A stretch of 64,000 bases of DNA, from NCBI RefSeq assembly GCF_902364365.1, contig NZ_CABJDN010000006.1, positions 124,001 through 188,000 of the forward strand. Reading direction: 5' to 3'. This document shows, piece after piece, positions 1-64,000 of this stretch. Numbering within the stretch: the stretch's first letter is position 1; each line of letters begins with the position of its first letter. Source of the stretch: Bacteroides intestinalis (GTDB taxonomy: Bacteria > Bacteroidota > Bacteroidia > Bacteroidales > Bacteroidaceae). The position numbers were made by a program, and so were the translations under genes. The notes under the pieces are model-generated. The model was given only the letters and a program-made list of their open reading frames with translations. It was not told where the DNA came from and ran no database searches.

Positions 1-629
1 GAAAGGTGGATGTTGATATTACGGGTATCCGGAAACTAACTCTGTCCTCCGCCACTCAACATGCCAACCGTTCTAAAACTCTGTTCTGGGCAGAAGCCAT
101 TCTGGAAACGAAAGACGGTAAACAAATTCGCCTTGCCGATCTTCCGGTTGTCAAGGATAACGTGCAGGAGAATCCTTTTGGGAATACTCGGGATTATGCC
201 GATGGCCGCATCAATATCAGTGGAGAGAACTACAGTTGGGGGCTTCCTGCCGAACCAATGAATGCAGGTTTTGAAACTCCTGCTCAATATACTTTTGATT
301 TGGATGGGCTTCAGGCCGTCCGTCTGAAAACAGTTATCGGTGGAGATTATCCTCTGGGTGATGAGGCTGAAAGGCGCATTACTTTCGGAGTGCGCATGGA
401 CGCTGCTCAGGTTCGTTACCTGACTGTCATAGAGCCTTTTGAAAAAGAGAATAGCGTACAGTCTGTATTTGCTCCTTCGGCAGATGAACTGATTGTAATA
501 CTGAAGGATGGCAGGGAACAACGGTTCTATTTTGCAGGAATGGAAGAGGAGGGAGGTGCACCTACCGTAAAGATGGAAGAATGGAAAGAAGGTGTGCTGC
601 TGCGTGAAGAACATACAGTATGTGATTAA
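1..629 (+). CDS. C-terminal part of a probable glycan-processing protein (5' end outside window)
   Basis: The reading frame is open back to the left edge (codons AAG GTG GAT precede the first possible start), so this is the last ~208 residues of a longer protein. The visible part is beta-rich with no catalytic motif. It has an NPCBM-like stretch (ITGIRKL...LFWAEAIL) and a late KDGREQ strand of the sort that closes heparinase-like or glycoside-hydrolase beta-sandwiches. It lies 5 kb from a glycan-utilisation locus, which fits a carbohydrate-related role, but the enzyme family cannot be named from this fragment. The stop is followed directly by a hairpin terminator. Confidence 0.6.
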   Translation, partial: KVDVDITGIRKLTLSSATQHANRSKTLFWAEAILETKDGKQIRLADLPVVKDNVQENPFGNTRDYADGRINISGENYSWGLPAEPMNAGFETPAQYTFDLDGLQAVRLKTVIGGDYPLGDEAERRITFGVRMDAAQVRYLTVIEPFEKENSVQSVFAPSADELIVILKDGREQRFYFAGMEEEGGAPTVKMEEWKEGVLLREEHTVCD

Positions 630-664
630 AAAAAGAATACGGAGTTCATCACGAGCTCCGTATT
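629..664. terminator. Bidirectional intrinsic terminator
   Basis: The arms AATACGGAG and CTCCGTATT enclose an ~11-nt loop. On the minus strand the hairpin is followed by a run of seven T, so it ends the minus-strand gene whose stop is at 705. It also follows the stop of the plus-strand gene. The two genes are convergent. Confidence 0.75.
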
Positions 665-704
665 CATAAGATGAAAAGGATTGTAAAAACGGGGTATATA
701 TTGG

Positions 705-1232
705 TTAGATGAGGGCTTTGTTCTTTTTCGTGACAAACAAGTGGCAGAGGGAAGACCAAAATCTCCCTTTCTCAAGCTTCATGTTCTTGCAATCTTTCAT
801 TATGTTCTCGTGATTTTCCATCATGTTCTCATAATCTTCTATCATTTTCTTATGTAACGCGAGGATTTCATTGGTATAATTCATCAACTTTTTAAAATTC
901 TCTTCCAACTCAGCTTCCCGTTGGGTGTGATAATCATTGATCTCAAATAAACAGTTGTTGATTTTTTCTAAGCGTGCTCTCTCCTGATAGAGCCAACTCA
1001 AGTGCTCTTTTCGCACTCTCACCATAATAGCATCATCTGGACAAGATTTTAGTGAGTTAAATTCAAGAGCCTTGTCAAGTTCGTCAGTATCTACTAACGG
1101 ATTCTCGTCTTCGTAAGGTTCTGTGTCTATAGAAGAACATGTCAAATAACGGAGCCTGATCCATTCGTGGATTTGCTCTTCCGGTATGCCGTATTTTTCG
1201 GCTACTGATTTTATAGATACCCAATTAGCCAT
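705..1232 (-). CDS. Hypothetical protein with MerR-like HTH and long coiled coil
   Basis: 175 residues. Positions 1-40 read like a MerR/excisionase-type winged helix (VSIKSVAEKYGIPEEQIHEWI). Positions ~85-150 are a Glu/Lys/Asn-rich coiled coil with repeated ENMM/ENIM/KNM heptads, ending in a basic tail. No enzymatic motif is visible. The layout suggests a small DNA-binding protein that oligomerises through the coil. It is monocistronic: the nearest -7 element is ~250 nt upstream, leaving a long leader, and a terminator follows. The cellular role is unknown. Confidence 0.7.
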   Translation of the reverse strand: MANWVSIKSVAEKYGIPEEQIHEWIRLRYLTCSSIDTEPYEDENPLVDTDELDKALEFNSLKSCPDDAIMVRVRKEHLSWLYQERARLEKINNCLFEINDYHTQREAELEENFKKLMNYTNEILALHKKMIEDYENMMENHENIMKDCKNMKLEKGRFWSSLCHLFVTKKNKALI

Positions 1233-1588
1233 ATAGTGTTTGATTATAAGTTTTAAATCAATCCCTATACGGCTATAATGGTTTTATATTATAAAGGTAC
1301 GGGGCGTTACACCTTCCCTACCAGTAGGTATGTGGATACCTCTAAAAATAGGAAGAGTAAGCCCGTACCAATAATTGATACAGGCTACGCTCATCCGGTT
1401 TTTTAGTTAAATTTCCACATTTTACTGGTACCGGAAGAGGACATGCAAGATATATAATATACCACATGTCGCGTGTTCTGTTGCAAAGATACGTTTTTTT
1501 CACAATCCAACAATGAAAACATAGATTTGTTTCACTATTCTGCTAATTATTTTTATTTGGCAAATAGAATTCTGTTTGGGTTTTAGTT
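1233..1588. other. Intergenic region with promoter and long leader
   Basis: No gene seen. A minus-strand -7 element TATCTTTG lies at 1484-1491 and would start transcription near 1477, ~245 nt before the start codon at 1232. The leader holds a short hairpin (AGGTAT-gtgg-ATACCT, ~1328-1343) and two further GGTAC-containing stretches that could pair. No known riboswitch was recognised. Confidence 0.45.
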
Positions 1589-2899
1589 TTAAATAGACTT
1601 GTTCTGCAATAGCCATTTCCAGGCTGGCACAACACTGATTTGCTTACTTTCTCGTACGATAACTGTCTCTTCATCCTTGGTGATGATAAGCAGATTGGTA
1701 CATCCGGTTGCAGTTGAAGCTTCCAGAATTCCGCCAATCTCTCTTTCGCGAGTATTTTCATCTGACATATCCCAGGTTACTTGTATCAGTTGCACTACGG
1801 CATCATTGCGTTGGAGTACAAAATCACATTCACCATTACTCTGGTAATAAGAAATCTTATCTGAGGGTAATTTTGTCCGATTCAGTTGCATGAAAACAGT
1901 ATTCTCTAAATTTTTTCCGTTATCATTACTTTGCGGCAGGAGTACTGCACCCCGTATGCCGTTGTCTATACAGTAATACTTATCGAGTGATTTTTGTTCC
2001 TTAATCAAAGATCGATCATATTTGGAAATACGAACAAACATAAATATGTCACAAATGTAGTTTGCCCATAGATATAGATCATCTTTGCCAACTTTCAACC
2101 CCTGTGACTTGATATCTTTATATATTGCATTTATTGATGTCGGTTTTGTGAGATTCGCCATAATACGCTTTACAAAATATCTTACTACACTTACATTTGA
2201 TATTTTGTAGTGTTCAACCAAATCTTTCAATAACATTGTATCAAAATAGCCATGCAATAGTTTCAATCGTTCTGATTGGGAGGTGGTCAGTACAATTTCT
2301 GGGAATGCACTTTCCTGGTTATATTCTTCGAAAGCGATTCTCAATTTTGCCCTGTCCTGTTCGAGGTAGCTGTTTGTACTGATTCCTCTGAAACGGCAAT
2401 ACTCATTGAATGAAAGTGGATATGTTTCATATTCAAGTGGATATCCTCTCAATGCCGAACTCAGTTCCGTTGAGAGCATTGTTGCATTGCTACCGCATAC
2501 ATAGATATTTTTGCAGTAAGTTTTGTAAACTCGCAATATAAAATATTCCCAATCCTTGATGAGTTGGATTTCATCAAAGAACATATATACATCTTTAATA
2601 GGTATATTGGGATACATTTCCATATATGAAGCAATGACATCATCCAATTCTTCGGATGTCATACTTCTCAGACGTTCATCATCGAATCCCAACCATAGAA
2701 TATATTCTTTTGGCACACCTTTTTCGACAAGCGTATTTATGGCAATCTCCATCAAAGTAGATTTACCACAGCGCCGTACACCGGGGATAGTGATAATTTT
2801 TTTGCGATCTATCGGTAACTTTGTATCGCGTTCAATTACATCGAAAGGAATTTCACTCTGCTTGATAGCAAAAAGCGACTTAATAACATCTTTTCTCAT
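1589..2899 (-). CDS. AAA-family ATPase with DUF4143-type C-terminus
   Basis: 436 residues. Walker A GVRRCGKST is at 40-48, Walker B VYMFFDE at 104-110, and the sensor-like VCGSNA at 134-139. After a helical middle comes a C-terminal domain with GECDFVL followed by IQVTW, resembling the PD-(D/E)XK-like core proposed for DUF4143. Such AAA_14/DUF4143 proteins are common and mobile in Bacteroides, and their function is not established. A 17-bp inverted repeat covers the region just before the start codon and includes the Shine-Dalgarno-like AAGGAAA, which suggests autoregulation. A distant paralogue lies at 16753-18009. Confidence 0.85.
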   Translation of the reverse strand: MRKDVIKSLFAIKQSEIPFDVIERDTKLPIDRKKIITIPGVRRCGKSTLMEIAINTLVEKGVPKEYILWLGFDDERLRSMTSEELDDVIASYMEMYPNIPIKDVYMFFDEIQLIKDWEYFILRVYKTYCKNIYVCGSNATMLSTELSSALRGYPLEYETYPLSFNEYCRFRGISTNSYLEQDRAKLRIAFEEYNQESAFPEIVLTTSQSERLKLLHGYFDTMLLKDLVEHYKISNVSVVRYFVKRIMANLTKPTSINAIYKDIKSQGLKVGKDDLYLWANYICDIFMFVRISKYDRSLIKEQKSLDKYYCIDNGIRGAVLLPQSNDNGKNLENTVFMQLNRTKLPSDKISYYQSNGECDFVLQRNDAVVQLIQVTWDMSDENTREREIGGILEASTATGCTNLLIITKDEETVIVRESKQISVVPAWKWLLQNKSI

Positions 2900-2903
2900 G
2901 GGG

Positions 2904-2955
2904 TTTCCTTTTATTTAGGACAAAAATATGAAATTCTTTCCTAAATGAAAGGAAA
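2904..2955. repeat. 17-bp inverted repeat over the ATPase ribosome-binding region
   Basis: TTTCCTTTTATTTAGGA (2904-2920) and TCCTAAATGAAAGGAAA (2939-2955) are inverted copies with one mismatch and an 18-nt spacer. The proximal arm ends 4 nt before the start codon and contains the minus-strand AAGGAAA. It could be an operator or an RNA hairpin hiding the ribosome-binding site. Confidence 0.7.
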
Positions 2956-3015
2956 CGCTCAGTGTTTTTCTATGTTTTGTTGCCAAAAAAAAATGTGGAG
3001 CTCTTTCTTCTTGAG

Positions 3016-3110
3016 TTTAGCTTTGGTTTTAGTCCTAAATGTTTTTATTTTAGCTTTGGTTTTGACCTAAAATAACTCTATTTTTCCTTTGGTTTTAGAC
3101 TTTATTCAGT
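3016..3110. repeat. Three degenerate 33-bp tandem repeats
   Basis: CTTTGGTTTT starts at 3021, 3054 and 3087, an exact 33-bp period. Two of the copies are preceded by TTTAG. The repeats share CCTAAA with the inverted repeat at 2904-2955, so they may belong to the same regulatory patch upstream of the ATPase gene. The intergenic region 2900-3535 holds no gene that I can support. Confidence 0.6.
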
Positions 3111-3332
3111 CTTTTAATATTGAATATTTGTCTATATTTCAACGATTAGCTCTTAGTTGTATAACCTTCTATTTAATTATGCAAGGCAGCTTGAAAGTTT
3201 CCTGAATGATAAAGTGGAGTAGGAGTTGAAATCCCCTTCATATCAGAGTAAAAGCTTCAATAGTAATTGAGGAATACACAGGGAGTCACTTGACTTTGCC
3301 CTGCTTCTTTTGTGTCTTTATAGTAAGTCTTA

Positions 3333-3426
3333 TTGGGTGTTAACCTTGGTCAACAGGCTCGTTAATGAAGGTCGACAGGCCGAGCAACCAAGGTTAACAG
3401 GGCGGTTGACCAAGGTTAAGACCCAA
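3333..3426. repeat. Nested inverted repeats, 22-bp arms
   Basis: TTGGGTGTTAACCTTGGTCA (3333-3352, continuing AC) is matched by its inverse, which begins GTTGACCAAGGTTAAGACCC at 3405, with one mismatch over 22 bp. Between them lie related units containing GTTAATGAAGGTCGAC and CAACCAAGGTTAAC, each followed by AGG. The whole is an array of ~20-bp units in both orientations. It lies in a non-coding stretch upstream of no obvious gene. Confidence 0.65.
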
Positions 3427-3535
3427 TCATTCCTAAGGGTGAACGGGATGTTCCTTAGGAGGAAACAGAATAGTCCCTAATGCAAAACAAATTAATACCT
3501 GATGATGAGTTGTAGCTCTTGAATCTTGTTTTTAT

Positions 3536-5125
3536 TTAATCGTCACATCTTTTACCATCTATCCAATTTTCATATTCCCTGATTTTATCACGGATATACA
3601 GAACGTCCCATCGAGGAACAGTTTGCAATGCTTTCTTGAAAATCCGGATATACGGATGTTCCTGGTTGGTAATTTCTTCATGGTATCTTTGGGGACCTTG
3701 ACTCCAATCACATCCATTCACATATGCGGTACAGGTAGTTGAATCGGTTGTTCCATCCGGTCGCAGGCTTATCTGATAGCGGCAATGCACCGATTTTCCT
3801 TTCAGTTCCGGGAATTTACTCCATATCTCTGTTGCCTGTAGTTTCTCCTCGCATTGTTTCAAAGCTTCTCTATTTCCCAAGGTGAACGAATTATTGTAAG
3901 TTTTCTGCCGGATGACTTTTCCCTCTTTTATTTCGCAGAATATTTCCTTTTTAAATACATCCCTAAATCCGTAACTGTCTATGAGCCTGCCTCCGCATAT
4001 CAAATAGAGTTCTCCGGAAAACCAGGAAGCCTCTATCGGTTGCTTGTCCGCTGTACCGAAGATGGAGTCGAGCGGGAGAGGGGAGGTGCTTATTCCGTAA
4101 AATAAGTTAGTAAGGTAGAGCTTGCCGTTCTCTATTTTCCACTGTCCGGTATAGCCCCGGAAGCAATCGTTTCTCCATTCTTCTTTTAAATAGGGTTTTA
4201 CTTTTTCATAAAGGTTCATATCATATTGAAGCGGAAATCCCCGCAAGGCATAAACGGTATCGTTGTATAGTAAAGTATCCATTACCTGTTCTTTCTGATA
4301 GAGGGCTTTGCAGCCTTTTCCTTTCCATAAATACAATGCTTCCGTATTTGCCACTTCCCATATTTCATTTCGTACGGTAAGCACATCCCATCGGGGGACT
4401 TTATGCAGTGCCGTAGCTATCTGTTCCGCATAGAGTTTCTTACGTTCTTCTGTAATGCTATCCGGGTGTATATGGATTTTTACATGGTCGATACTGCCAT
4501 CCATTTTGGGTAAAACATTAATATAAACGAATACTCTGCGGTTAGCTAATTCGGGAAAACGGTCTCCATTGAATTGTGTCGTGAGAAAGGACATCACTTC
4601 TTCTATAGACGTTCCTTTCTTTAGTGAGTTTTGATAGCTGGTCTGCGAAATAATCTTTCCTTGTTCTACCTGATAGTCCGTCTCATGTTCGTGTTCCCGC
4701 ATAAATCCGAAGTGAACATAATGAATCATTTTGCCGGAAACTACTTTTAGTTTTCCGCTGAACCAGGTAGCTATCACTTTCCCTTCTTTGTTTCGGTATT
4801 TGTCGAAAATGCCGTTCATATTTACCGTTATTTTAGGAATGTGGGTATAGAGGCTTTTGCCGTCTTCTATTTGTATAAGGCTTAACTCGCCATTTTCAAT
4901 CTGCCACAGAGCTTGATAACCTCTCCAGCAATCTGTACTGGAGTTTTCGTTAGATAAACGTTCACCCACTTGTCGGCGGAGGATTGAGTCATGTTCTATG
5001 GGACATTCCAGTAGCATCAGGGTGTCTTTTCCGATGATGATTAAATCGGGAATCTGTCCGGTTGCATTTGCCGAAAGCAGACAGCAGAAGGATAGCAGAT
5101 GGAAAAGTAATAATTTTCGGGCCAT
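3536..5125 (-). CDS. Secreted hypothetical protein with internal duplication
   Basis: 529 residues with a signal peptide (residues 1-23, ending ANATGQ). The rest is two copies of a ~250-residue unit. Landmarks recur in order: RGYQALWQIENGEL / RGYTGQWKIENGKL, ATWFSGKL / ASWFSGEL, FPELANR / FPELKGK, and VPRWDVLTVRNEI / VPRWDVLYIRDKI. No catalytic or metal motif is evident. The WxIENGxL units look like short beta hairpins, so an extracytoplasmic binding protein is possible. A -7-like TACTTTTG lies at about 5157-5164. I do not recognise the family by name. Confidence 0.75.
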   Translation of the reverse strand: MARKLLLFHLLSFCCLLSANATGQIPDLIIIGKDTLMLLECPIEHDSILRRQVGERLSNENSSTDCWRGYQALWQIENGELSLIQIEDGKSLYTHIPKITVNMNGIFDKYRNKEGKVIATWFSGKLKVVSGKMIHYVHFGFMREHEHETDYQVEQGKIISQTSYQNSLKKGTSIEEVMSFLTTQFNGDRFPELANRRVFVYINVLPKMDGSIDHVKIHIHPDSITEERKKLYAEQIATALHKVPRWDVLTVRNEIWEVANTEALYLWKGKGCKALYQKEQVMDTLLYNDTVYALRGFPLQYDMNLYEKVKPYLKEEWRNDCFRGYTGQWKIENGKLYLTNLFYGISTSPLPLDSIFGTADKQPIEASWFSGELYLICGGRLIDSYGFRDVFKKEIFCEIKEGKVIRQKTYNNSFTLGNREALKQCEEKLQATEIWSKFPELKGKSVHCRYQISLRPDGTTDSTTCTAYVNGCDWSQGPQRYHEEITNQEHPYIRIFKKALQTVPRWDVLYIRDKIREYENWIDGKRCDD

Positions 5126-5337
5126 AGTTTGTAATTGAAGGTAAGTGATATATGCAAAAGTAATTCCTTTTTATGTAAAGGTAAAGCTTTGGTTATAAAT
5201 ACTTTCTTTTTCATCGATAAAAAACTTCTGTTAGTCGATTTTTCTATTTATGGATTAAACTATATTCCGGAAATATTGTCATAGATACGTGTTTCATAAA
5301 TAGAATGGAATTAACTCACTTTTAAATGAATAGAATT

Positions 5338-5673
5338 ATGAAGAAGCAAATTTTAACTTTGGCCCTTGCCCTGTTTTTGGGGACGGCTGTAGGTATGGCA
5401 CAGGAAAACAGAGGCGAACGTCCTGATCCGTCAAAACGCATCGAACAGATGGTAACTGACCTGGGACTGAATGAAACTCAGGCTAAAGAATTCAAGGCAG
5501 TAATGGAGGAAATGAGACCAAACAGAGATGCTTCGGGCGAAAGACCTTCACGCGAGGAAATGGAGAAGAAGCGTAATGAGGCGGATGCAAAACTAAAAAA
5601 GATTCTGACCGATGAACAGTATAAGAAGTATCAGAGCATGAGACCTCAGAGAGGACAGAGAAGAGGAAAATAA
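5338..5673 (+). CDS. Small Spy/CpxP-like periplasmic protein (DUF4890 type)
   Basis: 111 residues from the ATG that begins MKKQ; an in-frame ATG 12 nt upstream is the alternative. A cleaved signal peptide (MKKQILTLALALFLGTAVGMA) precedes a short helical domain with LGLNETQAKEFKAVMEEMRP and the partner helix KILTDEQYKKYQSM, the helix pair typical of Spy/CpxP-like proteins. The tail RPQRGQRRGK is very basic. The likely role is periplasmic chaperone or envelope-stress sensor, inferred from the fold. It is monocistronic, with a hairpin terminator shared with the convergent gene. Confidence 0.75.
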   Translation: MKKQILTLALALFLGTAVGMAQENRGERPDPSKRIEQMVTDLGLNETQAKEFKAVMEEMRPNRDASGERPSREEMEKKRNEADAKLKKILTDEQYKKYQSMRPQRGQRRGK

Positions 5674-5687
5674 TCTTCTATAAGCTA

Positions 5688-5770
5688 TTTTTCATCCGTA
5701 GATGACGCAGAAACACGGATTTTAATTAAAAAACAGATCCGTGAAATCTGTGTCATCTGCGGATGAAAAA
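5688..5770. terminator. Long inverted repeat, bidirectional terminator
   Basis: The outer arms TTTTTCATCCG-TAGATGAC and GTCATCTGCGGATGAAAAA pair. An inner pair (ACACGGAT / ATCCGTG) extends the structure. It ends in A- and T-runs on both strands, between two convergent genes. Confidence 0.7.
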
Positions 5771-5808
5771 TATAAGTATATAATCTTTATTGCATATCTC
5801 TCAAGCGG

Positions 5809-7239
5809 TTATTTACTGAATGTCACCCCTTCCGTATGCTCGCCCACAAAGATGCGTGCCATATCTCCGGTCTTATACCATTTAGGCTTATTAGGCATGT
5901 CATCATAAATCACTTCACCGTTTATTTGCAAGTTCTCAAAACGAATGTTTTTCACTTTCCGTTCTTTATCATAGCCGATAATCATGGAAACTTCCGCATT
6001 CTCTCCCGTGTAGGAGATGTCCTTAAACAAAATGTCTTCAATGCCTCTACCAGGGGCTGTACAGTACTTCTCGTTAAAGAAAATGCGTAGATTAACCAGT
6101 TGCCCTTGTCTGAAATCCTCAATCCGGATATTCTCAAAACGAACGTTACGGATCAGGTTGTTGTCTCCCGCATTGATGGCGAGGCAGCCTTGATAATCCA
6201 GTTGTTTCTCTTTGTGATCCAGAATATCTATATTGATATAATTCAGGTTTTCCAGAACTTCAGGATTCTTTGTGTTTCCATGGATACCGATGAATATGGG
6301 ATGTGCCACGTCCGCCCAAAGGGTAGAGTTCTGCATAGTAATATTCTTGCAGCCACCGGTGAAACCCATACGTGTGCCGTAAACTGTGGTGCAATCGTCG
6401 GAATTACGGCAGAATACACCATCGTACAGTACATTGTTGCTGGCGAAGACATTCAGTCCGTCTCCCCAACCGTAGGAACTGATGACTTTTACATTCCGTA
6501 TCGTTACGCTGTCTGAGCCTCCGGTGGGACACTGGGTACTGATTACGCCTTCTATCGTTACATTCTTGGAATTGACAATGCGCAGTCCGGCCCAGCGGTC
6601 AGGAATCACGATTCCTCTTCCCAATATTTTCACATCCTGTGCATTGACTATCTGGATAAGGCCTTTCACTACTGCCCCTCCTGCTACATAGACAGTCTTT
6701 CCGGATGGTACATTTAGCGTGTCACCCGGGAAAGTATGTATGCCCGGGCCGAAATAGATCAGATTTTTATCTTTTATTTTCTTAGGTTTATTCTTATCTA
6801 TCGGATTGGCAAACAGATGGAGATTATGAAATATATCTCCATTCACTTCTACCGACAAGTTACGCGGACGATCCAGTTTGAAGGTCATGGTGCTGCCGGA
6901 TATGGAAGGAGTGATTTGGTAAGAGAGTGGACGAACGCACCCTGTCTGAATAGTGCCATGGTTGAAGGTTACCGATACTTCCACTTCGCCGGAGAAGTCG
7001 AAATAGCTCATGGAGGCTTTTTCTACCTGATGTTTAGTACCGCGCACTTCATCTACTTTAACCATATAGGTATCTACCGGTTTCCAGTCTTTTCCTGTTT
7101 CTCTTACCTGGATGGTGAAGTCGTTCATGAGTTCGGCTCCTTCCGGTGCCGGATAGGTAACTAATTGGTTCTGAGAATTTGCATTGTGGGTGGTACCCAA
7201 CAGGATGCTTGTTATAGCAATAAATTTATTTAGTCTCAT
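5809..7239 (-). CDS. GH28-like right-handed beta-helix glycosidase
   Basis: 476 residues. A signal peptide (1-22) and an N-terminal beta domain are followed from ~150 by a parallel beta-helix opening with GPGIHTFPGDTLNVPSGKTV, typical of GH28 and related polygalacturonase-like enzymes. NSDDC supplies the paired acids and FIGIHGNT sits where GH28 has its GHG motif. Predicted to hydrolyse acidic or branched glycan in the periplasm or at the surface; the substrate is not deducible. It has its own -7 element (7344-7351) and follows the terminator of the SusCD operon, so it is co-localised with the locus but separately transcribed. GH49 or GH110-like enzymes share the fold and are alternatives. 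Confidence 0.7.
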   Translation of the reverse strand: MRLNKFIAITSILLGTTHNANSQNQLVTYPAPEGAELMNDFTIQVRETGKDWKPVDTYMVKVDEVRGTKHQVEKASMSYFDFSGEVEVSVTFNHGTIQTGCVRPLSYQITPSISGSTMTFKLDRPRNLSVEVNGDIFHNLHLFANPIDKNKPKKIKDKNLIYFGPGIHTFPGDTLNVPSGKTVYVAGGAVVKGLIQIVNAQDVKILGRGIVIPDRWAGLRIVNSKNVTIEGVISTQCPTGGSDSVTIRNVKVISSYGWGDGLNVFASNNVLYDGVFCRNSDDCTTVYGTRMGFTGGCKNITMQNSTLWADVAHPIFIGIHGNTKNPEVLENLNYINIDILDHKEKQLDYQGCLAINAGDNNLIRNVRFENIRIEDFRQGQLVNLRIFFNEKYCTAPGRGIEDILFKDISYTGENAEVSMIIGYDKERKVKNIRFENLQINGEVIYDDMPNKPKWYKTGDMARIFVGEHTEGVTFSK

Positions 7240-7343
7240 TTTTATAGTTATATAATAGTTCTTTCATTTATGATACGAACGAGAAAAGAAATTCACCTAT
7301 TCAATATTCCAGATAACTGTTTTATGCTTGAAGTTGAGATATG

Positions 7344-7351
7344 CAAATATA
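7344..7351 (-). promoter_or_regulatory. -7 element TATATTTG of the beta-helix enzyme gene
   Basis: TATATTTG on the minus strand matches the Bacteroidota TAnnTTTG consensus and lies ~105 nt upstream of the start codon at 7239. Confidence 0.55.
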
Positions 7352-7407
7352 CGAATGCTGGGGAAAGTATATTCAAATAATATGATGGAAAATAAGTTTT
7401 TCTAGAA

Positions 7408-7434
7408 AAAGGGTGTCTATTAATGACGCCCTTT
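7408..7434 (-). terminator. Terminator of the SusCD operon
   Basis: AAAGGGTGTC and GACGCCCTTT pair (one G-T wobble) around a 7-nt loop. The minus strand continues with TTTTTC. It lies ~50 nt after the metalloprotease stop codon. Confidence 0.75.
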
Positions 7435-7486
7435 CAAATGAATTTTGTGAAATATTAGTAAGTATATTTATAAAATAATATAGATA

Positions 7487-8788
7487 TTATTGCTGGACAG
7501 CTATACTAAATCTTTCACTTCTTGTTCCAAAATATACATCTACATCAATATAGCCATATTGGTCTATATCTGTTTTATATAATTTGATGTTTCCACTATA
7601 ATCATATTTTCGACTATTTATCCAAAATCCAAAATTAGGATTCACTGAAGAATAGCACAATGGACCATTGTCTTCTAAATAAACTAATTGGGCATCTAAA
7701 TTATCATTTGTTCCAAAATCTAATTTTTCACTACTACTTCCACTCGACTGTATAATGATATATTGAGTTTGAGTATTACAACATAATTCTCCATAAGAAG
7801 ATGAAGGATAACAATTATATGTGATATAAGAAACTGGCATATTAGAAAGAATAACATTATACTTATTATTTCTAATTGTTGCAGTCAATGTATATTGCTG
7901 CAGTCGGTAATTAGGATACCAATTCGTTAAAGTTAAATCTTGATCTATAAACTCTCTTGTTTCTGTTTTGGTGTCCATTGCATAAAAAGTATTTGAATAT
8001 TCGCAATTGACACTCCAATGGTCGATTGAATACTCCGGAAGCAAACCTGTCACTGTATAGACAGCATTGTCTTCAAAAGTTGTATTACCTTCTATTCTAA
8101 AATTTGTTTGATATGGATACATACTCCAGCCTGCTAACCAATCGTCTTTAGATAAAGTTCTTTGTACACCTTTATAAGAAGGATACATTACAGCAGAATA
8201 ATCGTTTGAATGACCAATACAAAGAACATGACCAATCTCATGAAGTGCCACGCTCATCAAGTCATGCGTATTTCCAGTAGTGTCAAACGAATAATTCTCA
8301 TTAAAATGAAGTTGTTGTTTTACAACAATATGAGTATTTCTATTATAAGTTGTAACAGTATGTGCCAATGCGCTAGCATCAAAAGAACAATTATCTTCAT
8401 GAGGAGAATTACTGAACCAACCAATTTCAATATCTGCATCATTCTTTGAATTAACTTCGTAAAATGACACATTTAAATCTTTACTCCACTCCCAAAAGGC
8501 AGCCTGTACGGCTGCACGAGCAGCCAAGCCATCTATTTGCGAGGAATTATTGAGAAAATAATACTTAAATGATTTCTTATTCCAACGATAATCATTAAGT
8601 ATATACCGCAAATTACTATCATAGATAACCCTTGTTTCATACTCCGTGGAGTCATTCTCATTACTATATATAGCTGATCTTGTTACTGGTTGGCCTTCTT
8701 CTAAAAAGAAATTACTTTCATTGTTACATGCGCTAATCATTGCTGCTAATAATAGCAAAATGCCCCCCTTGAATTTATAATATTTCAT
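7487..8788 (-). CDS. Matrixin-type metalloprotease lipoprotein
   Basis: 433 residues from the ATG at 8788, which gives a clean lipoprotein signal (MKYYKFKGG...ISAC, lipid Cys at 21); a start 12 codons upstream is less likely. The zinc motif HEIGHVLCIGH (~183-193) with the Met-turn VMYP a few residues on is diagnostic of metzincins and matches matrixins. Beyond ~225 the protein is beta-rich, perhaps a binding module. It is the last gene of the SusCD operon, 40 nt after the small lipoprotein. It may cleave a glycoprotein and release its glycan; that is inference. AT-rich coding sequence relative to SusC suggests later acquisition. Confidence 0.85.
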   Translation of the reverse strand: MKYYKFKGGILLLLAAMISACNNESNFFLEEGQPVTRSAIYSNENDSTEYETRVIYDSNLRYILNDYRWNKKSFKYYFLNNSSQIDGLAARAAVQAAFWEWSKDLNVSFYEVNSKNDADIEIGWFSNSPHEDNCSFDASALAHTVTTYNRNTHIVVKQQLHFNENYSFDTTGNTHDLMSVALHEIGHVLCIGHSNDYSAVMYPSYKGVQRTLSKDDWLAGWSMYPYQTNFRIEGNTTFEDNAVYTVTGLLPEYSIDHWSVNCEYSNTFYAMDTKTETREFIDQDLTLTNWYPNYRLQQYTLTATIRNNKYNVILSNMPVSYITYNCYPSSSYGELCCNTQTQYIIIQSSGSSSEKLDFGTNDNLDAQLVYLEDNGPLCYSSVNPNFGFWINSRKYDYSGNIKLYKTDIDQYGYIDVDVYFGTRSERFSIAVQQ

Positions 8789-8863
8789 ACTAAAAAGATT
8801 AAAATTAAGAAATATAGCCTGCAATTAATCATTCAAGAATAATTGCAGGCGTTAAATTATACG

Positions 8864-9250
8864 TTATTGATTTTTCTTTGCAGCAATATTGTTCAGTAGT
8901 ATCAAATAGCATTTCTTACCATTTTGTGCTTCGGCTGGTCGATAATCCGTTTTCATGCCTGTACCGCTAAAGACTACATCCGTCACATTACCCAAGGCTT
9001 TTACTTTTTCTTGATCTACCTTACGGTCAACCATGAAAATGCAAGTCTCATAATTAAGTGTATCGGCTTTCACATATTCATCTAATACATACATGCCGGA
9101 TGTATTGTCCAGAGAAAGACGGGCCGTACGGTTGCTGACTGTTACAAAGTCTTGAGAACTAACATTAGGATTACCCACTTCATCGTCTTCGCATGACGCT
9201 AAAAACGGCAATAGAAGCACGAATGCCAGAATATATTTTAAATTTTTCAT
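8864..9250 (-). CDS. Small SusE-position lipoprotein
   Basis: 128 residues with lipobox LASC (Cys 20), followed by EDDE, an acidic surface-export-like signal typical of Bacteroides surface lipoproteins. The remainder is one small beta domain with no recognised motif. It sits directly after susD, the position of SusE/SusF-like surface glycan-binding lipoproteins, but it is much shorter than those. It probably accompanies the SusCD complex at the outer membrane. The family is not recognised. Confidence 0.65.
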   Translation of the reverse strand: MKNLKYILAFVLLLPFLASCEDDEVGNPNVSSQDFVTVSNRTARLSLDNTSGMYVLDEYVKADTLNYETCIFMVDRKVDQEKVKALGNVTDVVFSGTGMKTDYRPAEAQNGKKCYLILLNNIAAKKNQ

Positions 9251-9296
9251 AAAGCTATTATTTTTAATCTATATAATAATCATTCTATTTTAACCA

Positions 9297-11303
9297 TCAC
9301 CACCCTGGATTCTGTTTCAGAGTTGTATTCAGTCGCATCTGGTCCAAAGGTAGGGGAGTCAGATAATCGCGTTGTCCAAAGGTTAGGGTAGTTGGGTCAT
9401 TGGCTATGGAACGTCCATAATCAGGATCATTTTTACCTGTTCCTTCGTAAATGCCATATCTAAGAGGATATTTTTCGGGATAGTAACAAGGTTCTCCGAA
9501 ATAAGTGGCATCATTCGCTTTTTCAGTTTCATAAGCTGTTCCAAGTACGTAATGCCCCAGTTTTTGACCTACCAAATTGATATGTGCAATACCCCAGCGC
9601 TTCAAGTCATCCAAACGGTGACCTTCTCCAAAGAGTTCGCAAGTACGTTCACGGCGGATTTCATCTAGCATAGTCATTTTTTTGCAAACTGTTTTATTCT
9701 GTTCGTAATCCCAATACCCTGCATCCCAAATGTTGGCAATCAAAGCATTAGTTAAGGGTGCTACACCAGCACGGGCGCGATTCTTGTTGATTGAGAAATT
9801 CAACTCCTCATCAGAAATGCTTCCATTACCCAACTCGCAAGTAGCTTCTGCATAGATGCAATGCACTTCGGCTAAGCGAAGGTTGGGATAGTCTGCCGAT
9901 TCCGTATTAGTTGGGCGATTGGCTCCTTCGATCAGGTATTTACGACTACTATAGCCGGTAGCGGTACTATTGTTGCGCAGAGTGGGTTTAAATACGGCGC
10001 AAGAACTACTGTAGGCAGGGTCACTGGGATTATAAACGTCATTGCTTTGAGGGAAAACCGGATCAGGATAAGGCTTTCCGGCAGCTGTTAATTGACGTCC
10101 GTCTTCTGTACGACTGCTCCAGAATGTACGGTCAGGGATAGAAGTGGTACACCCTACAAAGCGATAGTCACGGTTGCGGAATTCGCTGACGAATGTTTTA
10201 TATCCTCCAAACTGCGGGTTATTCTGCGCATTTGCCATGTCACCGGTATAACTGATACGGATAGGAAGACCGTTGCGGCACAAGAAGGATTCGCCGAACT
10301 GTTGGCTGATAGACGTGGCTAAACCTACAATGACAGTATGCGATATGTTTTTATTCGGTCTTCCCAAGTTGTAATCGTATTTCTTATAAATGATAAATTC
10401 TTTGTTAGTAGCTTTTCCTTTGCTTTTGAAGTTAGGAATATTACCATCCGTGTCATCAATGTTAAAGAGATAGAAATAACTCAATGAGTCGCATTCATTC
10501 CAGAGCTTGTAAGTTCCGGTTTCAGCTTCTTTAATAACTTCTTTTGACATATCCTTTGCCAGAGTCAGCAAATCCGTTACAGAAGGATAGCCTTCTGGCT
10601 TTACAGTACCCGCTCCTGTATTGTTACCGTCACCATCGAGGTCGTATCCTATGTTTGGTACATACTTTTCCCACGTTCCTTCATACAGAGCTACTCTTGC
10701 CAGGAAAGCTTGGGCGGCTTCTTTGCTTATTTTTCCTTTGTCTGCATCGGGAATCTTTGATTCTTTCGTAAGTAATGAAATAGCTGTTTTCAAATCATTG
10801 ATAATAAAATTGGCTACTTCATAACGGCTATTACGAGGAGCGTGCAGTGTGGGATCCGATAAATCCAGAGAATGGTCTGCAATAGGAACCCCTCCGTATG
10901 TTTTCAAAAGTTTAAAGTATTGCCAAGCACGAAAAAAGTAAGCAGTTCCTACAGCATGAGCTATTGCACTCTGATCTCCTGCATAAGTCTGCGCTTTTTC
11001 GAGCAAGATGTTACAATTACGGATTTGCCCATAAGGGCCTCCCCAACTGCCACTACTTTCGGGAGCAGTACCACCACCGTTACTTCCCAAACCTGAAATA
11101 TCAAGGTTGCGATCCATAGCATTATAATCCCACCCATACAGGTCGTATAAATTATAAGCTGCCTGTTCGAAATGCTCAGGAGTCTTGAAGACAATTGCTT
11201 CCGTGCCCTGCGATAAAGGCTCTTTGTTTAGGAAATCACTGCAAGCTGACAAAAAAAGAGTCAATGCCGAAGCTATAAATATTTTGTTTATTATACTTTT
11301 CAT
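9297..11303 (-). CDS. susD: SusD/RagB-family nutrient-binding lipoprotein
   Basis: 668 residues with lipobox LSAC (Cys 21) and SDFLNKEPL, the standard start of mature SusD-like proteins. TPR-like helices carry the motifs AYFFRAWQYFKLLKTYGGVPI and LAEVHCIYAEA. The C-terminal RRERTCELFGEGHRLDDLKRWG stretch and the closing LTPLPLDQMRLN-QNPGW are family hallmarks. The protein forms the lid over the SusC channel and captures glycan outside the cell. It lies 23 nt after susC in the same operon. The susD name denotes family membership, not starch specificity. Confidence 0.95.
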   Translation of the reverse strand: MKSIINKIFIASALTLFLSACSDFLNKEPLSQGTEAIVFKTPEHFEQAAYNLYDLYGWDYNAMDRNLDISGLGSNGGGTAPESSGSWGGPYGQIRNCNILLEKAQTYAGDQSAIAHAVGTAYFFRAWQYFKLLKTYGGVPIADHSLDLSDPTLHAPRNSRYEVANFIINDLKTAISLLTKESKIPDADKGKISKEAAQAFLARVALYEGTWEKYVPNIGYDLDGDGNNTGAGTVKPEGYPSVTDLLTLAKDMSKEVIKEAETGTYKLWNECDSLSYFYLFNIDDTDGNIPNFKSKGKATNKEFIIYKKYDYNLGRPNKNISHTVIVGLATSISQQFGESFLCRNGLPIRISYTGDMANAQNNPQFGGYKTFVSEFRNRDYRFVGCTTSIPDRTFWSSRTEDGRQLTAAGKPYPDPVFPQSNDVYNPSDPAYSSSCAVFKPTLRNNSTATGYSSRKYLIEGANRPTNTESADYPNLRLAEVHCIYAEATCELGNGSISDEELNFSINKNRARAGVAPLTNALIANIWDAGYWDYEQNKTVCKKMTMLDEIRRERTCELFGEGHRLDDLKRWGIAHINLVGQKLGHYVLGTAYETEKANDATYFGEPCYYPEKYPLRYGIYEGTGKNDPDYGRSIANDPTTLTFGQRDYLTPLPLDQMRLNTTLKQNPGW

Positions 11304-11326
11304 ATCTTTCGTATTTAAGGGTTCAT

Positions 11327-14300
11327 TTAGAAAGTTACATCTACGCCAAATGACAGTAAACGGCTGAACGGGAAAGAGTTATTGGTTTCTGCACCGTATT
11401 CAGGATCGTAGCCGTCCTTAACTTTGGTCCATTCCCACAAATCGTCACCCGAGAAATAGAGTCGTACCCTGCTTAGTCCGGCTTTAGCTGTCCACTGTTG
11501 GGGGAGGGTATAGCCTACTACCAGTGATTTCAGACGGATGTATCTGTTTTTCTGTAAACTGATATCTTTATATTGGTAATTCCATGAGTTGAAATTTTGA
11601 TCACGTGAGGCAATAGTGTATTCAGCATTGGGATTGTCTGGAGTCCATGTCTTACCCATATAGGTTTTGTTTTGCATTACGTAGTTAGTCCTCCAAAGGT
11701 ATGGTATCTGACCTTGACGTAAAATCACTTGATTTCCCACTCCCTGGAAGAAGGCATTAACATCAATTCCTTTCCATTCCAATCCGGCTTTGATAGTGAA
11801 AGTAAGATGTGGGTCTCTGTCACCTGCATAATAAATGTCATCCTTTGTAATGACACCGTCACCATCCAGGTCGACCACCTTGCGAGCACCCGGGCGGAGA
11901 CGGCCGGTACCCGAATCAGCTGGTGCAGGAATGATGTTACCTGCTTTCGGTGCGGTGTGATCGGCATTCCAATAATACATTTCATAATATGCATCGACTT
12001 CTTCTTGAGTCTGGAAAATACCGTCTGTCTGGAATACGTAAACCGGTGTTAGGGATCTGCCTACCAGATAGTAATTCTTTGCATTGCCATTCCAGTTTTC
12101 AATACGGTCACCACTACCTAAACTTCCCGGAAATGGAACGTTGGTCATATCTGTAAATTGCAATACCTTTGATTTATAATCTGCCAAAGAAAAACCTAAA
12201 TTGTACTTCACGCTGCCGATTTGATCTCTCCAGTTTACCATTGCTTCCCAACCTTTTGTACGGAACTTGCCATCGTTACTTTTGGGTGCACCGGCTCCGA
12301 GGATAGAAGGATAAGTAACACTGATAAACATGCCTGTATTGGTCTTTACGAAGTAATCGAATGACCCGCTCAACCGATTATCCAGAAAAGCAATATCTAT
12401 ACCGGCATTATGACTTTCAATCGTTTCCCAACTGCGTTCGTTTGAACGCATACCATCCAGTTTTAATGAGGTATGGGAGGAAGGACTGACACCCAGTAAA
12501 GTACCTTCAGTTTTGATAAGTGCATAAGATTCGTAGTTGCCGATGCCGTTCACACTACCCATTTTGCCATAGTTGTAACGTAGCTTCAAGTTACTCAACC
12601 AAGTAAAATCTTTCATAAAGTCTTCATTTGAGATAATCCAGCCACCGGAAACCGAATAGAAATTTTTCCAACGCTGTTCTTTCACTAATTTGGAAGAACC
12701 ATCACGACGTCCCAAGAACTCAAACAAGTATTTACCGGCATAGTCATAGTTCAAGCGGGTAAGATAAGAAACGAATCCCCATGAACTTTGTCCACCGTAG
12801 GCTTCATTGTTGGTACCGTTAACCCATACATCCAAGTCGACCAAATCGGAACCGGGATAAAGGGGACCCATCTTACGTACTGCACCAATTTGTTTGTAAG
12901 TTTCCTGTTCAGCAGACATACCTAACATAGCTTTTACATGATGAACATTCATAAATGTACGGTCATAATTGGCAAATGCTCCCAAAGTAACATTTTCCCA
13001 TTTTTTGTTTTGCTCTTTCAGTGAACCGGGACCTTGCTTATTGCCAGTTGGATTTCCTACCCAGTCATAATATTGTACTGCGTTTTTCTGTTCCGTATAA
13101 TCTTCACGAACCAGTTTATAAGCACCGGTGGCTGAAATATCGAATCCTTTTACCCATTTGTCAAAATCGAATGTTACCTTTCCCGTAGCGCGAAAAGTAG
13201 CGAGTGAAGTGTTGTTCCGACCACCTTGTAGCAACCCACCATAGGGATTACGATTTCCGCTGAAAGTATCATAAGCATCTCCGTTTTCATTTAATAGAGC
13301 CCAGAACCAGGGATCAAAATATCCACCGCCTACGTCTGTACTTGGAGTTGTGACATCTCTTTTTTCGTAGGACATACCTGTTTCAAACTTTAAAAAGTCA
13401 GTCGGCTGGTAATCCGTATTCAAACGCGCTCCATATTTCTTTTCACCGTCTTCGGCTACTTTTAACTGTGATTGAGCATCACTATAACTTAAAGAGGCTC
13501 TATATGCAAATTTCTCATCTGCTCCGGAAATACTGACTGAATGTTTATGTGACGTTGCTTGTCCATAGAATGCATCCAACATATAGTTGTTAGGCATCCA
13601 ACTTTCAATCTTACTCCCGTTTTGTGCAAAAAGAGATCTTCCTGTTCGTAAAGCATTGAAGAGTTTGTCACCTTTATACATCATAGGAGCATTGGTATCT
13701 GGATCAATATCTTTGTAGTTTGGTTTCCATTCACCTTTGCTATTTTTTGCTACTGATCCTCCTCCAAAACTATTAAATATCCACCAGTTTATATTTTGAT
13801 AAATTTCTCGAGGATCTGTCAGATTCGGATTACTGGCAGCCGTATCATAATATTGTGCCTCAAAGAACATGTCCAACCACTCTTGATTATTAGTAAGAGG
13901 TGCCTGAATACCGTTAATAGTCCGACTGACAGTACCGCTGTAAGATACCTGTGCTTTACCTTTTTTACCACGTTTGGTAGTCACCAATATTACACCGGAC
14001 GCGGAACGTGCACCGTAGATAGCAGCCGAAGCATCCTTCAGTACAGAAATGTTTTCAATATCATTGCCATCCATAGAGTTCAATTCACTTAATGAACCGG
14101 CAACGCCATCTATGATGACCAGCGGATCATTACCATTTAAAGAAACATCACCACGAATCTTTATTGCAGCTCCTTCGCTACCCGGACGGGTAGAGCTGCG
14201 TGTTACAACCAATCCCGGAACTTCGCCTTGAAGAGCTACAGTCGTATTGGCGATACCTCTGTTTTTGAATACATCTTCACCTTTCACTTGTGTGATGGCA

Positions 14301-14689
14301 CTGGTTAAAGATGCTTTCGGGGCACTACCATAACCGGTGATAACTACTTCATCCAATAGTTCGGAATCTTCTTGTAACTTGACATTGATGGTGTTTTTTC
14401 CTGAGATGGGAACTTCCACGGTTTTATAGCCAATAAAGGAAATCACTAAAGTTCCTTTGGCATTGGTTAAAGTGAAATTTCCGTCTATATCGGTAATGGT
14501 TCCGTTAGTCGTGCCCTTTACCGTGACATTGGCACCGATGACGGGTTCTCCGGTATTATCAATGACCTTACCACGTATGGTACCTTCTTGCTTCATTTCT
14601 TGTGCCACATTTGTTGCTGCCTGAACATTATATGCAGGGGATGCTATTGTCAGGCATAAAGCTGTCGCAAATATGATTCTTTTTCTCAT
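11327..14689 (-). CDS. susC: SusC/RagA TonB-linked outer-membrane transporter
   Basis: 1120 residues: signal peptide, carboxypeptidase-like beta domain (~37-110, GKVIDNTGEPVIGANVTVKG), TonB-box-like DEVVITGYG (~113-121), plug domain with the SusC signature DGVAGSLSELNSMDGNDIENISVLKDASAAIYG, and a large barrel ending LLSFGVDVTF. No STN domain precedes the carboxypeptidase-like domain, although STN is the usual partner of ECF-sigma/FecR signalling. It imports glycan with SusD. It lies between the surface lipoprotein gene and susD, with gaps of 33 and 23 nt. Confidence 0.95.
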   Translation of the reverse strand: MRKRIIFATALCLTIASPAYNVQAATNVAQEMKQEGTIRGKVIDNTGEPVIGANVTVKGTTNGTITDIDGNFTLTNAKGTLVISFIGYKTVEVPISGKNTINVKLQEDSELLDEVVITGYGSAPKASLTSAITQVKGEDVFKNRGIANTTVALQGEVPGLVVTRSSTRPGSEGAAIKIRGDVSLNGNDPLVIIDGVAGSLSELNSMDGNDIENISVLKDASAAIYGARSASGVILVTTKRGKKGKAQVSYSGTVSRTINGIQAPLTNNQEWLDMFFEAQYYDTAASNPNLTDPREIYQNINWWIFNSFGGGSVAKNSKGEWKPNYKDIDPDTNAPMMYKGDKLFNALRTGRSLFAQNGSKIESWMPNNYMLDAFYGQATSHKHSVSISGADEKFAYRASLSYSDAQSQLKVAEDGEKKYGARLNTDYQPTDFLKFETGMSYEKRDVTTPSTDVGGGYFDPWFWALLNENGDAYDTFSGNRNPYGGLLQGGRNNTSLATFRATGKVTFDFDKWVKGFDISATGAYKLVREDYTEQKNAVQYYDWVGNPTGNKQGPGSLKEQNKKWENVTLGAFANYDRTFMNVHHVKAMLGMSAEQETYKQIGAVRKMGPLYPGSDLVDLDVWVNGTNNEAYGGQSSWGFVSYLTRLNYDYAGKYLFEFLGRRDGSSKLVKEQRWKNFYSVSGGWIISNEDFMKDFTWLSNLKLRYNYGKMGSVNGIGNYESYALIKTEGTLLGVSPSSHTSLKLDGMRSNERSWETIESHNAGIDIAFLDNRLSGSFDYFVKTNTGMFISVTYPSILGAGAPKSNDGKFRTKGWEAMVNWRDQIGSVKYNLGFSLADYKSKVLQFTDMTNVPFPGSLGSGDRIENWNGNAKNYYLVGRSLTPVYVFQTDGIFQTQEEVDAYYEMYYWNADHTAPKAGNIIPAPADSGTGRLRPGARKVVDLDGDGVITKDDIYYAGDRDPHLTFTIKAGLEWKGIDVNAFFQGVGNQVILRQGQIPYLWRTNYVMQNKTYMGKTWTPDNPNAEYTIASRDQNFNSWNYQYKDISLQKNRYIRLKSLVVGYTLPQQWTAKAGLSRVRLYFSGDDLWEWTKVKDGYDPEYGAETNNSFPFSRLLSFGVDVTF

Positions 14690-14721
14690 GATATAAATAT
14701 GTTTACTTATTAGTATTAGAT

Positions 14722-15978
14722 TTATTCTTCGGCACCATATACGTTCAGGTCGGCAAGCATTGCCTGAGCGCCACTGCCTTTATGTTCTGTTCCGAAATAA
14801 ACTTTGATATATCTGGCTTTGGGCGTTGTCGTTAAACCACAGGATTGCGGAACATCAATATTCGGGTTAAAGACAAATGAACCATGATCAACCCATCTCC
14901 AACTGTCCGGATTGTTTGCATCAGTTGCGCCGGCTTCGGTACAAGTATAAATTATCTGCCCTTTTTGTCCTCTGGCATCACCTTGGCGGCGTGTTAGTTC
15001 CACACTTGCTATCGTGACTTCTTTACCCATATCAAGGATGAACCAATGCGGATAACTGGTTGAAGGAGTTTTCCATGAAGCATGCCAGTAAGTGTTCAGG
15101 CTACCATCTATCATAGAAGCTACACGTCCGTTCTTTAAACCGTCTTTGTCGCCTTCACCTATAGCTTCTTGTGAACTGTAACCTATAGTGCCATCACTGG
15201 AATTTTCATTGTATCCGGGGAAACTCCAGTTGCTACGGTCGAACTTTACGGCAGGTATAGGTGTTGCTCTTAATTCTTTGGCTTCTGATGCATTATCGTA
15301 TTCATCTTCAGCACTGACTTTGACAATACATTCGCCATTCAAAAACTCTTTGCTGCTGTCGTTGGTAAGCATTACGAGTTGTGGACCTTTCGAATTGGCT
15401 GGAGCTTCAAACTTGATGGAGCCTGCCTTGCTTTCATTATCTGCTTCATAGAAGTTCAATGCTATCAGAATAGTACTGTTATACTTGTTTTCATAATTTA
15501 CAAGTACACCACCGAGTACTGGTTCGAGACTGACAGTTTTGACTACTTCTAGGAAAGCAGGGCTACCTGGTGATTGAGATACTTCAACAGCTCCAGCATT
15601 GTTCCCTCTTACAGAGCAGGCAAATATTTCGAACTTTTGTTCATTGGTATTTGCAAAGCCTTTGATTGTGGCTGTGGAAACATTGTTTTCATTGGCTTTT
15701 TCTTTAGATACCATTGTGTATTTCTTTTCTCCTCTTGCATTTGTATATTCTATTTTTGTATACATAAAGCTGGAGGAACTTGGATTAGTCCAGGACAGCA
15801 TGACCTCTCCCGGACCGGGAGTCGCAGTAATGTTGGTGACTTTGGCTGGTGCCGAATCATCAATTTTGATTCGCCCTTCTTCGTCATCACAAGAACTAAA
15901 CGCGAAAGATAGGCAACAAATAATCATCGCAGAGAGCAGATTTCTTTTCGATGAGAACTTTAGAAAATCATTCTTCAT
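14722..15978 (-). CDS. Surface glycan-binding lipoprotein, DUF4959/DUF5000 type with F5/8C-like domain
   Basis: 418 residues with lipid Cys 30, then DDEEGR. An N-terminal fibronectin-like DUF4959 domain (~45-135, PAKVTNITATPGPGEVMLSWTNP) and a second beta domain lead to a C-terminal discoidin-like module (~285-415) with SMIDGSLNTYWHASW and HWFILDMGKEVTIASVELTRR, the usual F5/8C carbohydrate-binding elements. It probably serves as a surface glycan-binding protein of the Sus-like complex. Placement before susC, right after the sigma factor, is the DUF4959-SusC-SusD order seen in many Bacteroides loci. Confidence 0.85.
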   Translation of the reverse strand: MKNDFLKFSSKRNLLSAMIICCLSFAFSSCDDEEGRIKIDDSAPAKVTNITATPGPGEVMLSWTNPSSSSFMYTKIEYTNARGEKKYTMVSKEKANENNVSTATIKGFANTNEQKFEIFACSVRGNNAGAVEVSQSPGSPAFLEVVKTVSLEPVLGGVLVNYENKYNSTILIALNFYEADNESKAGSIKFEAPANSKGPQLVMLTNDSSKEFLNGECIVKVSAEDEYDNASEAKELRATPIPAVKFDRSNWSFPGYNENSSDGTIGYSSQEAIGEGDKDGLKNGRVASMIDGSLNTYWHASWKTPSTSYPHWFILDMGKEVTIASVELTRRQGDARGQKGQIIYTCTEAGATDANNPDSWRWVDHGSFVFNPNIDVPQSCGLTTTPKARYIKVYFGTEHKGSGAQAMLADLNVYGAEE

Positions 15979-16023
15979 AATTCTTAAATTTAAAATTAAA
16001 ATAGAGTCTTATAATTAATCTAA

Positions 16024-16539
16024 TTAGATGCATTGTTTGATGAATTCTCGTATCTCCTTACGGCTGGCGAACAAATGGTTCTCAACCGTACGATGGGAGA
16101 TATTCAGACTCATGGAAATTTCTGAGACAGATTTATCTTGAAAGCGATTCAGTACATAGACTTTCCTGCGTTGATCGGAAAGCATTTGTAGTTTACGCTT
16201 TTCTAAGGATAGTAAATCCTTTGCAATAATCTGACTTTCGGTTTCATTCGTGTAGGTTACTGCATGCTCATACATATAAGAGGTTATTTCCTGTTTCTTA
16301 TAGTGGCGGCGTAAGTAGTCGTTCACCAGGTTGCGGGCTATGGTGTGAATGAAATATTTCACGGTGTCCGGACGAAGCATTTTCTTGTAGTCCATCAGAC
16401 GCAGAAATACGTCTTGAGATAAATCTTCGGCTTCCTCTTTACTATTTATTCTATAATAGATATAGAGATAAACAGAGCGATGATAATTCGCGTAAGAGTC
16501 GGCTACTAATTGAGTGGATGTCATCGTTGGGTTTTCCAT
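16024..16539 (-). CDS. ECF-type RNA polymerase sigma factor
   Basis: 171 residues. Region 2 is at ~15-75 (DSYANYHRSVYLYIYYRI...EEAEDLSQDVFLRLMDY) and region 4 at ~115-168 (VYVLNRFQDKSVSEISMSL, then HRTVENHLFASRKEI), with a short linker. It opens the SusCD operon, 45 nt before the next gene, so it probably drives its own locus. No FecR-type anti-sigma gene is present in the window and SusC has no STN domain, so the usual trans-envelope signalling chain is not visible here. A TATATTTG -7 element lies 42 nt upstream. Confidence 0.9.
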   Translation of the reverse strand: MENPTMTSTQLVADSYANYHRSVYLYIYYRINSKEEAEDLSQDVFLRLMDYKKMLRPDTVKYFIHTIARNLVNDYLRRHYKKQEITSYMYEHAVTYTNETESQIIAKDLLSLEKRKLQMLSDQRRKVYVLNRFQDKSVSEISMSLNISHRTVENHLFASRKEIREFIKQCI

Positions 16540-16580
16540 GTTTCAGACTTTGGTTACGTTTTACATTAGCGTTACGATTG

Positions 16581-16588
16581 CAAATATA
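16581..16588 (-). promoter_or_regulatory. -7 element of the sigma factor/SusCD operon
   Basis: Minus-strand TATATTTG, with a TGTTTTC -33-like stretch about 20 nt further upstream, lies 42 nt before the sigma factor start codon. Confidence 0.55.
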
Positions 16589-16662
16589 AAAGCTAAAAAA
16601 TAGAAAACATTTCTTTAGAGGGCTTAACAAATCTCACTTCATTAAGTTGGACTAAAAATAAA

Positions 16663-16729
16663 TTAAGTCACTAATAAATAGCGACTTAATAATTTGAGAC
16701 TCATAGTGTCAACTAATAATTTGAGACTC
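16663..16729. repeat. Inverted and direct repeats beside the second DUF4143 gene
   Basis: TTAAGTCACTA and TAGCGACTTAA form an inverted repeat (16663-16689). TAATAATTTGAGACTC then occurs twice, at 16687-16702 and 16714-16729, with a 27-bp period. These lie between the end of the ATPase gene and the sigma factor promoter. Confidence 0.7.
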
Positions 16730-16752
16730 TGTGAAGGAATTTGGATGTATCT

Positions 16753-18009
16753 TTATTCGAGAAGCCACTTCCACAAGGGGAGTATTTCGATGTGAAGCCC
16801 TTCTTCTTCAATAACAGAGTCCTCTTCCCATGTGATGATTTGCAATTTGTCGACTGGGTATACCTGAGAAAGTTTAAGAAGTGCTTTGATTTCGCGTTCG
16901 CGGGTATCGCTTTGCGATAAAGTATAGGATACTTGTATGGCTGTTCTTGCTTCCGGAATATAGAAATCTACTTCTACGTTCTTGTTATAGTAGTATAAAC
17001 CATTACTGTACTTCTTTTTTAAGACAATGGCCACTTGATTTTCCAGTAATTTGCTTTCCGGTTCGATGATGAAAGTATTCAATAAGCCATTATCGAAGAA
17101 GTATCTTTTTTTGATGCTTTCCTTTTCACTTAGTTTATCAGAATAGTTGGAAATTCCGAAAATGAGATAAGCGTCGCTCAGATATTGCAGATAGTCTACA
17201 AGTGTATTGTGCGACAGTGAGCAACCTGCAGATTTGATAACTCCCAGAATACGTGCTAATGCCAGGGGCTGCATGACGCTTTCTGCCAGCTTTCTTACGA
17301 TCAGGCGGATAGCACTTTCATTTCGTATGTCATTTCTTGATATAACGTCTCCCAAAAGTATTTTTTGGAATAGGGAGTTCAGCCAGGAACGTTTATCTTT
17401 GAGTGGAAATGTTTCAGCAAAACCACCATAGTAGAAATAGGGTTGAAACAATTTCACCAAATCTGTTTTTACTGAAATATCATACTCCCAATTGTGTGAT
17501 AAGGAGAATTGGTGGTATTGCAGATATTCGGAGAAAGAAAAGGGAAAGACTTCTATTGGGATGTATCTTCCGCCGAGTGTGGTATACATTTCCCTGCTCA
17601 GCATTTGCGCATTGCTTCCAGTGATAAACACTTTATATTTAGAGTCTGCCAGTCGGCGGGCAAATTTTTCCCAACCTGCTACATTCTGAATTTCGTCCAG
17701 ATAGATCAGTGGTTTGTTATTGTACATTTCATGATAGGCTTCCAACAGTAAGTTGAGTTCTTCTGCCTGTATAGGTGCTATTCGTTCGTCTTCAAAATTG
17801 ATATAAAGCACATCTTCTATTGTAGCCTTTCCTGTGGCTAACAAACTTTGTATATGCTGAAACATGAGATAGGATTTTCCGGCACGTCGTAATCCGACAA
17901 ATACATAGTTGCATGTGTCTTCCAGTTCGAGCGTTCTGGGCATGAGTTCCATCTGAGGAATTTCACGTTGCTTTTCTATTATCAAGTTTTTAATAACTCT
18001 TTTTTCCAT
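16753..18009 (-). CDS. AAA-family ATPase with DUF4143-type C-terminus (second copy)
   Basis: 418 residues. Walker A GLRRAGKS is at 39-46, Walker B LIYLDE at 101-106 and TGSNAQ at 130-135. The C-terminal domain has VEVDFYI followed by IQVSY, the nuclease-like core of DUF4143. It is divergent in sequence from the copy at 1589-2899. It interrupts the glycan locus between the sigma factor and the AraC-type regulator, has direct repeats downstream and a perfect 14-bp inverted repeat upstream, and is probably an inserted cargo gene. The function is unknown. Confidence 0.85.
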   Translation of the reverse strand: MEKRVIKNLIIEKQREIPQMELMPRTLELEDTCNYVFVGLRRAGKSYLMFQHIQSLLATGKATIEDVLYINFEDERIAPIQAEELNLLLEAYHEMYNNKPLIYLDEIQNVAGWEKFARRLADSKYKVFITGSNAQMLSREMYTTLGGRYIPIEVFPFSFSEYLQYHQFSLSHNWEYDISVKTDLVKLFQPYFYYGGFAETFPLKDKRSWLNSLFQKILLGDVISRNDIRNESAIRLIVRKLAESVMQPLALARILGVIKSAGCSLSHNTLVDYLQYLSDAYLIFGISNYSDKLSEKESIKKRYFFDNGLLNTFIIEPESKLLENQVAIVLKKKYSNGLYYYNKNVEVDFYIPEARTAIQVSYTLSQSDTREREIKALLKLSQVYPVDKLQIITWEEDSVIEEEGLHIEILPLWKWLLE

Positions 18010-18037
18010 GTTCTTTCTGTTTATTGCAACAAAAATA

Positions 18038-18071
18038 GCAATTATCTTTCAATATACTGAAAGATAATTGC
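18038..18071. repeat. Perfect 14-bp inverted repeat upstream of the second DUF4143 gene
   Basis: GCAATTATCTTTCA (18038-18051) and TGAAAGATAATTGC (18058-18071) are exact inverses with a 6-nt spacer. They lie 28 nt before the start codon, in the promoter position, which suggests an operator for a dimeric repressor. They could also terminate the convergent-side transcript from the regulator gene, whose stop is at 18105. Confidence 0.75.
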
Positions 18072-18104
18072 GGAAAATAATGAAGTATATCTTAATATTA
18101 TGGA

Positions 18105-20894
18105 TTATTCGTTGTTATTCTTTCCGATACTCCGGATATATTCATTGGGAGTGATGCCGGTAGCTTTCTTGAAGTAGCGGAAAAAAGAGGCGCGTGAACT
18201 GAAACCACAGAGTTCGGAAAGTGCCCCCAGCGTATATTTGGAATACTCGTCTTCATTGATAAGACGTTTGAATTCCTCAATACGGTAGTCATTGATGTAA
18301 TCGTAATAATTACGATTCAAATGTTGATTGAATAGATAGGATAGGGTATGGGCCGATCTGCCGAGCATAGTTGCCAGGTCAGCTATTTTCAAATCGGGGT
18401 TGGTGTAAGGCTTATCACGGTGCATCAGGGCTTCCAGTTTCTCGGTCAGGTGCTGACATTCCTCTACACTTATCTTGTTGGTTTTGTATTTTACTTCAGC
18501 TATCTTTTCTTGCTTCTCAACTTCCTGTATTTCCTTCGGCAATTGAGGTTGAATGACTTTGATTTGTTGAGCTTTCCTTTTTCGGTGATAGTAGATATAT
18601 CCGATAAAGATTAAAGCTATAGAGATAGCAATAATACTCCATGTTTCTACAGGGTAGGTAATGTGGACAGCTGTACATACTTCAGAATCAGGGTTTCCGA
18701 TATAACGTAACTTAAAAAGATAGTTTCCGGATGACAAATCATAATAAGTAATTTCCGACTTTCCGGTCAGTATCTGCCAGTCTTCATCTTCACCTTCCAA
18801 TTTATATTCATAAGTCATATAAGCCGGTTCGGTATAGGTAAAACCGGAGAAATGAAAAGTCAGGTTGTTTTGGGAAGATTCAAGTTGTATTTCAGGAACT
18901 TTTCCACTTTCAATAACAGGATGAAGCGACTTCTTTCCGTTGACGTAAATATCTGTAATAGTCAGTGGATAAGTGTATCTTTTCATCTGATTATTTTCCT
19001 TGAAATTCATATAAATCAGACCTTTGGAATTTCCCATCCATATATTGCCCTGCTGGTCCTGTACGGGAGGGCACAATGTGAAAATAGAACTGGGAATACC
19101 GTCTATGAAATTGTAAGGAATAAAAGTTTCTTTCTTGTCGTAGCGGTAGAGTCCGTTATTGGTTCCTATCCAGAGCCATTTTTCGTCATCTTCCAATATG
19201 AACATACCATCTTTTCCTTCCAGTTGTGTATCAGGTTGCAACCTTCTGAAACGGCTCATGGAGAGATCGGATATACACATACTGCCTTTGTCCGGCAGGA
19301 AATAAAGATTATGGTCGGAGTCTTCATATACAACTCTGATCTTTTCTTTATGAATAAAGTTTTCCGGGAAGATGTCGGTTTTCAGACTTTCGGAAGAGGG
19401 GTCCCAGATACACATGCCATTTTCCGTACAAATCCATCCTTTATGGGTGGAGTCGAAATAGATTTCGTAAACATTCCCTTCAGGTAGTTTGGAGTTGGCA
19501 CTGGTGTAGTGTTTGATTCTTTTTCCATCCTTATAGCAATAGAGCCCCATTGAGGTACCTATCCACAATTGGTCTTTTGCATCAGCCTTTATACAGAAAA
19601 TCTGTCCCCGCATGAAAGGTTGCGGTTCACCAGGTTCGAAGTCGTGGATAGTAAGATCAGCAGGATTGAATATGTACATGCCGCCGCCATAAGTTCCGAT
19701 ATAGTATTTATCCTGAAACTTGTAGATACAGAAGATCATACTGGAACGCAATTCGGGAGATTTAAAGTTTTTGAAACGCCGTTGCTCTTCGTTTATGTAG
19801 AATAAACCGTCGCGGGAGCCGACTAACTTTTCATGTTCAGTGATTGCGATACTGCGGACGGGCATATCTTTGGAGTCAAAATACGGGAGATAACTGTAAG
19901 TAGAGAAAAGTCCGCTTTGGTATAGGCTGTAATCCAGTCCCAGCTGATAGAAGCCTATCCAGATGAGGCCGTCACGATCTACCAAAAGTGAGTATACGGA
20001 GTTGGACCGGATACTTTCTTCTTTTCCCGGTTCATGGCGGAAAGAGCGTAGAAGTTTCATTTGTTGGGTCGAAATGAAATGAACCCCGTTTCCATCGGTA
20101 CCCACATACAACATATCTTTACCATCACTGGATAAGGAAGATATCACATTACAGCCTACGTCGACAAAATGCTTAAACTTATGCGTCTGTATGTCGAAAC
20201 AGATGATGCCTTGCCCCATTGTACCCAGGTAAATTACGTTGCCAATACGGGTGATGTTATTGTAAGAGCAAAAATGTTTGTCCTCTACTATATTATGATA
20301 CGGGGTAATTTTCTTGTCAGCCAATGTTAGGGAATAAAGTCCGTCGTTGGTGGATATCCAGAGAAGACCTTCTTCACCCAGAGTGAGTCCGGTGATGACA
20401 TTAGAGGCCGAAAGGACATTGGGGTCTATAAGTACCTGGTCCAGATTCCCGTTTTTATAGATAAACAGACCGGCTTCGCTACCTATATATAAAGTACCTT
20501 TTCCATCGGGTAGAAGTGTGCGGACACCGTAGTGTAATGTTTCGGCAGCAATCGGTTCGAGAATATCTTTTTCGGTATTCACCCGCCAAAGTCCCATGCC
20601 GTTTCCCATCCATATCTGGTTGCCTTCCATTTCGGCAATGGCATTGACTCGCTTGATCTTTTCATTTGCTCCCGAAATCAGGAAATGTTTCAGGCGTGTG
20701 CCGTCAAAACGTTCCAGAGAATTGCCGGTACCTATCCAAACATAACCAATGGAATCTTTATAAAGTGCATTCACTACTAAGTCGGACAGTCCTTCGGTGA
20801 CGGACAGTCCCCGGAATACAGAGGGGAGGGAATAGCCCGGCAGGAAGCTAAACAGTAGGAATAATAGGATGGTATATTTTGATATGTTTTTCAC
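18105..20894 (-). CDS. Membrane-bound beta-propeller/AraC regulator lacking a kinase
   Basis: 929 residues. Signal peptide, then repeated propeller blades (~25-640, e.g. GYVWIGTGNSLERFDG, GLLWISTNDGLYSL, QLWIGTSMGLYCY) as in the sensor half of hybrid two-component systems, then a Y_Y_Y-type domain (~660-740, YEYKLEGEDEDWQILTG) and one TM helix (~749-770). The cytoplasmic side is only a Lys/Glu-rich linker and an AraC HTH (~826-923). No H-box, ATPase or receiver domain is present, so it cannot work by phosphotransfer and may signal by direct conformational change. It lies between the sigma/SusCD operon and the heparinase-like gene, and has a TATATTTG -7 element of its own. Confidence 0.9.
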   Translation of the reverse strand: MKNISKYTILLFLLFSFLPGYSLPSVFRGLSVTEGLSDLVVNALYKDSIGYVWIGTGNSLERFDGTRLKHFLISGANEKIKRVNAIAEMEGNQIWMGNGMGLWRVNTEKDILEPIAAETLHYGVRTLLPDGKGTLYIGSEAGLFIYKNGNLDQVLIDPNVLSASNVITGLTLGEEGLLWISTNDGLYSLTLADKKITPYHNIVEDKHFCSYNNITRIGNVIYLGTMGQGIICFDIQTHKFKHFVDVGCNVISSLSSDGKDMLYVGTDGNGVHFISTQQMKLLRSFRHEPGKEESIRSNSVYSLLVDRDGLIWIGFYQLGLDYSLYQSGLFSTYSYLPYFDSKDMPVRSIAITEHEKLVGSRDGLFYINEEQRRFKNFKSPELRSSMIFCIYKFQDKYYIGTYGGGMYIFNPADLTIHDFEPGEPQPFMRGQIFCIKADAKDQLWIGTSMGLYCYKDGKRIKHYTSANSKLPEGNVYEIYFDSTHKGWICTENGMCIWDPSSESLKTDIFPENFIHKEKIRVVYEDSDHNLYFLPDKGSMCISDLSMSRFRRLQPDTQLEGKDGMFILEDDEKWLWIGTNNGLYRYDKKETFIPYNFIDGIPSSIFTLCPPVQDQQGNIWMGNSKGLIYMNFKENNQMKRYTYPLTITDIYVNGKKSLHPVIESGKVPEIQLESSQNNLTFHFSGFTYTEPAYMTYEYKLEGEDEDWQILTGKSEITYYDLSSGNYLFKLRYIGNPDSEVCTAVHITYPVETWSIIAISIALIFIGYIYYHRKRKAQQIKVIQPQLPKEIQEVEKQEKIAEVKYKTNKISVEECQHLTEKLEALMHRDKPYTNPDLKIADLATMLGRSAHTLSYLFNQHLNRNYYDYINDYRIEEFKRLINEDEYSKYTLGALSELCGFSSRASFFRYFKKATGITPNEYIRSIGKNNNE

Positions 20895-20935
20895 TATATA
20901 TTATATTTCGTTTCTATGTATTATGTTTCTGCAAG

Positions 20936-20943
20936 CAAATATA
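20936..20943 (-). promoter_or_regulatory. -7 element of the propeller-AraC regulator gene
   Basis: Minus-strand TATATTTG lies 42 nt upstream of the start codon at 20894. Confidence 0.55.
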
Positions 20944-21021
20944 AGGAAAAAGAACGAAAACGTTTAGGTTTAGAATGATAATTCAGAGGGCGGAAATCCT
21001 CTGCCGATCTGTTGTTTTATG

Positions 21022-21112
21022 ACCAAGTCCATGCCAAGCCCGTACCAAGTCCCTGTCAAGTCCGTACCTTCTCCTTGGCTATAGACATGGAGATGATACG
21101 GACTTGACAAGG
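21022..21112. repeat. Four 11-bp tandem repeats plus an inverted copy
   Basis: ACCAAGTCCAT, GCCAAGCCCGT, ACCAAGTCCCT and GTCAAGTCCGT follow one another without gaps (21022-21065). TACGGACTTGACAAGG at 21097-21112 is the inverse of the last unit and its flank, 15 of 16 bases. The rest of the intergenic stretch 20895-21200 shows nothing else apart from the regulator promoter. Confidence 0.65.
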
Positions 21113-21200
21113 TTTCGATAGGAAGTTGATATAACCTTGATGCTTTTGCTATTTCTTTTTCTAATTATATAATACAATCAATTAATCATTAAATAAAATT

Positions 21201-23951
21201 CTACTTCAATATCTTTTCCTCTGTATTGGCTTTTAGCTTGTACGTTTTCTTTTGAATACTGACGGTGCAATCAGTCGATGCAGTGTAGTACCATGCCCCT
21301 TTCTTGAATTCCAGTAATACATCTGCGGGAGTTTCCGCCTTGATAACTACATTCGGGGTACTTAGCAAAGTTCCATGTCCTAAAAAGAAGGTGCAATCAT
21401 CGCCCTTTTTATTTCCCCATAAAGCATAGGTGGCTTGTGCACTCATTTTTCCACTGGTGCAGATATCCGTGGGGTTATCTGATGATAGGATATAATCTAT
21501 ACGTCCATCTTTCTGTACAACACATATGCTGGTGGCACTGTTTTCCGTTTTACTTTTTACTTCGGGGAAACTTACTTCGGTAATGCAGCCGGGTTCTTTT
21601 ACAGATGAAGGCTCATAGACAGCGACGAATGGTCGGTTCCAGGCTTCTCCTTTCTGGCGGGCTACAAATGTCAGGGTAGGCTGTTCTTTTATATTATATG
21701 GCATCCCCGGGGTACGGCTCAAACCTTCCGTCATGGGAGACAAGGCGGTGAAAACTTCCCGGTCTGTTTCTCCTTTCATCCACAAGTTCATTGAAATGTC
21801 ATCCTTGTCGGGCATGGCAATGGTAAATGTAGCTTTTATGTCTTTGTCGGTAGTAGCCGACTTCTTATCATAGATATAAGAATAAGCATAAAGGTGAGCA
21901 CCGGCAAAGGCCAGTTCTTCGGTGGGGTGCAAATTCAAGTCTGCACCGTCTGTGCCTGTCAGTGTTAGGGTTTGCCCCAGATTATGATAGAAATAATCAT
22001 GCATTTTATCACCACCACGTTCTTTCCGGCTGCGGAAGATATCTACATAGTAACCGGTTTCCGGACCGGTAGTGACGATACTCATCATACGGGTCTGGTC
22101 GGCACGGCTTTCCGGTTCACGGAAAGAAACATCGCTATAGGTTACGGAAGTGAAAGCTTTTCCCGGTTCGGAAGAAACAGGGAAACTGGATTTAAGATCA
22201 AAGGAGTGATTACTTTTCATAACCGGGTAACTGGAAATGCCATCCACGCAAACCGTGTTATGACTGGGAAATTGAGAATAATATTCCAGATAATCCAGTC
22301 CGCTGTATAAGTAAAGGCCGATTCCGGCATCGGGAGCCAGAACATATCCCTTACCATAAAGTTCCATGGATATGCCATTGGCGTGCATGTGGTTTCCTTC
22401 ACTGGCATTCAGAGATATCATAAGGCTGTTACGGGGATTCATTCCGTTTCGTTGTACCAACCAGGAAACGTTCGGTGCATAGAAGAGGGGAGAGACATAT
22501 TGTTCTATTTTTCCGGCTTCGATATTGGGATTCAGTTCCAATGGCTTTTCATCAAAGAAAGAACTGATAGAAACGGGGACACTTTTTTTATTGTCTTTGT
22601 TTTTTCCCGCATCGGGATGGAAGCATTTTAGCATGGCAGTGAAATATTCTTCCTGTTCTTTTTTACCGTTGTGCTGTGCATTTCGTATCATGCGGGATAT
22701 AGGATTGGTGTTCAGATACCCCGGGTGGGTATCGCCGAAACCACAGATCATCCGGTTGGGGAATAAATATTGCGGAGTAGCGACTACCGCTTTAGAAAGA
22801 ACCGGCATTGCTTTTACCAGGTCATAATTCAGATTCCGGTCGAAGAGGGTAGCAAAGCTGGTGTAGTCATTCAGTACTACATTGCTGTATCCGGGACATT
22901 CGGCCCAGATACCTGTCTTCGGATCGAAGCCATAATCGGCTAATTTATTCAGACTCCATTGGCGGATACTGGAACGGTTGAGTACATAATCAATGTAATA
23001 TTCGCGTCCTTTACCATCGGCATATTGCTTATTGTTTTCCAGTATCATACCGATATTCATGACATAGCGAGCCTGCATCAGGTTCCAGTTGTTGTGAGGA
23101 ACACCATTTGCAATGATATTGTCTGCCCATTTCTTGAAAGCTCCTGCGTATATATCCATCTTGTCGGTATGCCGGGCATTCAGGTAGTCATACAGGAAAT
23201 CGTAAAGGGGAACGATATCATAAAGAATGTCTTCGTGAATAACCTCGAAAGAACTCATGCCTACCAGGGTTTGCTGATGTCCGTGGTTGAGGTCGATGGG
23301 GATATTCCGGTAATAGATACCGGTCATATAGGTATCGAATACTCCGGCGGCAAGTTTTGCATATCTTTCTTCTCCGGTAAGCCAGTAAAGGAAGGCGGCA
23401 TCACGGGCGATACCCATGATTTCTCGGTTCAGACTCTCAATGTTACGACCGGTTTTAGAAGGATGTACACTCTCCATTGGGCGGCCGGGCAGGGCATTGT
23501 TACAGAATGTAACATTTCCTTCCGCATCATCATCGTATGGCACTACATCTTCCAGACGGGGACGTCCGTGGGTGGCAAATGTGCCGCGCGTGCCGGTATA
23601 GCGAACGGTGGGTGCCGGCGCTTTTTCACCTCCGGCATGGTCGAAGGTTTCACCTTTTATATATACATCCGTAGCATGAGACTTCCAATACATGGCAAGA
23701 CGTGAAAGTAACCAGTCCGGCTGTGCGTCTGTCAGGTTAGCATAAAGATCGGTGCGCCTTTTCAATTTCTCAAATACGTCTTTTGCCCAATCTTCTTTTT
23801 CTATCAGATTTAGGGTTTCACTTTTACCATTGCTGTCTGTCAGGTAACGTGGATGGCTGTTCGGCAATTGCTGCTGGAAGGCGATTGCCGCCTCCTGAGC
23901 TTGTAATATCCCTGAAAAGAGAAGGCATATCAATAAACTAAGTGCTTTCAT
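21201..23951 (-). CDS. Heparinase II/III-family protein (probable polysaccharide lyase)
   Basis: 916 residues with a signal peptide (MKALSLLICLLFSGILQAQ). The N-terminal half is an alpha/alpha-toroid with GHQQTLVGMSSFEVIHEDILYD-like helices and HNNWNLMQARYVMNIG. The C-terminal half begins with the heparinase II/III signature LNASEGNHMHANGISMELYG and YYSQFPSHNTVCVDG, followed by beta-sandwich strands. His/Tyr/Asn residues in these motifs fit the lyase active site, but the linkage cleaved is not deducible. It has its own TATCTTTG -7 element, divergent from nrfH. It is the likely depolymerase partner of the neighbouring SusCD system. Confidence 0.85.
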   Translation of the reverse strand: MKALSLLICLLFSGILQAQEAAIAFQQQLPNSHPRYLTDSNGKSETLNLIEKEDWAKDVFEKLKRRTDLYANLTDAQPDWLLSRLAMYWKSHATDVYIKGETFDHAGGEKAPAPTVRYTGTRGTFATHGRPRLEDVVPYDDDAEGNVTFCNNALPGRPMESVHPSKTGRNIESLNREIMGIARDAAFLYWLTGEERYAKLAAGVFDTYMTGIYYRNIPIDLNHGHQQTLVGMSSFEVIHEDILYDIVPLYDFLYDYLNARHTDKMDIYAGAFKKWADNIIANGVPHNNWNLMQARYVMNIGMILENNKQYADGKGREYYIDYVLNRSSIRQWSLNKLADYGFDPKTGIWAECPGYSNVVLNDYTSFATLFDRNLNYDLVKAMPVLSKAVVATPQYLFPNRMICGFGDTHPGYLNTNPISRMIRNAQHNGKKEQEEYFTAMLKCFHPDAGKNKDNKKSVPVSISSFFDEKPLELNPNIEAGKIEQYVSPLFYAPNVSWLVQRNGMNPRNSLMISLNASEGNHMHANGISMELYGKGYVLAPDAGIGLYLYSGLDYLEYYSQFPSHNTVCVDGISSYPVMKSNHSFDLKSSFPVSSEPGKAFTSVTYSDVSFREPESRADQTRMMSIVTTGPETGYYVDIFRSRKERGGDKMHDYFYHNLGQTLTLTGTDGADLNLHPTEELAFAGAHLYAYSYIYDKKSATTDKDIKATFTIAMPDKDDISMNLWMKGETDREVFTALSPMTEGLSRTPGMPYNIKEQPTLTFVARQKGEAWNRPFVAVYEPSSVKEPGCITEVSFPEVKSKTENSATSICVVQKDGRIDYILSSDNPTDICTSGKMSAQATYALWGNKKGDDCTFFLGHGTLLSTPNVVIKAETPADVLLEFKKGAWYYTASTDCTVSIQKKTYKLKANTEEKILK

Positions 23952-24021
23952 ATTTTATCAATAACATTAGGTGTTTAAAGAATATACGGATGAGGGTGGA
24001 TAATCACTCAACTGAATTCTT

Positions 24022-24029
24022 CAAAGATA
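24022..24029 (-). promoter_or_regulatory. -7 element of the heparinase-like gene
   Basis: Minus-strand TATCTTTG lies 71 nt upstream of the start codon at 23951, back to back with the nrf promoter. Confidence 0.6.
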
Positions 24030-24049
24030 GCGCAAGACTATGTAAAATA

Positions 24050-24094
24050 TGTAATCATTATTACACTTTTTTAAAAATAAAGCCCCTACTTTTG
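24050..24094 (+). promoter_or_regulatory. nrf promoter with Crp/Fnr-type operator
   Basis: TGTAAT-CATT-ATTACA (24050-24065) is a perfect 6+4+6 inverted repeat of the Crp/Fnr type. The -7 element TACTTTTG is at 24087-24094, 19 nt before the nrfH start codon. The operator centre is 29.5 nt upstream of the TA of the -7 element, which corresponds to about -41, the class II activator position. Confidence 0.65.
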
Positions 24095-24112
24095 TGAAAA
24101 ATACTATTTCCT

Positions 24113-24703
24113 ATGAAGAAATTGTCATTTATAAACAGGTTTTTACCTTCATACAAATGGAAAGTGGCTGCGATAATTATCTGCGGTGTTGTGGTAGGCG
24201 GGGGAAGCTTGTTCATGTATCTGCTGCGGGCGCATACCTACTTAGGGGATGAGCCGTCGGCGTGCGTGAACTGTCATATTATGGCACCTTACTACGCTAC
24301 ATGGTTCCACAGTTCACATAGTCGGGATGCCACTTGTAATGATTGTCATGTTCCTCATGAGAATGCCGTTAAGAAATGGACATTCAAAGGAATGGACGGT
24401 ATGAAGCATGTGGCTGCTTTTTTGACAAAGAGCGAGCCGCAGGTTATCAGGGCGCATGAAGCCAGTTCAGAGGTGATTATGAACAACTGTATTCGTTGCC
24501 ATACGCAGTTGAATACGGAGTTTGTGAAAACCGGAAAAATAGATTATATGATGTCTCAGGTAGGCGAGGGTAAGGCATGCTGGGATTGTCACCGGGATGT
24601 GCCTCATGGCGGAAGCAATTCGTTGTCATCTACTCCCAATGCACTGGTACCTTATCCCGAATCGCCCGTTCCGGACTGGCTGCAAAAGATGCTTAAGAAA
24701 TAA
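24113..24703 (+). CDS. nrfH: NrfH, tetraheme quinol-oxidising subunit of nitrite reductase
   Basis: 196 residues. One N-terminal membrane anchor (~18-38), then four c-type heme motifs: CVNCH 51-55, CNDCH 75-79, CIRCH 126-130 and CWDCH 156-160, the NapC/NirT-family pattern. It takes electrons from menaquinol and passes them to NrfA on the periplasmic face. The length is normal for NrfH. First gene of the nrf operon, 21 nt before nrfA, and preceded by the operator/promoter at 24050-24094, which implies anaerobic or nitrite/NO-responsive control. Confidence 0.95.
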   Translation: MKKLSFINRFLPSYKWKVAAIIICGVVVGGGSLFMYLLRAHTYLGDEPSACVNCHIMAPYYATWFHSSHSRDATCNDCHVPHENAVKKWTFKGMDGMKHVAAFLTKSEPQVIRAHEASSEVIMNNCIRCHTQLNTEFVKTGKIDYMMSQVGEGKACWDCHRDVPHGGSNSLSSTPNALVPYPESPVPDWLQKMLKK

Positions 24704-24724
24704 TGAAATAAAATCAATATACTT

Positions 24725-26206
24725 ATGGAAAAGAAATTGAAATCATGGCAAGGCTGGCTGCTGTTCGGTGGTTCGATGGTAGTCGTGTTTGTATTAGGAT
24801 TATGTGTTTCCGCACTGACGGAGAGGCGGGCGGAATTAGAAAGCGTGTTCAATAACCGCAGGACTGTTATTACAGGCATTGAAGCCCGTAATGAAGTGTT
24901 CAAAAGTGATTTCCCCCGCGAATATCAGACCTGGACGGAAACAGCGAAGACGGATTTCCAGAGTGAATTCAACGGAAACATTGCAGTCGATGTATTGGAA
25001 CAACGTCCTGAAATGGTGGTTTTGTGGGCAGGATATGCTTTCTCAAAGGATTATTCGACTCCGCGTGGCCATATGCATGCGATAGAGGATATTACAGCAA
25101 GTCTTCGTACGGGTGCACCTGCTACTCCCGAAGATGGTCCGCAACCGTCTACCTGCTGGACTTGTAAGAGCCCGGATGTTCCCCGTATGATGGAGGCTAT
25201 CGGTGTGGATGCATTCTATAATAATAAGTGGGGAGCAATGGGCGATGAGATTGTAAATCCTATCGGTTGTGCCGATTGCCACGAACCGGAAAATATGAAC
25301 CTGCACATCAGCCGTCCTGCTTTGATCGAGGCTTTTGCACGTCAAGGCAGAGATATTACGAAAGCTACTCCGCAGGAAATGCGCTCGCTGGTTTGTGCGC
25401 AGTGCCACGTGGAATATTACTTCAAGGGTGATGGTAAGTACCTGACTTTCCCCTGGGATAAAGGCTTTACTGTGGAAGATATGGAGGCTTATTATGATAA
25501 TGAAGGTTTCTATGATTATATTCATAAACTGAGCCGTGCTCCGATATTGAAAGCGCAGCATCCTGATTATGAAATCTGTCAGATGGGGATTCACGGCCAG
25601 AGAGGTGTGTCATGTGCAGATTGCCACATGCCTTATAAGAGCGAAGGTGGTGTGAAATTCAGCGATCACCATATTCAAAGCCCGCTGGCGATGATAGACC
25701 GCACTTGTCAGACTTGCCATCGTGAAAGTGAAGCAACACTGCGTAACAATGTGTACGAACGCCAACGTAAGGCTAACGAAATACGTAACCGTTTGGAACA
25801 GGAACTTGCCAAGGCTCATATCGAGGCTAAGTTTGCATGGGACAAGGGTGCTACGGAAGATCAGATGAAAGATGTACTTGCCCTTATCCGTCAGGCGCAG
25901 TGGCGTTGGGATTTCGGTGTGGCTTCTCACGGTGGTTCTTTCCACGCTCCGCAGGAAATCCAGCGTATCCTTTCACACGGATTGGACAAGGCTATGCAGG
26001 CTCGTCTGGCTGTATCAAGAGTATTGGCTAAGCATGGCTTTACGGATGATGTGCCGATGCCGGACATTTCAACCAAAGAGAAAGCACAACAATACATTGG
26101 CCTCGACATGGATGCGGAAAGAGCTGCTAAAGAGAAATTCTTGAAAACTACTGTACCTGCGTGGCTGGAAAAAGCGAAAGCTAACGGTCGCCTGGCTCAG
26201 AAATAA
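24725..26206 (+). CDS. nrfA: NrfA, pentaheme ammonia-forming cytochrome c nitrite reductase
   Basis: 493 residues with an N-terminal membrane/signal segment (~11-31). The catalytic heme motif is CWTCK at 144-148, with Lys as the axial ligand, the hallmark of NrfA. It is followed by CADCH 182-186, CAQCH 224-228, CADCH 297-301 and CQTCH 328-332. The enzyme reduces nitrite to ammonium with six electrons and can also reduce NO and hydroxylamine. It forms a membrane complex with NrfH. The CX2CK heme needs a dedicated cytochrome c synthase, which the next two genes probably provide. Confidence 0.97.
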   Translation: MEKKLKSWQGWLLFGGSMVVVFVLGLCVSALTERRAELESVFNNRRTVITGIEARNEVFKSDFPREYQTWTETAKTDFQSEFNGNIAVDVLEQRPEMVVLWAGYAFSKDYSTPRGHMHAIEDITASLRTGAPATPEDGPQPSTCWTCKSPDVPRMMEAIGVDAFYNNKWGAMGDEIVNPIGCADCHEPENMNLHISRPALIEAFARQGRDITKATPQEMRSLVCAQCHVEYYFKGDGKYLTFPWDKGFTVEDMEAYYDNEGFYDYIHKLSRAPILKAQHPDYEICQMGIHGQRGVSCADCHMPYKSEGGVKFSDHHIQSPLAMIDRTCQTCHRESEATLRNNVYERQRKANEIRNRLEQELAKAHIEAKFAWDKGATEDQMKDVLALIRQAQWRWDFGVASHGGSFHAPQEIQRILSHGLDKAMQARLAVSRVLAKHGFTDDVPMPDISTKEKAQQYIGLDMDAERAAKEKFLKTTVPAWLEKAKANGRLAQK

Positions 26207-26215
26207 AACAGAGAT

Positions 26216-27448
26216 ATGTGGATCAGACCGTGGGGATTTAAAGAAGGATGCCTGATAGGCGCAGGACTGTTGGTGACAGGATGGCTGCTACAGATTACAA
26301 TCGGTGAAATAGATTGGAGTCTGTTTGCCTATCCGGTGAACATCATTGTTCTGGTTTTATATATAGCCGGAATAGTTGCCATGCATTGCCTGCGCAAACG
26401 TGTTTATTTCTTCGGTTGGATGAGCCATTATACATCGGCTGTCTCTTCTCTTTTATGGGTGGCGGGCATTACGGTGGTGATGGGACTTATTCGTCAGCTC
26501 CCTTCCGGTCATCCGGCGGATGTGCTTGGCTTTTCACGAATGCTTTCAGCATGGCCTTTTGTATTACTTTATATCTGGATGGTGACTGTACTGGGGTTGA
26601 CTACGCTTCGTGCCGGATTTCCATTCAGATGGAAGAAGTTTGCTTTCCTTTTGAATCATGCCGGGCTGTTCATTGCCCTGATTACGGCAACCTTGGGAAA
26701 TGCCGATATGCAGCGGCTGAAAATGACCACCCGGATAGATAATGCTGAATGGCGTGCAATGGGTGAGCACGGTAAATTGATAGAACTTCCGCTGGCCATT
26801 GAACTGAAAGACTTCACGATTGACGAGTATCCTCCGAAACTGATGTTGATTGATAATGAAACGGGTCGTACACTGCCTGAGAGAGCACCGGAACATTTGT
26901 TACTGGAAGAAGGTGTAACGGATGGGCAGCTGGCCGATTGGCTGGTGACTATCCGGCAAACGATTCCCTGGGCGGCTTCCGTGGTTACAGAAGATACGGT
27001 GAAGTTTACCGAATTCCATTCGATGGGAGCCACGTATGCCGTTTATTTGCAGGCTATCAATCAAAAGACAAAAGCTGCAAAGGAGGGGTGGGTAAGTTGC
27101 GGTAGTTTTATTTTCCCATATAAAGCATTGCGTCTGGATTCGTTGACAAGCCTTATCATGCCTGAACGCGAGCCGCAGCGTTTTGCATCTACAGTGAAAG
27201 TTTACACGGAAGACGGCAAACAGGTGGAAGATACGATTGCAGTGAACCATCCTCTGAATGTGGCCGGATGGAATATTTATCAATTGAGTTATGATGATAC
27301 GAAAGGGCGTTGGAGCGATATTAGTGTGTTTGAATTGGTACGTGATCCGTGGCTGCCTGCTGTCTATACGGGCATTATCATGATGGTGTTGGGAGCTATC
27401 TGTCTGTTTGTTAACGCACAAAAAAGAAAAGAGGAGGATGCTGAATGA
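26216..27448 (+). CDS. resB: ResB/CcsB-like cytochrome c synthase subunit
   Basis: 410 residues. Four N-terminal hydrophobic segments (starting GFKEGCLIGAGLLVTG), a large periplasmic domain (~165-375) with repeated beta strands, and a last TM helix (WLPAVYTGIIMMVLGAICLF). This is the ResB layout of system II cytochrome c maturation, which holds apocytochrome next to the heme-delivering CcsA. It overlaps the next gene by 4 nt (ATGA), consistent with a stoichiometric ResB-CcsA pair. Its place after nrfA suggests it serves NrfA, including the CWTCK site. Confidence 0.85.
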   Translation: MWIRPWGFKEGCLIGAGLLVTGWLLQITIGEIDWSLFAYPVNIIVLVLYIAGIVAMHCLRKRVYFFGWMSHYTSAVSSLLWVAGITVVMGLIRQLPSGHPADVLGFSRMLSAWPFVLLYIWMVTVLGLTTLRAGFPFRWKKFAFLLNHAGLFIALITATLGNADMQRLKMTTRIDNAEWRAMGEHGKLIELPLAIELKDFTIDEYPPKLMLIDNETGRTLPERAPEHLLLEEGVTDGQLADWLVTIRQTIPWAASVVTEDTVKFTEFHSMGATYAVYLQAINQKTKAAKEGWVSCGSFIFPYKALRLDSLTSLIMPEREPQRFASTVKVYTEDGKQVEDTIAVNHPLNVAGWNIYQLSYDDTKGRWSDISVFELVRDPWLPAVYTGIIMMVLGAICLFVNAQKRKEEDAE

Positions 27449-28236
27449 CGTGGGATTATTTTGTACCATTTTCAATTGCCGCCCTGCACTTCTGGGGATT
27501 CGGTGCCTTTGCCGCTTGGCGCGGAAGAAAACCGTATGTTGTTGGCGGGCTTACCTTGATAGGACTTGCTATCTTTTTCTGCTTCATTGTGGGAATGTGG
27601 ATTTCCCTGGAACGTCCGCCTATGCGGACCATGGGAGAGACGCGCCTGTGGTACTCTTTCTTTCTTCCACTGGCAGGACTCATCACATACAGCCGTTGGA
27701 GGTATAAGTGGATACTCAGTTTCAGTTTTATCCTGTCATTGGTATTTATCTGCATCAATATCTTTAAACCGGAAATACATAACAAAACTTTGATGCCGGC
27801 TTTACAAAGTCCGTGGTTTACGCCGCATGTCATCGTATATATGTTTGCCTATGCTATGCTGGGTGCGGCTACCGTGATGGCTATTTACCTGCTTTGGCTC
27901 AAGAAGAAGCCGATTGACAGCCGGGAGATGGATCTATGCGATAATCTGACTTATGTAGGACTGGCATTTATGACATTAGGCATGCTGTCGGGGGCTGTAT
28001 GGGCAAAAGAGGCGTGGGGACATTATTGGTCGTGGGACCCGAAAGAGACATGGGCTGCTGCTACCTGGTTCTCCTATCTTATTTATATACATTTCCGCCT
28101 TGGAAAACCTTTGTTACATCGTAAGGCCTTAATTTTACTTCTGATATCATTTGTTTTGCTGCAAATGTGCTGGTACGGCATAAACTATCTGCCCTCTGCA
28201 CAGGGAGTCAGCATTCATACGTATAATTTAAACTGA
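27445..28236 (+). CDS. ccsA: CcsA-type heme-handling cytochrome c synthase subunit
   Basis: 263 residues, nearly all in TM helices. The WWD signature appears as WGHYWSWDPKETWAA (~191-205), the heme-binding motif of CcsA/CcmC/CcmF proteins. A conserved His occurs before it (TPHVIVYMFAYAMLG) and another near the C-terminus (GVSIHTYNL). It translocates heme and attaches it to apocytochrome together with ResB. The start overlaps the resB stop. An Nrf-dedicated CcsBA (NrfI) is known in Wolinella; here it is split into two genes. Confidence 0.9.
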   Translation: MTWDYFVPFSIAALHFWGFGAFAAWRGRKPYVVGGLTLIGLAIFFCFIVGMWISLERPPMRTMGETRLWYSFFLPLAGLITYSRWRYKWILSFSFILSLVFICINIFKPEIHNKTLMPALQSPWFTPHVIVYMFAYAMLGAATVMAIYLLWLKKKPIDSREMDLCDNLTYVGLAFMTLGMLSGAVWAKEAWGHYWSWDPKETWAAATWFSYLIYIHFRLGKPLLHRKALILLLISFVLLQMCWYGINYLPSAQGVSIHTYNLN

Positions 28237-28244
28237 TAATCATT

Positions 28245-29522
28245 ATGAAAACTACTTATTGGGCAATGCTTTTCATGCTTTTGCCAAGCATGGCGTATAC
28301 GCAAACGACAGAAAAAGAGAATGAGTTTACAATGTCCATCCAGATCAGGCCTCGTGCGGAATATCGTAATGGTGCTCTGATGCCCCGTGAGGAAGGAGCG
28401 GAACCTGCGGGATTCATCAATAACCGTGCACGATTGTCTATGGAATACAAGCGTTCTGATTTGCAAATGAAAATCTCGGCTCAGCATGTGGGGGTATGGG
28501 GACAAGATCCGCAGATTGACAAGAATGGGCGTTTCATCATGAACGAGGCATGGGCTAAACTGAATTTCGGTAAAAACTTCTTTGCACAATTAGGTCGTCA
28601 GACCCTTTCGTACGATGACGAACGCATTTTGGGCGGACTGGATTGGAACATAGCCGGACGCTATCATGATGCATTGAAACTGGGTTATGCCGACCCCAAC
28701 AACCAATTGCATCTTATCCTCGCTTTCAACCAGAATGACGAGACTAAGATAGGCGGTACCTATTATGTGCAGGCCGGAGCACAGCCTTACAAGAATATGC
28801 AGACACTCTGGTATCACTATAAATCCGATTATACTCCCTTTGATGCATCCTTATTGCTCATGAATCTGGGATTGGAGACCGGAGATGCAGCAACTAAAGA
28901 ATCCCATACCCGCTATCTGCAAACGATGGGTACTTATATTACTTATAAGGATAACGGCTGGAATGTGGACGGTGCTTTCTACTACCAGATGGGTAAGAAC
29001 CTGAATGTAGAAAAGGTATCTGCCTTTATGGCAAGCCTGCAGGCCGCTTATGCCATTGACAAGACCTGGACCGTAGTGGCAAGCGTGGATTATCTAAGCG
29101 GAGACAGCGGTGACGGTGACAAGTACAAGGCATTCAATGCTCTGTATGGCACACACCACAAGTTTTACGGAGCTATGGATTATTTCTACGCATCCGACTT
29201 TAAAAACGGATATGCTCCCGGGCTGTTTGATAAACGTCTGGGTGTACGTTTCCGTGCTTCCAATAAGGTGGATATGGATTTGAACTACCACCATTTTTCA
29301 ACTGCGGCGAAATTGCCGAATCTGAAGAAAGCATTAGGTTCGGAAGTAGATTACCAGATTAACTGGTCGGTGATGAAAGATGTGAAACTCTCTGCCGGAT
29401 ATTCCTTCATGCGCGGAACGGAAACCATGGATGTCGTGAAAGGCGGTAATCACAAAAGCTGGCAAGACTGGGGATGGGTTTCAGTAAATATCAATCCGAG
29501 AGTATTGTTTGTGAAGTGGTAA
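28245..29522 (+). CDS. Alginate-export-type outer-membrane beta-barrel protein
   Basis: 425 residues with a signal peptide ending SMAYTQ. The rest is alternating amphipathic strands, beginning MSIQIRPRAEYRNGALMP, the start of alginate_exp/AlgE-like barrels, with INNRARLSMEYKRSDLQMKISAQHVGVWGQ and FAQLGRQTLSYDDERILGGLDWN. It ends in a strand closing FVKW. It sits 8 nt after ccsA as the last gene of the nrf operon. It may admit nitrite or another small anion to NrfA; that is inference. A hairpin terminator follows. Confidence 0.8.
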   Translation: MKTTYWAMLFMLLPSMAYTQTTEKENEFTMSIQIRPRAEYRNGALMPREEGAEPAGFINNRARLSMEYKRSDLQMKISAQHVGVWGQDPQIDKNGRFIMNEAWAKLNFGKNFFAQLGRQTLSYDDERILGGLDWNIAGRYHDALKLGYADPNNQLHLILAFNQNDETKIGGTYYVQAGAQPYKNMQTLWYHYKSDYTPFDASLLLMNLGLETGDAATKESHTRYLQTMGTYITYKDNGWNVDGAFYYQMGKNLNVEKVSAFMASLQAAYAIDKTWTVVASVDYLSGDSGDGDKYKAFNALYGTHHKFYGAMDYFYASDFKNGYAPGLFDKRLGVRFRASNKVDMDLNYHHFSTAAKLPNLKKALGSEVDYQINWSVMKDVKLSAGYSFMRGTETMDVVKGGNHKSWQDWGWVSVNINPRVLFVKW

Positions 29523-29538
29523 AGATAGATAAAAGAGA

Positions 29539-29572
29539 ATACGTATGGGGAGCTTCCTCATACGTATTTTTC
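29539..29572. terminator. Terminator of the nrf operon
   Basis: AATACGTATG and CATACGTATT form a perfect 10-bp stem with an 11-nt loop followed by T-rich sequence. It overlaps the stop codon of the convergent Crp gene at 29558, so it can serve both directions. Confidence 0.8.
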
Positions 29573-30247
29573 TAATGATGGTTCGTCCAGAACACGGACT
29601 GTCTTTCCATCCATCTCTATAATTCCTTCCTTTATCATTTTATTAATTTCCTTCGATAGTGCAGGGCGGGTTACATTCAGATATTCGGCAAGGGTTGCCT
29701 GATTGTGGATGATGTTGACTGTTGAAGAATTTTTTTTCTTGTGTTCCAGTAAGTAGACAACGAAACGTTCGCGCACTGTTTTCCGTGATAGAGTTTTCAG
29801 GCGAGATACTGTGCAGGCATTGCAGTTGCCCGTGATGCAAAGAAAGTTGTGTAATATCTTAGGTTCCTCACTGATAAGCTTAAACATGGACTCTTTACTG
29901 GCGGTGAGCAGGGTACTGTCTTCTATAGCAGTAAAGGTTGCCGGCAGCACTCCGTCTGAACTGAATAAATGAGGAGTGGCGAATGCACGTGCTGCAACGA
30001 TATATTCTATCATGACTTCATTTCCCAATCCGTCAATAATATCTACCCGTAGTTTTCCTTCCAACAATACATATAACTTTTTGCAGAGTGTTCCTTGGGT
30101 GGCAATGATATCTTTTTTGTCGACCGAGTACAGGGAGATATCCAATCTGTCGAGCAACGAATGCTTGATATTAAGGGGAAGGTCACGGAACAGCGGAATC
30201 TGGAAAAGTAATTCCTGATGTTTGTCGGTTAATGTTATTTTCCTCAT
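29558..30247 (-). CDS. Crp/Fnr-family transcriptional regulator
   Basis: 229 residues from the ATG at 30247, chosen because a TATCTTTG -7 element at 30269-30276 rules out the upstream TTG. N-terminal cyclic-nucleotide-binding-like beta-roll (FRDLPLNIKHSLLDRLD...QGTLCKKLYVLLEGKLRV) and C-terminal HTH (NQATLAEYLNVTRPALSKEINKMIKEG). The hinge carries CITGNCNAC, three cysteines in C-x4-C-x2-C spacing, which could bind a metal or sense redox/NO. It is the distal member of two tandem Crp genes between the nrf operon and hcp, so HcpR-like control of nitrosative stress is likely. Confidence 0.85.
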   Translation of the reverse strand: MRKITLTDKHQELLFQIPLFRDLPLNIKHSLLDRLDISLYSVDKKDIIATQGTLCKKLYVLLEGKLRVDIIDGLGNEVMIEYIVAARAFATPHLFSSDGVLPATFTAIEDSTLLTASKESMFKLISEEPKILHNFLCITGNCNACTVSRLKTLSRKTVRERFVVYLLEHKKKNSSTVNIIHNQATLAEYLNVTRPALSKEINKMIKEGIIEMDGKTVRVLDEPSLEKYV

Positions 30248-30268
30248 TATATTAGGTAGTTGGTTGTA

Positions 30269-30276
30269 CAAAGATA
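30269..30276 (-). promoter_or_regulatory. -7 element of the distal Crp/Fnr gene
   Basis: Minus-strand TATCTTTG lies 21 nt upstream of the ATG at 30247, with an ACTTTTA -33-like stretch ~19 nt further up. It shows that the two Crp genes need not be one transcript. Confidence 0.55.
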
Positions 30277-30292
30277 CGATGAAAAAGTAGAA

Positions 30293-30985
30293 TTAAAAGT
30301 ATTTCTTCGAATTCTCCTCGTCAATAAACATTTTTTTTCCTTCTATTTGTATACAACCCTCATTGCTCAATTCAGATATGGCACGTGCCAATGACGGACG
30401 GGCTACCCCAAGTATATGTGCTACTTCCTGTTGGGAACCGATGCCTCCATGCATCTTTACATAATTGAGCAATCTTGATTTCAGACTTTGTAAGGCAAAT
30501 TCGTTTAGTTTCTTGGATAGAAACAAGCTCCGGTCGGAAATCAACTTCAGGAAATTCTGCATGATGACCGGGTACTGGTGCATGAACTCCAGAAAAGCAT
30601 CCTTATTCAGAATCAATACTTCCGAGGTTTCCAGGGTTTCGATATTCACCGGGAAACGGTTTTCGGAAGCAAAGATGAAAGCCGGTGCAAGAAGTTTCGG
30701 GGCACGGAGGGTCTCTATAGTGAGTTGTTTTCCTTCTGCACTGACCATTTGCGTACGCACTGTTCCATTGCATAGAATATAGAGAGAACGGTAAATATCT
30801 CCCTGCATGGCGATAAACTCTCCTGGTTTGTAGGATTTAAGAGTATGTTGGTGCAACAGAACGAACTTTAATAGCGTTTCTTCTGTTATGCCTCGAAATA
30901 ATGGCATCTGTAATAATATATGTGCTTCCATTCTTTTTAAGTTTTTTGTGATTGGGTGTAACATACGTGACAATTTACCTGCCAT
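30293..30985 (-). CDS. Crp/Fnr-family regulator, HcpR-like candidate
   Basis: 230 residues if started at the ATG at 30985, which has GGAG 5 nt upstream; the -7 element at 31004-31011 excludes the TTG at 31006, and an ATG at 30931 is a shorter alternative. Beta-roll (FRGITEETLLKFVLLHQHTLKSYKPGEFIAMQGD) and HTH (SQQEVAHILGVARPSLARAISELSNEG). Divergent from hcp across a 139-nt region holding the palindrome TTTCATGCTTGCATGAAA. HcpR-type Crp proteins control hcp in Bacteroidetes such as Porphyromonas gingivalis, so this is the better HcpR candidate of the two. Confidence 0.85.
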   Translation of the reverse strand: MAGKLSRMLHPITKNLKRMEAHILLQMPLFRGITEETLLKFVLLHQHTLKSYKPGEFIAMQGDIYRSLYILCNGTVRTQMVSAEGKQLTIETLRAPKLLAPAFIFASENRFPVNIETLETSEVLILNKDAFLEFMHQYPVIMQNFLKLISDRSLFLSKKLNEFALQSLKSRLLNYVKMHGGIGSQQEVAHILGVARPSLARAISELSNEGCIQIEGKKMFIDEENSKKYF

Positions 30986-31003
30986 AAACTCTCCATCTTT
31001 GCA

Positions 31004-31078
31004 CAAAGATAATGCAAATCGAATGCAGAACTTTCATGCTTGCATGAAAAAGTTATGCTGAGATGCAGCTTATCTTCT
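31004..31078. promoter_or_regulatory. Divergent crp/hcp promoter region with shared operator
   Basis: TTTCATGC-TT-GCATGAAA (31032-31049) is a perfect 8+2+8 inverted repeat. The crp -7 element TATCTTTG (minus, 31004-31011) starts 29.5 nt from its centre. The hcp -7 candidate TATCTTCT (plus, 31071-31078) starts 30.5 nt on the other side. Both distances match class II activation and the nrf geometry. Confidence 0.6.
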
Positions 31079-31124
31079 TAAAAGAGAAGGAATATATATT
31101 TTATAACTAAATAAAAAGAATAAG

Positions 31125-32780
31125 ATGATGGAAGCTAAAATGTTTTGTTATCAGTGCCAGGAAACAATGAAAGGCACCGGTTGTATCTTGAAAGGTGTGT
31201 GTGGAAAAGAAAGTCATACAGCAAAGGCAATGGATTTGCTGATGTTCGTGGTACGTGGAATATCAGTCGTTACTGATGAGTTCCGCAACGCCGGACATCC
31301 CGTGGCTGCCGAAGTGAACCGTTTTGTTGTGGATGCCTTATTCTGTACCATTACAAATGCTAACTTCGATGATGAAAGCATTCTGAACAGGGTGGATAAA
31401 GGTATGACATTGCGTAACCGTTTAATAGAAGAAGCCACAGAAAAAGGTATTTCCTTGCCTGAAATCGACGAATTGCAATGGCAGGGCGGACGTGATGAGT
31501 ATGCTTCCAAGGCGGAAAGCGTGGGTGTGCTGCGTGAACCCGACATAGATCTGCGTTCCCTGAAAGAATTGATGACCTATGGTCTGAAAGGTATGGCGGC
31601 ATATCTGGAACATGCCATGCGTCTGGGATATGACGATGCTTCTATCCATACTTTTATGCAACATGCTTTGGCCGCCACTGCCACAAAATCACTTCCGGCA
31701 GGCGAATGGGTGAAGATGGTGCTCCAGACCGGAGAATACGGTGTGAAGACTATGGCTTTACTGGATAAAGCGAATACCGAACGCTATGGTAATCCGGAAA
31801 TGACAAAAGTAAATATCGGAGTAGGGAAGCGTCCGGGTATTCTGATAAGTGGCCACGACCTGAAAGATATGGAAGAGCTATTGAAGCAAACCGAAGGTAC
31901 GGGAGTCGACGTGTACACACATAGCGAAATGCTTCCTGCTCACTATTATCCTGCTTTCAAGAAGTATTCCCATTTCGTAGGCAACTATGGAAATGCCTGG
32001 TGGAAGCAGCGTGAGGAGTTCACCACCTTCAATGGCCCTATCCTGTTTACAACAAACTGTATTGTTCCCCCGTTGGCAAATGCTGAATATAAAGAACGTA
32101 TGTTTACAACAAATTCCACCGGATATCCCGGTTGCAAGTACATTCAGGCAGATGCCGAAGGTAGAAAAGATTTCTCCGAAATTATCGAGATAGCTAAGCA
32201 ATGCCAACCGCCTACGGAAATAGAACGTGGAGAAATCATCGGTGGCTTTGCCCATAATCAGGTGTTGCAACTGGCAGATAAAGTGGTGGATGCCGTGAAG
32301 AGCGGTGCTATTCGTCGCTTTGTAGTTATGGCAGGTTGCGACGGACGTATGAAGGGACGTGATTATTATACCGAATTTGCCAAGGCGTTACCTAAAGATA
32401 CAGTCATCCTGACAGCAGGTTGTGCCAAGTATCGTTACAATAAGTTGCCTCTGGGAGATATCAACGGCATTCCACGTGTACTGGATGCAGGACAGTGCAA
32501 CGACAGCTATTCACTGGCAGTCATTGCAATGAAACTGAAAGAAGTGTTCGAACTGAATGATATCAACGAACTCCCGATTGTGTATAACATTGCTTGGTAC
32601 GAGCAGAAAGCCGTTATCGTACTACTGGCCTTGTTGAGCCTGGGTGTGAAGAAAATCCATTTAGGGCCTACGCTGCCTGCCTTCCTGTCGCCCAATGTGG
32701 CAAAAGTCTTGGTAGATACTTTTCAGATAGGTACCATCAGTGATGTGGAAGATGACTTGAAGATGTTCCAATTATCATAA
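31125..32780 (+). CDS. hcp: Hybrid cluster protein (Hcp), hydroxylamine/NO reductase
   Basis: 551 residues. The N-terminal cluster ligands are C8, C11, C20 and C26 ([21 protein letters not shown]), the C-x2-C-x8-C-x5-C pattern of strictly anaerobic Hcps. Hybrid-cluster ligands appear later in [33 protein letters not shown] and [10 protein letters not shown]. The protein reduces NO to N2O and hydroxylamine to ammonia in vitro and protects from nitrosative stress, including NO formed by nitrite ammonification. No hcr reductase gene follows. Monocistronic, ended by a strong hairpin at 32822-32864. Confidence 0.95.
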
Positions 32781-32821
32781 ATGATTAATAAATTCTGAAG
32801 TATATTCGGATGGATAATTCC

Positions 32822-32864
32822 CGCCCCTACAAGTTAATCATATCGTGATTAATTTGTAGGGGCG
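32822..32864. terminator. Bidirectional terminator between hcp and the ABC operon
   Basis: CGCCCCTACAAGTTAATCA and TGATTAATTTGTAGGGGCG form a 19-bp stem with one mismatch and a 5-nt loop, with A/T-rich flanks on both sides. Confidence 0.85.
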
Positions 32865-32906
32865 AATTATTATTTTAGTAGGATTTTCTTGAGTGGTCTT
32901 TGAAAA

Positions 32907-34637
32907 TTACAACTTCCACCCCAATGTCTTTTCCTGTATATTCCATAGCTTGGCGTATAGCCCCTTATTATCGAGTAGTTCCTGATGCTTACCTTGTTCG
33001 GCAATGCATCCTTCCTCCAATACTATGATGTTATCTGCATTCTTGATCGTCTTCAGGCGATGGGCAATCACGATTACCGTACGTCCTGCAATTAATGTAT
33101 TGATGGCACGCTGTACTTCCACTTCATTTTCCGGATCGAGTGAAGCCGTTGCTTCATCCAGAAGTACTACGGGAGCTTCTTTCAATATAGCACGTGCGAT
33201 GGAAATGCGCTGCTTCTCTCCACCGGACAAGGTACAACCGCCTTCACCGACCTGCGTATCATACCCTTTGGGCAATCGCATGATGAAATCGTGGCAACAT
33301 GCTTTGCGGGCCGCTGCTTCTATTTCTTCGTCCGTAGCGTCGGTTTTGCCGAAACGGATATTGTTGCGAATGGTATCTTGAAACAGATACACATTCTGGA
33401 ATACCATTGAGATATGACTCATCAATGATTCCGGTTCCAGGGTTTTCATATCTACTCCATTAAATAAAACCTGTCCCTGTTGCGGATCGTAAAAACGTGC
33501 GCATAGTTTCAGCATGGTACTTTTTCCACTCCCCGAAGGACCTACCAGAGCGGTGAGTGTATTCTTACGCAGTGTTACCGATACATCATGCAGTACCCAT
33601 TTTTTCTGGTAGCCGAATGATACGTGATTGAAAGTAATATCGCCACTTTCCGGGGCCTCTTTACTCCCTTGCATTTCCGGTTCGTTCATCAGCGTTAGTA
33701 TACGCCCTCCGGCAATGGAGAAATATCGGAATTCTGCAAAGTTGGTCAGTGCCGAAGTCAGCGGATCGAAGACGCGGGAACCGACAACGAGGAACATAAC
33801 GAACGTGAGCAGAGACAAATCTCCTCCTATCAACAAGTACGTACCGCAAAGTATCATCAACGTCAGACCTGCCCGTATCAACGTTACAGAAAGCAGTATG
33901 AACGGGCCGAGCAATGCTTCCTGGCGGATACAGGCACGGCGCAGTTCGGCAAAGGCATTCTTCAGACGGACAAACTTGTCGCCCAGCAGATTATATGCTT
34001 TCATTACCCGTATTCCCTGCAAGTACTCTTCCAGGCGATTGCCTGCATTGATTTTGGCAGTAATCTGTTTGCCGCTCAGTTTGTATTGCAGGTAAGTACT
34101 GCCCAGCAATATTCCCACGGCAAGTGGCAGGGCTATAAACATGGCAACGGCCATTTGCCAATCTATCCATAGCAAGCCGAGGAAGGCAAGTACAGGCATC
34201 ACCAGTGCACCCATCAATTGGGGTAGGTGATGCGAAATACCTGTTTCCGCCATGGTAAAGTCTGTAATCAGCATGGACGAAAGATCACCCGGATCGCGGC
34301 GTGACAGGAAACCCAATGAGAGTTTCCGCAAATGCTCTGCCAGGCTGACACGTCCTGCGGCACTCATTTCATAGGCACCCCGGAAATTGGCGCGGTAGGA
34401 AGCCCTTTCTGCCAATGCCATGACAAATACATACACTACAAGCAGGATAAAAATAGTCCAGAGCCGTTGAGTGTCCAACGGCGTTCCGCTGCCATCGAAA
34501 GCACGGAATATCACGTTGATTGCTTCGATAGACAGGCAGAATGGGACAATATTTACCAGGTTGGCAAGCATCGTGTAGCCCACAGGTTTGCGAAGGCGTT
34601 CGGTGTGCCCTATCGTAATATTTTCTATTGCATTCAT
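32907..34637 (-). CDS. ABC half-transporter, permease-ATPase fusion (second gene)
   Basis: 576 residues. Six-helix permease domain (~15-310), then ATPase with Walker A LVGPSGSGKSTM, the signature LSGGEKQR and Walker B VVLLDEATASLDPENE, and the switch His in IVIAHRL. Exporter-fold (type IV) half-transporter, expected to dimerise with its neighbour, whose stop overlaps this start by 4 nt (ATGA). Substrate not deducible from sequence. The pair belongs to COG1132-like transporters, which include exporters and the exporter-fold siderophore importers IrtAB/YbtPQ. Confidence 0.9.
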   Translation of the reverse strand: MNAIENITIGHTERLRKPVGYTMLANLVNIVPFCLSIEAINVIFRAFDGSGTPLDTQRLWTIFILLVVYVFVMALAERASYRANFRGAYEMSAAGRVSLAEHLRKLSLGFLSRRDPGDLSSMLITDFTMAETGISHHLPQLMGALVMPVLAFLGLLWIDWQMAVAMFIALPLAVGILLGSTYLQYKLSGKQITAKINAGNRLEEYLQGIRVMKAYNLLGDKFVRLKNAFAELRRACIRQEALLGPFILLSVTLIRAGLTLMILCGTYLLIGGDLSLLTFVMFLVVGSRVFDPLTSALTNFAEFRYFSIAGGRILTLMNEPEMQGSKEAPESGDITFNHVSFGYQKKWVLHDVSVTLRKNTLTALVGPSGSGKSTMLKLCARFYDPQQGQVLFNGVDMKTLEPESLMSHISMVFQNVYLFQDTIRNNIRFGKTDATDEEIEAAARKACCHDFIMRLPKGYDTQVGEGGCTLSGGEKQRISIARAILKEAPVVLLDEATASLDPENEVEVQRAINTLIAGRTVIVIAHRLKTIKNADNIIVLEEGCIAEQGKHQELLDNKGLYAKLWNIQEKTLGWKL

Positions 34638-36454
34638 TCTTTTACCTCCTTCTTACTGTTTAGTTCCCAGCGGAACGCATCCGTATAAGCGTCCCACATA
34701 TTCTTATATAATCCTTCCGTTTTACTTAATATCTCGTGTTTCCCATGCTGTACGAGCTTTCCTTCGTTCAGTACGATGATTTGCTGTGCCGAAATGATGG
34801 ACGAGAGGCGGTGTGCAATGATGATAACCGTCTTATTCTGGATCAGATGTTGCAAAGCTTGCTGCATCTTATATTCATTTTCGGGATCGGCAAAAGCGGT
34901 CGCTTCGTCCAGCACCAGGATAGGAGCATTTTTCAGGATGGCCCTTGCCACACAGACTCGTTGCGACTCACCACCGGAAAGGTAGACGCCCTCATCTCCG
35001 ATGCGGGTTTCATAACCTTGCGGAAGGCTTTCTATAAACTCATGGCACTGTGCGGCTTTTGCGGCTGCTATCACTTCCTCACGTCCTGCACTGGAGTTTC
35101 CTACCCGGATATTCTCATAGAGGGTATCAAAGAAAAGGAAGCTATCCTGAAAAACAAAGGAAACAATGTTCATCAACTTTTCAGTGGGAATATCTTTGAT
35201 GTTGACTCCTCCGATCCGTATTTCGCCTTCCGTTACATCCCAGAAGCGGGGAATCAGATTGGCTACTGTAGACTTTCCTGAACCTGAGGGGCCTACGAGT
35301 GCCGTAATTTCACCTTGACGTGCTGTGAAGGTGATGTCGCGCAGCGCTTCGGTACGAGTTGTCTCCGCTTTATTCTCATAAGCGAAACTAACCTTGCGGA
35401 ATTCAATGTCATAACCGGCAGGTACTTGCGGCGTTTGTGCTTCCGGTACGGGCGGTTCGGCAAAGATACGGTCAATGCGTTCTACGCCCTCGTCTATTTC
35501 TCGTGTACCCGATCCGAGGAACATCAGTTTATAAATAGGGGAGGCTACTCCGGGGCCCATAATAATAAAGAATAGATAGACAGCAGCTAATGCCAGATTT
35601 TGTGGCTCATGACTCAGTAATAGTAGACCTATCGGCAGAATAAACGTAATGAGTGAGTTCAGTAATATGGTGAAGACCACCATACCGGGTTCGTATGTAT
35701 CGCATACTTTCAGTGCATATTCTTTATACGCCTCAATCTCACTATTGAAACGGCGGAATGACCGGACGCTTTGACCGAAGATTTTCACGACCGGCATGCC
35801 GCGTACATATTGTACGGCTGAGGCGCTCATTCGTTCCTGTGTATCAAAGTAGATTTTAGTAAACTCCTGTGCTTTTTTCCCGAAGAAGTTGGCAAATTGT
35901 AATCCTATACTCAATGCAATACAGAATAGACAGACCGCAGCCATCCAGCCATTCAGGGAGAAGAAGATGATAAACATCAGAGTGACCGTAGCCAATACAT
36001 TCACAAGGTCGGGGATGGTATGGGCAATGAAGTTCTCAATCTTTTCTACATTCTGTTCCATAATTTTCTTGATGCTTCCGGTAGATGTACCGTTCAGGTA
36101 TCCTAACGATAAGCGTCCGATGTGTTCCGATAACTTGATACGTAATCCGTATAGGATACGGAAAGCTGCTACATGTGAGGCCATCAGTGCCGCATAAAGT
36201 AGCAATAATCCTCCGATCAGTCCGAAGAAGGCAAACCATCCCCAGTATATCAGTATCTCGCTATCTGTTTTTTCTAAATCACTGGCGTGAAGCAGTAATT
36301 CCTGCAATACGCGGTATACCGACCAGTAGGGAACCAACATGCACGTAGCGCTTCCTGCCGACAAGATACCAGCCAGGATCAGCAGCCCTTTCCGCTCGCC
36401 TGCAATTTCAAACAGGCGGGCGATTCCTCTTTTCTTTTTCAGTTTCTCTTTCAT
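34634..36454 (-). CDS. ABC half-transporter, permease-ATPase fusion (first gene)
   Basis: 606 residues. Six-helix permease (~25-320) with ATPase motifs LVGPSGSGKSTV, LSGGESQR and ILVLDEATAFADPENE. The ATAFADPENE variant of Walker B is, from memory, characteristic of IrtAB/YbtPQ-like transporters linked to iron-siderophore handling, which would fit the iron theme of the adjacent region; this is inference. Translationally coupled to the second half-transporter. The gene lies 59 nt downstream of tetR, but a terminator intervenes, so expression probably depends on readthrough or a promoter in the short gap. Confidence 0.9.
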   Translation of the reverse strand: MKEKLKKKRGIARLFEIAGERKGLLILAGILSAGSATCMLVPYWSVYRVLQELLLHASDLEKTDSEILIYWGWFAFFGLIGGLLLLYAALMASHVAAFRILYGLRIKLSEHIGRLSLGYLNGTSTGSIKKIMEQNVEKIENFIAHTIPDLVNVLATVTLMFIIFFSLNGWMAAVCLFCIALSIGLQFANFFGKKAQEFTKIYFDTQERMSASAVQYVRGMPVVKIFGQSVRSFRRFNSEIEAYKEYALKVCDTYEPGMVVFTILLNSLITFILPIGLLLLSHEPQNLALAAVYLFFIIMGPGVASPIYKLMFLGSGTREIDEGVERIDRIFAEPPVPEAQTPQVPAGYDIEFRKVSFAYENKAETTRTEALRDITFTARQGEITALVGPSGSGKSTVANLIPRFWDVTEGEIRIGGVNIKDIPTEKLMNIVSFVFQDSFLFFDTLYENIRVGNSSAGREEVIAAAKAAQCHEFIESLPQGYETRIGDEGVYLSGGESQRVCVARAILKNAPILVLDEATAFADPENEYKMQQALQHLIQNKTVIIIAHRLSSIISAQQIIVLNEGKLVQHGKHEILSKTEGLYKNMWDAYTDAFRWELNSKKEVKE

Positions 36455-36497
36455 AATCTATCATACTTTTAAAAAACGAACAATATTCAGATTTATT

Positions 36498-36535
36498 CAA
36501 AAAAAGAGAGAGCTTATATTTTCATAAGCTCTCTC
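36498..36535 (-). terminator. Terminator overlapping the tetR stop codon
   Basis: GAGAGAGCTTAT and ATAAGCTCTCTC pair perfectly around a 6-nt loop that contains the tetR stop codon (TAA at 36514-36516). The minus strand continues with seven T. It separates tetR from the ABC genes. Confidence 0.8.
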
Positions 36536-37125
36536 CAACCAGTTACTTCGAATGTGATGTATTCTGTGACTATCTGTTCCAAATCTTCTATCCCGACTCG
36601 GTGCATGATCAATTCCTCAAACATGGTGAACATCCATGCCGTGTGCAGGTGGATAGAAAAGTCGGTTACATTGATATTCATTTGCGGATGTTTCTCTTTC
36701 ATATCTCTGAAGTACTCTTTCACGAGTGATGTGGAGCGTTCGGTAAAGTTCTCCTTGAAGTTTTCCAGTGAAGAACCTTGTGCATGGAAAAATAGCAATA
36801 CCAACAATTTGCGATGTTTTTGTATCAATGTCATGTACTCTTCTATCACATATCGTAGGTATTCTGTGGAATACATCTCCATGATATCTGCTCCATAACG
36901 ACCGTGATGTTCGTGCAGCATCCTTTCGAATGCACTGATTACAGGCCGTACCACCGTACAGAAAATATCATCCTTATTTTTGAAATAGTTATAGATATTG
37001 CTCAACCCTACCTGTGCTTCTTGCGCAATTTCACGCATGGAAGCCTTTGGAAAGCCGTTTTCGAGGAATACCTTTTCGGCAGCTTTCAAAATTTCTTTTT
37101 GTATGTCATCTTTAGGGTATTGCAT
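36514..37125 (-). CDS. TetR/AcrR-family transcriptional regulator
   Basis: 203 residues from the ATG at 37125; the longer frame starts upstream of the mapped -7 element, so it is not used. N-terminal HTH (~7-55): KEILKAAEKVFLENGFPKASMREIAQEAQVGLSNIYNYFKNKDDIF, a textbook TetR domain. The remaining helices form an unassigned ligand pocket. It is divergent from the small membrane protein gene at 37291. The intergenic region holds two inverted copies of TGGGTATT, one for each direction. Likely controls the ABC pair and perhaps the divergent genes. Confidence 0.9.
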   Translation of the reverse strand: MQYPKDDIQKEILKAAEKVFLENGFPKASMREIAQEAQVGLSNIYNYFKNKDDIFCTVVRPVISAFERMLHEHHGRYGADIMEMYSTEYLRYVIEEYMTLIQKHRKLLVLLFFHAQGSSLENFKENFTERSTSLVKEYFRDMKEKHPQMNINVTDFSIHLHTAWMFTMFEELIMHRVGIEDLEQIVTEYITFEVTGWRELMKI

Positions 37126-37143
37126 AAGTTTTATTTCTCGACT

Positions 37144-37181
37144 GCAAAGTAGGGGAGAATCCGCGTTTTTTGAAATACCCA
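37144..37181 (-). promoter_or_regulatory. tetR promoter with TGGGTATT box
   Basis: On the minus strand TGGGTATT (37174-37181) is followed after exactly 25 nt by TTTGC (37144-37148), the core of the -7 element. The start codon follows 19 nt later, a very short leader. Confidence 0.7.
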
Positions 37182-37225
37182 TTAATGATGGTTTTTTGTT
37201 ATATTTTTATAAAAATCACAATTAT

Positions 37226-37263
37226 TGGGTATTGCCAAGGTCACTGAAAGCATGCAACTTTGC
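37226..37263 (+). promoter_or_regulatory. Small-membrane-protein promoter with TGGGTATT box
   Basis: TGGGTATT (37226-37233), then 25 nt, then TTTGC (37259-37263). Inverted relative to the tetR copy 44 nt away. Confidence 0.7.
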
Positions 37264-37290
37264 GCGTACAATCTAACTATAAACTGCTAT

Positions 37291-37596
37291 ATGGTGAAAC
37301 TAACTAACCACAAAAAGGCAATTGACAGACCTTTAAGTTGTAAGAGATGGGGAATAATATCTATTATTATTCTTTTTGCAGGTAGCTTATCTTTTTTACT
37401 GTACTCTTACTTTTCGCATGATGCTGATAATCCTCAGTGTAACTGTTTGCTATGTATGCTTAATCATGTTCCTGAAGAGGGAGAGTACATTTATAACCGT
37501 TATTTGATATTTATTAGTTTTATCTGGATTGCTGTGATCTTTGCGGCTGTCTTTTTAGTGAATTACTGTTTTGTAAAAAAGAACAAAAAGAAATAG
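37291..37596 (+). CDS. Small two-TM membrane protein with Cys motif
   Basis: 101 residues from the ATG at 37291, which lies just after the mapped -7 element; an upstream in-frame start would precede the promoter. Two TM helices (~22-42 and ~70-93) enclose a short outer loop with NPQCNCLLCMLNH, four residues suited to metal or heme binding (C-x1-C-x2-C plus His). A basic tail KKNKKK sits in the cytoplasm. No family recognised. It shares its promoter box with tetR, the porin and flavodoxin, so it is probably part of the same response. Confidence 0.75.
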   Translation: MVKLTNHKKAIDRPLSCKRWGIISIIILFAGSLSFLLYSYFSHDADNPQCNCLLCMLNHVPEEGEYIYNRYLIFISFIWIAVIFAAVFLVNYCFVKKNKKK

Positions 37597-37649
37597 TGTT
37601 CGTTTAAGTACCTACATGTTATTATTTTTAATAACACAATACTCATATT

Positions 37650-37687
37650 TGGGTATTGCCCGCCTTTTTAACTCCCTCTACCTTTGC
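37650..37687 (+). promoter_or_regulatory. Porin-operon promoter with TGGGTATT box
   Basis: TGGGTATT (37650-37657), 25 nt, then TTTGC (37683-37687) as part of the full -7 element TACCTTTG. Start codon 24 nt downstream. Confidence 0.75.
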
Positions 37688-37710
37688 GCCAACAAAATTT
37701 AAGATAAAAG

Positions 37711-39081
37711 ATGAGAAAATTAACTTGCTTATTCGCCTTAGGTTTCTTGCTTTTTAACAATACTTTACGGGCTAATGAACCTGAAAAAGTAACCTCAACA
37801 GAAGAGGTATCTGAAACTACGGCAAAGAAAGAGAGAATAAAACAGGTAACAAAAGATGACGACTACGAAAAGTTCCGTTTCGGTGGATACGGAGAAATGG
37901 TAGCAAAGTTTATGAACTACGGAACGAATCGTTTCTATGGTGGGGTAGATAACAGTGATCACCGCAATACCATTGCAATTCCTCGTTTTGTGTTGGCTTT
38001 TGACTACAAGTTTAATTCCAAGTGGATACTGGGTGCTGAAATTGAGTTTGAAGCAGGAGGTGTAGGTATTGAAACAGAACTTGAGAATTCAGAAAACGGT
38101 GAGTATGAAACAGAAATGGAAAAGGGTGGAGAAGTCGCTCTTGAGCAGTTTCACATTACCCGTCTGATACATTCGGCTTTCAACGTTCGTGCCGGTCATT
38201 TGATTGTACCTATGGGATTGACCAATGCACACCATGAGCCTATCAACTTCTTCGGAACATCTCGTCCTGAGGGTGAAACCACAATTATTCCTTCTACCTG
38301 GCATGAGACAGGATTGGAATTCTTCGGCTCTTTTGGTAAAGGATATGCGCGCTTTGATTATCAGGCAATGATTGTTGCCGGCTTGAATGCTGATGGATTC
38401 GGTCGCGATAACTGGGTAGCCGGTGGTAAGCAGGGACTCTTTGAACAAGATAACTTTACTTCACCTGCTTATGTAGCACGTCTGGACTATAAAGGGGTAC
38501 CGGGACTGCGTGTAGGTGCTGCTTTTTACTATTGTAATGACGTGACAGCCAATGCAGATAAGAATTATAAGTATAGCAGCGTAGGCCGCTCATCAGTGAA
38601 AATCTACTCTGCCGATGCACAGTATAAAAATAAATATGTTACCGCTCGTGGTAATATCATTTATGGTGATTTAGAGAATTCTTCCAAGATTAGCAAGGTT
38701 ACTCTTTCTAATAACTCCAATTATTATCACGGTGCTATGCGTAATGTAGCAAAGAATGCCCTGTGCTATGGCTTGGAGGCTGGTCTTAACCTGAGTGCTT
38801 TCTTCTCGCAGAAGAAATGTCCGGTTATTTATCCTTATGCCCGTTATGAATACTACAACCCGCAGGAAGAGGCAGAAGGTTCTGCTACAATGGAGAAACG
38901 CTGTCAGGTAAGCAAATGGACGGCAGGAGTTAACTGGTTTGCATTGCCGAATCTGGTTGTGAAGGCCGATTACACTACCCGTCATATTGGTACGAACAAA
39001 GTATTTGGATCGACTAAATATAACAATGAAAATGAATTTGCTATCGGCATAGCTTATGTCGGTTGGTTTACCAAGAGATAG
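37711..39081 (+). CDS. Outer-membrane porin
   Basis: 456 residues with a signal peptide (1-21). A short acidic/Lys-rich segment is followed from ~55 by a beta-barrel starting EKFRFGGYGEMVAKFMNYG, with IPRFVLAFDYKFNSKWILGAEIEFE and LIVPMGLTNAHHEPINFFG and the closing strand EFAIGIAYVGWFTKR, resembling the phosphate-selective or DcaP-like porin group. First gene of a seven-gene run (porin, imelysin, di-heme oxidoreductase, porin, cytochrome, RidA, CcsBA). Controlled by the TGGGTATT promoter. Substrate unknown; the neighbours point to an iron species. Confidence 0.85.
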   Translation: MRKLTCLFALGFLLFNNTLRANEPEKVTSTEEVSETTAKKERIKQVTKDDDYEKFRFGGYGEMVAKFMNYGTNRFYGGVDNSDHRNTIAIPRFVLAFDYKFNSKWILGAEIEFEAGGVGIETELENSENGEYETEMEKGGEVALEQFHITRLIHSAFNVRAGHLIVPMGLTNAHHEPINFFGTSRPEGETTIIPSTWHETGLEFFGSFGKGYARFDYQAMIVAGLNADGFGRDNWVAGGKQGLFEQDNFTSPAYVARLDYKGVPGLRVGAAFYYCNDVTANADKNYKYSSVGRSSVKIYSADAQYKNKYVTARGNIIYGDLENSSKISKVTLSNNSNYYHGAMRNVAKNALCYGLEAGLNLSAFFSQKKCPVIYPYARYEYYNPQEEAEGSATMEKRCQVSKWTAGVNWFALPNLVVKADYTTRHIGTNKVFGSTKYNNENEFAIGIAYVGWFTKR

Positions 39082-39121
39082 TTCAAATAGGTATTTATAA
39101 TTAATTTAATGTTTAAGTAAT

Positions 39122-40240
39122 ATGAAAAAGTTTTTTTATTTGTCGGCTCTTTCATTGGGCATGATGTGTTCCATTACGGCTTGTAGTGATGATGACACTA
39201 CGACTATAGACGCTAAAAATCTTGACTATACGGCAGAGAATGCAAGTAGTTGGGGGAATTACATGCGAGTAGTTGCACAATTGTTGGTGAATGATGCTAC
39301 TGCTCTTTATGATGACTGGGCGGTTAAATACAATGAAGGTGGAAGCTATGCAGATTTCTTTAAGAATCAAGATGCTTTGACAAGTGTTGAGCAGTTGATT
39401 GACGGCTGTGTAGACATTGCCAATGAAGTAGGTACTGCCAAAATTGGTGACCCTTACGATCTTTTCATACATAACAATGAAGAAAAGGCTTTGTATGCTG
39501 TAGAGTCATGGTATAGCTGGCATTCTCGTGAAGACTATCGTAACAATATCTATTCTATTCGTAATGCTTATTACGGAACACGTACAGGAGCTATTAGCGA
39601 GTCATCTCTCTCAAAAGCAGTAGCTGCAGTAAATGCTAATCTTGATACTGAAGTGAAAAAAGCGATTGATGATGCAGCAGCAGCAATTTGGGCTATCCCG
39701 AGTCCTTTCCGTAACAATATCAATAGTCCGGAAGCAGTAAGTGCTATGGAAGCTTGTGCCACTTTAGAGGGAGTACTCAAGGGAAGTTTGAAGAATTGTA
39801 TCGAAAGTATTGATAAAACAGTGTTGGCCGAAGTCGTAAGAAATTATGTGGATGTAGTTGTATTACCTACTTATTCTGATTTGAAAGCGGGAAATCAGGC
39901 TCTTTTCGATGCTGTTGAAACATTCCGTACTTCTCCCAGCAATGCTAACTTCAAGGCTTGTGCCACAGCATGGCTTGCTGCTCGTACACCGTGGGAAACC
40001 AGTGAGGCATTCCTTTTTGGTCCGGTTGCCGACAAAGGTCTTGACCCCAATATGGATAGCTGGCCACTCGATCAGGATGGTATCGTACAGATTCTGACTT
40101 CCGGTAACTATTCAGACTTGAACTGGGATGGTGACTATGATGAAGAAGATGATAAAATTGCCGGTGCACAAGCTTTGCGTGGTTACCACACTTTGGAATA
40201 TCTGATCTTCAAAGATGGTGAAGCTCGTACCATTCAGTAA
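39122..40240 (+). CDS. Imelysin-family lipoprotein
   Basis: 372 residues with lipobox SITAC (Cys 21) followed by SDDDTTT. Four-helix-bundle type sequence with the family GxHxxE motif as GYHTLEYLIF near the C-terminus (354-363). Imelysins (peptidase M75, IcmP/EfeO-related) are periplasmic or outer-membrane proteins tied to iron uptake; the peptidase label is historical. Lies 41 nt after the porin and before a di-heme oxidoreductase; the imelysin plus di-heme pair also occurs in iron-regulated clusters of Proteobacteria. Probable role: binding of iron at the envelope. Confidence 0.88.
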   Translation: MKKFFYLSALSLGMMCSITACSDDDTTTIDAKNLDYTAENASSWGNYMRVVAQLLVNDATALYDDWAVKYNEGGSYADFFKNQDALTSVEQLIDGCVDIANEVGTAKIGDPYDLFIHNNEEKALYAVESWYSWHSREDYRNNIYSIRNAYYGTRTGAISESSLSKAVAAVNANLDTEVKKAIDDAAAAIWAIPSPFRNNINSPEAVSAMEACATLEGVLKGSLKNCIESIDKTVLAEVVRNYVDVVVLPTYSDLKAGNQALFDAVETFRTSPSNANFKACATAWLAARTPWETSEAFLFGPVADKGLDPNMDSWPLDQDGIVQILTSGNYSDLNWDGDYDEEDDKIAGAQALRGYHTLEYLIFKDGEARTIQ

Positions 40241-40266
40241 GATTTTTACTTGTTAGAAATAAGATT

Positions 40267-40309
40267 TTGCGGAAACAGCGGGATAATGAATATTCTGTTG
40301 CTTCCGCAA
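40267..40309. repeat. Intergenic hairpin between imelysin and di-heme genes
   Basis: TTGCGGAA (40267-40274) and TTCCGCAA (40302-40309) form a perfect stem, extended by CA/TG after one mismatch. No T-run follows, so it may be a processing or partial-attenuation site within the operon, not a full terminator. Confidence 0.55.
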
Positions 40310-40368
40310 CATCTGCGTTAAAAAGATAAATGTTAGTTACGTATTTTGCAATAATAATTCAATAACGA

Positions 40369-41802
40369 ATGAATGGCTTATTAAAATACTCATTTCCAAT
40401 CTGTTTTTCGCTTCTGGCATTGTTTGCCTGCGAAAATGATGGAATTGATGTGGATGATATAGAAGTACCTGCCGGCTTTGCCCTCTCTGCCGGTACTGCT
40501 ACCAACTTCCTGACTTCCTCTTATGCTTATGACAGGTCTGCTGACTGGATAACAGGGGCATACGATAAACGTTTCACCCGTGGTGACAAATTGTATGATG
40601 ATATCCGCACCAGTAGTAATGGAATAGGTGGAGGACTGGGACCGGTTTATGCCGGTTATTCTTGTGGTAGCTGTCACCGAAATGCCGGACGTACGCAACC
40701 TACTTTGTGGAGTGAAGGCGGTTCCGGTAGCTCCGGCTTTTCGTCTATGTTGGTTTATATTAGTCGTAAGAATGGAGCTTTCTTTCAGGATTATGGACGT
40801 GTGCTTCATGATCAGGCTATTTATGGTGTGAAGCCCGAGGGAAAACTGAAAGTGGAATATACCTATGAGACTTTCCAGTTCCCTGATGGTGAGACGTATG
40901 AACTCTGCAAACCCAATTACTCCATTTATGAATGGTATGCGGACAGCATCAAACCCGAGGACCTGTTCTGTACAGTGCGTATTCCTCTGCGCCACGTAGG
41001 TATGGGACAGATGATGGCGCTCGATCCCACTGAAATTGAAGCTTTGGCTGCTAAAAGCAATTATCCGGAATACGGTATCAGTGGCCGTTGCAACTATATC
41101 TCCGAGAGAGGAGTGAGAAGTTTAGGCTTGTCCGGCAATAAAGCACAGCATGCTGACCTGACAGTGGAACTTGGTTTCTCCAGCGATATGGGAGTTACGA
41201 ACAGCCGCTATCCCGAAGAAATCTGCGAAGGACAGGCACAAGTAAATCAAGGCAGTATGATGGGACTTTCTTATGCCCAGTTGGATGTATCTACGGAAGA
41301 AATGGAGAATGTAGATCTCTACATGCAGAGCCTTAGTGTTCCGGCACGCCGTAATGTGAATAATGAACAAGTGATCAGGGGTGAGCAGAATTTTTATAAG
41401 GCGAAGTGCCATCTCTGTCATGTAACTACCTTGCACACAAAGCCACGTGGTTCTGTACTATTGAATGGAACCCGCCTTCCCTGGCTGGGTAGTCAGACAA
41501 TTCATCCATATTCGGACTTTCTGCTTCATGATATGGGCTCTGAAATTATGGGCGTAGGACTGAATGATAACTATGTAAGCGGTTTGGCCCGTGGTAACGA
41601 ATGGCGTACGACTCCGCTTTGGGGTATCGGATTGCAGGAAACTGTGAACGGTCATACTTACTTCCTGCATGATGGACGCGCCCGCAACTATGTTGAGGCT
41701 ATCATGTGGCACGGTGGTGAAGGTGAAGCATCGAAGAACCTTTTCAAAAAGATGAGTAAAGAAGATCGTGATGCTTTGATCGCATTCCTGAAATCATTAT
41801 AA
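40369..41802 (+). CDS. Di-heme c-type oxidoreductase lipoprotein (DHOR/DUF1111 family)
   Basis: 477 residues with lipid Cys 21 (LALFAC). Two c-type heme motifs: CGSCH at 99-103 and CHLCH at 347-351. Family landmarks include AGYSCGSCHRNAGRT, GRCNYISERGVRSLGLSGNKAQHADL, TTPLWGIGLQETVNGHTYFLHDGRARN and the final EDRDALIAFLKSL. This is the DHOR family once called thiol oxidoreductase, related to di-heme peroxidases. It may change the oxidation state of iron held by the imelysin partner; that is inference. Hemes would be attached by the CcsBA encoded at the end of the run. Confidence 0.9.
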   Translation: MNGLLKYSFPICFSLLALFACENDGIDVDDIEVPAGFALSAGTATNFLTSSYAYDRSADWITGAYDKRFTRGDKLYDDIRTSSNGIGGGLGPVYAGYSCGSCHRNAGRTQPTLWSEGGSGSSGFSSMLVYISRKNGAFFQDYGRVLHDQAIYGVKPEGKLKVEYTYETFQFPDGETYELCKPNYSIYEWYADSIKPEDLFCTVRIPLRHVGMGQMMALDPTEIEALAAKSNYPEYGISGRCNYISERGVRSLGLSGNKAQHADLTVELGFSSDMGVTNSRYPEEICEGQAQVNQGSMMGLSYAQLDVSTEEMENVDLYMQSLSVPARRNVNNEQVIRGEQNFYKAKCHLCHVTTLHTKPRGSVLLNGTRLPWLGSQTIHPYSDFLLHDMGSEIMGVGLNDNYVSGLARGNEWRTTPLWGIGLQETVNGHTYFLHDGRARNYVEAIMWHGGEGEASKNLFKKMSKEDRDALIAFLKSL

Positions 41803-41847
41803 AACAAATAACGAACAATAAAACCAATAAGTATTATACAAGCAATT

Positions 41848-43059
41848 ATGAAAAAAATAATTTTAATGGTTGTAATGGCTGCCCTTTCATTGGCTGCTAT
41901 GGCACAGCATGAAGAAGATACAGAAAACGGTGTAGTGTCACTTGCCGGAAGAGAGGGATTTACGATAGAAACTAAGAAGGGAGACTTTGTATTCAAACCC
42001 TATCTGTTGGTACAGACTTGTGCAAATTTCAATTGGTATGATGATGAAGGTCTGGATAAGGCATATAATCAGGATAATGTAGCTAATTCCGGTTTCTCAA
42101 TTCCCTATGCTGTATTGGGTTTCACCGGTAAAGCTTTTGGTAAAGTAGCCTTTAATCTTTCTATCAATGCGGCTGCCAGTGGGGGAGCATTGCTTCAACA
42201 AGCATGGTTCGATGTACAACTTAAAAAACAGTTTGCCGTGCGTGTCGGTAAATTCAAAACACCTTTCTCGCATGCTTATCTGACGACGTTGGGCGAAACA
42301 TTGTTGCCGCAGTTGCCGGTATCATTGACTTCTGCCGTCATTCTGCCTTATTCTTTGAATGCGGTAACGCCTAACATTGGTACCGGCTTCGATCTCGGTG
42401 TTGAAATTCATGGATTGGTAGCTGATAAATTTGGCTATGAAGTAGGTTTATTTAATGGCACCGGTTCTTCTGTAAATACAGCAACAAAAACTCTGAGTGA
42501 TGATTGGCATATTCCTTCTTTACTGTATGCGGGGCGCTTTACTTATATGCCTAAAGGTGTGATGCCGTCCACCCAAGGTAATCCCAATCGTTTGAATGAA
42601 GATAAGATCATGTTCGGTGTATCGGCTTCAATCAATGTGGAAAGTGAGAATGAAAGTACCAATGATACCCGTGTGGGAGTGGAATTTGCCATGTTAAAGA
42701 ACAAACTGTATTTGGGTGCCGAAGCATATTATATGAATGTAGGTTTTACGGATCGCCAGAAGATCAATGAGAGCTACAATTACCTGGGTGGTTATGTACA
42801 GGGCGGCTACTTTATTGCTCCCCGTTTGCAGGCTGCCTTGCGTTATGACTTCTTTAACCGTAACGGTACTGGCGATGACGGATTTTTGAATATGCCGGCT
42901 GTGGGTATGAATTATTTCTTTAAGGGTTGTAACCTGAAACTCCAGGCTATGTACCAGTATATTGCCCGTACGGGTCACGATACACAGCTCGACCGCGATA
43001 ATGATAATTTAGGTCTGGCTACTCATTCTGCAACAGTAATGCTGCAATATACTTTCTAA
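41848..43059 (+). CDS. Second outer-membrane porin (OprP-like)
   Basis: 403 residues with signal peptide MKKIILMVVMAALSLAAMAQ. Barrel strands begin DFVFKPYLLVQTCANFNWYDDEG, with VAFNLSINAAASGGALLQQAWFDVQLKKQFAVRVGKFKTPFSHAYL, the central motif of phosphate-selective porin O/P-like proteins. It ends THSATVMLQYTF with a C-terminal Phe. Unrelated in detail to the first porin of the run, so the system uses two different channels. 45 nt after the di-heme gene and 18 nt before the cytochrome lipoprotein. Confidence 0.85.
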   Translation: MKKIILMVVMAALSLAAMAQHEEDTENGVVSLAGREGFTIETKKGDFVFKPYLLVQTCANFNWYDDEGLDKAYNQDNVANSGFSIPYAVLGFTGKAFGKVAFNLSINAAASGGALLQQAWFDVQLKKQFAVRVGKFKTPFSHAYLTTLGETLLPQLPVSLTSAVILPYSLNAVTPNIGTGFDLGVEIHGLVADKFGYEVGLFNGTGSSVNTATKTLSDDWHIPSLLYAGRFTYMPKGVMPSTQGNPNRLNEDKIMFGVSASINVESENESTNDTRVGVEFAMLKNKLYLGAEAYYMNVGFTDRQKINESYNYLGGYVQGGYFIAPRLQAALRYDFFNRNGTGDDGFLNMPAVGMNYFFKGCNLKLQAMYQYIARTGHDTQLDRDNDNLGLATHSATVMLQYTF

Positions 43060-43077
43060 AAAACAAAGAGAGTAGTT

Positions 43078-43812
43078 ATGGAGAAATGTATATTATTCTT
43101 TGCTGCTATCTGGATGACACTCTGCTTCTGTTCATGTGATGATGGAAGAATCTATGAGAAGGAGGTCAATATACAGCGTGGTGGACGTGCTATGAAGTTG
43201 ACCGGTCGTTTCAGTGGTATCAGCAATTGGACGGACGATTATAGTGTCGTTGTGGCAGGCTTCAATGATAAAAGTGAATACGCCGTTATAACGAAATCAC
43301 TACCAGTCAATGTAGCCGACGGAACAGATATCGTTATGACACTGGGAGGTATCAGTGATGATGTGAAATCACTCAAATTGTGTGTTATCAGTCGTTTGCG
43401 CGAATGCATAGTCGAATTTAAGACGATGGAAGATGAAGAACTCACAGCTATCACAGATACCATATTAATGGATGTGGGAACACTGGACGTGGGTATGTTC
43501 AGTTCTATCCAGTCACAGGTTTTCGATAAAAGATGTGTGGCGTGTCATGGGCAGACCGGTTCTGCATCGGGTAATTTATTTCTGACGGAGGGTAAGAGCT
43601 ATAATGCGTTGGTCAACCAGCCGGCGCATAAGAATAGTGATATACTATTGGTGAAGCCCGGCAGTGCGGAAGAGAGTTTTCTACATTTGGTCTTGAACAG
43701 GGCTGGTGATACGAGTATGAACCATACCGATATGCTGTCAGAAGATGAGCAACCCTTATTGAAACTGATAGATAATTGGATAAACGAAGGAATTTTTTTG
43801 AATAACGAGTAA
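43078..43812 (+). CDS. Mono-heme cytochrome c-type lipoprotein
   Basis: 244 residues with lipobox CFCSC (Cys 20), then DDGRIYE. The middle (~30-130) is a beta domain. A cytochrome-like segment follows: CVACH at 153-157 within SSIQSQVFDKRCVACHGQTGSASGNLFL, the form seen in planctomycete-type cytochrome domains, with a later Met-containing loop (TSMNHTDMLSEDEQPLL) that may give the second axial ligand. Possible electron carrier for the di-heme oxidoreductase. Same run, 12 nt before the RidA-like gene. Confidence 0.85.
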   Translation: MEKCILFFAAIWMTLCFCSCDDGRIYEKEVNIQRGGRAMKLTGRFSGISNWTDDYSVVVAGFNDKSEYAVITKSLPVNVADGTDIVMTLGGISDDVKSLKLCVISRLRECIVEFKTMEDEELTAITDTILMDVGTLDVGMFSSIQSQVFDKRCVACHGQTGSASGNLFLTEGKSYNALVNQPAHKNSDILLVKPGSAEESFLHLVLNRAGDTSMNHTDMLSEDEQPLLKLIDNWINEGIFLNNE

Positions 43813-43824
43813 ACGATATTGGAA

Positions 43825-44979
43825 ATGAACAACAAAAAACAACAAACCAACCAATCAGAGAATACATTAACCGAGATTTTTAAATATGAAGTAAAAGAAG
43901 GTGTTTCAGAGTTTCATGTAATGATTCACTCAATCCGGCCGGAAGATACTTATGAGGAACAATTAAATGCAGTAGTCAATGCCTATGATGATTTGCTTAC
44001 GGGTGAACTAAAAGGTGCCATGGCTGTGTTTAAACGTTATTTCCTGAGTGATACCGCCAATCAGGCTGACCTCCTGCTGGCTATCACTACCGAAAGTTCC
44101 GACTGTGCTCTTTCCGTGGTAGAGCAACCCCCTTTGGATGGGACGAAAATAGCTTTGTGGGCTTATTTACAGACCAATGTGCAGACACAAGTGTTGCACA
44201 ACGGACTATTTGAAGTAAAGCACAATGCGTATCGCCACCTGTGGGGAGGCAGTGCTTTCAATCGTGCTGCTAATTCTGAATACCAGACCCGTTTGTTGCT
44301 GAATGACTACGTGATGCAACTTATGGAACAAGGATGTAAATTGGCGGATAACTGTATTCGTACCTGGTTCTTCGTACAGAATGTAGATGTGAATTATGCC
44401 GGTGTGGTAAAGGCACGTAATGAGGTTTTTGTTACTCAGAATCTGACGGAAAAGACACACTATATTGCCAGTACAGGTATCGGCGGACGTCATGCTGATC
44501 CCAAAGTATTGGTACAAATGGATACCTATGCTGTGGCAGGCTTAAAGCCGGAACAGATACACTTCCTTTATGCTCCTACGCATCTGAATCCTACTTATGA
44601 GTATGGTGTCAGCTTTGAACGCGGAACGTATGTCGATTACGGTGACCGGCGTCAAGTGTTTATTTCAGGTACAGCAAGTATCAACAATAAAGGGGAAGTG
44701 GTATACCCCGGTGACATCCGCAGGCAGACGGAACGGATGTGGGAAAATGTAGAAGCCTTGCTGAAAGAGGCTGAGTGTACATTTGATGATTTGGGACATA
44801 TGATTGTTTACCTGCGTGACATTGCAGACTATGCAGTTGTGAAGAGTATGTATGACAAGCGTTTTCCGGATACTCCTAAAGTTTTTGTACATGCGCCTGT
44901 ATGTCGTCCCGGATGGTTGATCGAAATGGAATGTATGGGAGTTAAGGCTTTGAAGAATAAGGAATATGCGCCTTTTTAA
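43825..44979 (+). CDS. RidA/YjgF-superfamily protein, long form
   Basis: 384 residues from the ATG at 43825; an upstream TTG is not needed. The C-terminal ~120 residues (RQVFISGTASINNKGEVVYPGDIRRQTERMWENVEALLKEA, then VYLRDIADYAVVKSMYDKRFPDTPKVFVHAPVCRPGWLIEME) are a RidA fold with the usual Arg/Glu-bearing region. The N-terminal ~250 residues are not recognised but carry a degenerate second RidA-like unit. No signal peptide, so cytoplasmic, unlike its neighbours. It overlaps the next gene by 14 nt, hence tight coupling to CcsBA. Its role in an envelope redox run is unexplained. Confidence 0.8.
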   Translation: MNNKKQQTNQSENTLTEIFKYEVKEGVSEFHVMIHSIRPEDTYEEQLNAVVNAYDDLLTGELKGAMAVFKRYFLSDTANQADLLLAITTESSDCALSVVEQPPLDGTKIALWAYLQTNVQTQVLHNGLFEVKHNAYRHLWGGSAFNRAANSEYQTRLLLNDYVMQLMEQGCKLADNCIRTWFFVQNVDVNYAGVVKARNEVFVTQNLTEKTHYIASTGIGGRHADPKVLVQMDTYAVAGLKPEQIHFLYAPTHLNPTYEYGVSFERGTYVDYGDRRQVFISGTASINNKGEVVYPGDIRRQTERMWENVEALLKEAECTFDDLGHMIVYLRDIADYAVVKSMYDKRFPDTPKVFVHAPVCRPGWLIEMECMGVKALKNKEYAPF

Positions 44980-47026
44980 TTTGAAGAAAAGTCTCATCTT
45001 TTTATATATCTGTCTGGTGGCCTTGCTCGCTGTGGTGACCTTTGTGGAGCATGTACACGGAACAGAGTTTGTAGAAAAGTATGTTTATCATACAGTTTGG
45101 TTTTGTTGTTTGTGGGGAGTACTTGCCGCATTGGCAGTTGCCGTGTTGGTTAAGCGGCAGTTGTGGCGGCATCTCCCGACATTGTTGTTGCATGGCTCCT
45201 TCCTCGTTATCTTGGTGGGAGCCATGATTACATTTTCATGCAGCAAAAAAGGATATATGCATCTCACTGTAGGTACTGAGGTGGGAACTTTCATAGACCA
45301 AGACAGTAAGCGGGTAATCGAATTACCATTCACATTGTGTCTGGACAGTTTCCGAGTGGAGTATTATCCGGGGACGGAAGCTCCGGCAGATTATGTCAGT
45401 TATATTCGGGATGCGGAACCAGTTTCTATGAATCGTATCCTCTCCCGTCAGGGATATCGCTTTTACCAGTCTTCTTTTGATGATGATAAGGAGGGGAGCT
45501 GGTTGTCGGTGAATTATGATCCGTGGGGAATAGGGATTACGTATGCAGGATATATTTTGCTGGGTATTTCCATGTTGTGGATGCTTGTCAGTCATAGTGG
45601 GGAATTCCGTAGATTGCTCAGGCATCCGTTGCTTCGAAAAGGGGGAATGTTTATGTGGTTGTTCATGGCTACGGGAATGGTGGTGCAAGCAGAAAACAGA
45701 AGTCTTCCGGCACTTGCACTCAGACAGGCGGATAGTCTGGCTTCCAAACAAGTGATTTATCATGATCGCGTAGTACCTTTTAATACCCTTGCACGAGACT
45801 TTGTATTGAAACTGACCGGGAAATCTTCTTATGGTGGCATGACACCCGAACAGGTTGTCGGAGGTTGGTTACTCCGTCCGGAGGTTTGGCAGAATGAACC
45901 GATGATTTATATAAAGAGTGCGGAACTTCGTCATTTACTCCAATTACCTTCTTCCTATGCTCGTCTTACTGATTTGTTTGATGGGCAAAACTATCGCTTG
46001 CAGGAATTTTGGAAAGGAGGACAAAAGCCACACATGAAAATGACTTCGCTGGAAAAGGCTATCATGGAAACGGACGAAAAGGTAGGATTGATACTGATGT
46101 TACGGAGTGGAACACTTATCCGTCCTTTACCGGAAGATGGGAGTATAAAACCACTGTCTGACGTAAAGGTGCAGGCTGAAATATTGTACAATCGCATTCC
46201 ATTCAGCAAACTGTTGTTCATGTTCAATCTGACTGTAGGGATGCTGGCATTTTTCTATTTACTTTATTGCAGCATGCATCGTTCGGCAGGTAAGGCATGG
46301 AGCGTTTTTACAGTTACACTTTATGCGGCATTTCTTTTTCAACTCTTTGGCTACTGTTTGCGGTGGTATATTGGCGGACGTATTCCGTTGAGTAATGGAT
46401 ATGAAACCATGCAGTTTATGGCACTGTGTACACTTCTGCTTGCATGCATATTCCGGCGTCGCTTCTCTTTTACGTTGCCTTTTGGGTTACTTATTTCGGG
46501 TTTTGCCTTGTTGGTAGCTTATCTTGGGCAGAACAATCCTCAAATTACTCCTCTGATGCCTGTGTTGCTTTCTCCTTGGCTAAGTATCCATGTTTCTCTG
46601 ATTATGGTATCTTATGCAATGTTTGCCTTTATGATGCTAAATGGATTACTCGCATTCTGCATAGGAGGCTGGCGAAAAAAGGCAATCGATTCGGAGATTC
46701 AGGAACAGCGTAAGGTCCGTGTGGAGCAATTGATGCTTTTCAGTCGGTTGATGCTCTATCCGGCAGTATTTTGTCTGGGGACGGGGATTTTTATTGGTGC
46801 TGTGTGGGCGAACGTTTCATGGGGGCGCTATTGGGCCTGGGACCCGAAAGAAGTCTGGGCTTTGATCACCTTTTTAATCTATGGTGCGGCATTCCACGGA
46901 CAATCGCTTGCCGTCTTTCGGCAACCCCGGTTCTTTCATACTTATATGGTGTTGGCTTTCCTTACGGTGCTGATGACTTACTTCGGAGTAAATTATCTGC
47001 TGGGCGGTATGCATAGCTATGCCTGA
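44966..47026 (+). CDS. ccsBA: CcsBA, fused ResB-CcsA cytochrome c synthase
   Basis: 686 residues. The N-terminal ResB half (~1-400) has TM helices, the periplasmic domain and SYIRDAEPVSMNRILSRQGYRFYQSSFDDD. The C-terminal CcsA half has about eight TM helices with the WWD motif WGRYWAWDPKEVWAL at 619-633 and conserved His positions (SIHVSLIMVSYAMFAF, AAFHGQ). It is a complete one-protein system II heme lyase. It presumably matures the di-heme oxidoreductase and the cytochrome lipoprotein of this run, separate from the split ResB/CcsA in the nrf operon. Last gene before a terminator. Confidence 0.92.
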   Translation: MRLFNLKKSLIFLYICLVALLAVVTFVEHVHGTEFVEKYVYHTVWFCCLWGVLAALAVAVLVKRQLWRHLPTLLLHGSFLVILVGAMITFSCSKKGYMHLTVGTEVGTFIDQDSKRVIELPFTLCLDSFRVEYYPGTEAPADYVSYIRDAEPVSMNRILSRQGYRFYQSSFDDDKEGSWLSVNYDPWGIGITYAGYILLGISMLWMLVSHSGEFRRLLRHPLLRKGGMFMWLFMATGMVVQAENRSLPALALRQADSLASKQVIYHDRVVPFNTLARDFVLKLTGKSSYGGMTPEQVVGGWLLRPEVWQNEPMIYIKSAELRHLLQLPSSYARLTDLFDGQNYRLQEFWKGGQKPHMKMTSLEKAIMETDEKVGLILMLRSGTLIRPLPEDGSIKPLSDVKVQAEILYNRIPFSKLLFMFNLTVGMLAFFYLLYCSMHRSAGKAWSVFTVTLYAAFLFQLFGYCLRWYIGGRIPLSNGYETMQFMALCTLLLACIFRRRFSFTLPFGLLISGFALLVAYLGQNNPQITPLMPVLLSPWLSIHVSLIMVSYAMFAFMMLNGLLAFCIGGWRKKAIDSEIQEQRKVRVEQLMLFSRLMLYPAVFCLGTGIFIGAVWANVSWGRYWAWDPKEVWALITFLIYGAAFHGQSLAVFRQPRFFHTYMVLAFLTVLMTYFGVNYLLGGMHSYA

Positions 47027-47055
47027 TTATCTTTCTATTTTCGGATGATATAATA

Positions 47056-47084
47056 AAAATGCCTACGGAATCCGCAGGCATTTT
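47056..47084. terminator. Terminator after ccsBA
   Basis: AAAATGCCT and AGGCATTTT pair perfectly around an 11-nt loop that itself contains GGAATCC. Flanked by A- and T-rich sequence on both strands. The stretch 47085-47267 has no gene. Confidence 0.85.
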
Positions 47085-47267
47085 CTACAAAAACAACTAA
47101 CTAAACACATGCAAAGTTAATCAAGCGCACTGGACTTTTCTTTCACAGTACCGTTCGCATTGCGCGCATATATCATAACCTAACATTGCCTTGAGTATAA
47201 AATCTTCTCTTTCAATTCTACCGGGTTAATGTCAGATATTGTCATAAGGCTATGGAGTAAGAGAAAA

Positions 47268-47774
47268 TTATGCCAAGTGATTTTTTATGTCGTTCACCCA
47301 AGCGTCGATACGTTTTTCCGTCTTATCACTTTCATTGATGTCATCAAGAGCGAGTCCGACAAACATACCGTCGATGACGGCGATAGAGGAGGAGAAAGAA
47401 TAATCTTTTGCAGATACCTTACCAACGATGGTACAACCGGAATCCTTGATATCTTCGTATATGATACCCATGCCATCGCAGAATGTATCGCAATAAGACT
47501 CAGCATCACCACAACCGAACAGGGCAATTGTTTTTTCTTTCAGGTCTGATTCTTTCAACACTTTAACGCCATCATACCAGTCATCCTGCAATTCACCGTC
47601 ACCCCAGGTGGAAGTTCCTAAAAGAAGAACTTCGTATTCTTTTACCATGTCGGCATTCATTTTGCTGACATCGATTACATCAGATGCGGGAACACCAAGT
47701 TTAGAAGCGATTGTTTCGGCAATGCCTTGTGTAGTTCCGGTTGAGGAACCATAAAATATTCCTATTTTCTTCAT
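47268..47774 (-). CDS. fldA: Flavodoxin
   Basis: 168 residues, the long-chain flavodoxin size. FMN phosphate loop FYGSSTGTTQGIA at 8-20, FMN-stacking region STWGDGELQDDWYDG, and GCGDAESYCDTFCDGMGIIYE as expected for FldA. Carries electrons in place of ferredoxin, classically induced when iron is short. It has the TGGGTATT-N25-TTTGC promoter shared with tetR, the small membrane protein and the porin operon, which is the main reason for reading that box as an iron-limitation signal. Confidence 0.95.
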   Translation of the reverse strand: MKKIGIFYGSSTGTTQGIAETIASKLGVPASDVIDVSKMNADMVKEYEVLLLGTSTWGDGELQDDWYDGVKVLKESDLKEKTIALFGCGDAESYCDTFCDGMGIIYEDIKDSGCTIVGKVSAKDYSFSSSIAVIDGMFVGLALDDINESDKTEKRIDAWVNDIKNHLA

Positions 47775-47802
47775 ACTATAAAATGGTTTAATTTGTACGG
47801 TT

Positions 47803-47840
47803 GCAAAGTAACGGCATCAGAGGGGGTTATGAAATACCCA
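47803..47840 (-). promoter_or_regulatory. Flavodoxin promoter with TGGGTATT box
   Basis: On the minus strand TGGGTATT (47833-47840), 25 nt, then TTTGC (47803-47807) preceded by TTAC. Start codon 29 nt downstream. Confidence 0.75.
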
Positions 47841-47896
47841 CAAATAATGAAATGTTTCTTTGTAGCTAACCACTTATAGGTATGATGGAGTGGGGG

Positions 47897-48559
47897 TTAC
47901 TGAATGATTACTGGTTCTCCCAGAAACTTCGGATTTTTGCCGGTCCACAAGTCCAGAAAGAGCTTAACTCTGGCAAACTTCTCCCGGAGTTGTGTTTTGA
48001 AACCACTGTAAGCATTCACGTCTTCGGCATTGTATCCTACGGCCTGTAATCCTTTGGCGTGCGCAATGTAAATGGCACGTTGGTTATGAAATTTCTGTGA
48101 TATGCTTGTGAAGCTTTTCTGTCCGAAAATCTTTTCCATGCGAACTACGGAATCTAAAGTGCGGAATCCTGCATAATCCAGATAAATCTTATCTTCAGGA
48201 ATACCGCGTAACATCAGTTCCGATTTCATATCTTCCGGTTCATTATAACCTTCGCGATTGTTGTCACCACTGATTACAACCACTTCTATTTTACCGGCTT
48301 TATATAAGTCTACCGTTGCCTTTATTCTATTCTGGAAGTATTGGTTGGGGAGTCCGGAACGTAATAGTTTAGAGGTTCCAAGCAGAAGACCAGCTTTATT
48401 CTGGGGAATAGAATCGATATTCTGATAGATAAACGCTTTTGCAGTATGGCGTACTGCGTAATTAGCGCAAACTATTACTGCAAATATGAGGATTGTGCCG
48501 GTCAGGATAGACCATTTGATCCGTCTTGCCCATTTGGATGATTTTATAAGCTTCTTCAT
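47897..48559 (-). CDS. SanA/YdcF-type membrane protein (DUF218)
   Basis: 220 residues with one N-terminal TM helix (~15-35, IKWSILTGTILIFAVIVCANYAV) and a periplasmic DUF218 domain: AGLLLGTSKLLRSG, VVISGDNNREGYNEPEDMKSELMLRGIPEDKIYLDYAGFRTLDSVVR and RAIYIAHAKGLQAVGYNA. SanA-like proteins affect envelope barrier function (vancomycin sensitivity at high temperature in E. coli); the reaction is unknown. Lies 5 nt downstream of the MFS gene and likely co-transcribed with it. Confidence 0.88.
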   Translation of the reverse strand: MKKLIKSSKWARRIKWSILTGTILIFAVIVCANYAVRHTAKAFIYQNIDSIPQNKAGLLLGTSKLLRSGLPNQYFQNRIKATVDLYKAGKIEVVVISGDNNREGYNEPEDMKSELMLRGIPEDKIYLDYAGFRTLDSVVRMEKIFGQKSFTSISQKFHNQRAIYIAHAKGLQAVGYNAEDVNAYSGFKTQLREKFARVKLFLDLWTGKNPKFLGEPVIIQ

Positions 48560-48564
48560 ACTAA

Positions 48565-49773
48565 TCAGGTATTCTTACGGTTTTTCTTCAGATCAGGCAA
48601 AAACCAGGTAACCAATCCGAGTAACGGCATATAAGCGCAGACATTATAAACAGCTTCGATGCCGAACTTATCCGCCATATTTCCCAATACAGCCGAGGCA
48701 ATACCTGCCACTCCGAAAGCAAATCCGAAGAATAATCCGGAGATCAGTCCCAGTTTACTGGGTAATAATTCCTGCGCATATAACAGGATGGCGGGGAAAG
48801 CAGATGAAAGAATCAGGCCGACACAGAAACTCATAATAATTGTGGCAAGCAAGCCGACATGAGGCATCAGCATACTGAAAGGTGCAGCACCGAGGATGGA
48901 ACCCCAGATGACATACTTTCTTCCGATACGATCTCCGATAGGACCACCCATCAGTGTACCGATGGCTGTAGCCACAAGAAACACAAAGAGGTAAAGCTGG
49001 GAGTCCTGCACACTTACTTCGAATTTATCAATCAGATAGAAAGTGTAATAGCTGCTTAAACTTGCCATATAAATATATTTGGAGAAGATAAGTACCAGTA
49101 GGATAGAAATGGAAAGAACCGTTTTCCCCATAGGCAAAGGCATCTGCATATGAGGTTGCAAGGCAATATGATCACGTTTCATCCGGGTAATGTATCCTTT
49201 GTACCATTTACCGACAGGTATCATTACCATGATTGCTATCACTGATAAAATTGCGAATAATGCGATGTTGTGCCTGCCATAAGGTGCTACAATTAAAGCT
49301 ACCAGTAACGGACCCAATGATCCTCCCAGGTTTCCACCTACCTGAAACAAGGATTGTGCCAATCCTCTTCTGCCTCCGGAGGCAAGTGAAGTGATGCGCG
49401 ATGCTTCCGGATGAAGTACGGAAGAACCTATACCTATCGTGAATACCGAGAACAATACCCAATAAAGATTCGTGGAAAAGGCCAGATTCAACATCCCCGT
49501 CATAGTGAACAGCATACCCATCGGTAGTGTCCAGGCAAACGGGCGTTTATCAAAAAATAATCCGAATACGGGTTGGAACACCGATGCGGACATCTGGTAA
49601 ACCAGGGTAATCAATCCGATTTGTGCAAAACTCAACGTCAAGTCCTCTTTGAAAAGTGGATACGTGGCGGTTATGACGGATTGCAATAAGTCGTTTAGAC
49701 AATGGGAAATACTTAATGCGATCAATATCGGATAAGCTATCGAGCTTACCGGGCGTTGTGTACTCTGTTGCAT
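48565..49773 (-). CDS. MFS transporter, Fsr (fosmidomycin resistance)-like
   Basis: 402 residues from the ATG at 49773 (MQQSTQRP); the upstream ATG at 49806 coincides with the -7 element and would lie before the transcription start. Twelve TM segments with SHCLNDLLQSVITATYPLFKEDLTLSFAQIGLITLVYQ, typical of the Fsr subgroup, and the MFS loop-like GDRIGRKYVIW between TM8 and TM9. Fsr-like proteins export small drugs or metabolites; the natural substrate is unknown. Operon with the SanA-like gene. Confidence 0.88.
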   Translation of the reverse strand: MQQSTQRPVSSIAYPILIALSISHCLNDLLQSVITATYPLFKEDLTLSFAQIGLITLVYQMSASVFQPVFGLFFDKRPFAWTLPMGMLFTMTGMLNLAFSTNLYWVLFSVFTIGIGSSVLHPEASRITSLASGGRRGLAQSLFQVGGNLGGSLGPLLVALIVAPYGRHNIALFAILSVIAIMVMIPVGKWYKGYITRMKRDHIALQPHMQMPLPMGKTVLSISILLVLIFSKYIYMASLSSYYTFYLIDKFEVSVQDSQLYLFVFLVATAIGTLMGGPIGDRIGRKYVIWGSILGAAPFSMLMPHVGLLATIIMSFCVGLILSSAFPAILLYAQELLPSKLGLISGLFFGFAFGVAGIASAVLGNMADKFGIEAVYNVCAYMPLLGLVTWFLPDLKKNRKNT

Positions 49774-49803
49774 GATGGTTGCGTCTCTAATGTAAATAGG
49801 ACG

Positions 49804-49811
49804 CAAAGGTA
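49804..49811 (-). promoter_or_regulatory. -7 element of the MFS gene
   Basis: Minus-strand TACCTTTG lies 30 nt upstream of the chosen ATG at 49773. It overlaps the alternative start codon, which decides against that start. Confidence 0.6.
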
Positions 49812-49824
49812 CAAAATAAAATGA

Positions 49825-52245
49825 TTAATACGGATGAGTAAACCAAAAGCATGAACCTTCGCCTTCGGTTGATTCCACTCCGATTTTTCCTCCCATCTGA
49901 GATACTAAACTTTTGCAGATGGAAAGTCCGAGACCGGTACCCTGTACAAAGGTGTTAAGTTTCACAAACCGTTCGAATATGCTATCGAGTTTTTCTTTGG
50001 GAATTCCGAAACCTGTATCACGTACATAGAATTTGATTTCATGAGGTGCCGTCTGTTCATATCCCAAAGCTATAGTGCCTTGTTTCGTAAACTTCAATGC
50101 ATTGTTTATGAAATTGGTTATGACCTGCATGAATCGGTTCTTGTCTGTATAAATATGACAATCGGGCATATATTTCTCGAAGACCAGTTCCACGTCTTCC
50201 GGTACTTTCATCTCCATCGATTTGATGATTTTCATGCAGCTTTCGTTTACATCCAGATTGGAGCGTACGAAGTCGAATGTCCCGGACTCTATCTTCGAAA
50301 GATCGAGAATATCAGAAACCAGTTGCAGAAGCAATTCATTGTTTGTTTCTACTATTTTGATATATTCCTGGCGTTCTTCCCTGTCGTCTGTTTCTGCCAG
50401 CAGACTGGAAAAACCAACGATAGAGTTGAGCGGAGTACGTATTTCATGGCTCATATTGGCAAGGAAAGCAGATTTCAAACGGTCCAGTTCTTCGGCTTTG
50501 TCACGGGCAATGATCAGCTTCTGTTCTGTTTCTTTCAAGGGAGTGATATCATAGTTGATACACAGCATTTCAATAACTCCATCCTGAGGGCGATAATCTC
50601 TGACCATTACATTTATACTGGTCCACGAATATTTTCCGTTACCTCTATCAACGCGTACTTCCTTACTTAGACTTGTGGCTTTCCCTTCTTTAACCTGACC
50701 TACAAACTGTTTCAGGACAGCGCAATCTTCCGGGTGAACATGAGAATATACTCCGATAACCTGAGGCATGGGAGTATTCTCTTTTTCACCCAAATTCCGA
50801 TACCACGTATTTTGAGCATACCCGTCTCTTGTCATTACATTAAAATGAGCAAACCCCACTTTGGCATAGTCGCCTATTAAGAGGAACAGATGTTCAAACT
50901 CTTGTATTTTGGTGTATGCACTGGTAGTCTCTGTAGTGTCTATATTGATAAACAGGTAATTGCTGAATTGATTCTGCGAATCGTAAAGCAGAGCCACTTT
51001 GGTTTGAAGATTGATAACATCTTTTCTTCGACTTGTGACGTATCGGTCGATCTTAGAGAAATCATAATTAATCGAGAAGTCCACATTCTCTCTGGCACGC
51101 AACTTTTCTTTCACATCTTCGGGGATATTAGGATTCTCGAACAGTGATACCCCCAATGCTTCCTTCATATCCGTCAAGCCGAATATCTCAAGTTCTTTAT
51201 CATTCATATCTACCAGATATCCGTCTTTGTCGTAAAGCTCGATACCTACCGGCAGATTTTTATAAATATTGCGAAGGATTTTTTCACTGTGGTCCAATGC
51301 GCGGCGATCCTCTTTAGCCTGAAGCTCCGCTTTGCGTAATTGGAGGCAAATGCTGATGATGTTTCCTAAAGATGAAAACCATTGATGGTCTATATTACTC
51401 CAGCTGCGGTGCGTTCTGACCATATCGATGCCCATATATCCCCATACCTTATCTTTCGATAGGAGAGGGACCACTATTACCGATTTAATATCTTGCATCT
51501 CCAGGGTATCACGGTAAACTTTTGCTTCGGGAGGCATATCATCCAATGTATTCAGAATGATTGATCTCTTTTCTGAGATTTGGCGATCCCACCAAAGAGA
51601 ATCATCCCAAGGTACATCTTGTAGGAAATCCTGTTCCTGAGATATTCCTTCCGCTGTTGCTTCATAAATGCAGCTTTGTACTTTATGTTCCCTGTCTATT
51701 TCAAATATATAGGTACGGTCTCCTTTGGTTTGTTTGAGGAGATCTGCCAATATTTTATTGATGATCTGCGTAATATCATCCGATTGCAGAAAAGCGAGCA
51801 ATGAATAAGAAAGACTGTTTTGTTGATAAAGCAAGCTATTTACCTGAAGGAAATCAATATTCTCATTCGTCTCTCCGGTCTGCTTGTCTATACATTGCAG
51901 ATATCCTATCATATTTCTGTAACCCTCTTCATCTGGTTGTTTGAAGCTGATTTTAGAATACACCCATATATCCCCGTCTTTTGCCCGGATGGGGAACATC
52001 TGCTCATAGGTTTCTATGTTTGTGAGCGAAAAGTATTCATTCCTGAGTCGCCTACGATGATCCTCCCGTATTCTTCCGTGAAAATCTTCGAAACTGATTC
52101 GGCCACTTTCGAGTCCGAGTAAGTCAATTATAAAGTCTGAGCAAATATATTGGCGATTCTTCAGATCTGATTCCCACCAACCCATTTTGGCCATTTGCGC
52201 AATTTGGCGATATTTCTCACAGTCAATATTTGGCTTCTCTTTCAT
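49825..52245 (-). CDS. Sensor histidine kinase with PAS and GAF domains
   Basis: 806 residues, no TM helix, so a cytoplasmic sensor. PAS at ~15-125 ([25 protein letters not shown]), GAF at ~150-310 ([25 protein letters not shown]), PAS-like at ~325-445, and another PAS at ~450-570 ([16 protein letters not shown]). HisKA follows with phospho-acceptor His 600 in [11 protein letters not shown], and HATPase_c with [16 protein letters not shown] and GTGLGLSI. No receiver domain. No response-regulator gene is adjacent, so it is an orphan kinase here. A TATATTTG -7 element lies 48 nt upstream. Confidence 0.93.
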
Positions 52246-52292
52246 ATATCTTTTTGCTCCTGTTTTCTATTTTTTATTAAAATCTCAGTGGG

Positions 52293-52300
52293 CAAATATA
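52293..52300 (-). promoter_or_regulatory. -7 element of the histidine kinase gene
   Basis: Minus-strand TATATTTG, 48 nt upstream of the start codon at 52245. Confidence 0.55.
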
Positions 52301-52347
52301 GAGATAACTTTTATATTTTGAGGGCTTTGCTGTCAAAAGAATGTTTT

Positions 52348-52812
52348 TCACTGTCGGAATCGGTAGGTAATATCATTCATTTTTCCCTGTGTAATCTTGT
52401 AAAGCCGCTGGTTGGTATGTTCGGACTTCAGACCGCCGAGGTTTTCCATGTAGGGTCCGAGTTTGATATATTGGAAATTCTGTGTGGGGAATTCTGCAGG
52501 TAATTCCGGTTTTCCGGAATACCAGCCTACTTTCACCGGAGCAATCTGTTGTCTCTGGAGGAACTCTGCGAAATACGCTATATCATAAGGATCTGCATCT
52601 CCACCCATAAAACAGACGCATGTAACAGCCTTTCCATACTTTTGTAAAAGTATGGAAAGGTTTTCTTCTGTCAGTGCTTCTCCGACATTTTGTTGCAGAT
52701 AGGGACTATGGCAACCTTTACACCTGTTCGGACAGTTCGAAAGGTTGATTGCCAATGTCACCTCATCCGGTATCTCCTGAAAAACAATGTCGTAATCAGT
52801 GTACTTCAGCAT
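52348..52812 (-). CDS. nrdG: Anaerobic ribonucleotide reductase activating protein
   Basis: 154 residues. Radical-SAM cluster motif C-x3-C-x2-C as CPNRCKGC (C27, C31, C34), preceded by VTLAINLSNC, and followed by GGDADPYDIAYFAEFL. Normal NrdG length. It makes the glycyl radical on NrdD using S-adenosylmethionine. The usual partner nrdD is not upstream; instead a relic of a transporter gene lies there, so nrdD has been separated or is elsewhere. Alternatives within the small radical-SAM activases are possible. Confidence 0.85.
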   Translation of the reverse strand: MLKYTDYDIVFQEIPDEVTLAINLSNCPNRCKGCHSPYLQQNVGEALTEENLSILLQKYGKAVTCVCFMGGDADPYDIAYFAEFLQRQQIAPVKVGWYSGKPELPAEFPTQNFQYIKLGPYMENLGGLKSEHTNQRLYKITQGKMNDITYRFRQ

Positions 52813-52847
52813 AATATCTTCGGGCAGCCTCCTTCTGCCGGGCTTGA

Positions 52848-52967
52848 GAGAAATTGCTGACCAATGATCTGACCTCGTGTGATGCTCCAGCGGTGGGATA
52901 TGCCACTGTTTATCCGCTTACCATGTTTTTACGTGTGCTTACTGCACAAATACTGATACTTGCTTAA
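52848..52967 (+). pseudogene. C-terminal relic of an AspT/YidE-type transporter
   Basis: The frame from 52848 reads a tail ending [19 protein letters not shown] then [10 protein letters not shown] and stop. This strongly resembles the conserved last helix of AspT/YidE/YbjL-family putative transporters. Upstream, the expected GG-x-TSTPGL region is found only as the frameshifted fragment PGLREIADQ (~52839-52859), and the frame is closed by TGA at 52845. Only ~40 residues remain. A terminator at 53017-53052 sits where the original gene's terminator would be. Confidence 0.5.
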
Positions 52968-53016
52968 TTCCTAAACATTAATTGAATCAAACATTTTCTC
53001 TTTTAGCTTGTTGTTT

Positions 53017-53052
53017 ACTCCTCGTAAGATTATCTTTGCGGGGAGTTTTTTT
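53017..53052 (+). terminator. Terminator-like hairpin overlapping the pdx kinase promoter
   Basis: ACTCCTCG and CGGGGAGT form an 8-bp stem (one wobble) followed by seven T. The loop contains TATCTTTG (53031-53038), a perfect -7 element that would serve the kinase gene at 53080. Either reading is possible; both may hold. Confidence 0.5.
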
Positions 53053-53079
53053 ATGTGAAAGAAAAATGTAGTAACCAAA

Positions 53080-53952
53080 ATGTATACAAACAAAGTAAAG
53101 AGAATAGCTGCCGTTCATGACCTGTCTGGTTTTGGGCGTGTATCCCTTACGGTTGTAATCCCGATTTTGTCTTCCATGGGTTTTCAGGTTTGTCCTTTAC
53201 CTACGGCTGTGCTCTCCAGTCATACGCAATATCCGGAGTTTTCTATTCTTGACCTGACGGATGAAATGCCCAGAATTATTGCCGAATGGAAAAAGCTGGA
53301 TGTACAGTTTGATGCTTTCTATACAGGATATCTCGGAGCTCCGCGTCAGGTACAGATTGTTTCGGATTTCATTGATGACTTCCGCCAGCCGGACAGCTTG
53401 GTGGTAGTTGACCCCGTATTGGGAGATAACGGACGGCTATACACAAACTTTGATGAATCAATGATTCGCGAAATGCGCCACCTGGCGACGAAGGCGGATG
53501 TGATCACCCCAAATCTCACTGAACTTTTTTATCTGATGGACAAGCCTTATAAAGCAGATAATACGGATGAAGAATTGAAATCTTACCTTCGTCTTTTATC
53601 TGATGCAGGTCCTCAGGTGGTTATTATAACAAGCGTTCCTGTTCACGAAGAAAGTCACAAGACTTCGGTATATGCTTATAATCGGGTAGGGGATCGATAC
53701 TGGAAAATTACTTGCCCGTATTTGCCGGCCCATTATCCGGGGACCGGGGATACTTTTACAAGTGTCATAACCGGTGCTTTATTGCAAGGGGACAGTCTTC
53801 CTATTGCTTTGGACCGTGCCACGCAATTCATTCTTCAGGGCATTCGCGCTACTTTTGGGTATGAGTATGACAATCGGGAGGGTATTTTACTGGAAAAAGT
53901 ACTGCACAATCTGGATATGCCTATCCAAAGTGCCAGCTATGAGTTGATTTGA
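53080..53952 (+). CDS. pdxY: Pyridoxamine/pyridoxal kinase
   Basis: 290 residues of the ribokinase superfamily PdxK/PdxY group. The N-terminus AAVHDLSGFGRVSLTVVIPILSSMGFQVCPLPTAVLSSH binds substrate and carries the typical HDLSG(F)GR. VVVDPVLGDNG and DVITPNLTELFYL follow, then the C-terminal anion-hole motif PGTGDTF with catalytic Asp. It phosphorylates vitamin B6 vitamers at the expense of ATP as part of salvage. Monocistronic. Confidence 0.92.
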   Translation: MYTNKVKRIAAVHDLSGFGRVSLTVVIPILSSMGFQVCPLPTAVLSSHTQYPEFSILDLTDEMPRIIAEWKKLDVQFDAFYTGYLGAPRQVQIVSDFIDDFRQPDSLVVVDPVLGDNGRLYTNFDESMIREMRHLATKADVITPNLTELFYLMDKPYKADNTDEELKSYLRLLSDAGPQVVIITSVPVHEESHKTSVYAYNRVGDRYWKITCPYLPAHYPGTGDTFTSVITGALLQGDSLPIALDRATQFILQGIRATFGYEYDNREGILLEKVLHNLDMPIQSASYELI

Positions 53953-54295
53953 AAAAAATAAGGGGCTGAACCTGATATGTTATTTGTTTGGAAGTGACGC
54001 TTTTAATAAGTGAAGACCGTTTTTACTTTCAAATCATTCAGCAATATCTTCATAACTTCAATCACCTTCACGGGATGCTGCGCTCATGATGCTTTGTGCA
54101 ATGCTATGTGTCATCAGAAAAATATGGTAATAGCGATAAAAAATGACGTGTATTATGAAAAAAACTTGTCTTATACTATGAACTTTTCTGCCTTTTTTGT
54201 TAATTTTGCATATTAATCTCATATTTTAATATTAAACTGTTGGGATTCCTGATAAGATTCGGAGTCAGGAACCCTCGGATGATAACACACGAACT
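53953..54295. other. Intergenic region with promoter of the hybrid sensor
   Basis: No supported gene. A -7 element TAATTTTG lies at 54201-54208 with T-rich -33-like sequence upstream, ~90 nt before the sensor start. The first half shows nothing recognisable. Confidence 0.5.
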
Positions 54296-54298
54296 GTG

Positions 54299-57200
54299 AT
54301 GAACAGGAGAAGATTTTATCAACAGAGAAAAACCTCCATGCTGTTTGCCATACTCGTATTTTTTACTCAGGTATGTGTAGCCCAGGCATATAAATACATA
54401 AGCATGGAGGATGGTCTGGGCAGTCAGAAAGTTTATCGTATCCTACAAGATTCTTTAGGATATATGTGGTTCCTTACTCAGGAAGGTCCGGACCGCTACA
54501 ATGGAAAGGAAATCAAACACTATGAATTGATGGATAAGGGACAGAAACTCAATATGCAGTTTAGTCTGAACTGGCTTTATATGGCTGCTGACGGTGTGTT
54601 GTGGGGAACAGGACGGAAAGGCCGCATTTTCCGTTATGAGCAGGGACGAGATCGGTTTGAACAAGTGTATATGCCTCCTTTACCGGAAAAGGGAATCTCT
54701 TCTCCGAATATTACTTATAGTTATATGGATAATTCCGGACGTATCTGGCTTTGCAGTAAGGAACAGATAGCGTTGTTCGATACCCGTACGGAAAAGATAT
54801 CGCAATTATCATCCAGTATAATCAGCAATGTCACTTCTATTGCCCAGATAGATAGGGAAAACTTCTTCATAGGTACGGAGTCCGGGTTGTATCGGGCGGT
54901 ATTGGATGAGTCTCGTACGTTACTTTCGTGCACACCGGCATATAATCTTCATGCACCGGTGAGCGAGTTGTTCTTTTCAGTTGATTTGAAGAAACTGTTT
55001 GTCGGTACTTTTAAACAGGGAGTGTGGATTTGTGATCTCAATACTTCTCTGGAAAACCGGTCGGATGAAACCCTTAGTGACGTGAATATCAAACGTATTA
55101 TCCCCTTTGGGGAAAGAGAAATTCTGATAGCTACCGACGGGAAAGGTATTTATCGTATGAATATTGATACATGTCATGCAATTCCTTATATTGTAGCAGA
55201 TTACAGTATTCATAACGGAATGAATGGTAATAATATAAACGATGTTTATGTAGACCATGATGGCCGCATCTGGATGGCTAATTATCCCAGTGGAATAACC
55301 ATCCGTGACAATCGTTACAGTGGCTACCGCTGGACCCGTCATTCGGTTGGCAACCGTCAGTCGCTAGTCAATGATCAGGTGCATGATGTCATTGAAGATA
55401 GTGACGGCGACCTTTGGTTCGGTACCAGCAACGGCATAAGCCTGTATAGTTCCGCTACGGGGGAATGGCATTCCTTTTTCAGCACTTTTGATCATGAACT
55501 GGAAGATAAGAATCATATATTCCTGACACTTTGTGAAATCTCACCCGGAATCATCCTGGCAGGTGGTTTTACCTCCGGGCTTTACCAGATAGATAAACGT
55601 GCCCTTACGGTTGATTATATTGCTTCTTCTCTTTTCTTTCATTTAGACCTGCGCCCCGACCAGTATATTCGTGATATAAGGAAAGATTCGGAAGGTAACA
55701 TCTGGTCAGGCGGTTTTTACAATCTGAAATGTTTTGATCTTGAAAGTGGGAAATCTCGCCTTTATCCCGGTTTGAATTCTATTACCTGTATTCGTGAAAA
55801 AGACGATTCTTCGATGTGGATTGGCACTTCGTCGGGACTATATTTGCTTGACAAATTTTCCGGAAAATACCGCAGTATCGATATGCCTGTGGAATCTATG
55901 CATATCCATTCCTTGTATCAGGGAGACGATGGTGTGTTGTATATAGGTACCAGTGGTTCCGGGCTGGTGCTTTACAATCCCAAAGAAGAGGCCTTCGCTC
56001 AGTATTATACAGATAATTGTGCCCTGATATCCAACAATATCTATACAATTCTTCCTAAACCGGACGGAGATTTATTGCTTAGTACGGAAAATGGGATTGT
56101 TCATTTTTCGCCCCGCAGGATGTCATTCAATAATTGGACTCGTGAACAGGGGCTTATGAGTGTCTGTTTTAATCCCGGTGCCGGTATTCTGCATAGTAGC
56201 GGCCGTTTTATCTTGGGAAGCAATGATGGTGTCATTGGTTTTCCTTCGGATATGCACATACCGGTCCAAACTTTTTCTCCGATGTTGCTTAGTGATCTGA
56301 ATATATCCTATCAGACTGTATATCCCGGTGATGAAGGATCACCTCTTGAAACGGATATTAACGATACGAAAGTCTTGAAGCTGAAATATGAACAGAATAC
56401 TTTCTCATTGAGGGCTTCCTCCATTAATTACGACTATCCTTCTAACATTTTGTACTCTTGGAGGTTGGAGGGTTTTTATGATGAATGGACTGCACCTTCT
56501 TCCGACGGTCTGATACGTTTCACCAATATTCCTTCGGGTAAATATATGCTTCATGTACGTTCCGTGTCTAACGAGGAAAAGTACAAGTGTTATGAACAGC
56601 GCAGTATGTTGATTATTATATCTCCTCCGTTGTGGGCTACTCCGTGGGCTATAGCCGGTTATATTATATTGGCTATTCTGGCGTGTGTGATTTTGTACCG
56701 TATCATTACACTGAGAAAACAGAAGAGAATTTCGGAGGAAAAGACACGCTTCTTTATAAATACGGCTCACGACATCCGTACGCCTCTGACTTTGATAAAG
56801 GCTCCGCTGGAAGAACTATGGAACAAAGATATGGTGAATGAGGAAGGTAAGGGACATGTGAGCATGGCTCTGAGAAATGTGGATGTTCTTTTACGGCTTA
56901 CGACTAATCTTATTAATTTTGAACGTATCAACACCTATTCATCACACATGTATATTGCGGAGTATGAATTGGGTGCGTATATATCCGGTATTTGTGACAC
57001 ATTTCATGCATATGCAAACATCAAGCATATCAGATTGACTTACGAAAGTAATTTTCAATACCTGAACGTGTGGTTTGACAGGGACAAAATGGATTCTATC
57101 ATGAAGAATATCCTGTCGAACGCCATGAAATATACGCCGGAAAACGGGAACGTATATGTCAGTGCATCAGAATATGAGGATAGTTGGGGCATTGAGGTGA

Positions 57201-58309
57201 AAGATACCGGAATCGGTATTCTCCGCAATGAGCAGAAAGGGCTTTTTCATACCTATTTCCGGGGCAGTAATGCTATCAACTTGAGGGTCAGCGGTAGTGG
57301 AATCGGTCTGGCATTGGTGCATAGGCTGGTGCGTTTACATGGTGGAAAAATTGCTATAGAAAGTACGGCGGAGCAAGGTACACTAGTCAAAATCATTTTT
57401 CCTAAGGGAAACAAACATTTTTGTAAAGCCAGTATCATATCCGCAACTACTGGGCAATCTATCAGTATACCGGAAATTGCTACGCCGGCACTCTCGACCG
57501 TTGTGCCCAAGCAGGTTGATGCTTCTTCCCGGCGTATCCTCATCGTGGAGGATAATGACGATTTGCGTATTTATCTGATGAATACGCTTGGTGAGGATTA
57601 TCTGGTACAGTCCTGTCACAATGGAAAGGAGGCTCTTGAAATCCTGCCCGAGTTTAAGCCGGATCTTGTGCTGTCGGATATTATGATGCCGAAAATGTCG
57701 GGAGATGAATTATGTGCCGCCATCAAGGGTAATATTGAAACATCTCATATCCCGGTGCTTCTGCTGACTGCATTGGGAGATGAGAAAAACATGCTGGAAG
57801 GGCTGAAGATAGGTGCGGATGATTACATGGCGAAACCCTTCAGCATCAGCATACTGAAGGCGAGTGTCAACCGGTTGATTGTCAATCGAATCTTATTGCA
57901 TAAGAAGTATGGCAGTCCGGACTTCGAAACTGAAAAATGGCCGAAAGGGTGTCGGGATACACTTGATTGGAAATTCATTGCTTCTGTCAGAGAAAATGTG
58001 GAGAAGAACATGGCCGATCCGGATTTTACGGTAGATATGCTTTGTTCACTTCACCACATGAGCCGCAGCAGTTTCTATAATAAAGTGAAAGCATTGACTG
58101 ATTGTTCTCCGGCAGATTATGTTCGTCTCATCCGTATGCAGTGTGCTGCCCGAATGTTGAAAGAAGGCGGCCACTCCATTACGGAAATAGCGGATATGAC
58201 CGGGTTCTGCGATGCAAAATATTTCAGAGAGGTATTCCGGAAACACTTCGGGGTCAGTCCGAGTGAGTATAGGGGAAAAGGAACGGCAGAAAAAGAAAAT
58301 TCAGATTAG
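54299..58309 (+). CDS. Hybrid two-component system regulator (propeller-kinase-receiver-AraC)
   Basis: 1336 residues from the ATG at 54299 (a GTG one codon earlier is possible). Signal/anchor segment, about a dozen propeller blades (~35-640, e.g. DGRIWMANYPSG, GDLWFGTSNGISLY, SMWIGTSSGLYLL), Y_Y_Y domain (~680-770), TM helix (~780-805), HisKA with His 824 in TAHDIRTPLTL, HATPase_c (NILSNAMKY, DTGIGI), receiver with Asp 1127 in DLVLSDIMMP, and C-terminal AraC HTH (~1235-1325). Such proteins sense periplasmic glycan fragments and activate a neighbouring utilisation locus. None is adjacent here: pdxY lies on one side and gene fragments on the other. Confidence 0.95.
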   Translation: MNRRRFYQQRKTSMLFAILVFFTQVCVAQAYKYISMEDGLGSQKVYRILQDSLGYMWFLTQEGPDRYNGKEIKHYELMDKGQKLNMQFSLNWLYMAADGVLWGTGRKGRIFRYEQGRDRFEQVYMPPLPEKGISSPNITYSYMDNSGRIWLCSKEQIALFDTRTEKISQLSSSIISNVTSIAQIDRENFFIGTESGLYRAVLDESRTLLSCTPAYNLHAPVSELFFSVDLKKLFVGTFKQGVWICDLNTSLENRSDETLSDVNIKRIIPFGEREILIATDGKGIYRMNIDTCHAIPYIVADYSIHNGMNGNNINDVYVDHDGRIWMANYPSGITIRDNRYSGYRWTRHSVGNRQSLVNDQVHDVIEDSDGDLWFGTSNGISLYSSATGEWHSFFSTFDHELEDKNHIFLTLCEISPGIILAGGFTSGLYQIDKRALTVDYIASSLFFHLDLRPDQYIRDIRKDSEGNIWSGGFYNLKCFDLESGKSRLYPGLNSITCIREKDDSSMWIGTSSGLYLLDKFSGKYRSIDMPVESMHIHSLYQGDDGVLYIGTSGSGLVLYNPKEEAFAQYYTDNCALISNNIYTILPKPDGDLLLSTENGIVHFSPRRMSFNNWTREQGLMSVCFNPGAGILHSSGRFILGSNDGVIGFPSDMHIPVQTFSPMLLSDLNISYQTVYPGDEGSPLETDINDTKVLKLKYEQNTFSLRASSINYDYPSNILYSWRLEGFYDEWTAPSSDGLIRFTNIPSGKYMLHVRSVSNEEKYKCYEQRSMLIIISPPLWATPWAIAGYIILAILACVILYRIITLRKQKRISEEKTRFFINTAHDIRTPLTLIKAPLEELWNKDMVNEEGKGHVSMALRNVDVLLRLTTNLINFERINTYSSHMYIAEYELGAYISGICDTFHAYANIKHIRLTYESNFQYLNVWFDRDKMDSIMKNILSNAMKYTPENGNVYVSASEYEDSWGIEVKDTGIGILRNEQKGLFHTYFRGSNAINLRVSGSGIGLALVHRLVRLHGGKIAIESTAEQGTLVKIIFPKGNKHFCKASIISATTGQSISIPEIATPALSTVVPKQVDASSRRILIVEDNDDLRIYLMNTLGEDYLVQSCHNGKEALEILPEFKPDLVLSDIMMPKMSGDELCAAIKGNIETSHIPVLLLTALGDEKNMLEGLKIGADDYMAKPFSISILKASVNRLIVNRILLHKKYGSPDFETEKWPKGCRDTLDWKFIASVRENVEKNMADPDFTVDMLCSLHHMSRSSFYNKVKALTDCSPADYVRLIRMQCAARMLKEGGHSITEIADMTGFCDAKYFREVFRKHFGVSPSEYRGKGTAEKENSD

Positions 58310-58334
58310 GGCAAGAAAATGAGAATATTTTACT

Positions 58335-58502
58335 TTAATCCTTTTGTGAGATGCCTTTCGAGGTAAACTTGCCCCCTTCATGTTCATTCTCAGTGGTGGT
58401 CAGCAGGCTGGAGAAGCCTATGATAGCATTCAACGGTGTGCGTATTTCGTGGCTCATATTAGCCAGGAATGCAGACTTTAGTTCTTGTGTACCTTGCTGC
58501 AT
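58335..58502 (-). pseudogene. Fragment of a sensor histidine kinase (dimerisation/phospho-acceptor segment)
   Basis: The minus-strand frame encodes [19 protein letters not shown] then IIGFSSLL, a complete H-box, then runs into an unrelated tail ([13 protein letters not shown]) and stop. The catalytic ATPase domain is missing. The frame stays open upstream for at least 16 codons without a recognisable sensor domain. It is closely similar to the H-box of the intact kinase at 49825. On the plus strand just beyond, ~58535-58641 reads [20 protein letters not shown], possibly the tail of another lost membrane protein. The stretch 58310-58766 is thus a patch of gene debris. Confidence 0.65.
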
Positions 58503-58740
58503 ACGTCCCACATCTTCCGGTGGATTAACCAGCTCGACAATCCTTAACCTTGTTATTGTACCGTTGGTATATTACCCATTACACAAAGCAATGGGTAAAT
58601 TGGGTTGGAATAAAAATACTATAATTGAATTAGAAGAATGAGTAAAATTAAACGATATGAAAGAGTTTTATGCAGGGCTATCAGAAAAATGCTAGGATAT
58701 TTAAATAGCTTTATGATAACTTCTTTTCCGTCTGATTCCG

Positions 58741-58748
58741 TATCTTTG
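58741..58748 (+). promoter_or_regulatory. -7 element of the Crp-like gene
   Basis: TATCTTTG with TTTTC about 18 nt upstream, 19 nt before the start codon at 58767. Confidence 0.6.
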
Positions 58749-58766
58749 TCGCTAAATATCAGATAA

Positions 58767-59339
58767 ATGAATACAATAGAACATATACTAAAAAACGACC
58801 TGAATCTGTCTGGTCAAATGTGCGACAGGTTCATCGGCTTGACAGAGACGAAACATCTGAAGAAAAAAGAGTTTTTTGTTGAGCAAGGCAAAGTTTGCAA
58901 TTGCTTGGGCATAATTGAGAAAGGGGTACTACGTTCCTATCTCGAAAAGGATGCTGAAGAATTTATCAAAGATTTCTATTTCCCTGGCTCCATTGTCGTC
59001 GCATATGGTAGTTTCCTTACCGGAGAGCCTTGCATCGGCAATATACAGGCGTTGGAAGATACCGAACTTATCATACTTTCCCGCTCCGCTTACGACCAGT
59101 TGTTGAACGAATCGAGTGAGTGGTACAAGTTCGGCAAATATGTTTCCGACAACCTGTTAATTCGTAAATGCCGTCGGGAAACGTCATTTCTTATGGAGAA
59201 CGCCTATGAAAGATACAAACTGCTTTTACAGACCTATCCCGCAGTTGAACAACATGTACCGCAATACTTGATAGCCGCTTATCTGGGTGTCAAACCCGAA
59301 TCGTTGAGTAGGCTTAAATCTCTTAACATAGGTCAATGA
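58767..59339 (+). CDS. Crp/Fnr-family regulator (third copy)
   Basis: 190 residues. Beta-roll with KKEFFVEQGKVCNCLGIIEKGVLRSY and FYFPGSIVVAYGSFLTGEPCIGNIQALEDTEL, and a short C-terminal HTH (VPQYLIAAYLGVKPESLSRLKSLN). This is the Bacteroidota subgroup that often lies beside small enzymes or efflux genes. Not close to the two Crp proteins near hcp. It is followed by a GNAT gene with its own promoter, inside an apparently acquired segment with an rteC relic. Confidence 0.85.
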   Translation: MNTIEHILKNDLNLSGQMCDRFIGLTETKHLKKKEFFVEQGKVCNCLGIIEKGVLRSYLEKDAEEFIKDFYFPGSIVVAYGSFLTGEPCIGNIQALEDTELIILSRSAYDQLLNESSEWYKFGKYVSDNLLIRKCRRETSFLMENAYERYKLLLQTYPAVEQHVPQYLIAAYLGVKPESLSRLKSLNIGQ

Positions 59340-59383
59340 AATGGCTCCGGTGATTGCGTATCTTTACGCCCAAAAGCAATATT

Positions 59384-60232
59384 ATGGAGATTAAATCATT
59401 AATAAATACCAGTTACGACGACCTGTTCGAGGCATTTGAACAAGCTTTTGCCGATTATGAAGTGCAATTGAATAAAACCGAACTCCGGAAGATGATGAAG
59501 CGGCGGGGGTGTGACCCGAAGCTCTCTTTTGCCGCCTTCGATGCGGACAGGATAGTTTCTTTTACCTGCAATGGTATCGGAAATTTCAACGGAACACTTA
59601 CCGCCTATGACACCGGAACCGGAACACTGAAAGATTATCGCGGACAGGGCTTGGCTACAAAAGTATTCGAGGAATCAATACCCGATCTGAAAGCGGCGGG
59701 CATTAAGGAATACTTGCTGGAAGTGTTGCAGCACAATACAGGTGCGGTTTCGCTCTATCGTAACATTGGTTTTGAGGTAACGCGGGAGTTCTACTATTTC
59801 CGTGCTACGACGGGACAGATAAAGAACGTGGTTAAGCGTACAGATTTCCACCATATAAAAGAAATTGATATTAACAATCATCCTGTTATTCCCACATTTT
59901 GGGACTTCAAACCCTCGTGGCAGAATAGTATCGAAAGTATAAACCGCTCGCCCGAAGATTTCCTGAACATTGGTTTTTTTGTCGAAGGCAACTTAATGGG
60001 ATACGGCGTTTTCGAGCCTGCATCTGGCGACGTTACCCAATTGGCGGTTGATAAGCGATACCGTCGCCGGGGTATCGGTTCGCTACTGTTGCAGAAGATG
60101 CTTGAAGCGAATGAAGGAACTTCAGTCAAAATTATCAATACAGACACATCCTGCGACTCTGTTACCGATTTTCTAAAGGCTAAGGATATAGAGCCGACAG
60201 GGAAACAGTTTGAAATGATAAAATTATTGTAA
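59384..60232 (+). CDS. GNAT acetyltransferase with two GNAT domains
   Basis: 282 residues from the ATG at 59384; a TTG 30 nt upstream is excluded by the -7-like TATCTTTA at 59359-59366. First GNAT domain (~1-150) has the acetyl-CoA loop motif DYRGQGLATKVFEESIP and LEVLQHNTGAVSLYRNIGFEV. The second (~175-280) has LAVDKRYRRRGIGSLLLQKM. Both acetyl-CoA loops (R/Q-x-x-G-x-G/A) look intact. Substrate unknown. Cargo of the same segment as the Crp-like and zinc-ribbon genes. Confidence 0.88.
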   Translation: MEIKSLINTSYDDLFEAFEQAFADYEVQLNKTELRKMMKRRGCDPKLSFAAFDADRIVSFTCNGIGNFNGTLTAYDTGTGTLKDYRGQGLATKVFEESIPDLKAAGIKEYLLEVLQHNTGAVSLYRNIGFEVTREFYYFRATTGQIKNVVKRTDFHHIKEIDINNHPVIPTFWDFKPSWQNSIESINRSPEDFLNIGFFVEGNLMGYGVFEPASGDVTQLAVDKRYRRRGIGSLLLQKMLEANEGTSVKIINTDTSCDSVTDFLKAKDIEPTGKQFEMIKLL

Positions 60233-60240
60233 AACAGACA

Positions 60241-60551
60241 TGCTTCAATTTACTTCCAGTCTTAAAAAAAGAGGTCGATGCGAAGATTGAGAAGATGGTT
60301 TTCCAGCAGTAAAATAAACATGGAGAGGGAGCAAAGCTGAATTACAGGAGCAGATCATAGCATGGGATAGTGCCGGGATATTCGGTGATGTGGCGCTTAC
60401 GCAACTTCACAGTTACATTCGGAATGTATTTAACATTCAGTTAGACAGCAATATTTCCCGAACTTTCGGAGGACTTAAAATACGACTATCGCCTACGTCT
60501 TTTCTCGATAAGCTAAAGAACGCTTTATTGCGGAGAATGGAGCGGAAATAA
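60241..60551 (+). pseudogene. rteC: rteC remnant (conjugative-transposon regulator)
   Basis: Two consecutive frames together resemble RteC of CTnDOT-type elements. Frame one (60241-60312) reads FNLLPVLKKEVDAKIEKMVF then stop. Frame two (60321-60551) reads ELQEQIIAWDSAGIFGDVAL, then TQLHSYIRNVFNIQ, SRTFGGLKIRLSPTSFLDKL and a basic end. The N-terminal and central parts of the ~280-residue protein are missing or frameshifted. It is the only trace of a tetracycline-type conjugative element in the window; no integrase or transfer gene is seen. Confidence 0.7.
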
Positions 60552-60634
60552 CAGATTGTAAACATTATAAGAATATTGTATTTTTAGAGAGGTTAAATGA
60601 AATATAAACGTCTGAAAAGACATAAATAAAAAAA

Positions 60635-60928
60635 ATGGATACACTATTTTGCCAAAGCTGCGGAATGCCGCTTGAAAAAGAAGAAGTGATAGCTACCCAC
60701 AAAGATGGCAGTAAAAACAACGATTACTGTATTTATTGTTACAAGGATGGAGCTTTTACTCAAGAAACAACGATGGATGAAATGATTAAAAGCAGTTTGG
60801 AACACATGAAAGAGTTGTTTAAAGACGACCCTGATTTTGACCAACAGGCAGCGCTTGATAATATGAAATATTTTTTTCCAAAATTAAAAAGATGGGTAAA
60901 TGCTCCACTTGACTTGAATACAAAATAA
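60635..60928 (+). CDS. Small zinc-ribbon protein
   Basis: 97 residues. An N-terminal zinc ribbon with ligands C6, C9, C32 and C35 (FCQSCGMPL and YCIYCYKDG) is the putative zinc ribbon family found fused to or beside regulators. The C-terminus is helical (MDEMIKSSLEHMKELFKDDPDFDQQAALDNMKYFFPKLKRW). Function unknown. It follows the rteC relic and ends with an inverted repeat. Confidence 0.85.
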   Translation: MDTLFCQSCGMPLEKEEVIATHKDGSKNNDYCIYCYKDGAFTQETTMDEMIKSSLEHMKELFKDDPDFDQQAALDNMKYFFPKLKRWVNAPLDLNTK

Positions 60929-60945
60929 GGCAAACTTACCCACTG

Positions 60946-60974
60946 CGACAACGGAAATAAAAAAAACGTTGTCG
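60946..60974. repeat. Inverted repeat after the zinc-ribbon gene
   Basis: CGACAACG (60946-60953) and CGTTGTCG (60967-60974) are exact inverses around an A-rich 13-nt loop. No T-run follows on the plus strand, so termination is uncertain. Up to 61132 nothing else is seen. Confidence 0.55.
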
Positions 60975-61132
60975 TGGCGGCTGGGGAAAAAGTGTTTTAA
61001 GCTTAACTTTTGAACTGTATATTAATCAAAATTAACGGTTTACTTTTTCTGTTATTGTTGTAAATTATAGTTTTATCATGCAAAATTATACGGACCATTC
61101 TGAGTTTTGATAGCTAAACCTTATTTTGCAGT

Positions 61133-61168
61133 AAATAAGGCTGCCTCTTTGAAGAAACAGCCTTATTT
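61133..61168. terminator. Bidirectional terminator
   Basis: AAATAAGGCTG and CAGCCTTATTT form an 11-bp perfect stem with a 14-nt loop, between the convergent zinc-ribbon and smalltalk genes. Confidence 0.85.
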
Positions 61169-61196
61169 ACTTTTAGAGAGTATTTATCTTACCTCT

Positions 61197-61292
61197 TTAC
61201 ACATTCATAGCGTTGGCACTGAGTGCTCCTACTATAGCCGAAGCTACCGCAATTACAATTTTGAGAATTTTATCCCAGATTGACTTTTTCAT
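61197..61292 (-). CDS. Smalltalk protein (31-residue ORF)
   Basis: 31 codons beginning MKKSIWDKILKIVIAVASAI and ending NAMNV: a short basic N-terminus and one hydrophobic helix (~9-27). Size, sequence style and position directly after an HU-family gene match the short proteins annotated as smalltalk in Bacteroides. It lies 28 nt after the HU stop and is likely co-transcribed with HU. Probably inserts in the inner membrane. The function is unknown. Confidence 0.8.
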   Translation of the reverse strand: MKKSIWDKILKIVIAVASAIVGALSANAMNV

Positions 61293-61320
61293 ATTCTTTG
61301 ATTAAATGATTAATGATATT

Positions 61321-61809
61321 TTACCCCAGCGGATTTTCCTCAATGCCACCATCGGCACCGGAGCCTCCCTGACCACCAGACGAACTTCCGTCCTTATTAA
61401 CCAATGCCTCCAGATCGTAGAAGTCAATTTTCTGTCCGGCACGTGTTGCCGTCACGTCGGGTCTGATGGTGGTTGATGGTCGGAAATTGATTTTCACGGC
61501 CTTGATGTTCTTAGCCGTACAATCCTCCTTTTTCTCCACTCCGACGGTCCGTGCCGACAGGCTGAAAACCCCGAAGTCCTTGATGTTCACCGATTGTCCG
61601 CCATACAGCTTGTCAATCAGCGCTTCTACAAAGTTGGTAATTACACTTTTGATATCTCCCAAGGTGAGTGAACTTTTCTCCTTCATCACGTACGCCACGT
61701 CTTCCAGGTCGGCATTGTCCCCTAACGTCACCAGTTGCGGATAAAACTTTGCTACCGCATCCTCCTTTCGCGGATCTTTCCGCGGAATCTTTTTGAATGG
61801 TACTCCCAT
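61321..61809 (-). CDS. HU-family DNA-binding protein (HU-HIG type)
   Basis: 162 residues from the ATG at 61809 (MGVPFKKIPRKDPRKED); the longer frame upstream has no family similarity. HU-like fold at ~20-130: AVAKFYPQLVTLGDNADLEDVAYVMKEKSSLTLGDIKSVI-type helices and the beta-arm region VNIKDFGVFSLSARTVGVEKKEDCTAKNIKAVKINFRPS. The C-terminus is a Gly/Ser-rich linker ending ADGGIEENPLG. This extended HU type is typical of the VirE/DUF4248 cassettes of Bacteroides and is distinct from housekeeping HU. Precedes the smalltalk gene. Confidence 0.9.
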   Translation of the reverse strand: MGVPFKKIPRKDPRKEDAVAKFYPQLVTLGDNADLEDVAYVMKEKSSLTLGDIKSVITNFVEALIDKLYGGQSVNIKDFGVFSLSARTVGVEKKEDCTAKNIKAVKINFRPSTTIRPDVTATRAGQKIDFYDLEALVNKDGSSSGGQGGSGADGGIEENPLG

Positions 61810-62122
61810 AATTAATAATTTTTTAAAAGTTAAAAAAACAAGGTTATTTAATGATCCTCGGGGGGAAAGCTGTCCGAATCCTCTTCTCATGCTTTTCTTA
61901 ATTTACTCCGCCATCATGGGCTTGCCGGAAGATTTTCGCTCTTTTCCCCTTTGGACACTGCAAATATACCCCGTTCTTTTCCCTTCCACTTTCCGCTTGA
62001 AGCTATTTGAATTTGTATGAAAAAAAGAGAATGTAAATGAGAGGTAATACCTTCTTTATTCCTTTCAGTTGTCGCTGTAAATGAGTACCTTTATACCATG
62101 TAAATCACTAAAAAACAAACTT
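61810..62122. other. Divergent promoter region of HU and DUF4248 genes
   Basis: No gene. Minus-strand TATATTTG at 61961-61968 is the HU -7 element and implies a leader of ~145 nt. On the plus side a TTATACC stretch at ~62092 precedes the DUF4248 start, but no clear -7 element is seen. Confidence 0.5.
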
Positions 62123-62359
62123 ATGAAAGAAGAAAACTTAGATGAAAAAGTCCCTGTCCGCGCTTATACCAAAGCCGACCTAGCCATGCTTTACAATCCC
62201 GGTGTATGTATTACCACCGCCCTACAGCTTCTCCGCCGGTGGATTTATGCTAACAGGCAACTGATGGCGGAATTGAAGGAAGCGGGTTATAACAAGAACC
62301 GCCATTCTTATCTGCCCCTTGAAGTGAAACTTATATTCAAGTATCTCGGTGAGCCTTAA
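62123..62359 (+). CDS. DUF4248-type small protein
   Basis: 78 residues from the ATG at 62123 (MKEENLDEKVPVRAYTKADL). It reads as one compact helical domain: AYTKADLAMLYNPGVCITTALQLLRRWI, then MAELKEAGYNKNRHSYLPLEVKLIFKYLGEP, with the look of an HTH-like fold (TKADLAMLYNP as recognition region). DUF4248 proteins accompany HU and VirE genes in Bacteroides. Likely a DNA-binding accessory factor; unproven. Convergent with the VirE gene across a 61-nt palindrome. Confidence 0.85.
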   Translation: MKEENLDEKVPVRAYTKADLAMLYNPGVCITTALQLLRRWIYANRQLMAELKEAGYNKNRHSYLPLEVKLIFKYLGEP

Positions 62360-62418
62360 AGGCTTTGCCCCCAACTAATAGAAAGATTTGTACTTTTTGT
62401 AAAGAAAATGCCAATATC

Positions 62419-62479
62419 TGTAACGGGTGATAAGATATAATGTAATGCTGCATTACATATATTCTTATCACCCGTTACA
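62419..62479. repeat. 61-nt near-perfect palindrome between DUF4248 and VirE genes
   Basis: Arms of 30 nt (62419-62448 and 62450-62479) with a single central base. The outer 17 bp, TGTAACGGGTGATAAGA, and the inner 9 bp, ATGTAATGC, match exactly; four mismatched bases lie between. It can act as a bidirectional terminator but lacks a long T-run, and its length exceeds need. Confidence 0.85.
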
Positions 62480-62491
62480 TTATATGATAAC

Positions 62492-64000
62492 TCAACTCCT
62501 GAATCTGTTGTTCACTTCATCATTTTGCAGGTCCACCACTTCATATTCGGTGCTTCCCTGACTGTTCCTTCTTGTCCTGAACCCGTATTTTTCGAGCGAC
62601 ATCACCAGTATCTGTATCGTCTGCCTGTTCACCTGTATCTTTCCGTAAATGGCTATCTTGCTGAGTATGGTGGCTGCGGGCATCCATTTCACGCAGGTCT
62701 CTCCGGGCTCCGGCTTCCGGAAGTATACGAGCAGGTTTTCCTCTACCGGATCCTTCATTCGGTGCAGCTCGTTGTGGCGGTTCAGCTCGTCTATCTCTTC
62801 TCCTTCGTACCAGTATTGGTACCCCTGCTTCAGCAGGGCATGCGCCTGCGCGTATACTCCCTCGTAATTGACGGGCGTCCTGTAATCCAGTGAAATGATG
62901 GATGAGGGCAGGAACCGTCTGTTTCCCCCTATGTCCTGCAGGCATTGGCGGCTGTTGGTGCTGGCAATGAAAGATGCGTGCCGTATGAAGGTGTACGCCT
63001 GCGCGTCGTACGCTTTCCGTTCCGTGACGCTCTCCTGTGTGATTACCCTCTTCAGCCCCGCCAGGTCTCCGACCCTTGCCCCTTCGAACTCTTCCATGTT
63101 GATGATGAGGTGGGTGCTGAGCAGCAGCTGGTGGTCCTTGTTTTCGGGGTTGGCCATTCCGTTCCGGTAATATTCCCTCCATTCGGGCGGCAGCAGCCTT
63201 CTTATCCATGTGCTCTTTCCCTTTCCCTGTTCGGAGTAGAGTATGATTACCAGATGGTTCACGGTGTCGTCCTGCAATGCACAGGCCAGCATTCCCACGA
63301 ACCACCTCCTGAAACTTTTCCTCCAGAACTCCTGGTCTTCGGCCTGTACGGTATCCGCCAACTGGCCGATGTAATCGGTCACTCCGTCCCATGGTTTCAG
63401 TTTTCCGATATACTCCGTGAAGGGATTGAAGTCCCTGGGGTATGAAGAGTCAATGACCGTCTGGAGGTAATTTCGGAAGCACTTGATTCCCGCCAGTTGT
63501 AGGTCGAGGAAGATGGCGTTGTAGCTCCTTGTCCTCATGGGGCGGAACCTGCCTTTCCATCTTTCTTCCTTCTCGTTGAAGTTGCGGTATTCCAGGCGGT
63601 CCAGTATCACGTTCCTTCGGAAGTCATAATGTGTTTTCAGGAAGTCGAGTACTTGGTTTATGGTGTCCGGTTTTTCTTGCTTTCTCCCGAGCGCCTCATA
63701 CGTCTTGTCGGTATAAATATATGCGTTTCGTATGGGTGCCGCCACATCAAACTCCTCACTGCCTAACTTTTCTTGTGCCAGGCGTATCACTGTTTCCTCT
63801 TCCAGTCCTTTTGCATAACACTTGTTGCCCAGTGCGAACATGAAGCTGTCCCGGTTTCCCGGTTCAAACTTTGATATTCTCTTTACTGAGAGCACCGCCT
63901 TGTTGAATTCCATCTTTTCCCACGGCTCGGCTTCCGGTTTACCGGCCTCTGCTTTCTTGCCCTCCGGTTTATTCCCGCTCTTGGGCTTCCCTTCATTCTC
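62492..64000 (-). CDS. VirE/VapE-family P-loop protein (5' end outside window)
   Basis: The frame remains open past the ATG at 63913 to the right edge, through a Lys/Pro/Glu-rich linker (KPEGKKAEAGKPEAEP), so the gene is partial. From that ATG, ~1-100 is helical, and ~160-400 is the VirE/VapE ATPase core: KPWDGVTDYIGQLA, Walker A SEQGKGKST at 227-235, Walker B LIINMEEFE, VITQESVTERKAYDAQ and ASTNSRQCLQDIGGNRRFLP with an arginine finger. These are SF3-helicase-like proteins of mobile elements. The missing N-terminus is probably a primase-like BT4734 domain. Richer in G+C than its neighbours, which suggests transfer. Confidence 0.88.
   Translation of the reverse strand, partial: ENEGKPKSGNKPEGKKAEAGKPEAEPWEKMEFNKAVLSVKRISKFEPGNRDSFMFALGNKCYAKGLEEETVIRLAQEKLGSEEFDVAAPIRNAYIYTDKTYEALGRKQEKPDTINQVLDFLKTHYDFRRNVILDRLEYRNFNEKEERWKGRFRPMRTRSYNAIFLDLQLAGIKCFRNYLQTVIDSSYPRDFNPFTEYIGKLKPWDGVTDYIGQLADTVQAEDQEFWRKSFRRWFVGMLACALQDDTVNHLVIILYSEQGKGKSTWIRRLLPPEWREYYRNGMANPENKDHQLLLSTHLIINMEEFEGARVGDLAGLKRVITQESVTERKAYDAQAYTFIRHASFIASTNSRQCLQDIGGNRRFLPSSIISLDYRTPVNYEGVYAQAHALLKQGYQYWYEGEEIDELNRHNELHRMKDPVEENLLVYFRKPEPGETCVKWMPAATILSKIAIYGKIQVNRQTIQILVMSLEKYGFRTRRNSQGSTEYEVVDLQNDEVNNRFRS

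Follow-up and report, generated by a model that had tools for sequence, protein, structure and literature searches.

A promoter-phased inverted repeat as putative operator of the Bacteroides iron-starvation regulon, with a hemerythrin and CdhR-type regulator pair as its likely binder

The regulator CdhR and the low-iron stimulon to which this work relates are already known. CdhR is cited as an activator of hmuYR in P. gingivalis. In B. thetaiotaomicron, the flavodoxin, tetR-ABC, porin/M75/CcsA and gpmA loci are induced 15- to 675-fold under low iron, with values of 325.7-fold for flavodoxin and 62.7- to 323.7-fold for the porin/peptidase M75/CcsA locus, and hem-RR is low-iron induced as well (PMC10434189). 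The set of loci that low iron induces in Bacteroides shares members with the genes induced in mouse colitis, and knowledge of the regulatory mechanism behind the response in these bacteria is scarce and has been called unclear (PMC10434189).

The window analysed comprises 64,000 nt of Bacteroides intestinalis DNA. An exact scan for TGGGTATTKC-N23-TTTGC returned four zero-mismatch copies (37144-37181, minus; 37226-37263, plus; 37650-37687, plus; 47803-47840, minus), which are the four promoter boxes located by the first-pass annotation, and confirmed the distance of 25 nt that it had given between each box and the TTTGC of the -7 element. With up to three mismatches, ten copies were obtained, compared to a mean of 4.53 in shuffled sequence, and one of 100 shuffles reached ten. 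This shuffle test applies to the three-mismatch level, and the rarity of zero-mismatch copies was estimated by hand: with about 14.5 fixed letters and 128 kb, even one exact copy is unlikely (well under 0.01). The box without phasing is ordinary (74 copies versus 66 expected, up to one mismatch, in the window), so that the significance resides in the box plus its fixed spacing. The claim that other promoters in the window lack the box held when 31 TAnnTTTG sites, each followed shortly by the start of an open reading frame of at least 100 aa, were roughly checked: one, that of the porin operon, was boxed at the N25 offset (at least 6 of 8 letters). At the other three boxed promoters, the -7 elements are imperfect (CTACTTTG, CAACTTTG and TTACTTTG).

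The box is real, but as an 8-mer it was incompletely described: the true element is a 20-bp inverted repeat with the consensus AATACCTA-N4-TRGGTATT, of which the box forms only the promoter-side half. The dyad is clear at the porin (AATACTCA-TATT-TGGGTATT) and small-membrane-protein (AATCACAA-TTAT-TGGGTATT) promoters and weak at those of tetR and flavodoxin, where the far halves are poor. A Crp/Fnr-type reading of the small-membrane-protein site (TTGG-N6-CCAA, 14 bp) was dropped, since conservation reaches further upstream and takes the form of an 8-4-8 dyad. Two Crp/Fnr look-alike genes lie in the window at 29558-31006.

On the minus strand, the tetR operator consists of an exact promoter-side half TGGGTATT (37174..37181), placed 25 nt from the TTTGC (37144..37148), and a weak far half AACCATCA (37186..37193; dyad score 10.5). 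The ATG lies 18 nt downstream of TTTGC and opens a TetR-family regulator gene (36514..37125; Pfam TetR_N 1.5e-13, search run on 36514-37131), the first of a leftward tetR-ABC-ABC set. It is followed by two ABC transporters with fused membrane and ATPase domains (34634..36454 and 32907..34637, both minus), which match many ABC exporter-type models among the 25 matches listed, all below cut-off. On the plus strand, the halves AATCACAA (37214..37221; dyad score 25.4) and TGGGTATT (37226..37233) and a TTTGC at 37259..37263 precede a small Cys-rich membrane protein (37291..37596), whose ATG lies 27 nt downstream of TTTGC and which gave no match in a Pfam search. The porin-operon operator, also on the plus strand, is formed by AATACTCA (37638..37645; dyad score 25.2) and TGGGTATT (37650..37657), with TTTGC at 37683..37687 within TACCTTTGC. 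The rightward operon behind it encodes a porin (37711..39081; Porin_O_P 3.9e-05), an imelysin-like lipoprotein of peptidase family M75 (39122..40240; PF09375 6.9e-58), a di-haem oxidoreductase (40369..41802; PF06537 8.8e-63), a second porin (41848..43059; Porin_O_P 2.7e-74), a putative c-type cytochrome lipoprotein with a CVACH motif and no match in a Pfam search (43078..43812), a Rid-domain (chorismatase-like) protein (43828..44979; PF01042) and a ResB-CcsA cytochrome c biogenesis protein (44966..47026; PF01578, PF05140). The flavodoxin operator, on the minus strand, combines a weak far half TTTCATTA (47845..47852; dyad score 9.8) with the promoter-side half TGGGTATT (47833..47840), which is kept in fldA upstream regions, and TTTGC at 47803..47807; it precedes fldA (47268..47774; NF006739 2.1e-63, above cut-off).

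In the nearest genome among those compared (6.9 Mb), TGGGTATT-N25-TTTG occurred five times, at the same four promoters and one TonB-receptor promoter, and the reversed control was absent. Across 149 genomes of the same genus, the dyad with TTTG at N25 (up to one mismatch) gave 303 matches versus 17 for the reversed control (totals summed by hand, with a few palindromes counted on both strands) and was present at least once in 120 genomes. The fixed phasing proposed for the window extended to this set: of the 62 exact dyads that had a TTTGC at a distance of 15-35 nt, 59 were spaced at N25 and three at N22, with none in the reversed control. Overlap with the -33 element may account for part of the constancy of N25. 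A logo was built from 317 distinct sites (up to three mismatches) that stem mostly from loci fetched for a match, so that its pattern letters are circular; the columns independent of the pattern showed A at -2 and -1, G at 20, T at 41, and C at 44 and 49. At fldA, a half with at least 6 of 8 letters was found at N25 in 34/34 distinct upstreams (improved start rule; 23 from loci fetched for cdhR), and in the dyad scoring and the fldA upstream set far halves were frequently poor at tetR and fldA. As a control, 989 other genes in loci L170-L260 were scored; 25 of them reached at least 7 of 8 letters at N25, compared with 0-4 at each other spacing from 18 to 32. The same scoring gave at least 6/8 for 50 and at least 7/8 for 15 of 70 hem-cdhR promoters and at least 6/8 for 16 of 21 fldA promoters, values lowered because the right half is degenerate at cdhR and the start codon of some fldA genes had been placed too far upstream.

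Genes behind the dyad, among the matches listed, include flavodoxin, tetR-ABC, the porin/imelysin/di-haem/CcsBA operon, TonB receptors, PepSY and gpmA; they were read from 60 hand-chosen regions leaning towards genomes without TetR and well-kept sites (101 site rows, some loci twice; eight without an open reading frame by the rule used, a few others doubtful). The target-gene set and the regulator search both rest on matches among those listed. The theme of iron limitation that the first-pass annotation had suggested is supported by the published B. thetaiotaomicron low-iron stimulon, in which the loci corresponding to tetR, porin and fldA are all induced, a comparison drawn via relatives, product names and the order of genes rather than sequence. 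In the scan of Bacteroides genomes, an even scatter over unrelated genes was not seen among the matches tested. Given the N25 phasing and the match to the stimulon, the boxes are best read as operators of a Bacteroides iron-starvation regulon, with a shared regulator that would act at RNA polymerase, as had been proposed.

The likely binder of the dyad, judged by gene context and conservation, is a hemerythrin and NarL-type regulator pair (PG1236-CdhR in P. gingivalis, BT0519-20 in B. thetaiotaomicron). Its genes lie outside the window; in the nearest genome, the regulator is found at C1:3232578-3233192. The GerE-type regulator either has a hemerythrin gene immediately before it or is fused to the hemerythrin (Pfam Hemerythrin; GerE, 6.4e-18). 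For promoter scoring, 109 distinct upstreams were pooled from the overlapping sets L126-L175 and L181-L260, which share genomes; the set is mostly Bacteroidaceae, and five of 80 named loci were dropped because they gave no hemerythrin start. At N25, 103 of the 109 had up to three and 107 up to four mismatches in 20 scored letters, and this spacing was strictly the best of 15 in 98 upstreams, tied in five and worse in six. The hemerythrin residues H89, H134, E138, H167, H211 and E215 were kept in 130/130 and D216 in 129/130 sequences (loci partly from the same genomes); together they presumably are the di-iron ligands of the hemerythrin family. The receiver domain has no phospho-Asp, the position after the third strand being Asn in 123/125 and Ser in 2/125 sequences. 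An AlphaFold2 model of the regulator (mean pLDDT 82, pTM 0.58) retrieved NarL, LiaR, VraR and VpsT in Foldseek at an rmsd of about 11-18 Å over both domains, so that the structures match domain by domain. NarL-type sites follow the consensus TACYYMT in a 7-2-7 arrangement, which the dyad halves fit partly, the seventh letter being loose. Hemerythrin is fused to a DNA-binding domain (HTH) in some species. Two such fusions were read: L174 has a boxed promoter, and L175 has no box. The dyad at its own promoter places the cdhR operon in the set; it does not make CdhR the binder.

The distribution of sites and regulator was mixed. Genome G071, with two zero-mismatch sites and no regulator match, counts against CdhR as binder. 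G051 and G131 (98-99% complete, no regulator match) have two-mismatch matches only, which agrees with CdhR, although such genomes are too few to count. Fifteen genomes at least 94% complete have no strict site; 13 of these possess the regulator, with a cdhR promoter dyad that is only degenerate (TTTG at N26 in G004 and G027; TTCG in G006), and their sequences give little sign of a wider regulon. Outside the family of the window, the dyad was found at 4/19 scored cdhR loci and at 0/7 more distant ones (7/28 and 13/20 loci, respectively, were left out as lacking an HTH match by the search expression). A scan of the phylum gave matches in 35/198 genomes, most at two mismatches and most of them probably chance or other palindromes. 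Genome G319, from another family, had seven matches in six places before genes without evident iron role, and a search for a close CdhR relative in it found none. Similar palindromes can thus belong to another system.

The explanation that we consider probable is that CdhR acts on the dyad as a dimeric low-iron activator. A dimer of the CdhR-type regulator with its NarL/LuxR-type HTH (BT0520, PG1237) would bind at about -56 to -36 (approximate numbering), next to the -33 region on its upstream side; this fixed site would let it contact RNA polymerase and turn on low-iron genes, its own operon among them, in a class-II-like manner. The iron-loaded hemerythrin partner, encoded just upstream of cdhR, would keep CdhR inactive and release it when iron becomes scarce. 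We give even chances to a broader proposal, in which CdhR rather than Fur is the main iron switch of Bacteroidaceae and near kin: a hemerythrin-gated, phosphorylation-free regulator whose di-iron centre would serve as an intracellular iron gauge, as a bacterial counterpart of FBXL5, and which would read AATACCTA-N4-TRGGTATT at a single invariant spacing to the -7 element, the tetR, porin and flavodoxin boxes of the window being its operators.

Repression by iron-loaded Fur or a different metalloregulator, which would block the -33 region, is an unlikely alternative. In its favour, low iron induces the regulon, the right half at the porin promoter borders a TATTG that is placed 20 nt from TAnnTTTG, where a repressor could sit, and BT0215, listed as 'transcriptional repressor', is itself up 2.7-fold in low iron. 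Phasing would then result from overlap of the right half with the -33 element, an account at odds with the near-invariant spacing (59/62 at N25). Fur itself is disfavoured by a dyad unlike the Fur box and by a P. gingivalis Fur-orthologue mutant for which no change in known iron homeostasis or storage genes is reported, with hmuY and fldA down to 0.51 and 0.60 (PMC4222909), as well as by the FurA-independent iron control of pir1/pir2 in B. fragilis (PMC11304471). It is quite improbable that the dyad is the site of a different activator, of NarL or AraC type, with cdhR also under its control, although nearly every genome contains several first-look LuxR-HTH candidates among the matches listed, the palindromes of G319 illustrate that similar sites can serve something else, and CdhR is itself a candidate binder; against it stand the very uniformly kept dyad copy of the cdhR operon and the citation of CdhR as activator of hmuYR. 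The local TetR protein was favoured at first because of the box before its gene, which is found in 28/30 tetR loci (27 at N25, one of them with two mismatches, and one at N26) down to 50% identity, and a 20-bp palindrome fits a TetR dimer. An autoregulating TetR whose regulon comprises the other boxes is nevertheless very improbable: matches to TetR (E<=1e-8) were found in 57/149 genomes versus sites in 120, at least 63 of the genomes with sites lack a TetR match (some of these genomes are incomplete), the single-contig genomes G061, G079, G128 and G147 (99-100%) without TetR have four, four, two and three matches, respectively, and two tetR loci have no box (G081 and G015; L020 and L021). The local tetR gene is thus a target, and TetR was discarded as sole binder. 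An alternative ECF-type sigma factor reading the box as -35 element, as the first-pass annotation had considered, would suit the fixed distance to the -7 element and a title cited in PMC10434189, which in itself says that an ECF factor regulates cdhR and hmuYR in P. gingivalis, but is most improbable in view of the dyad symmetry with its conserved upstream half, the 25 nt in place of a normal -35/-10 spacer and an ordinary TTTG -7 element.

Searches of the open-access literature, outside which the two main CdhR papers lie, found no description of the operator, its phasing or its gene set, and a text search with the box 8-mer gave no Bacteroides title among the matches listed. Low iron raises these loci in Bacteroides by as much as several hundred fold. 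A defined operator and phasing together with a candidate regulator and sensor narrow the open question of iron control, and make it possible to recognise iron regulons in genome sequences throughout the genus.

Compared with described systems, the pair most closely resembles CdhR (PG1237) and PG1236 of P. gingivalis, which share the operon make-up of hemerythrin and LuxR-HTH, low-iron induction and the cited role in hmuYR activation; the available part of the CdhR literature names no binding site, whereas the present analysis proposes an operator with its phasing and a list of targets throughout the genus. The published stimulon of B. thetaiotaomicron, P. gingivalis and P. intermedia contains the same types of induced genes, but PMC10434189 covers expression and gene order only, and its main text never uses the words 'motif', 'promoter' or 'binding site'. 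Low-iron induction is common to this regulon and to Fur, whereas the site differs from the Fur box and control is here probably by activation. With NarL, LiaR, VraR and the atypical VpsT, the CdhR-type regulator shares a predicted receiver and HTH fold including a GerE domain, and NarL-type regulators likewise use a palindromic operator, the dyad being readable as heptamers with a two-base centre. In contrast to them, it has no phospho-Asp (125/125) and is partnered by, or fused to, a hemerythrin, with no evident histidine kinase. FBXL5 is a mammalian hemerythrin-domain iron sensor that acts via protein degradation. A hemerythrin di-iron centre is proposed as iron gauge in both cases, but whereas FBXL5 drives degradation, the partner of CdhR would gate an activator.

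The first-pass annotation had proposed that four promoters of the window, those of tetR, a small membrane protein gene, the porin operon (porin, imelysin, di-haem and CcsBA genes) and the flavodoxin gene fldA, share a box at a fixed distance from the -7 element. A pattern search of the window bore this out, with all four copies exact and each separated by 25 nt (N25) from TTTGC. In the nearest compared genome (G001), box and TTTGC at this distance were combined only five times in 6.9 Mb (reversed control pattern: 0); four of these were the same promoters and the fifth lay ahead of a TonB-dependent receptor gene. Since the fifth copy forms a perfect mirror, AATACCCA-TCAG-TGGGTATT, the box was recognised as one half of a dyad, namely the promoter-side eight letters of a 20-bp element (8-N4-8). 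Within the window, well-formed dyads stand at the porin operon and the small membrane protein gene, those at tetR and flavodoxin being poor. The small membrane protein (37291–37596), which has a good dyad of its own, carries a Cys-rich loop, NPQCNCLLCMLNHVP, and gave no Pfam match. The iron cluster is adjoined by a nitrite/nitrosative cluster (24113–31006 and 31125–32780), whose members, named by eye from the sequence and without a family search, are NrfH- and NrfA-like cytochromes, two Ccs-like proteins, a porin-like protein, two Crp/Fnr-like regulators and a hybrid-cluster-like protein; dyad scoring of the window found no site above the score cut-off in either interval.

Upstream of tetR orthologues, half-site and TTTG were 25 nt apart in 27 of 30 loci (one of these with two mismatches) and 26 nt apart in one, and two loci lacked the half-site. 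In a genome scan of the kind that had been suggested as a check, 149 same-genus genomes yielded 303 matches to the dyad with TTTG at N25 (at most one mismatch) versus 17 for the reversed pattern, both numbers being sums over genomes in which a few palindromes entered twice, once per strand. At least one such match was present in 120 of the genomes. Exact dyads with TTTGC at a distance of 15 to 35 nt numbered 62, with N25 in 59 and N22 in three. Upstream of 989 other genes (loci L170–L260), halves matching at least seven of eight letters occurred 25 times at N25 versus 0–4 times at each other spacing from 18 to 32. Several columns left free in the pattern were conserved as well, namely the two A's preceding the dyad, the G that follows it, T and C within the -7 region, and the C next to TTTG on its downstream side. 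Some dyads are flanked by TTTG/TTTT elements on opposite strands (L049, L054, L096 and L309), an arrangement that might allow a single site to act on a pair of divergent promoters.

The candidate binder is a CdhR-type LuxR-HTH regulator, encoded in an operon with a hemerythrin gene that corresponds to PG1236-CdhR of P. gingivalis and BT0519–20 of B. thetaiotaomicron and is fused in P. intermedia, according to the accessible text of PMC10434189. The regulator was found in 131 of the 149 genomes. Among 109 distinct upstream regions of its operon, 103 contained the dyad at N25 with at most three mismatches, and N25 was strictly the best spacing in 98, tied in five and worse in six. The dyad-bearing regions span Bacteroides, Phocaeicola, Mediterranea, Odoribacter and one Tannerella record, and a degenerate dyad is retained at this operon in 13 regulator-bearing genomes that lack a strict site elsewhere. 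In further families, the dyad was detected at four of 19 scored cdhR-type loci, while four loci of one family had the right half only, at N25; at more distant cdhR-type loci it was found in none of seven.

Structure prediction and fold comparison predict a receiver and a NarL-type HTH for the regulator; in Pfam, the HTH was matched and the receiver was not. The phospho-acceptor position is occupied by Asn or Ser in all 125 proteins, and the ligands are conserved in all 130 hemerythrin partners, except for the last Asp, which is present in 129. At two loci (L174 and L175, in G119 and G129, respectively), the hemerythrin is fused directly to a GerE HTH and the receiver domain is gone; the former has the box at N25, the latter has none. 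Together, these features favour a mechanism in which the hemerythrin would signal directly to the HTH of the regulator. Nine more open frames of 323–368 aa in eight genomes match the HTH only, among the matches listed, and may resemble these fusions.

Bound at the dyad, the regulator would contact RNA polymerase and thereby activate transcription, a reading favoured by the single fixed distance just upstream of the -33 region. Repression is a possible alternative, as the dyad overlaps the -33 element. In the accessible literature, activation of hmuYR transcription is attributed to CdhR by citation of earlier work; one paper, citing the same work, terms CdhR a repressor. Control of the iron response by Fur is argued against by the available parts of two papers, neither of which deals there with the dyad of the window: in a P. 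gingivalis Fur-orthologue mutant, known iron homeostasis and storage genes were unaltered except for a fall in hmuY (PMC4222909), and an iron-controlled gene pair of B. fragilis was FurA-independent (PMC11304471). TetR was rejected as the sole binder because it was found in 57 of the 149 genomes (E≤1e-8), fewer than the 120 with sites, and had no match at this threshold in four single-contig genomes with sites (G061, G079, G128 and G147). The TetR of the window shares 98–100% identity with its counterparts in G001, G058, G087 and G043, which would place the window in their clade.

Of 101 site rows read, 93 had a downstream gene by the ORF rule. The gene set, named by Pfam searches of 20 chosen proteins and inspection by eye, includes flavodoxin, TetR, the porin/imelysin operon, TonB receptors, carboxypeptidase-regulatory outer-membrane proteins, PepSY_TM, gpmA, enolase, glucosamine-6-phosphate deaminase, an AMP-binding enzyme, cation efflux, DUF6686, leucine-rich lipoproteins, peptidase M6, an esterase and a hemerythrin-PAS protein. 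The hemerythrin gene followed by the LuxR-HTH regulator gene was also among the dyad-bearing loci, and FeoAB, in a genome from a different family (L319), stood behind a dyad with two mismatches. No iron role is evident for enolase, the peptidase, the esterase or the leucine-rich proteins, and neither cation efflux nor DUF6686 was found in the accessible part of the low-iron table of PMC10434189. At the gpmA promoters (L067, L084, L090 and L111), the box is kept at N25 and the far half is poorer; enolase also lies behind the box (L061 and L344). Judged by their promoters, these genes form a putative link between iron and glycolysis. The hemerythrin-PAS protein, encoded behind a perfect dyad at N25 (L079, in G133), may belong to the sensing circuit as a second component.

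G319, a genome from a different family of the same class, contained seven dyad matches at N25, located at six places (L303–L308) ahead of genes without evident iron role, and had no close CdhR relative. A like palindrome with this phasing can thus precede genes that lack an obvious link to iron where no close relative of the regulator is present; the element of this genome was taken, without proof, to be a separate system.

Earlier work had described CdhR, the hemerythrin operon and the iron stimulon. The dyad, its phasing and the target list were not found in the open-access literature; an hmuY footprint may exist in subscription papers, including the main CdhR papers. BT0519/BT0520 were found in the open-access literature only in the stimulon paper (PMC10434189). 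Matched to B. thetaiotaomicron low-iron genes by product and gene order rather than locus tag, the dyad occurs in G002 (inferred to be B. faecis) at genes laid out like BT0503–04 (two copies, at N25 and N24), the TetR gene BT0507 and BT0519; the BT0519-like and BT0523-like genes of B. fragilis and B. xylanisolvens carry it as well, and each of the three species has the half-site at fldA. As far as the accessible text of PMC10434189 goes, BT2473–82 of its low-iron stimulon has the same gene make-up as the porin operon of the window.
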